A DNA stretch of 29,060 nucleotides, from the NCBI RefSeq assembly GCF_000485595.1, contig NW_014577151.1:14729-43788 (forward strand), written 5' to 3'. Position numbers and translations under genes: made by a program. Every line of letters begins with the position of its first letter. Positions within the stretch are counted from its first letter, which is position 1. The notes beneath the pieces are model-generated. The model saw only the letters and a list, made by a program, of their open reading frames with translations. It ran no database searches and had not been told where the DNA came from. Below, in pieces: positions 1 to 29,060 of this stretch. Origin of the DNA: Priapulus caudatus (Eukaryota > Priapulida > Priapulimorpha > Priapulimorphida > Priapulidae).

Positions 1-132
1 GTGTGTATGCGTGTGTGTGTGCGCGTGCGTGCGCGTGCGTGTGCGTGTGTGTAGGTGTGTGAGTATGCGTGTGTGCGTGCGTGCGTGCGTGCGCGTGTGT
101 ATGCGTGCGCATGCGTTTGCATGCGCCTATGT
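1..132. repeat. GT/GC-rich microsatellite (GTGTGC, GTGCGT units)
   Basis: Alternating purine-pyrimidine sequence dominated by GTGT, GTGC and TGCG steps. It continues off the left edge of the window. It is of the same type as the arrays near exons d, e and f farther right. Alternating GT/GC DNA can adopt the Z form, but nothing here shows that it does. Confidence 0.9.
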
Positions 133-370
133 AGTGCGATGCATATTCATATTGTAAACACTTATCTTATTCGACTTATTTCTAACCGATGGGTGTTTCC
201 ATAAGCAGCCCATCCTTTACTTAAATAGGCTTAAGTAGGCCACATAGGCTTACGACCGTGGACGGCGCTCGACGGTTCCTGTCGTACGTGAGTAAGCATG
301 AATTCAGGATGACAGCCGCGTGAGTGTTGTACTGGGTAATGAAGCTGGCTGTCACTACTCTGTGTTGCAG

Positions 371-460
371 GCGAATGCTACCCGTCGTTGTCATTGAATT
401 CGGTGTCGATCGTGTGTAGGAGGCTGTACCAGGTCTCTGCTCAAGCACAGTGGGATACGG
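371..460 (+). CDS. CCDC142: CCDC142 internal exon (most 5' exon in the window)
   Basis: A 90-nt exon that is too short to stand out as an open frame. The acceptor is CTCTGTGTTGCAG ending at 370 and the donor is a strong GTGAGT at 461. Of the three frames only one is open; it starts with two bases of a split codon and ends with one base (phase 1 to phase 1). Its last base, G, joins the first two bases of the exon at 1220 (TT) to make GTT (Val) with no frame break. The peptide is about 30 residues, polar and probably helical, and ends in QAQWDT, which runs into VQCEALAACASDK of the next exon. That suits the helical middle of CCDC142. The call rests on splice sites and phase rather than on a recognised motif, so it is less certain than the downstream exons. 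Confidence 0.55.
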
Positions 461-584
461 GTGAGTGCAAGAGACACAGATACAGCTAGCTGGGGAAGCT
501 GAGTGGGTGTTGTTACTGCTAGGGCCTTTTTCTTGTACTTCTTTTTCAGCTTCTTTCTCTACTACTATTTCTTCTTTGTCATCG

Positions 585-842
585 TCTTTTTCTTTTCTTT
601 TCCCCATTCTCTTCCTCCTCTTCCTTCTCCTCTTCCTTCTCCTTCTCCTCTTCCTTCTCCTCTTCCTTCTCCTCCTCTTCCTTCTCCTCCTCTGCCATTC
701 TCTTCCCCCTCTTTCTTCTCCTCTTCCTTCTCCTCCTGCTCCTGCTCCTCCTCTCCTCCTCTCCTCCTCTCCTCCTACTCCTTCTCCTCTTCTCCTCCTA
801 CTCCTTCCCCCCTCCTATTCCTCTTTCTCTTCTTCTTCTTGT
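585..842 (+). repeat. CT-rich polypyrimidine tract (CTCCTC/CTTCCT)
   Basis: About 260 bases almost free of purines, built from CTCCTCTTCCTT-type units. It lies in the intron between the exons at 371 and 1220. Open frames crossing it read as Leu/Pro/Ser/Phe runs and are not genes. Long homopyrimidine mirror tracts of this kind can form triplex (H-DNA). Similar tracts precede exon c in both duplicon copies. Confidence 0.9.
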
Positions 843-983
843 AATTAGCAAAACCTTTACAATGCCTCGTTCATAATAAGAGATATAGTCAAAATAGGAA
901 AGCAAATTCTATTAACACACAGAGGCGAAAGCTGGAGTTGTCTGTATAGTCACTGGTGTATAGATGTTAAGTTAGCGCGTGTA

Positions 984-1198
984 GTTCACCCCTGGGCTGC
1001 GAGAGTGTGTTTTCTGTTACCCCCATGTTTTCGCCTCGCCCCTTCTGTCCCCCCATATAATTATTATACTAGATAGTCTATGTGTCGCTATATATTTCTA
1101 TGGTTCACCCCTGTGTTTTCGCTCTCATCCCTCTCTAAAGCAGCGTGTGCATCGTTGTGTTATCTGTACCCCCGTGTGTTCGCCTCACCCCTTCTAAC
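984..1198 (+). repeat. Degenerate direct repeat ahead of the exon at 1220
   Basis: Two related copies, at about 984-1050 and 1103-1198. Both start with GTTCACCCCTG and both contain a segment like TGTTATCTGTACCCCC followed by TTCGCCTC(A/G)CCCCTTCT. The second copy runs into the polypyrimidine stretch and acceptor of the exon at 1220, so the pre-acceptor region itself appears duplicated. Confidence 0.6.
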
Positions 1199-1219
1199 AC
1201 AATGTGCGTATCGTTGCAG

Positions 1220-1414
1220 TTCAGTGCGAGGCTCTGGCGGCTTGCGCGTCGGACAAGTGCCAGCCCGTGCCGCTAGAGAACGAGCTGTACGGAACGAGAA
1301 CGGGCAAGCTACTGAGGGACGCCTACGCACCGCTACTGTCCGTGCTCATGCAGGCAAGAGAGCTGGTCACGCACGTGCCTGCCACCAACACGCTTCACTC
1401 CAACGCTCAAAGAA
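1220..1414 (+). CDS. CCDC142: CCDC142 exon a (internal exon)
   Basis: A 195-nt exon with acceptor TATCGTTGCAG ending at 1219 and donor AGAA|GTAAGC at 1415. It is open in one frame, phase 1 at both ends. The peptide begins VQCEALAACASDKCQPVP, contains the helical stretch LLRDAYAPLLSVLMQARELV and ends THVPATNTLHSNAQR. Its final A joins AC of exon b to give Asn, in frame. The GC-rich codon use matches the other exons. CCDC142 is a poorly characterised metazoan protein made mostly of helices, and no enzymatic motif is expected or seen. The assignment depends on the linked C-terminal exons. The donor is also the first unit of the 36-bp minisatellite that follows directly. No second copy of this exon is seen, so it lies outside the duplicated block. 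Confidence 0.8.
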
Positions 1415-3770
1415 GTAAGCGATGATAAGATAAGGAAAGGTGACACAGAAGTAAACAATGATAAGATAAGGAGAGGTGACACAGAAGTAAACAATGATAA
1501 GATAAGGAGAGGTGACACAGAAGTAAGCAATGATAAGATAAGGAGAGGTGGTGACACAGAAGTAAGCAATGATAAGATAAGGAGAGGTGGTGACACAGAA
1601 GTAATCAATGATAAGATAAGGAGAGGTGGCTGAGCACAGAAAGCTGATATGCAACTGATATAGATGAGGAAGGGTGCACACAGTAGAGTAGCGGAAATGA
1701 TTCAAGATAAGGATGAGGTGACATAGAGAGAGTAGAGACCATGATAAGTAGGAGAGGTGAGGGTGACAAACAGAAGTAATCAATGAGTCAAGATAACGGA
1801 GAAGGGTGACCAGCAGAATGCTAAATCAAGCCTGATAAGATTAAGGAGAGCGTCGGTGACAGACAGATGTAAGCAATGATAAGATAAGGAGAGGTGGTGA
1901 CAGAAGTAATCCATGATTAAGATAAGGAGGAGGTGGTGAGCAGAAGTAATCATTGATAGTAAGCGAGGGTGACGAGCAGAGTAAATCAATGATAAGATAA
2001 GGTAGGGCTGGTGACACAGAAGTACATGTCCGAATCAGATAAGCGATAAGGAGAGGTGGTTAGACACAGAAAAGTAAGCATGATAAGATACGGAGCAGGT
2101 GGGCGTGAACCAGCAGAAGTAAGCAATCTGATAGGAGATACGGAGAGCGTGACACCACGACGTCACATTCAATCGATGAAGATAAGGCAGAGGTGTGGAC
2201 AGCAGAAGTCATCAATGATAAGTATAAGGAGAGGTGGTGAAACAGGAAGTAAGGGCCAATGGATAAGCATAGGAACAGAGGTGGTGACCAGAAGTTAATC
2301 AATGATAGAGATAAGGAGAAGGTGGTGACAGCAGAGTAGCGATTGATCCAGATAAGGGAGAGGGTGGTGCCAGCAGGAGGTAATCATTGATGAGATAAGG
2401 AGAGGGTGGTGACACGAAGAAGTAAAGACGAATGATAAGAATAAAGTGTAGCAGGCTAGTGACGAACAGGGAAGTCAAAGACGGGATGGAGATAAGAACT
2501 AAGCGGAGAGGTGGTGACACACGAAGTAATGGCGAAGATGGATAAAGGTATAAGGAGAGGTAGATGACACCGAAGTAATCAATGATAAAGAATAAGGAGA
2601 GTGTAGGCTGACAGCGAGAGTAATCAATGATAAGTAAGGAAGGTGAGCACAGAAGTAGGAGCAAGTAGATAAGGATCAATGGAGAAGGTGGTACAGCGAC
2701 ACAGAAGTTAAAGCAATGAGTTAAGAAAATAAGAGAGAAAGGTGGTGACCAAGAAGATATGCAGATATAAGATTGAAGAGGTAGTGACAAATGACAGAGT
2801 GTACAATGATGAAGACATAAGGGGAAGAGAAGAGGTGAGGTCCGACATCTCCTAGAGGGAGAGTGGATCAGATGATAGCGATACAGGAGACTGGTAGCTG
2901 AACACTCAGCAAGGTACAGCCAATCATAAGATTAAGGGAGAGAGCTGGCGTGACACGCAAGTAAGGAAGCGATACTGCATAAGATAACGCGACGAGGACT
3001 GGCTGACCACCCCCACGAAGTATCCACACTGCACTCACACCGCACTCAGGAGAGGTAGTGACACCGGAGAAGTAATCCGAAGTGATCAAGATAGCGAGCA
3101 TTGCGTGATTCACATGAAGTAATAACAATAAGATAGGAGGATATGATGGAGAAGAGATTGTTGGTGGGATACAGGAAGTCAGAGCGGTAATTGATAAGGA
3201 ATAAGGAGAGGTGACCACGGATAGTCACATGCAATGAGTAAGGCGATAAGGAGACGGGTAGTGACACACGCACAGTCACACTCGGCAATGATAAGCATGA
3301 GGAGAGGTGTGGACACCAGAGAGTAATGCAATGATAAGATAAGGAGAGGTAGTGACACAGAGCCCTAATGCATGGACTCACCAGGGATAAAACGGCAGAG
3401 AGAAAAGCAATTGGTGACACCGAGTAGAATATATAAGCTAAGCGAATAGTGACACAGAAGTTAATCAATGCTAAGCATAGCGAGAGGATCCGCTGAACAG
3501 CACGCTCAACTCCACCTCCCGCACTCCAGACTCACCGAGAGCGCTCACGTCGCACACACGCACTCTCGTACACACACCTCGATACCCACGCCATAAGCCG
3601 CAGCGGCCGGCGCTCGACACAACCCCGAACGTCCAGCTCATGGATAAGATAAAGGAGACGGTGGTTGACAACAGAAGTCATAATGATACCGAGAAGTTAA
3701 GGAAGACGGTAGATGACACAAGAAGGTAAGGCCAATGATAAGATAAGGAGAGGTGACACAGAAGTAACTA
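1415..3770 (+). repeat. 36/39-bp GATA-motif minisatellite starting at a splice donor
   Basis: Units start at 1415, 1451, 1487, 1523, 1562 and 1601, giving periods of 36, 36, 36, 39 and 39. The unit is GTAAGCAATGATAAGATAAGG followed by AGAGGTGACACAGAA; the 39-bp form has GGTGGTGACAC in place of GGTGACAC. Up to about 1640 the copies are near-identical. From there to about 3770 the same unit continues with dense single-base insertions and an irregular period, as in uncorrected long-read sequence. Each unit carries two overlapping GATA-type sites (TGATAAGATAAGG) and a copy of the donor-like AGAAGTAAG. Segments of unrelated sequence interrupt it, chiefly at 3000-3050 and 3490-3645. Confidence 0.9.
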
Positions 3771-4149
3771 GACAGAGTGCACTCACGGAGAGGCACTCGC
3801 TAGGAAGGCTGCTACCCCATACAGTGGAACACCTGTGAGAACGGCCATGATTGGGCTTATCACCCCCGTGTAGAGTCCAGACTTCTCGCGCTCTTCCCCC
3901 GCTTGAGCTCGACCTAGCTTGAATTAGGGTGTGACTTGGATACTGTGACATCGTCGTGTTGAATAAGAACTGTGTGATACTCGTGACATGTCTGCCTGAT
4001 GTGACTGTGGATGACTGTGACATCGTCTGTCTGACTGTGGACTGTGAGGCTAGCAACCCGCCCTCCACGTGTAGGTTAGCCATCTCATCGATATATGTTA
4101 CTCTACATAGCTACCGATGTATGATGTTGCTCCCCAAAAACTCGGACCT
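3771..4149. other. Intron sequence with no gene seen
   Basis: This is unique-looking intron sequence between the minisatellite and duplicon copy 1. The word TGTGACATCGTC occurs twice (near 3946 and 4016) among several GACTGTG words, which suggests an old short repeat. No splice-bounded open frame could be supported. Confidence 0.4.
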
Positions 4150-5214
4150 GAGTGTCTAGTCTTACCTGTTTCGTCGTCGCGTATCATCTGACACGGCGAC
4201 CGATGAGGGTATATTTGCATTCGTCGCCGCTCCACGAGTTCCCGCACGCCCCCTAATGCACTGTGGGCTGTTTTAACTGTCTGTCTGTAGACCAGACTTT
4301 TCCGTCCTTTAGAAATATTACTGATTTTTTTTTGAACTTGGGGAAAATGAAATTTATAATTTTCTTACAATTTTCTTCTGGATCCGCACTTTTCGGCTCC
4401 GCCATGCTAATCACCCGTCGCGGGTGAACGTTGTCCATAATGTTCGTGCGATCAAATCGTTTACTGGCGACGCGGCTGTGCATTGAGATGCGGCCTGCGT
4501 TCTCTTGGCAAGTTTTCAATGGCGCGAGGCGAGAGCGAGTGAAACAAAGGGAGGCGCAGCGAGCTCGGCGAGGGGCGCATTAGCTGGGTTGCAACTCGGT
4601 CCAATGCACATATAGAAGTCGTGTGCGCGCGGATTCAATTGCCTGCTGGTGTAGGCGTTTTCGTGCTGATGTTTTTTCAGTTCAAGTGGCGAGGCCTTTT
4701 ACTAAAATCTCGTCACTGTGGTAGAGCTGGTCGTTCAGCAGCGTAGTGATCAAAAGGAACGGTTATTTGAACTTTCTCTTGGGAGGTCGACGGAAAAAGA
4801 GGATATCATTTTGCCAAGCGATAACCAAGACAGAATAAAAAATTGTTAGTCATAATTCTCTCATGCATCTAATCCTAATCATGTCTTAAAGTAGTTTCAA
4901 AATGCTGTTTAATCATGGCTCATTACCTGGATAATTTGAATTAATAAATAAAGTTTCGCCTACAACATAAACCTACAGCCTTTAGAATGTTGGTTGTACC
5001 TGTTGTTACATGTTTTACACAACCTGCTCACTAAAGAAATGTTAAAAAATATGTTCCGGAGACTTGAAACATGTGTCCGTGTGACGGCGTGATAAGTGAT
5101 TAGACTATTGAGCGAGATTGTCTCAGCACATGATAGAGTCAGATTCAAGTGGTTAATCGTCGGTCGCGTGGCAACAAGACATCTAACGCTGGAGCGTGTA
5201 TTTTGTTGCGCCAA

Positions 5215-5419
5215 GACCAAACGAGCTTAAGTGTAGAGGGCTGACTGGGCCCGCGACGCTACGCCTCACTGCCCGCAGGCCTATCCGTGTCGTGCTCGCC
5301 GACTGCTCAGCGGCTCGCCACCACTGGTCGGCCGACGTCAAGGCCCCACCTCAGTTCCTCCAGCTCGTGGTCACCTGCGGCACCTTTCACTGCTCATCAC
5401 ACAACACCGATGGCTCAAC
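5215..5419 (+). pseudogene. CCDC142: CCDC142 exon b, degraded first copy
   Basis: Corresponds to exon b at 14465-14631 but is about 205 nt instead of 167. Recognisable pieces are ACGAGCTTAAGTGTAGAG, CTCGCCACCA, TGGTCGGCCGACGTCAAGGCC and CAGTTCCTCCAGCTCGTGGTCAC. Multiple insertions break the frame. The acceptor TTCGCAG has become TTGCGCCAAG, and the donor CTCAAGGTGTGT has become CTCAACGTGGTG, so neither splice site is intact. The whole surrounding intron shows the same insertion-rich difference, so I think the damage lies in the sequence data and not in the gene, but it could also be a true decayed copy. Confidence 0.7.
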
Positions 5420-6117
5420 GTGGTGGAGATGGCATGCCGGTAATGCACACGCGCCGAGTCCAACCCTTACTGCAGAAGCCCCCACGCTGCGCCCAATTTA
5501 CTGAAACAGTCTACTAAGCGTTTACTAGCTACTAAGTGTCTCTAACAGTGAAACATTCAAGTCTACAAAAGGTCTACAGGCTAGGGCACCCCGACCTGCT
5601 GGAGGCTACAGTCCTATAGGTAGCGGCTAACTACCGACTACTAAAGTGCCTACAAAGTACTAAGTCGTCGTAACAACGTAAAGTCTAGCAGTAGTCTAAA
5701 GTCTCTTGCAAGCGACGTTGGCTGCAAGATGAACGTTGGTCGCTGCACGTATGATCGGCATGTGTTTTAGTTGGGGACAGAATTTAAACCTGCTAACAGA
5801 CATGCCTCTAAAGAGTAACCGTCTGTTATACGGGCTTCTTAGCATTGCTCCTGAGTGGGAGTTTTACGGGGATCCTGTTATCAGACATGGAATATCGTAT
5901 CTAGTATAAGGAGAATTCGCCGTTGATTTGAGGCCATATTTACGGTGAAGCCCCTTCTATAGAAGCGGTCGGCGGTGTCTATACAGGCGACTCTCCGGGT
6001 TTCGGCCGTAAGAGTGTGGTACAGATTAACTGAGGCCTATCTCGTCTGATAGTGCTGGAATGAGAGCGTATTTATCAGGCGTGCGCTTATTGTTCCGACA
6101 ACCGTTAGTAACAATTT

Positions 6118-6132
6118 CAGGGGCGGATCCAG
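6118..6132 (+). mobile_element. Possible transposon terminus CAGGGGCGGATCCAG, copy 1
   Basis: The same terminus-like 15-mer is present at 15252-15266 in the clean copy. Words of this form are familiar as ends of non-autonomous DNA transposons in marine invertebrates; that is from memory. No inverted partner was found nearby, so the element is at best a fragment. Confidence 0.3.
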
Positions 6133-6689
6133 AGGGTTTGGGTGACCAGTTTATCCCATCATGTTCTTCTGCGCTAGGGGAGGTTCCGGGGGCTGCCCCC
6201 GGGGAATTTTTCTTTTAAAATTAGGTGTATATTTTTGGTGGCATTCTGGTGAAGTTTTGGAGGCTTGTACGGTCTTCTGGAAACTGGTGGCAAACCGGAC
6301 CTAAATAGCGGCGCCTTGATGTGTTGGGACAGGATAACCTAGATATTTACCTGGTCTTCACCTATTCTAACGCATGGTAAAGCGCTGCATGCGAAGAATG
6401 CAGAAGCAACGGTGATTTTTAGAGAGGCCTGCCATTATTAACATTTAAATGAATTAGCTTCTTCTAAAATTGTTATTTTTAGTTTTCAAAAAAATGTTAT
6501 CTGAACTGCTGACTCAAGATCTACTCATTTATAAGACATTCTAGCTCTGAACAGGGTAATCCTTCTCGGCACGCGTCTTGCTCCTGCGTCACCAGGGTGG
6601 ACGCCGGCTGTAGCGCTGTCGTGCTTGTTTCATACGTAGCGAACACGAAGTCCCACTGCACTTTGATGCGTGTGCGAGACGGAATAGAC

Positions 6690-6945
6690 GATTTCTCCTC
6701 CTCCTCCTCCTCCTCCTACTCCTGCCCCTCCTCCTCGGCTGCCATCCGTCCTTCTCCGTCTCCCTCTCCCTGGCCTCGCTTGCTCTGCTTCCTCCTCTGC
6801 CCTCCTCGTCTACTTCCTCCTCCTGAGGCCGTCGCTCTTCTCCTCGCTGCCCGTGACCTCTTCCCGTCGCTCCTCCTCCTGCCCCTTCTCTCGCTCTTCC
6901 TGCCCTGCCCCTGCCCCTCCCTCTTCCTTCTCGCTGAGACGCTGG
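6690..6945 (+). repeat. CTCC polypyrimidine tract before exon c'
   Basis: Runs of TCCTCC, CTGCCCCTCC and CTTCCTCC end about 40 bases before the acceptor at 6986. This is the noisy counterpart of 15764-15978. The 297-codon frame that crosses it is low-complexity translation. Confidence 0.85.
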
Positions 6946-6986
6946 TCGTTTTCTTGGTTTCTTTATCCCCGTGCGCGCACCCGCAG

Positions 6987-7200
6987 ATGCTGGTCTGCAA
7001 CGTGAACCGACGACTCTTCTATCTGCGGCCTAGGCCAAGCGTACACAAGCTGGCAGCTCAGGCTCGACGCAGCTGTCCTGACTCGGGCAGTGCCGCCGCC
7101 CCAGGCCCTGGCGCTGCAGATCGCGTCGTGCTGCAACATCGCACGTCGACGTCGGCTCTGGCAAGCAGCTGCACGACGGGCGACGTCCCACCGCTGCACG
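6987..7200 (+). pseudogene. CCDC142: CCDC142 exon c, degraded first copy
   Basis: Counterpart of exon c at 16018-16209, 214 nt instead of 192. The acceptor CACCCGCAG and the opening ATGCT plus AACCGACGACTCTTCTATCT are kept, so the first residues still read NRRLFYL. After that, insertions and substitutions shift the frame. The end reads GCTGCACG|GTTTGT in place of GCTGCAG|GTTTGT. The 28-bp minisatellite follows at once, as in the clean copy. It cannot encode the exon as written. Sequencing error is my preferred explanation because the flanking introns are inflated to the same degree. Confidence 0.75.
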
Positions 7201-7432
7201 GTTTGTTTCGTGTCCCCGTCGGCCCCCGCGGCAACCGAGCCGGTGTTTTTTCGGTCACGGCCTGGCACCAACGCGTTAGTTTTGTCGCCTGGCAACCGAG
7301 CGTTTGGTTTTGTTGCCCCCTGGCAACCGAGCATGTGTCTATCGTCGCCCTGGCAACTGAAGCTATTTGCTTTTGTCCACCACGACAACCGAGGCGTTTG
7401 TTTCGTCGCCCTGGCAGCCGAACGGTCACGCA
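7201..7432 (+). repeat. 28-bp X-box minisatellite, noisy first copy
   Basis: Counterpart of 16210-16410. Recognisable units include GTCGCCTGGCAACCGAGCGT, GTTGCCCCCTGGCAACCGAG and GTCGCCCTGGCAACTGAAGC. The spacing is irregular because of single-base insertions, but the number and order of units agree with the clean copy. Confidence 0.8.
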
Positions 7433-7649
7433 TCGCAAATTGCACGCCAGAAATGGACCGGCAGCGAACGGGGTCAGATATCGTTCGTAGACGCGCACGG
7501 CGACCAGACCGGCGGCCGTATTGGCTCACTAGCTGGCTTGACCTCGGCTTTGGGAACATCAATTCCTCGGCGAACGCAACTTGCGGGAGAGGCGGAAGGG
7601 GGGTGCTACCAATTTCCCGCTGGCGTACATGATTGATGGCTGAGAGGCA

Positions 7650-7724
7650 CGCGGAAGGGGAGGGGAGAGGAGAAGGGAGAAAGGAAGGGTTTAGAAGGGA
7701 AGGGAGGAAGGGGAGGGGGGAGAT
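7650..7724 (+). repeat. GGAAGGG polypurine tract
   Basis: A run of GAAGGGGAGGGGAGAGG-type sequence, nearly pyrimidine-free, downstream of exon c'. It is complementary in composition to the CTCC tract upstream of the exon and corresponds to 16606-16690 in the other copy. Confidence 0.85.
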
Positions 7725-8904
7725 ACCCAATCACTGCCATTATTCCTGTAAGGAAATGTTCTAAGTTAGTAAGGCACGCGGGTCGGTTCTTACATGTGAG
7801 TGTGGATGTATGTGTGGCAGGTCTAGTTGATAGCAATATATTGCATCGCTAAAATCAGCTTTGATAGCTATTGATGGTAATACTTGACACCAGGGATGCC
7901 TAATAAGCTCGCAGGAGCCGCGCACCCAGTTGGAACGGCGATAGTGGATCCTGGCTGCACGAGTTCCGCCCCACGTCCGAAACACGTCTTTCCCCATTTT
8001 TTCCCATGAGAATGGCTAAACAGCATCCCGTAGATTGACAGGCGGGCACTGTTGGCACACGTGAAGCCTGGCATGCGTTGATTCTAGGCAATTAGTGGAC
8101 GAATAATTGAGTAGTATGGAAACGACAAATCGACGCGCCGCGACCAGGCGCCCCGGAATGTGGGCGGTCCGCCGCCGGGTGCGTGCGAATTGTCTAGTCC
8201 TGGCGGTTGACTGGAATGTATGCCCGGTATTTAGCCCCCATGTGCGGTTCGAGAATTTTTTGCGCCGGTTAGGGGGCTGTTTTCCCACACTTCGGTAAAG
8301 CGGGCCCGCCGCGGGAGAAAATAGGTGCCCCCCTTTACAAAGCTATCCGCAAGTACAGCCCTCGGGATTGTTCAAAAGTCAAGCCTGCGCCCGCAGTAAG
8401 GCCGCCCCTTACGGGCCCTGCGCATTCTTTCCACTTGTTCTGCAGACATCCACAATAGGGGGTAGGGCTCCGGCTAGGACCTTCTCATCTGGTCGCATGC
8501 ATAGGGCGGGTGGGCATCTTTTTCCATTGTGTAATGCAAGTAGGTTGGTGGTATGTCTTCAATTGTGTCTGCAATGGGGGTAGGGTTTTCCCAATGGTGC
8601 CAGTTCGCCTTTGGGGGCCTAATCTCATTTTGTGTAGTGAGAGAGGCGCGACGCCGTGGGGGTAATACCGGGCATATACTTAGTGACGCCCCCCGGGTTT
8701 TTCTATCCTTCCGTCCACCGCCCAAACATGCCGCTGGTGCGTTTTGATCAGAGTGGCCGTGGGGAAACGTTAACTCTAGCCACGAGTTACCTTCGCTCGC
8801 TTTCTTCACTGCCCTTTCTTACCCCGGTCTTCGGGGCCCCTTCCCGCCGTGGAGTTGGTGAGACGGAGTCGTAACCAGGCTCGCTCGGCGTTACATGTGC
8901 ATTC

Positions 8905-10495
8905 GTGAGCATCTAGCATCGTACTTGCTACTTCGATACATCTACAATCTACAATCTACATCTAGCGTCTGCCTCTACATCTACACCTAGCATCTCCGTA
9001 ATCTAGCATCTCATGCTGAACATCTACTACTCCTAACACCTACATCTCCTACTTCTAACATCTACATTGCTACAATCTACTCTACCTTCTACTTCTACAA
9101 TCTACATGCTAACATCTAGATCTACAGTCTACATTTACATCTGCATCTAAGACATCTACATCCTAATGACATCTACATCTACATCCTACATCTACATCTA
9201 CACTCTAGCATCTGCATCTGCATCTACATCTAACATGCCTACATCTATCTAGACAGTCTCCATCTTACATCACATCTACCATTAACATGCTACGATCTAC
9301 ACTAACTCCTACATGTAGCAGTCTACGATCTACATCTTTACATTTCAGTCAGGTTTTCAGGTTCGTATTCTGGGTCCTATGTTCCGAGTCGCTACATCTA
9401 CATACGTACTGTGTACGTCGGTGTAGATTAGTCTGATGTCTAGGACTATTGTAGAATCATTAGGGTAGATGCATCTACATACAGAATTGTAAGATGTTAA
9501 GATGTAGATCGTGATGTAGCATGTAAGATGTACGTAATGCACGCAGATTGGGATCAAAATGTAAGATTGTGACTAGCCAAATGTAGATGATAAGACGTCG
9601 ATAGATAACAGATTTCATGAAGCTTAGACTCGCTCGAGCATTAGTGTTAAGATGTAGAAGTAGATGTAGATGTAGGATGTGAGCTGGTAGAATCGCTTAA
9701 CACGATCGTAGATGTATGGTGTAGATACTTAGTAATGTATACATCGATTGTAAGATCGTGTCTGTAGCATGCTAGATTGTCCCCGCCGACTAGTAGATGC
9801 TACTGACTGTACGATGCACACAGATAGACCAGATTACCACCTACCGCGTGTAGACTGTAAGATCGTAGATGGTAATGTACCGACACTGTCGTAGACTGGG
9901 ATGCGTAGCACTGTAGATTGTAGATGCAGATGTCAAATTGAGGAGTAGATGTTGAGCCGCATGGGGTAGGTGTCATGTATGGACTAGACCGTAGACGGAC
10001 CAATCTAAGTAGATGTAACATCTACAGTTACTGCTAATGTAGACATTGTGCTGTAGGAAGCTAGGGGTGTGAGGCAGTCTTGTATAGAGGTGATTCGATG
10101 TCGATATGCTAAGAATGTAGATTAGAGTGTAGGTGTAGATGTAGCATGCACTGACGTGAGTGTACGACCTCGTAGAGTGTCGATGGTATGACTCATAGTA
10201 CGATCTACAGAGGTAAGCAGTGTACACCTGTAATTAGTAGTACTCTACAGTCTACATCTACACTACATCGTAGCATGCTACATCTACATTCTCAGCCTAT
10301 ACTGCGTATTCATCCTACACCTACACCTACGATCTACACCTACGTCTACATTCTACATGTACATCTAGTCATGTTACAGGTCTAGCATCGTACATCTACA
10401 TCTTAACATCTACCATGGTCTACATCTACACGCTATCACGCACACTACGCCTACAACTACTAGTCCTCTAGGGCATCCTAGCACCTACCTCTCTA
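8905..10495. repeat. ACATCT hexanucleotide array with strand switches
   Basis: A degenerate (ACATCT)n array. It reads ACATCT on the + strand from about 8905 to 9350, switches to AGATGT (the complement) from about 9380 to 10015, then returns to ACATCT until about 10495. The sequence is full of irregular single-base changes. The counterpart at 17690-18530 is in one orientation only. A read that folds back on itself would produce such switches. Confidence 0.85.
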
Positions 10496-10509
10496 CGAAG
10501 TCTTAGACG

Positions 10510-11424
10510 CGTCATGACCTTTTGGTTCCTTGCCGTGCGGAAAGGAATGCGTCTAACCACTGTAACTACTTCACCGACACGTGTTTGCAGTAGGGTGGGG
10601 AGTGTGTAGTCGTTTCAATAGAATATCTTGCCGCAATCAATTCGTCCATGGTGGGTTCGTATCTACCTCAAACTATCCTTGTATAGAGCTTGGTCTGTCT
10701 TGAACCCTCTGGCGCACTGCCGCTGCCTCTTGCGCCCTGCCTCCTTTTGCCTCCCCTGGACCGGTTCCCGGCGCCTCACTCTTGTGGTGTTTTTGCGCGT
10801 GGCCGACTGGGGGGGGTGTGGCGGGTTCCTGCGGGGTTCTCGTGCTTTGATTTGGCGCTACGGGGCGTGAATTGTGGCTGGAATTGTGTTTTGTGCGGGG
10901 GGCCTCTTTCCAGCGGTACAGCGCGCTTTCAGTCCGTGTCGGACACTGGCCGTTCGGCCTTTCGCCCGCTCCTGGGGTCACTACCGGCCCTGCCGCCGTC
11001 TAGTAACCTGCACCACGCGAAAGAGAGTAAGAAATATCGGCAAGAACGCCGAGCGACGCAATCGGCTGGGTCGTGTTGTCGTTTCATCTACTCATTATCG
11101 TCAGCTAGGGTTGGGCTAAAATGAAGGCATGCGCGCCCCGCCAGGCCCCTTCACGTGTGCAACAGTGGCCCCTGTCAATCTACGGGGATGTTTTTAGATT
11201 CTCATTGGGCAAAATGGGGAAGATGGTTTCGGGTTGCCGTTGGGGGCTCGTGGCCCGTCCTCTGTCGTTTCCGCCGTGCGCTGCTCTTGGCGTTTTCTTC
11301 GTTGTGTCTCTATCATTCGTCCCTGACTGTCTCTGTCTCTCGCCTATCTATTGACGGGTGTTCTGCATTTCTTCCGGCGTAGATGGGTGCTGGGTTTCCT
11401 CCCTTCTCCTTCCCTCGTAACCTT
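10510..11424 (-). repeat. Inverted, A-poor copy of the right end of the duplicon
   Basis: Reverse complement of roughly 16650-17600. Clear anchors are GTTCCTTGCCGTGCGGAAAGG near 10525, CGACGCAATCGGCTGGGTCG near 11053, CTTCACGTGTGCAACAGTGG near 11149, CTGTCAATCTACGGGGATG near 11172 and the TTTCCTCCCTTCTCCTTCCC end at the gap. Between the anchors, T, C and G positions align while many A positions of the other copy are replaced. For example, 11221-11340 holds only 5 A in 120 bases. It stops exactly at the N gap. No gene is supported here. Confidence 0.75.
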
Positions 11425-11890
11425 NNNNNNNNNNNNNNNNNNNNNNNNNNNNNNNNNNNNNNNNNNNNNNNNNNNNNNNNNNNNNNNNNNNNNNNNNNNN
11501 NNNNNNNNNNNNNNNNNNNNNNNNNNNNNNNNNNNNNNNNNNNNNNNNNNNNNNNNNNNNNNNNNNNNNNNNNNNNNNNNNNNNNNNNNNNNNNNNNNNN
11601 NNNNNNNNNNNNNNNNNNNNNNNNNNNNNNNNNNNNNNNNNNNNNNNNNNNNNNNNNNNNNNNNNNNNNNNNNNNNNNNNNNNNNNNNNNNNNNNNNNNN
11701 NNNNNNNNNNNNNNNNNNNNNNNNNNNNNNNNNNNNNNNNNNNNNNNNNNNNNNNNNNNNNNNNNNNNNNNNNNNNNNNNNNNNNNNNNNNNNNNNNNNN
11801 NNNNNNNNNNNNNNNNNNNNNNNNNNNNNNNNNNNNNNNNNNNNNNNNNNNNNNNNNNNNNNNNNNNNNNNNNNNNNNNNNNNNNNNNNN
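11425..11890. other. Assembly gap (466 N)
   Basis: Undetermined bases. By comparison with the second copy, this is where exon d and its flanking introns should lie. Open frames running through the Ns are meaningless. Confidence 1.
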
Positions 11891-11968
11891 GTGCGTGCGT
11901 GCGTGTGTGCGTGCGTGCGTGCGTACGTGTGTGCGTGCGTGCGTGTGTGCGTGCGTGCGTGTGTGTGT
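11891..11968 (+). repeat. GTGC/GT microsatellite
   Basis: Repeats of GTGCGTGC and GTGTGTGT leading into TAACAGCAATGCTTGC, which is the branch-point and acceptor region of the truncated exon e copy. It is the counterpart of 19650-19815. Confidence 0.9.
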
Positions 11969-11995
11969 AACAGCAATGCTTGCTTGCTTGTGCAG

Positions 11996-12052
11996 ACATC
12001 CCCGTTACACAGAGTGGGTACATCGAGCAGGCGGTGCAGGAGCTGCTACAGC
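11996..12052 (+). pseudogene. CCDC142: Truncated duplicate of CCDC142 exon e (first copy)
   Basis: The first 57 nt of exon e (ACATCCCCGTTACACAGAG to CTGCTACAGC) with its acceptor region TAACAGCAATGCTTGCTTGCTTGTGCAG, lying 163 bp before the full exon. After CTGCTACAGC the sequence passes directly into GTGTGTGT instead of CCGTGG. A segment made of GT array, acceptor and exon start was therefore duplicated in tandem and cut off by the next GT array. The acceptor looks functional. If used, the reading frame runs into Cys/Val-coding GT repeats and the full exon e would then be out of frame. Confidence 0.85.
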
Positions 12053-12136
12053 TGTGTGTGTGTGTATGTACGTACGTGTGTGTGTACGTACGTGTGTATG
12101 TACGTACGTGTGTATGTACGTGCGTGTGTGTGTATA
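12053..12136 (+). repeat. GT/GTAC microsatellite between truncated and full exon e
   Basis: GTGTGTATGTACGTACGTGTG-type repeat, conserved in type and position at 19900-19982. Its GTATGT and GTACGT words resemble splice donors. Confidence 0.9.
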
Positions 12137-12158
12137 ACAGCAATGCTTGCTTGTGCAG

Positions 12159-12336
12159 ACATCCCCGTTACACAGAGTGGCTACATCGAGCAGGCGGTGC
12201 AGGAGCTGCTACAGCCCGTGGTAGACGCCACCAGCAAGCTGCCAATGGAAGCACAGATCACTGCTCTCAGCATAGCTGTAGTCGCGCTGTGCGAGGCGTG
12301 GACCGCCTTCATACTCAAGGAACGCGTCCGCTTCAG
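12159..12336 (+). CDS. CCDC142: CCDC142 exon e (intact, first copy)
   Basis: A 178-nt exon. The acceptor is GCTTGTGCAG at 12158, with a plausible branch site TAAC about 25 nt upstream; the donor is CAG|GTGCGC at 12337. It starts with two bases of a codon (the G from exon d plus AC gives Asp) and ends after two bases (AG, completed to Ser by exon f). Landmarks are SGYIEQAVQELLQPVVDATS, then MEAQITALSIAVVALCEAW and FILKERVRF. This helical segment with a conserved Trp and an RFS-LHGA junction is, from memory, the most recognisable part of the CCDC142 C-terminal region (Pfam CCDC142). The copy at 20012-20189 differs by small indels. Confidence 0.88.
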
Positions 12337-13031
12337 GTGCGCACACTAGTACTGGTGCCGCTGCCTCTGCAGCTGCCGAATAATCCTAATAATGTATAAT
12401 TAATATCGTATATTGACATTAGCATAGCTGATGTATATTAGCGTTTCACTGTGTCTTTGCTGCAGCCTGCACGGAGCGCGTTAGCTGTCACTGTCTTATA
12501 TTAACATTATTATTATAACTATTAAAGGGATACAACACCCTAGATTTTTAGAGTATATTATGATAGTAAGTGCATAAATAATAGCATATACCTAGAAATT
12601 TCTATAATCATTCATTCACATTTGTCGTAAAACAACAGTGAGTTTCGAAATCTTTATTTTTGGCCGCTGACATGACACCCCGCGATTGTGCTGCCATCCT
12701 GACAAAGTTGCACTTTAGACCAAGGGCTTATCACAAAATTGCAATTATATTTATGCCTAACTGCTAATAAGAAACATCCTCAGTCTGTAGCCTGCAGCCG
12801 AAAAATTGTGATGCGCAACTTTGAAAGCAGATGGGCTAGTAGTGGCGCCACCATTGTTGTGAGCAACGATACAGCCGTTAGTTTTAAAACATTTTGTTTT
12901 ATTTCTAATGAATATTGAACAGTGAAATTTTTTATGTAGCGTAATTTAAACACATTTTAATTGAAAATATGCAAAGAACCTGGGGTCATGTGTGCCTTTA
13001 ATTATTAACATTGTGTCTGTGCACCCTTCAG
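12337..13031 (+). other. Intron e-f with a possible MITE fragment
   Basis: No exon is seen. From 12523 the intron holds TTAAAGGGATACAACACC, a word of the kind that begins many small non-autonomous elements, followed by AT-rich sequence. No inverted partner was found. The same intron recurs at 20190-20904 with about 2-3 % extra bases. Confidence 0.4.
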
Positions 13032-13237
13032 CCTTCACGGAGCGAGTCAGCTTGCTGTGGACGTCGCCTACGTGCGCACGTGGCTCGGCCGCCTCACTGA
13101 CCTTGACCATGAAGCCATGCAGAGCTTGCAGTCGCTCGAGATCTTCAAGTATCTGAACGGGGCCGTACGTCTGCTGCTGCGGCAGCCGTGTAAGAAGCGC
13201 GGCGGCGATCATCGCAAGGACGTCAGCGACGATATCA
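13032..13237 (+). CDS. CCDC142: CCDC142 exon f (intact, first copy)
   Basis: A 206-nt exon with acceptor CACCCTTCAG at 13031 and donor ATCA|GTGAGT at 13238. The first base completes Ser from exon e, giving RFS-LHGASQLAVDVAYVRTWL. Further on come DHEAMQSLQSLEIFKYLNGA and VRLLLRQP, then a basic, polar tail KKRGGDHRKDVSDDI. The order FSLxGAxQL, then a helix, then a LxxLxIFxxLxGAxxxLLxQP motif, matches the C-terminal half of vertebrate CCDC142 as I remember it, and this is the strongest single piece of evidence for the identification. It ends in phase 1, compatible both with the last exon at 21677 and with another exon b. Confidence 0.9.
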
Positions 13238-13277
13238 GTGAGTGTTGGTTGGCAGTCAGTGTCTCTGTAGCGAGCTG

Positions 13278-13500
13278 TGTGTGTGTGTGTGTGCGGTCCG
13301 TCGACGGAGTTTATGGCGGTCGTGCTCGATCGTGTCGTGTGTTTACTATGATGTTTGGGTTATCGTATGTTATTATATCTATTCTACATTGTTATATGTA
13401 CTCTATACATTATGATATATGTTTATGTATACATTATGATATACTTGTATGTGTACATTATGATATATGTGTATGTGTACAATACATTTACATCCTAATA
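13278..13500 (+). repeat. GT run and 24-bp ACATTATGATA repeat at the duplication junction
   Basis: A GT run lies at 13278-13296. A 24-bp unit, ACATTATGATATATGTTTAT plus GTAT, starts at 13407, 13431 and 13455. The second copy of this intron (after 21111) diverges from this one at about 13400, and duplicon copy 2 begins at about 13524. The tandem-duplication junction therefore lies in or beside this repeat. Confidence 0.7.
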
Positions 13501-14464
13501 CATCTCGAGCTGCCGTTTATGTCTGAGTGTCTAGTTTATGTTTCGTCATCGGTATTCTGACGACCGGGGCATGATGAGGGCATATTGCATCGTCGCGTCA
13601 CAGTCCGAGCCGCGTTAATCCATGGGCGTTAACTGTCCGTCTGTAGACAGATTTCCGTCTTTAGAAAAATTATGATTTTTTTTTTGGAATTGGGGAAAAA
13701 TTGAAATTGATAATTTTTTACAATTTTTCCGGTCCCCACTTTTCCGGTCCCCATGCTAATCCGTCGCGGGTGACAGTTGTCCATAATGTGTCGATAATGT
13801 TTATGCGAGCGCGTGCATTGAGATGCGCTGCGTCTCTGCAAGTTTTCAATGCGCGAGAGCGAGAGCGAGTGAACAAGGGAGCGAGCGAGCTAGCGAGGGG
13901 CGCATTAGCTGGGTTCGCAACTCGGTCATACGTATAGAAGCGTGTTCGCGCGGATCAATGCCTGCCTGTGTAGCGTTCGTGCTGATGTTTTCAGTTCAAG
14001 TGCGAGGCTTTTACTAAATCTCACGTGGGTAGACTGTCATTCAGAGCTAGTGATCAAAAGGAGGTTATTTGAACTTTCTCGAGTCGAGGAAAAAAGAGGA
14101 ATATAATTTTGCCAACATAACCAACAGAATAAAAAATGTTAATACTAATTCTTCATCATCTAATCCTAATCATGTTTAAAAAGTTTTCAAAATGCTGTTT
14201 AATATGGATCATTATGGATAATTTGATTAATATAATTTCGCTAACATAACTAACAGCTTTAAATTTGTTGTAACATGTTGTTCATTATTAAAACTGTCAC
14301 TGAAATGTAAAAAAATATGTTCCGGAACTTGAAACAATGTGTCGTGTGACCGTGATAAGTGATTAGACTATTACGAGATTGTTCAGAATGTAGAGTAGAT
14401 TAAGTGGTTAATGTCGAGTCGCCGTGCAACAAGACATCTAACGCTGCGTGTATTTTGTTCGCAG

Positions 14465-14631
14465 ACCAAGAGCTTAAGTGTAGAGAGCTGCTGCCGCTGC
14501 TACTGCCCAGCCTATCGTGTGTGCTCGCCACTCTCACGCTCGCCACCAACTGGTCGCGAGTCAAGGCCACTCAGTTCCTCAGCTCGTGGTCACTCGGACC
14601 TTTCCTGCTCATCACACAAACCGATCTCAAG
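14465..14631 (+). CDS. CCDC142: CCDC142 exon b (intact)
   Basis: A 167-nt exon with acceptor TTTTGTTCGCAG at 14464 and donor CTCAAG|GTGTGT at 14632. It starts in phase 1 (the A from exon a plus AC gives Asn) and ends in phase 0 after Lys. Landmarks are QELKCRELLPLLLPSL, SCVLATLTLATNWSRVK and FLSSWSLGPFLLITQTDLK. These are leucine-rich amphipathic helices with no transmembrane signal that I would trust. GC-rich codons match exons c to g. Exon b is the first exon of the duplicated block; exon f also ends in phase 1, so splicing from f of one copy to b of the next keeps the frame. The degraded counterpart is at 5215-5419. Confidence 0.85.
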
Positions 14632-14699
14632 GTGTGTAGATGGTATCGGATGCACACCGGCGAGTCCCAACCTTACTCAGAGACCCCCACCCCGCCAGT

Positions 14700-14880
14700 T
14701 TACTAAACAGTCTACTAACGTTTACTAAGTACTAAGTGTCTAAAGTGAAACTTAAGTCTACAAAAGGTCTATAGCTAGGCAACGACTTAGGCTACAGTCT
14801 ATAGTAGGCAACTACAGACTACTAAAGTCTACAAAGTACTAAGTCTAACGTACAACTAAAGTCTACAGTAGTCTAAAGTT
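14700..14880 (+). repeat. AGTCTAC-rich degenerate repeat
   Basis: Many scattered copies of AGTCTAC, GTCTATAG and CTACTAAAG words right after exon b. The same stretch appears at about 5510-5700 in copy 1. There is no strict period. Confidence 0.55.
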
Positions 14881-15251
14881 AGGCAACGACGTTGGCTGCA
14901 GATGACGGTTGGTCGCTGCAGTATGAGTCGAGCATGTGTTAGTGGACAGAATAAATGCTAACAGACATCTCTAAAGAGTAAACGTCTGTCTATACGGGGC
15001 TTTTAGCATTGCTCCTGAGTGGGAGTTATACGGGGAATCCATGTTTATAGAATGGAAATCTATCTATAAAGGAGATTCCCTTGATTGACCCATATACGGT
15101 GAAGCCCCTTCTATAGAACGGTCGCTGTCTATAAAGCAGACTTCCAGGGTTTCCCTAGAGTGTGTACAGATGTAACTGTCTATCTGTCTGTAGTGCTGAT
15201 GAGAGCGTATTTATCACGTGCCTTATTGCTGACAACCGTTAGTAACAATTT

Positions 15252-15266
15252 CAGGGGCGGATCCAG
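15252..15266 (+). mobile_element. Possible transposon terminus CAGGGGCGGATCCAG
   Basis: It is followed by AGAGGGTTTGGGTG and then a GGGGGCATGCCCCCCGGGA palindromic stretch at about 15316. The word resembles ends of non-autonomous hAT-like elements (family memory, not checked). The opposite end is not seen. Confidence 0.3.
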
Positions 15267-15763
15267 AGGGTTTGGGTGACCAGTTTCCATATGTTCTTCT
15301 GCAGCTAGGAGGTCCGGGGGCATGCCCCCCGGGAATTTTTTTAAAATTAGGTTATATTTGGTGCATTCTGGTGAATTTTGAGGCTTGTGACCGGTTTCTG
15401 GAAACTGGTGCAAACCGGCCTAAATCCGCACTTGAATTTGTTGGGACAGATAACTAGATTTACCTGGTCTTCTATTAATAAAGCATGTAAAGAAGCTGCA
15501 TGCAAGAATGCAAGAACGGTGATTTTAGAAAGCCACTCCATTATTTACATTTTATGAATTACTTTCTAAAATTTTATTTTTATTTTCAAAAAATGTTATC
15601 AACTGCTGACTCAAGATCAACTCATTTATAAGAATTCTAGCTCTGAAAAGTAATCTCTCGCACGCTCGCTCCTCGTTCACCGTGACGCCGCGTGTAGCGC
15701 TGTCGTCTTGTTTTCATCGTGCGAACACACTCACTTTAGATGCTGTCCGACGTGAATAGACGA

Positions 15764-15978
15764 TTTCTCCTCCTCCTCCTCCTCCTCCTCCTGCCCCTCC
15801 TCCTCCTGCCCCTCGTCCTTCTCCGTCTCCTCTTCCTGCCTCGCTTCTTCCTCCTTCTGCCCCTCCTCTTACTTTTCCTCCTCCTGCCCGTCCTCTTCTT
15901 CCTCCTGCCCCTCCTCTTCCTCCTCCTCCTCCTGCCCCTCCTCCTGCTCTTCCTCCTGCCCCTCCTCTTCCTTCTCCT
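15764..15978 (+). repeat. CTCC polypyrimidine tract before exon c
   Basis: About 215 bases of TCCTCC, CTGCCCCTCC and CTTCCTCC units end some 40 bases before the exon c acceptor. It is far longer than a normal polypyrimidine tract. The Leu/Pro-rich frame that starts at 15740 is its translation, and so is the Arg-rich frame on the other strand. Confidence 0.9.
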
Positions 15979-16017
15979 AACGCTGTCTTCTTGTTTTTTT
16001 ATCGTGCGCACCCGCAG

Positions 16018-16209
16018 ATGCTGTCTGACGTCAACCGACGACTCTTCTATCTCGGCCAGCCCAACGTACACAAGCTGCACTCGGAGCTCGACCAGCTCCT
16101 GCTCGGCAGTCCGCCGCCAGGTGGCGCCTGCAACGCCGTCGTGCTGCAGACGATTCGCAGCGTCGACGTCGTCTGGCAGCAGCTGCACGACGGAGCGTCC
16201 GCGCTGCAG
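16018..16209 (+). CDS. CCDC142: CCDC142 exon c (intact)
   Basis: A 192-nt exon (64 codons) with acceptor GCGCACCCGCAG at 16017 and donor CTGCAG|GTTTGT at 16210, phase 0 at both ends. The peptide starts MLSDVNRRLFYLG, continues with VHKLHSELDQLLLGS and ends SVDVVWQQLHDGASALQ. The internal ATG is not a start; it follows Lys of exon b. The DVNRRLF and LDQLLLGS features fit the helical middle of CCDC142. The exon is bracketed by a polypyrimidine tract upstream and, downstream, by the 28-bp X-box minisatellite, which begins on its donor, and then a polypurine tract. The degraded counterpart is at 6987-7200. Confidence 0.85.
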
Positions 16210-16410
16210 GTTTGTTTGTTTCGTCGCCCCGGCAACCGAGCGTTTTTTTCGTCACCCTGGCAACCAAGCATTTGTTTTGTCGCCCTGGCAACCGAGCGTT
16301 TGTTTTGTTGCCCTGGCAACCGAGCATTTCTATCGTCGCCCTGGCAACCGAGCATTTCTTTTGTCACCCCGACAACCGAGCGTTTGTTTCGTCGCCCTGG
16401 CAACCGAACG
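16210..16410 (+). repeat. 28-bp minisatellite of RFX X-box-like motifs
   Basis: Seven tandem units. The core GGCAAC (or GACAAC) falls at 16231, 16259, 16287, 16315, 16343, 16371 and 16399, exactly 28 bp apart. The unit is CGTTTGTTTCGTCGCCCTGG plus CAACCGAG. Each holds a 14-bp motif of the form GTCGCCCTGGCAAC. Six of seven match the X-box consensus GTNRCC(N0-3)RGYAAC bound by RFX factors; the fourth, GTTGCCCTGGCAAC, is an inverted repeat around CT, and the sixth deviates (GACAAC). The array starts at the exon c splice donor and ends at about 16410. Confidence 0.9.
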
Positions 16411-16605
16411 GTCACCATCGCAAATGCCACGCACAGAAATGGACCGGCAGACGAACGGGGTCAGATATCGTTCGTAGACGCGCGCACGGACGGCGGCGTA
16501 TTGGCTCACTGCGGCTTGACTCGCTTTTGAAATCATTTCCTCGAGCGAACGCAACTTGCGGGAGAGGAGGAAGGGGGGTCTAAATTTCCCCTGGTACATG
16601 ATTGT

Positions 16606-16690
16606 GGCCTGAGGCAGCCGGAAGGGAGGGGAGAGGGAAGGGAGGAAGGGAAAGGGTTAGAGGGAAGGGAGGAAGGGGAGCGGGGGGAGA
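16606..16690 (+). repeat. GGAAGGG polypurine tract after exon c
   Basis: Nearly pure purine sequence (GAAGGGAGGGGAGAGGGAAG and similar). It is complementary in composition to the polypyrimidine tract on the other side of exon c, about 630 bases away. Confidence 0.85.
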
Positions 16691-17323
16691 TACCCAATCA
16701 CGCCATTATCTCTGTAAGGAAATGTCTAATTAGTAAAGGCACGCGGTCGGTTCTTAATGTAGTGTGATGTATGTTGCCGGTCTATTGATAGCAATATATT
16801 GATCTATCAGTTTGATATATTGATGGTATATTGAACAGATGCTAACAACTCCATAGCGCGCACGTTGAACTGTAAATATGATCCTGGCTGCACGAGTTCC
16901 CCACGTCACGAAACACGATCTTTCCCCATTTTTTCCCGATGAGAATCTAAAACATCCCCGTAGATTGACAGGCGGGCACTGTTGGCACACGTGAAGCCTG
17001 GCATGCTTGATTAGCAATTAGTGACGATAATTGAGTAGATGGAAACGACAACACGACCAGCCGATTGCGTCGCCGTCTGCGAATTTCTATCCTCGGGGGG
17101 GTTACTATGTATGCCGGTATTACCCCATGTGCGTTCGAAATTTTTGCGGGTTAGGGGGCTGTTTTCCAACTTCTAAAGCGGGCCCGCGCGGGAGAAAATA
17201 GGCCCCCCTTTACAAAGCTAATCCCGCAATAAGCCCTCGGGATCGTTCAAGTCAAGCACTGCGCCCGCAGTAGGCCCCCCTTACGGGCCCCCTCCATTCC
17301 CTCCACTTGTCTGCAAGACATCA

Positions 17324-17450
17324 CAATAGGGGGTAGGGTCCGGGTAGGACTCTTTCATTGTGCATGCAATAGGGGGTGGGATATTTTCATTGTGTATGCA
17401 ATAGGTGGTGGTATTCTTCAATTGTGTCTGCAATAGGGGGTAGGGTTTTC
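17324..17450 (+). repeat. Short tandem repeat CAATAGGGGGTGGG...TTCATTGTGTATG
   Basis: CAATAGG(G/T)GG occurs at 17324, 17367, 17399 and 17431 (periods 43, 32 and 32), with TTTTCATTGTGYATG between copies. A noisy counterpart is at 8450-8590. The clustered G-runs are short. Confidence 0.7.
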
Positions 17451-17689
17451 CAATGTGCAGTTCGCACTAGGGGGCCTATTATTTTTAGTGAGAACGCACA
17501 TGGGGTAATACCGGCATATATAGTGACCCCCCCCCCCCGGGTTTATATCCTTCCGTCACGCAAGGAACATGCGCCGTGGCTGCGTTTGATAGCAGTGGCA
17601 GTGGACAACGTATAAGCTCTAGCCAACGAGTTAACCTTCCGCTTCTCACGACGTGAACGCAGTCAGTAAGGCTGGTCGGGTTTACAATG

Positions 17690-18530
17690 TAACATCTACA
17701 TCTACGATCTACTTCTACTTCTACATCTACATCTAGGCATCGTACATCTACGTCTGGCATCTACATCGTTGCACCACATCATCTACATCTCATCTACATC
17801 TCATCTAAGCTCTACCATCATACTTCTACATCTACATCTACACCTACATCTGTACTTCTTACTCTACATCACATCTACATCTACATCTACTCTACATTTA
17901 ACATCTGCATTAACTCTAGCATCCTTACATCACAGTCTACATCTACATTAACATCTACAATGCTACATCTACATCTGCATCTTGCAGATCCTACAGATCT
18001 AACATCTACATCTACAATTACATCTACAATCACCTCTAACATCTACATCTACATCTCAACCTACATGCTACATCTACATTCTACATTACATCTACAATCA
18101 TACATCGTACTTCTAACATCTTACAGTCTACATCTACTTCTCCTTTCTACCTCTACACTCTACATCTTACATCTATTTGACGCATCTAAGCACATCTACA
18201 TCATCACATCACATTCTACATCTGAACTACTCTGCATCTACATCTACATCTACATCTACATTCTAACACCTACACTACACCTACATCTAGCATCTAACAT
18301 CTACACCTTACATCTACAGTTACATCTCATCTACACCTCATCTACATCTATACACCTACACCTACATCTACACCTACGCTCTACATCTAAACACATTACA
18401 TACTTACATCTACATCTAACATCCTACATCTACATCTACATCTACATCTACACCTAACCTACACTCCTTACACCTAACACTACATCTACCTCTACACCTT
18501 ACATCTACATCTACATCCTACGTCTAACCG
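17690..18530 (+). repeat. ACATCT hexanucleotide array, single orientation
   Basis: (ACATCT)n read throughout on the + strand, with frequent single-base irregularities and some CACCTA and CATCTG variants. Frames across it give His/Leu/Thr/Ser-rich nonsense. It lies in the intron between exons c and d. Confidence 0.9.
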
Positions 18531-18624
18531 TCCTTAACACGTTTCAGTAGTCTATCAATCGATATCAATCAATCAATCGTAATATCGATATCAATATTGA
18601 TAGACTCCTGCGTTTCTCACACAG

Positions 18625-18739
18625 ATGCTATCCAGTACGCTCATCAGACTGTTCTCGGCCGCCTGCAAGCAGAGAGCCACCGAGTACTTTCAAGCCGGAA
18701 TGCCCACCGGCAAAGTCTGGCGCCGCAAGGGCAACAGTG
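18625..18739 (+). CDS. CCDC142: CCDC142 exon d (only copy in the window)
   Basis: A 115-nt exon with acceptor GCGTTTCTCACACAG at 18624 and donor AGTG|GTACGT at 18740. It starts in phase 0, as exon c requires, and ends in phase 1; its final G plus AC of exon e makes Asp. The peptide starts MLSSTLIRLFSAACKQRATE and contains YFQAGMPTGKVWRRKGNS. The aromatic and basic stretch ending in WRR just before the exon e helix fits what I recall of CCDC142. No first-copy counterpart is visible; it should lie in the N gap or in the sequence replaced by the inverted segment at 10510-11424. Confidence 0.8.
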
Positions 18740-18810
18740 GTACGTAGATGGGTTCGTCTCTCTCGCTTGCATTCACTCACTCGTTATAGTTTGTGAGTCC
18801 GGGAAGCCGT

Positions 18811-18850
18811 GTGTGTGTGTGTGTGTGTGTGTGTCACAGTGTGTGTGTCA

Positions 18851-18889
<39 letters not shown>

Positions 18890-18980
18890 TGCGTGTGTGT
18901 GTGTGTGTGTGGTGTGTGTGTGTGTGTGGTGTGTGTGTGTGTGTGTGCGCGCGCGCGCTCGCGTGTGCGTGTGTGTGAGA
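18811..18980 (+). repeat. Long GT microsatellite downstream of exon d
   Basis: (GT)n interrupted by CACA and GGTG words and ending in GCGCGCGCGCTCGCGTG, which is alternating purine-pyrimidine throughout and therefore prone to Z-DNA. Frames in it are Cys/Val repeats on + and Thr/His repeats on -. Confidence 0.9.
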
Positions 18981-19276
18981 GTTCGCGCGGGAATGTTCGG
19001 TGAAAGAGAGAAGAGTGGTTGTGCGGTGAAAACGCCGCGTGTTTTGTGTGTTGGACGTGTGATGTCTGTGTTGGGCGTGTTTTGTGTGGTGGGCGTGTTT
19101 TGGGGGTCGGTACGTCCGTGCGTTATGCTGAAGATGAATGCTGGCAGTAAAGTGGTTGTTGGTGGTGGTGGTGCATCGACCCACACTCCAGGCTGGTGAA
19201 ATGTCGCACAAGTGCTGATATCAATACATAGAAAAATCCATTTCTTGTGTTCTCAATGCTTTCTGTGTGTGGGGCG

Positions 19277-19323
19277 TGTGTGCGTGCGTGCGTGCGTGCG
19301 TGCGTGTGTGTGTACGTGTGTGT
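19277..19323 (+). repeat. GTGC/GT microsatellite
   Basis: (GTGC)n followed by GTGTGTACGTGTGTG. The stretch 19324-19645 beyond it is intron without recognisable features. Confidence 0.85.
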
Positions 19324-19649
19324 TGGGTAAATGGGGCTATTAGCAGTTTACACCCACCCACTGTAGGTGCCTCCTATTCATATTAAAATCATCTACAGGA
19401 TTTAAATTGCAATTCGATACTTGTAGTGTTGGGTGGGGGGGTGCCCCGCATTAAATACCAAACATTTTGAATAAGGTTGCCTTGGTACGGGGTTTGAACT
19501 GTATCGTTGACTTGTCACTAATCCTGTTGCTACTATGTAAACTACCATTATCACTAATCATGCGGCCAGAATGTAAGCTCTATTTCCTTGGGGATATTTG
19601 CATAATGCATGCATATTTTATTCATGTAATCATGTATTAACCCGTACGT

Positions 19650-19815
19650 TCTTATGTATGTGTGTGTGGGTGTGTGGGTGCGTGGGCGTATATGCGTGCG
19701 TGTGTGCGTGGCGTGCGTGCGTGCGTGCGTGCGTGGGTTGCGGTGCGCTGCGTGCGTGGGGGCGTGCGTGCGTGTGTGCGTGCGTGCGTGTGTGCGTGCC
19801 GTGCGTGTGTGTGTA
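19650..19815 (+). repeat. GTGC/GT microsatellite before the truncated exon e copy
   Basis: Counterpart of the array ending at 11968. It leads into TAACAGCAATGCTTTGCTTGC and the acceptor at 19843. Confidence 0.85.
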
Positions 19816-19843
19816 ACAGCAATGCTTTGCTTGCTTGTGGCAG

Positions 19844-19900
19844 ACATCCCCGTTAAACAGAGTGGCTACATCGAGCAGGCGGTGCAGGAGCTGCTACAGC
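19844..19900 (+). pseudogene. CCDC142: Truncated duplicate of CCDC142 exon e (second copy)
   Basis: The same 57-nt exon fragment as at 11996-12052, again cut at CTGCTACAGC by a GT array, 168 bp before the full-length copy at 20012. Its presence in both copies shows that this partial exon duplication is older than the large tandem duplication, or that both copies derive from one locus. Confidence 0.85.
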
Positions 19901-19982
19901 TGTGTGTGTGTGTGTATGTACGTACGTGTGTGTGTACGTACGTGTGTATGTACGTACGTGTGTATGTCGTGGCGTGTGTGTT
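19901..19982 (+). repeat. GT/GTAC microsatellite
   Basis: Counterpart of 12053-12136, with the same GTATGTACGTACGTGTG pattern and a few irregular bases. Confidence 0.85.
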
Positions 19983-20011
19983 GTAATAACAGCAATGCTT
20001 GCTTTGTGCAG

Positions 20012-20189
20012 ACATCCGGTTACACAGAGTGGCTACATCGGCAGGCGGGTGCAGGAGCTGCTACAGCCCGTGGTAGACGCCACCAGCAAAGCTGCCAATG
20101 GAAGCACAGATCACTGCTCTGAGCATAGCTGTAGTCGCGCTGTGCGAGGCGTGGACCGCCTTCATACTCAAGGAACGCGTCCGCTTCAG
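20012..20189 (+). pseudogene. CCDC142: CCDC142 exon e, second copy with compensating indels
   Basis: Same length (178 nt), acceptor and donor as 12159-12336. It has ACATCCGGTT for ACATCCCCGTT (one base fewer), ATCGGCAGGCGGGTG for ATCGAGCAGGCGGTG, and an extra A in CAGCAAAGCTG. The frame is shifted through the first third and restored at the third change, which would replace the SGYIEQAVQELL stretch. Both splice sites are intact. Surrounding intron differences are also mostly single-base insertions, so these look like consensus errors in a functional exon. The gene needs this copy or the one at 12159 to be sound. Confidence 0.75.
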
Positions 20190-20904
20190 GTGCGCACACT
20201 AGTATCGGTGCCGCTGCCTCTGCAGCTGCCGAATAATGCTTAATAATGTATACTTAATATCGTATATTGACATTAGCCTAGCTGATGTATAGTTAGCGTT
20301 TCAGCATGTGTCTTTGGCTGCAGCCTGGCACGGAGCGCATTAGCTGTCACTGTTTTATATTACCATTATTATTATAACTATTAAAGGGATACACACCCCT
20401 AAGATTTTTAGAGTATATTATGATAGTAGAGTGCATTAATAATAGCATATACCTAGAAATTTCTATATCATTCATTCACATTTGTCCGTAAACAACAGTG
20501 AGTTTCGAAATTCTTATTTGTGGCCGCTGACATGACACCCCGCGATTGTGCTGTGCCATCCTGACAAAGTTGCACTTTAGACCAGGGCTTATCACAAAAT
20601 TGCAATTATATTTATGCTATCTGCTAATAAAGAAACATCCTCAGTCCTGTAGCCTGACAGCCGAAAAATTGGTGATCCGCAACTTTGAAGCAGATGGGCT
20701 AGTAGTGGCGCCACCATTGTTGTGTAGCAACGATACAGCCGTTAGTTTTAAAAACATTTTGTTTTATATTTCTAAATGGAATATTGAACAGTGAAAATTT
20801 TTTATGTAGCGTAATTTTAAACACATTTTAATTGAAAATATGCAAAGAACCTGGGGTCATGTGGTGCCTTTAATTATTAACATTGTGTCTGTGCACGCCT
20901 TCAG

Positions 20905-21111
20905 CCTTCACGGAGCGAGTCAGCTTGCTGTGGACGTCGCTACGTGCCGCTGACGTGGCTCGGCCGCCTCACTGACCTTGACATGAAGCCGATGCAGAGC
21001 TTGCAGTCCGTCGAGATCTTCAAGTATCTGAACGGGGCGTACGTTCTGCTGCTGCGGCAGCCGTGTAGAAGCGCGGCGGCGATCATCGCAAGGACGTCAG
21101 CGACGATATCA
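20905..21111 (+). pseudogene. CCDC142: CCDC142 exon f, second copy with indels
   Basis: 207 nt against 206 in the copy at 13032-13237. Acceptor GCCTTCAG and donor ATCA|GTGAGT are kept. Differences include GTCGCTACGTGCCGCTGACG for GTCGCCTACGTGCGCACG, a lost C in CTTGACATGAAG, an added G in GCCGATGCAG, and a lost A in TGTAGAAGCG. They shift the frame at several points. The exon directly precedes the last exon of the gene, so if the sequence were right the encoded C-terminus would be lost. Consensus error is more likely. Confidence 0.75.
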
Positions 21112-21244
21112 GTGAGTGTTGGTTGCAGTCCAGTGTCTCTGTAGCGAGCTGTGTGGTGTGTGTGGTGTGCGGACCGTCGACGGAGTTTATGGCGTCGTGC
21201 TCGGATCGTGTCGTGTGGTTTACTATGATGTTTGGGTTAATCGT

Positions 21245-21430
21245 ATGTTATTTATATATATATTCTACATTGTTATATGTACGTCTATATGTATATATAT
21301 ATGAGAGATATACAATTATGTTATATATATATGTATTTTTATGTGTATTATTATATGCCTATATATATATATATATATATAAATAATATGTTATATTATA
21401 TGTATTGTATATTATATATATTATTATTGT
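21245..21430. repeat. AT/TATA microsatellites
   Basis: Runs of TATATATATG and ATATATATAT in the last intron. They begin where the two intron copies stop matching. Confidence 0.85.
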
Positions 21431-21676
21431 TATTCATATGTGTTTTTGTGAGTCTTTTGAGTGCGTACAGTGACTTCAGTAAAGGGTTCGTTTGAAAGCT
21501 GTCGTTACTACCTTTATTGCTCTTCTGCCTCACCATGTACATATTATCACCTGTATATATTGATGACAAACTCAGTCTGAGCTAAACGACTCTTTAATAA
21601 TAACGATATCTTGTTGCTCTTCATCGTTGGTATTCTGTATTATATAACTTATGGTTTTCCAACTCTGTATCTGCAG

Positions 21677-21915
21677 GTTTGGAGAGCCCTTCTTCAACGC
21701 AGACCGTCGATCAGGCGGTGAACTTAAGCACCAACAGCCCCGTGGGGCACACGTCCCCGGGAGCGGAGGATTTCCCGGACAGTTCGCTGGACGAGGGACA
21801 CTACCACATACCCAACAAGGAAGACTGGCTGTCGCTGCGCGTGCACGGTGGCGCCCCACGGTGGAGGCTTCCAACACTCGCTTGTCTCAACTCAGGTAGT
21901 GATGACCAGCGATAG
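21677..21915 (+). CDS. CCDC142: CCDC142 last coding exon with stop codon
   Basis: The acceptor is GTATCTGCAG at 21676. The first two bases, GT, join the A left by exon f to make Ser. The frame stays open to TAG at 21913-21915. The exon encodes a polar, disordered Ser/Asp/Glu-rich linker (SPSSTQTVDQAVNLSTNSP and following), then the conserved end HIPNKEDWLSLRVH, APRWRLPTLACLNS and a short tail GSDDQR. A linker followed by WLxLRxH, PRWxLPxxxCL and an immediate stop is how I recall vertebrate CCDC142 ending, and it independently supports the identification. It lies outside the duplicated block and is single copy. Confidence 0.9.
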
Positions 21916-22147
21916 ATACACAGGTAGTTTAACCGCTTAGGTTACAGGTATATTACAGGTAGATTACAGCTTAGTCTATAGCTTACAGGTAGTAAGTCTG
22001 TCAAAGTCCGGCGGTCGTAAGAGCGTGTAGTGGACCGCGCACGTTCTGCTGTGACGACATACCGATGAGGTTGTCACGGTGATTTGTCACACGAGTTTGA
22101 TCGTGGTTCTGGCTAACATGTACAGCTGGTTTGTCTGTAGGGAACAT

Positions 22148-22194
22148 GTCATATAATATAATATATATATATATATAATATATTATATATTATG
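22148..22194. repeat. AT microsatellite
   Basis: TATAATATAATATATATATA continuing to TTATATATTATG. Confidence 0.85.
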
Positions 22195-22525
22195 TAACGG
22201 CACCCCGTCTCTCACCTGAACATCAATGTATAACCCCCATGTCTATCTGCTATAGCTAGTGGTTAGACTCTACTTAAACGATCACAACGAACGCTGTTGC
22301 GAGGTTGCCCCCGTGCGAATATTTTTTGTTTAAATGCGTTCGCTTTCGCGTGTGGTTTCTAAGAGTGACATTGAATTTTGTATAGGTTAAAAGCAGGTAA
22401 GTGTACGTGCGTTGTTAAGATGAATACGAAAGAGCGAATTTGAGGCAGCTAGGGTTATGAAAGAACGTCTATGTTCTCTGGGACTGGTGAGGATGCAAGT
22501 GCGTGTTACATGTTCCACACGATGC

Positions 22526-22531
22526 AATAAA
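22526..22531 (+). terminator. Canonical poly(A) signal AATAAA
   Basis: First AATAAA after the CCDC142 stop, 611 nt downstream, followed by T-rich sequence. Cleavage would be expected 10-30 nt later. Confidence 0.5.
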
Positions 22532-22549
22532 TTTTATTAATAAGTGGCA

Positions 22550-23333
22550 AGCTGGTTAACTGGCTCTTGATTAGCCACCTATGAAGATTTGTCTCTTGAC
22601 TAATCAGCTATAAATCTTAGTAGGACAATGTGTATATTCCGATTTTTGAAATTCATTATGACATTGTAAGCAGATTTAAATTATTACTCTAATTCTGTTC
22701 ACACTGTGCAAACCAGCTGTATGTGAATTCTCTCTCAATCCGTAGCCTAACATCTAGTTGAACTAAGATTAGATTTGTTGTACTCAACGATGTTGATTGT
22801 ACCCTGTGTTATTATGTAGATGGCATGTGCCCCATCTTTCCCTCCCCGTTAGTCCTCCGTGGTAGTAACTGCATTTAATTGTGTTTCTAGTCAACCCTTT
22901 GTAGAATGAACGGCTGTCATCGGGAAACCATTGAATGCTATTGATGAAGAGCTTCTCTATATAGAAACTGCACATTCTAGAAGTTAATATTGTAGTGGGT
23001 GGAAATGCTTGTTTGTTGTGTCAACCAAACCACGCATGTCTCGCTTGAAATGAGTGGGGTTGGTCCATAAAAACACAAATGGCGAATGGAATTTGATTAC
23101 CAGTTTCGTTTTGGTGTATCAACAGTTTTTCAATGTATACCGTAATTTGGCATTGCCTTCCGGGTACCCTATTCCCTTCACGTAAGCACAGCCTATCGAA
23201 TTTGTGGATTGAATAAAGTCTAATTTTGCATGGAATGTTAATCCCTATGCCTACACCCATCTCTGCCAACAGAGCAGTAATTCATTTGTTAATCATGATA
23301 TGATGTGTCCGTATTATTAATTTAAACAATCTT
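22550..23333. other. Intergenic, nothing recognised
   Basis: AT-rich sequence. Only short open frames are present and none has splice-site or motif support. Confidence 0.4.
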
Positions 23334-23640
23334 ATGTTTATTATTGTTTTCATCATTGATTACATTATTGTTTTCATCATTGTTTTCATCATTGTTTACA
23401 TCATTGTTTTCATCATTGTTTTCATCATTGTTTTCATCATTGTTTACATCATTGTTTTCATCATTGTTGCGTTCAATACCGTTGTGTACATAATTGCTTG
23501 TGGGTTAGTGTTGAGTTTCTTATTGTTGATATTTATCGTTATTCTGTTTATCATTGCCATGTTCTTTATTGTATTAATTTCTCTGCATATTATTGTTGTG
23601 TTCTTCATTGCGTTCATTGTTGTTGTGTTCATCTGTGCGT
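23334..23640 (+). repeat. ATTGTTTTCATC 12-bp tandem repeat
   Basis: Repeats of ATTGTTTTCATC and ATTGTTTACATC, regular to about 23470 and degenerate afterwards (ATTGTTGTGTTCATC). The 108-codon Ile/Val/Phe-rich frame over it looks like a membrane protein but is simple-repeat translation. Confidence 0.9.
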
Positions 23641-23659
23641 TGTCTTCATCGTTACCGTA

Positions 23660-24265
23660 GCCGTTACAATATCGTGTTAAATGTTATCGTAAACATTGAT
23701 GTGATTCATTTTTGTTTCTTCTCAGTTACATACGTGCCTAGCCAAGATTCTAAATTCAGACAATCCCCGTGATTGTGTGTGACCCCCACGATATGTGACG
23801 AGCTTGTAGACCGACATTTCTTTGAGTATGTAGATGTTATACACTGTTGACTGTTCTCTAAGAGCTGCGTTATTTTCACTTTATTCTTCATATAGCGTTA
23901 AACTATTAGGCGAATTATTTAAAGCTGCAGCCGCCTTTTGGTGCATGTCTTTTTATTTTATCTGATAGAATATCTGCCATTCATTCTAGCACGTTAGCTG
24001 AGATGTAAAATGCAAGTAGGATGTACACGTATGTGTTCATATAAAAAGTGCAAGTGCTTGTGGTGGCATGTGTATTTTTGTATAAAACCATTTTATGTAA
24101 AAAAATATGTGAATATTGTATTGAATTGCGTTTTCAGTGTTCAAATTATTGATGATCATTTATGCTGTTTTTTTTAATGTATTTCTGTCACTTTTATTCA
24201 TCAACTGTGTCAATGTATCACTATCACCTTGTAGATTACTGGCTTACTGTTGTGTTGACCTCAAT
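23660..24265. other. Intergenic, nothing recognised
   Basis: No gene, repeat or RNA that I can support. Confidence 0.4.
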
Positions 24266-24269
24266 ACTT

Positions 24270-24440
24270 TGCTCTCGCTTCCTCTATTTCTACCTCTATC
24301 TCTATCTCTCTCTTCCCCCTCTATCTCTCTTAGTTTCTCTCTTTCGCTCTCTTTCTATTTCACTCTTGCTTCATCGCTCTCCTCTCTATCTGCTTTATCT
24401 TTTGCGCATTTCTCCTTCCTGCTCTTGCTTTCTTTCGCTA
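24270..24440 (+). repeat. CT-rich low-complexity tract
   Basis: CTCTATCTCTATCTCTCTCT and similar pyrimidine-rich sequence. The Leu/Ser-rich frames across it are artefacts. Confidence 0.85.
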
Positions 24441-25229
24441 GCTACTTTCTTTCCTATTCATTTCTCGTCTGCACATGCCGTTGAAGCAAAGCAGCATGAC
24501 CTTTCCGATTCTTTTTCCGACTTTAATTTCGGCTTTTCTGTTCTTTATATTTTAGGTCTGTTAAATATCAAGGTCTCTGATTTCTTTGGGTGAATTCTTC
24601 TCGCCTTTGGGTGAATGTGAGCTGACGTCACACATCTCTCTGCGACGCGCATTCCAGACGAGTTGGTCTACTGTGGTGCCGCTTCATGCACGTACTTCTG
24701 CCTTTAGTTATCACGTTCTGCTGCTTTGACTGATCGATCGCTTGAAGAAAGTTTGCATGTCGCAGTGCGCGTTCACAGGCACTTGGGACAGAGTCAGTCC
24801 AAATACTGAAAAATAATATGAACGCACATTGACAAAAACTACCCATTGATGCTTTATTACACTTCTACTGTTGTGTCACTGTATATCAACTTGGTTTCAC
24901 AAAAACTGATGTGGAACTAGGCGCTCGTAACGGCGGTTCAGCAGGTTTGCATGTTGCAGTGCGCGTTCGTTCGCGTTCACCTCATTTCCTCCTCGAGCTA
25001 CTTATTGTAAACGTACAACGACCAGTTCGCTGTTTGCTCTGGAGCCTTGGAGCTCGATTCACGAAGCGATCGTCTATAGCATTGATGGCAGGTTCGATGT
25101 TCAGTTGTTCGTGTCGAGCATCTCCCGCTGCCGTCTTGTGTTAACGCAAACGTTCGTGCCGCCTCCACCGATATTGAGATTTTCCGGAACGGCTTGTAGT
25201 CATGGTGGTCGGTAATGAGTGGTGTTCGC
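24441..25229. other. Intergenic; a 24-bp word occurs twice
   Basis: GTTTGCATG(T)CGCAGTGCGCG-type words lie near 24750 and 24946 with one mismatch. Nothing else is recognised. Confidence 0.4.
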
Positions 25230-25470
25230 TGTACGCTGTTGTTCACTGACGGCTGGCTGTTGTTTATAGATGGTTGGGAAGTGTTCACGTTGTTCACGCC
25301 CATTGTTCAGTGAAGGATGAATTGTGTTAACATCAACTGTTATTCATTGACGGCTGTTCATTGAACACATGAGGCTGTTGTTTATTGAAGGCTAGGTTGT
25401 GTTCACATCTGGCTGTTGTTCATTCGCGGCTTGGAAGTGAACACATCTGGCTGTTGTTCATTGAAAGCAA
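25230..25470 (+). repeat. Degenerate repeat GGCTGTTGTTCATTGAAGGC...GTGTTCACATCT
   Basis: At least five imperfect copies of GGCTGTTGTT(C/T)A, each followed by a TGTTCACAT(C)-type word, with a period of roughly 40-60 bp. Boundaries are unclear. Confidence 0.6.
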
Positions 25471-25829
25471 GATGACGGCATTATTCTATAATTTATCCGT
25501 GTATTTTTGTGTTCTTATTGAGGCAACTCGTGAGAGTGTAGTAAGTCTACAGTGTTTTAAATGTCTGTCGCGTACAGGTGTCGCTATCGATTCTACGTGT
25601 ACAGCTCGTATCCCTCTTATATATCATAGTTTCCCACTGCCACAGAGACTTTCTGACTTTTATCAATCCAATCAAGAGCACATGAGCGCTTTATTATTTG
25701 TTACGTGTCTATGCTCTCTTGATTCAATGAATGTTGTAAGTTGGCAGAGATCGGTACACCCGTGGAATAAAATGTAGAGATATTCTGCAGGATAAGGAGG
25801 GCAGCACTAAGCCCGCGCCCTCCCATAAC

Positions 25830-26190
25830 AGCCTGTTCTGTTAGCATCTATGACAAATACGACATACGCATATACGCTCTCCTATGACACTATTTGTCAT
25901 AGGAAGAATCTTCCTATGACAAATACGACATACGCATATACGCTCTCCTATGACACTATTTGTCATAGGAAGATTCTTCCTATGACAAATATTGTTGAAG
26001 GTGTGTTGTGCGCATCATAGGAGTGTAGGAGCGCTATTGTGAACGCAAGCAGTGAATTTCAGCTGTAAAGCGGAACGAAGTTGACTCGCCAATATTTGTC
26101 ATAGGAAGAATCTTCCTATGACAAATAGTGTCATAGGAGAGCATATATGCGTATGTCGTATTTGTCATAGATGCAAGCAGAACATGTTGG
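25830..26190. mobile_element. Nested fold-back element (MITE-like)
   Basis: The left arm holds two 66-bp tandem units (start words at 25848 and 25914), each ending in a 35-nt odd palindrome TATTTGTCATAGGAAG...TATGACAAATA (25891-25925 and 25957-25991). The right arm has the same palindrome at 26093-26127 followed by the inverted copy of the unit up to CGTATTTGTCATAGATGC near 26175. The unique centre is about 101 bp (25992-26092). The inverted match extends outward through GTTCTGTTAGCATC and GATGCAAGCAGAAC. CCATAAC lies on both sides (25823-25829 and 26191-26197), a possible target-site duplication. There is no coding sequence, so it is non-autonomous. Confidence 0.75.
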
Positions 26191-26636
26191 CCATAACCTA
26201 CTGTGTTCGTCGCCCCATCTCGATCATATCTCTTTATATACGTGCGCTAACTCCAAACGGAGTTGCACATGCTTTAAGGCTCGAGTTTCGAATAAATGCA
26301 GATGAGCTGTGTTTGTATTTGTAAAGGGATTTGTAATAGAAAAATGTGAGCGTATGAGTACTGGGTGAAATGCGCAGGAATGTGATTGCACATGAAGGGA
26401 AGGCATATGCAAAGGCAGGCAGGCTCATAGAAAGCCGTGTACATGGACATGTAATGTACGTGGGAAGGCGAGGGCAGGAAGTACATAGGAAGGGAGGGTA
26501 GGGCCATGGTTTGCCGGTTGGATCACATGCAAAGACAGTGTTATTCTTTAATCTTATAGCCGCCACAAGTCAGGTTAGATAATGCGTGTGCAGCCGTGGC
26601 TGCATGGTGTATCATTGCCCGAACTATATTAAAGAT

Positions 26637-26824
26637 CTGGGGGCCGTTGTCGGAAACATCGTAAAGTTAATGCTAATTTTAACGCTAAGATAGCATTTGC
26701 GACTAATGTTGATGTTACGAAGGGAGCGTTGACAGAAAAACGTCGCAGCTTACGAGGTTACGAGTGGAAGTTAATGTTAAAACTAATGTTGAGACTAATT
26801 TAGTTTCTGACAACGGGCCCCTGG
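26637..26824. mobile_element. 188-bp MITE candidate
   Basis: Ends CTGGGGGCCGTTGTCGGAAAC (26637-26657) and GTTTCTGACAACGGGCCCCTGG (26803-26824) are inverted repeats with a few mismatches. AAGAT flanks it on the left (26632-26636) and, one base away, on the right (26826-26830). The interior has TTAATGCTAATTTTAACGCT- and TTAATGTTAAAACTAATG-type words. There is no coding capacity. Confidence 0.6.
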
Positions 26825-27173
26825 TAAGATAGTCAGTGACTTCGTGCAGATAGCAAGTAAGGAACGGTGTCGGAAGATATTGCACACGGATATGTGGTTT
26901 ACGGAGGGTAACATTTCGCCAGGCAATGGCAACGATGTCTTCAACGAAGCCATCGGTAACAACAGGGTAGAGCGGTGATGCATAAATGTAAAACAAGTTT
27001 GTTTTATGTAATATATTATGTTACGTATACGCAACGCGCGCGTTACTATGGCTACGCCGAGTTTGATGTTAGTGGTATAGTAACGCGTTTTTTAATATAC
27101 GTCACTGGTCACGTGAGTAACACAGCGTTAGTTACTTGTTAGATGCTTGTATTTTTGCAGATTGTCTCGGTAA

Positions 27174-27206
27174 TATACAGTATATATACTGTATATATAT
27201 ATACAG
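27174..27206. repeat. AT-rich palindrome ATACAGTATATATACTGTAT
   Basis: The 20-mer is its own reverse complement and is followed by a further ATATATATACAG run. Confidence 0.8.
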
Positions 27207-27716
27207 CCACGAATGGTGCTGTTTTACTGTCACTGGGAGAGCTAGGCTATAGTGTTTGGGAGAACAATGGAAGGGAACACACAGTATCGTCTGCTAAATG
27301 TGATACGAAGTATATCGTTGTTGATTTATCCGCTTATATATCGTTGTTATTATCCAGTTATGGTGTTGACAACCCACCGTATATATATATAGTGTACATG
27401 TGACTGTTATTGTAGAAAATAAATTTAATTTTTGCATTAGATTAATGAAACGATACGGTGTTGTAGAAAATGCCTTTCCCGTGCGCATCCCCGTTCTCTG
27501 CATCTCTGCAGAGGTGGCGATTATATAAATGTGAATACACGTAAGGTTAAAGTCAATCGAATCTCACTGGGTCGGCCAACGTCGTTGTGGTGACGTGGTT
27601 TCACGCTCGCCCTTTGCTCCTTGCTAGTAATAATATATAGGTTTTGCCTGCTGCGAACGTATCACTGTGTACCTTCAGTAATTGTATAGCAATGACAATA
27701 AGAGCAAGAGCTAAAA

Positions 27717-27718
<2 letters not shown>

Positions 27719-27756
<38 letters not shown>
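27719..27756 (+). repeat. GA microsatellite
   Basis: (AG)n run with one AAAG interruption. Confidence 0.9.
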
Positions 27757-28464
27757 CAAGAGCGTAACATGCGCGCATCCTAACCAAGAAGCAACCCGTA
27801 CAAACAGATGGGTGAAAACAGATGAGTGAGAGCACGCAGAGACTGTGGTAGAAGTACCATTAACTGTTCAATAACCCCCTTAGCAATATATCTAGACTAG
27901 TACCCTCTGGCAGGGTTATAGTTATAGTGATCATATCCATATTTCATAAAGCGGTCGCAGGTCATGGCGATTGGGGTTTAGTCATTGTTTCGATGATGTG
28001 TCAACAGTCCGCTAGAGGGCGGGCAGGCATGTTCCTATTCGCACATTCTGACATTCTGTTGTGTATCGTATGTAAACGTCTTGCCCTGCCCTTCGTATGT
28101 TAGATTAACTGCGATTCATATGGTATAAGGAGTGACTTGGTATATATATATATATATACATATATAGGAAAAGTTATAGGAATACCATTTTAAATATCTA
28201 GGAAAATAATTTTTGCTTGTTTTTCCAAGAATTGTTGTTTTGGGGATGTTACCATTATTGTTATGCGTTGGTTGGTGTAACTCTTATATTAAAACTTTGT
28301 TATAGAGCTTCTTACTGTAACGTAATGTGACGTACTCCGATAGTATGGCTAGCGCCTGAAAATACTAACGCTTAACTTAACTAGGTTCAAAGAGTCGCAC
28401 TTAAAAGGTGTATATATGCAGTTCAATGTGTATTTATGTTGTTGTTGACGAATTACAGTAAAAG

Positions 28465-28513
28465 CAGAGCATATAAATCAACATGATGATATCTTGTTGA
28501 TTTATATGCTCTG
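28465..28513. repeat. Perfect 19-bp inverted repeat with 11-nt loop
   Basis: CAGAGCATATAAATCAACA (28465-28483) and its exact reverse complement (28495-28513) flank the loop TGATGATATCT. As RNA this gives a 19-bp perfect hairpin. No T-run follows, so it is not an obvious Pol III terminator. It could be a small fold-back insertion or part of an RNA hairpin. Confidence 0.85.
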
Positions 28514-28537
28514 GGAAAAGCTCTCTGCGCCGGTCAT

Positions 28538-28561
28538 TGCGCATGCGTACGCGCATGCGCA
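28538..28561. promoter_or_regulatory. Two adjacent NRF-1-like sites
   Basis: TGCGCATGCGTA (28538-28549) is followed immediately by CGCGCATGCGCA (28550-28561). The second matches the NRF-1 consensus YGCGCAYGCGCR exactly and the first with one deviation. Paired sites in a CpG-rich patch are typical of animal promoters, often bidirectional. A short frame starting ATGTCTGCG at 28678 lies about 117 bases downstream. Confidence 0.5.
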
Positions 28562-28976
28562 TGTCAGCTCGCGCGCACGAAGCTAACAGTAGTAGGTGTA
28601 CAAACAAAGCTTGTAAGAGACAGGGCCACTGAAGGGGCACCAGTCGTAGACATCTGCACACATTTGTGTGCTAAAGTATGTCTGCGACACTAGCAACAGG
28701 TATATTTGCGATGGTCGAATTTCCTAAGCAAGAAGCGTTCGTTAATGATTTGACGGTGACGATCTGAGAGGGATGTCATGAGCTAGTTTGAACGATTAAT
28801 TATCACATGATTTTTTGCGTAATGCAATAGCTTCGAAGTCGTTCGACGCGTTGGTGTTTATCGTATCATCGCTGCTGATGTGTAACCACTGCGATGGCAC
28901 ACGGATCGTGATTAGCGACGTGATAATGGGAGGTGGGTGGGGGTGCTGTGCGCATCGAATACTGCGACAATGTGGA

Positions 28977-28991
28977 GAGAGAAAGAGAGAT

Positions 28992-29060
<69 letters not shown>
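28977..29060 (+). repeat. GA microsatellite running off the window
   Basis: GAGAGAAAGAGAGATGGGAG followed by a pure (AG)n run to the last base. Confidence 0.95.

What the first reader, a model, noticed from the sequence alone, without database searches (positions are those of the whole stretch)
16210..16410. Intronic minisatellite made of phased RFX X-boxes right after a CCDC142 splice donor
Seven units at exactly 28-bp spacing each contain a 14-bp motif such as GTCGCCCTGGCAAC. Six fit the X-box consensus GTNRCC(N0-3)RGYAAC, and the unit GTTGCCCTGGCAAC has fully inverted half-sites. X-boxes normally occur singly in promoters of cilium genes. A homotypic array could act as an intronic enhancer, a sponge for RFX, or a nucleosome-phased platform. 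It is preserved in the noisy copy at 7201-7432.
Basis: partly seen in the sequence, partly recalled or inferred. Interest (0 to 1): 0.75.

Follow-up and report, generated by a model that had tools for sequence, protein, structure and literature searches.

The report
Intronic minisatellite with RFX-like motifs
A short tandem repeat in an intron of a penis-worm gene carries, once per repeat, a sequence resembling the binding site of the RFX proteins that switch on cilium genes; it is most likely an ordinary repeat that happened to copy that sequence, with no evidence yet that it does anything.

Summary
The array is real: seven 28-bp units at 16214-16407, four bases into an intron of a CCDC142 gene, probably of Priapulus caudatus; six of seven units match GTNRCC-N2-RGYAAC. 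Shuffled units match in 90 of 400,000 cases, but the units are copies of one ancestor: one coincidence, not seven. The copy at 7201-7432 is the same allele in an insertion-rich duplicate, probably an assembly gap fill; it confirms the unit number, not conservation. Spacing is 2.67 helical turns, not phased. The motif's centre is atypical of this genome's X-boxes. The array is not unique: of 80 places with paired X-boxes, 48 are tandem arrays, 40 with an X-box in the consensus unit; about 25 (95% 10-52) are expected from repeat and X-box densities. A pooled test for motif preservation gives no robust signal once all loci, not only hand-picked ones, are used. Most unit differences are CpG transitions. 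Best reading: a neutral intronic minisatellite that captured a mediocre X-box. RFX binding, even methylation-dependent, is possible but unshown.

The parts
16018..16209 (+). CCDC142 exon ending CTGCAG before the donor
   Evidence: tblastn of P0001; PF14923 on the joined exons
16210..18624 (+). intron that holds the array (donor GTTTGT at 16210)
   Evidence: P0001 residues 309/310 joined across it
16214..16407 (+). minisatellite, seven 28-bp units (6.9 copies by TRF)
   Evidence: TRF score 269 at period 28, 304 at period 84; units listed
16223..16236 (+). unit 1 X-box-like GTCGCCCCGGCAAC
16251..16264 (+). unit 2 X-box-like GTCACCCTGGCAAC
16279..16292 (+). unit 3 X-box-like GTCGCCCTGGCAAC
16307..16320 (+). 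unit 4 GTTGCCCTGGCAAC, inverted half-sites complete, matches on both strands
16335..16348 (+). unit 5 X-box-like GTCGCCCTGGCAAC
16363..16376 (+). unit 6 GTCACCCCGACAAC, one mismatch to the consensus
16391..16404 (+). unit 7 X-box-like GTCGCCCTGGCAAC
7201..7424 (+). second reading of the same array in the insertion-rich duplicate
   Evidence: alignment: 192 matches, 6 mismatches, 26 extra, 2 missing

Best explanation
An ordinary intronic minisatellite. A 28-bp stretch at the start of this intron, which contained a moderate X-box-like imperfect inverted repeat, was multiplied in tandem (slippage or unequal exchange: inferred). The units then drifted, largely by transitions at CpG (shown as a pattern; the deamination cause is inferred). 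The X-box consensus tolerates most of those changes because they fall on its degenerate positions. RFX proteins may bind some units in a test tube, but there is no evidence that the array is kept for RFX binding.
For: One independent match only, since units are copies. 12 of 18 differences from the consensus are transitions at CpG, in either direction: 12 of 70 cells in the ten CpG-capable columns against 6 of 126 elsewhere, P 0.008, cells not fully independent. Motif columns vary about as often as spacer columns (4 of 14 against 6 of 14, P 0.69; fixed motif columns 1 of 8 against 9 of 20 others, P 0.19). Of 80 places with two same-strand X-boxes 14-74 bp apart, 48 are tandem arrays (40 with an X-box in the consensus unit), and the spacers of the 34 with period 28 or more are no more alike than shuffled ones, so X-box minisatellites recur. 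About 25 (95% 10-52) are expected from minisatellites in 29 kb of arbitrarily chosen sequence times single X-box density; other samples give 4, 62 and 67. Pooled over all usable arrays there is no robust motif preservation. The array's centre CT/CC is rare among genomic X-boxes: 4 of the 100 listed; units rank at the 15th-32nd percentile.
Against: Six of seven motifs are intact though the spacer varies. By columns rather than cells the CpG excess is not significant (6 of 10 against 4 of 18, P 0.10). Pooled arrays show a slightly lower change rate at non-CpG fixed positions in one version (0.070 against 0.087, P 0.04, 22 arrays; 0.061 against 0.084, P 0.02, in the 19 whose consensus is an X-box). 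The ten usable arrays among those I had picked by hand, mostly for many hits, show a strong effect (0.0125 against 0.082, none of 5000 draws lower), biased by that choice but not proven to be only bias. Pair loci exceed two control motifs even per single site (54 of 3355 against at most 4 of 1011, P 0.0015; a third control, set aside, does not fit this). The 40 or 48 arrays lie in the upper part of the expected range.
Confidence: 0.78

Rival explanations
1. A functional homotypic RFX platform: several RFX dimers bind the array and it acts as an intronic enhancer (or local sponge) for CCDC142 or a neighbour.
For: Six of seven motifs intact; RFX DNA-binding stretches are present in the genome; single X-boxes are 5.2 times commoner than the reversed control, 3355 against 649, and pair loci with gap 0-30 number 54 against 3.
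Against: Atypical motif centre; no robust pooled constraint; mid-gene intron, whereas PMC5838959 (passages) places functional human X-boxes near transcription starts and calls distal ones likely exceptions; PMC2375033 (passages) found, with a very loose consensus, that an X-box upstream of a gene does not predict RFX dependence; spacing not helically phased.
Confidence: 0.12
2. A methylation-gated RFX site cluster: with 5-methylcytosine standing in for thymine in GTCGCC, the CpG-bearing units would resemble complete palindromes and bind RFX best when the gene body is methylated.
For: Four of seven units carry a CpG in the left half-site GTCGCC, and the other three differ from it by a transition at that CpG; PMC3185043 (passages) states that MDBP is RFX1 and that sites with thymine in place of methylcytosine are bound without methylation; PMC8821070 (passages) predicts a full DNMT set and DNA methylation in Priapulus caudatus; one DNA_methylase match here, which does not tell the DNMT type.
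Against: CpG observed/expected is 1.13 in 29 kb of arbitrarily chosen sequence and 1.31 in the array, so no sign of heavy methylation-driven loss; no methylation data; nothing shows binding.
Confidence: 0.05
3. An RNA-level element: the repeats fold in the pre-mRNA, or supply decoy donors (GTTTGT follows GAGC in some units), and tune splicing at 16210.
For: The first unit lies 4 bases into the intron and several units repeat GTTTGT.
Against: Folding energy is ordinary (z -0.92, 32 of 200 shuffles fold as well); decoys lack the AG before GT; the database model skips the array cleanly.
Confidence: 0.04
4. A coding repeat retained as a longer exon, since the exon frame stays open to 16530.
For: Open frame 15760-16530 runs through the array.
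Against: The database model excludes it; several frames are open here; 28 is not a multiple of 3. The read-through product has no Pfam match (second protein), but neither does the exon part within it, so that says little.
Confidence: 0.01

Closest known systems
Minisatellites (VNTRs) in introns
   Same: tandem units of 10-100 bp with point differences and a higher-order 84-bp periodicity; minisatellites of period 18-74 run at 64 to 616 per Mb in four samples of this genome
   Different: unit happens to contain a 14-bp X-box-like inverted repeat
X-box promoter motif bound by RFX factors (DAF-19, dRFX, RFX1-8)
   Same: fits GTNRCC-N2-RGYAAC in 6 of 7 units
   Different: intronic, mid-gene, in a tandem array; centre CT/CC atypical of this genome's X-boxes; binding unshown
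MDBP/RFX1 sites (methylation-dependent ones in mammalian genes; methylation-independent ones in viral enhancers and a c-Myc intron)
   Same: CpG in the half-site where T would complete the palindrome; one known site is intronic
   Different: PMC3185043 (passages and reference titles) names a single site in the c-Myc intron and three in a viral enhancer, no tandem array; methylation here unknown

Membership tests
Minisatellite | head-to-tail copies of a 10-100 bp unit | tested here: met
   6.9 copies of 28 bp, 83% matches, no indels
Minisatellite | copy-number variation between individuals | not testable with these tools
   one genome only; both readings give seven units
RFX X-box | sequence fits GTNRCC-N0-3-RGYAAC | tested here: met
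   6 of 7 units, all with N2
RFX X-box | near-palindromic inverted half-sites | tested here: inconclusive
   complete in unit 4 only; the other five matching units need one mismatch on the minus strand
RFX X-box | position near a transcription start | tested here: not met
   for the database model only: the array follows residue 309 of 443, and residues 1-95 were not found in the window; an internal start is not excluded
RFX X-box | occupancy by RFX protein | not testable with these tools
   no binding data; RFX domain matches exist
RFX X-box | conservation in related species | not testable with these tools
   no relative of this genome is held
MDBP-type methylation-dependent RFX site | CpG methylated in vivo and needed for binding | not testable with these tools
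   only indirect: DNMT prediction (PMC8821070, passages), CpG transitions

The most novel reading that the evidence does not exclude
Priapulus caudatus carries dozens of independently arisen minisatellites that amplify an X-box, this one among them, as a recurrent, partly selected source of homotypic RFX clusters whose CpG-bearing half-sites could be switched by gene-body methylation.
Probability: 0.07. Interest if true: 0.6.

Novelty: new member of a known kind. Interest (0 to 1): 0.2.

Why it matters
If neutral, it is a caution: in a repeat-rich genome with many X-boxes, some minisatellites will carry any common motif, and identical units must be counted once. If functional, it would be a natural multi-site RFX array, useful for testing how RFX site number and CpG methylation set enhancer output, in an early-branching ecdysozoan. 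The paper searches for X-boxes in tandem or minisatellite form listed nothing of the kind; they cover an open-licence library only.

Tried and rejected
Rejected: independent weight for each unit (copies of one ancestor). Rejected: conservation by the noisy copy.

A selection test that first looked strong (non-CpG fixed motif positions 0.0255 against 0.079 for matched pseudo-motifs, none of 5000 draws lower, 16 of 28 arrays usable) was rejected because I had hand-picked 16 of the fetched loci, mostly for showing several hits. With all 80 pair places (48 tandem), the main version used 22 arrays, 0.070 against 0.087, P 0.04 (with CpG columns included 0.083 against 0.095, P 0.14); arrays with a period not divisible by three, 14 arrays, P 0.35; a broader version 34 arrays, 0.106 against 0.095, P 0.83; the 12 arrays not hand-picked went the other way, 0.135 against 0.093. 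The CCDC142 array is not among the 22 arrays of the main version, so this test says nothing of it directly. An earlier pooled count (28 arrays, partly hand-picked) gave 0.041 at fixed against 0.081 at spacer non-CpG columns; it carries the same bias.

Control motifs: reversed X-box 649 singles, 3 pair hits at 3 loci; a permuted palindrome 362 singles, 2 pair hits at one locus; the reverse of that, 1005 singles and 151 pair hits, which I left out of the locus comparison because the 100 listed are nearly all from one or two related dispersed repeat families (GAATCATTCGATTC or close variants with a short spacer). Had it been kept, pairs would not look special to the X-box.

Coding origin of the class: rejected for this array; some other arrays have periods divisible by three and long open frames, so part of the class may be coding. 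RNA folding: nothing. Literature for tandem or minisatellite X-boxes: no paper held all terms; one, on TET1 in prostate cancer by its title, not read. CCDC142: 24 papers hold the word; the titles and abstract starts of the 20 listed show none about its function.

Full report
What is there. The window lies in scaffold C91 (619,974 bases) of a 385-Mb genome. The protein search returns one relative, P0001, named by its source as Priapulus caudatus LOC106804840, on a contig of the same length; its segments map to this window, including stretches that look like assembly errors, so I take the genome to be P. caudatus. P0001 carries PF14923, and the joined exons of the window match CCDC142 with E 7.7e-49. 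The model splices Q309 to M310 from 16209 to 18625, so the GT at 16210 is its donor.

The array. From 16214 to 16407 there are seven 28-bp units without indels. Six match GTNRCCNNRGYAAC and unit 6 has one mismatch. Nine exact matches occur in the window against 0.09 expected: six of them are these units, one is the minus-strand reading of unit 4, one is in the duplicate at 7344 and one lies at 27042. Only 90 of 400,000 shuffled 28-mers hold the motif. So the resemblance is real, but it happened once and was copied.

The noisy copy. 4148-8794 repeats 13523-17639 at 80% identity with 278 mismatches and 662 gap bases, and 11899-13452 repeats 19743-21334 at 93%. Over 4148-7200 the left copy has 420 extra, 54 missing and 92 mismatched bases, the mark of uncorrected long reads (inference). 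In the second duplicated stretch the balance is reversed, 17 extra and 55 missing on the left, which fits gap filling around a misplaced small contig rather than gene duplication (inference). The array in the noisy copy aligns over the same seven units in the same order. It suggests that the number of units is right, and nothing more.

Drift of the units. Against the consensus there are 18 differences, 12 of them transitions at CpG, counting both directions; cells in CpG-capable columns change more often than others (12 of 70 against 6 of 126, P 0.008; by columns 6 of 10 against 4 of 18, P 0.10). The motif tolerates most of these because they fall at its N and R positions. Motif and spacer columns vary alike (P 0.69). 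CpG is not depleted in the genome sample (1.13), so heavy methylation is not indicated, although a DNMT set and methylation are predicted for this species (PMC8821070, passages).

A genome-wide class. GTNRCCNNRGYAAC occurs 3355 times, both strands, against 649 for the reversed motif. Two on one strand with a gap of 0-30 bases: 99 hits at 54 loci against 3 hits at 3 loci for the reversed motif; gap 31-60: 65 against 1. I examined 80 places from the 79 loci: 48 resolve as tandem arrays, of which 8 have a consensus unit that is not an X-box, and 32 do not resolve. Spacers of the 34 arrays with period 28 or more are no more alike than shuffled ones (top score 22 against 24), so these appear to have arisen independently; the shorter ones were not compared. 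The CCDC142 array is one of the 48. Minisatellites of period 18-74, simple-sequence ones left out, number 7 in 29 kb of readable sequence from 20 stretches that I chose at round coordinates; times single X-box density this predicts about 25 arrays with an X-box in the unit (95% 10-52); other samples gave 62 and 67 (the window; flanks of X-box loci) and 4 (RFX-gene loci). The observed 40 to 48 need no special process, though they are on the high side and the estimate is rough. One control motif formed more pair hits than the X-box, through dispersed repeat families.

Is the motif kept? I compared the decay of the eight fixed motif positions with pseudo-motifs of the same shape placed elsewhere in each unit, dropping one intact pair in each case. 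The first result, strongly in favour, came from a set enriched by my own picking. With all loci it shrinks to P 0.04 in one version, vanishes in others and reverses in the loci that were not hand-picked. I therefore claim no selection.

How good are the sites? Among the 100 genomic X-boxes listed (contigs C1-C11 only, palindromic sites listed twice) the centre is AT, GC, AC or GT in 73; the array has CT or CC, found in 4, and its units rank at the 15th-32nd percentile. The spacing is 2.67 turns, so neighbouring sites do not face the same way.

Mechanism. Shown: tandem copies of a unit carrying one X-box-like site, divergence rich in CpG transitions, position in an intron of the database model. 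Inferred: slippage or unequal exchange, little or no selection, at most weak or conditional RFX binding. RFX DNA-binding domain matches exist here, and thymine and methylcytosine can replace each other in RFX1/MDBP sites (PMC3185043, passages), so a methylation-gated platform stays open as a minor possibility.

Verdict. Observation confirmed; interpretation mostly not borne out; ordinary, with a mildly interesting genome-wide setting.

Noticed in passing
window 4148-13452 against 13523-21334: Two duplicated stretches in which the better copy seems to switch sides (left copy insertion-rich in the first, right copy longer in the second), with an N gap at 11425-11890: looks like a misplaced contig plus unpolished gap filling inside the CCDC142 gene.
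   Followed up: partly
window 20013-20240: The database model P0001 ends in a frame that differs from the CCDC142 frame read in the 11.9-12.4 kb copy, so the deposited protein end is probably an assembly frameshift.
   Followed up: partly
window 19843-19899 and 20013-20064 (also 11910-12215): An exon start (DIPV.QSGYIEQAVQELLQ or close variants) appears twice in tandem, period about 163 bp by TRF in the left copy.
   Followed up: no
window 25834-26184: Inverted repeat with 92-bp arms at 96% identity, and 66-bp direct repeats at 25848-25991, resembling a foldback or MITE-like element.
   Followed up: no
L055, L056, L057, L061, L062: Other X-box minisatellites (periods 39, 40, 40, 54, 70), picked by hand, with motif positions changing less than spacers; perhaps better candidates for functional RFX arrays than the CCDC142 one.
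   Followed up: partly
G000 genome-wide: A dispersed repeat family of about 21 bp, GAATCATTCGATTC with the spacer ACGCATC and variants, on many scaffolds.
   Followed up: no
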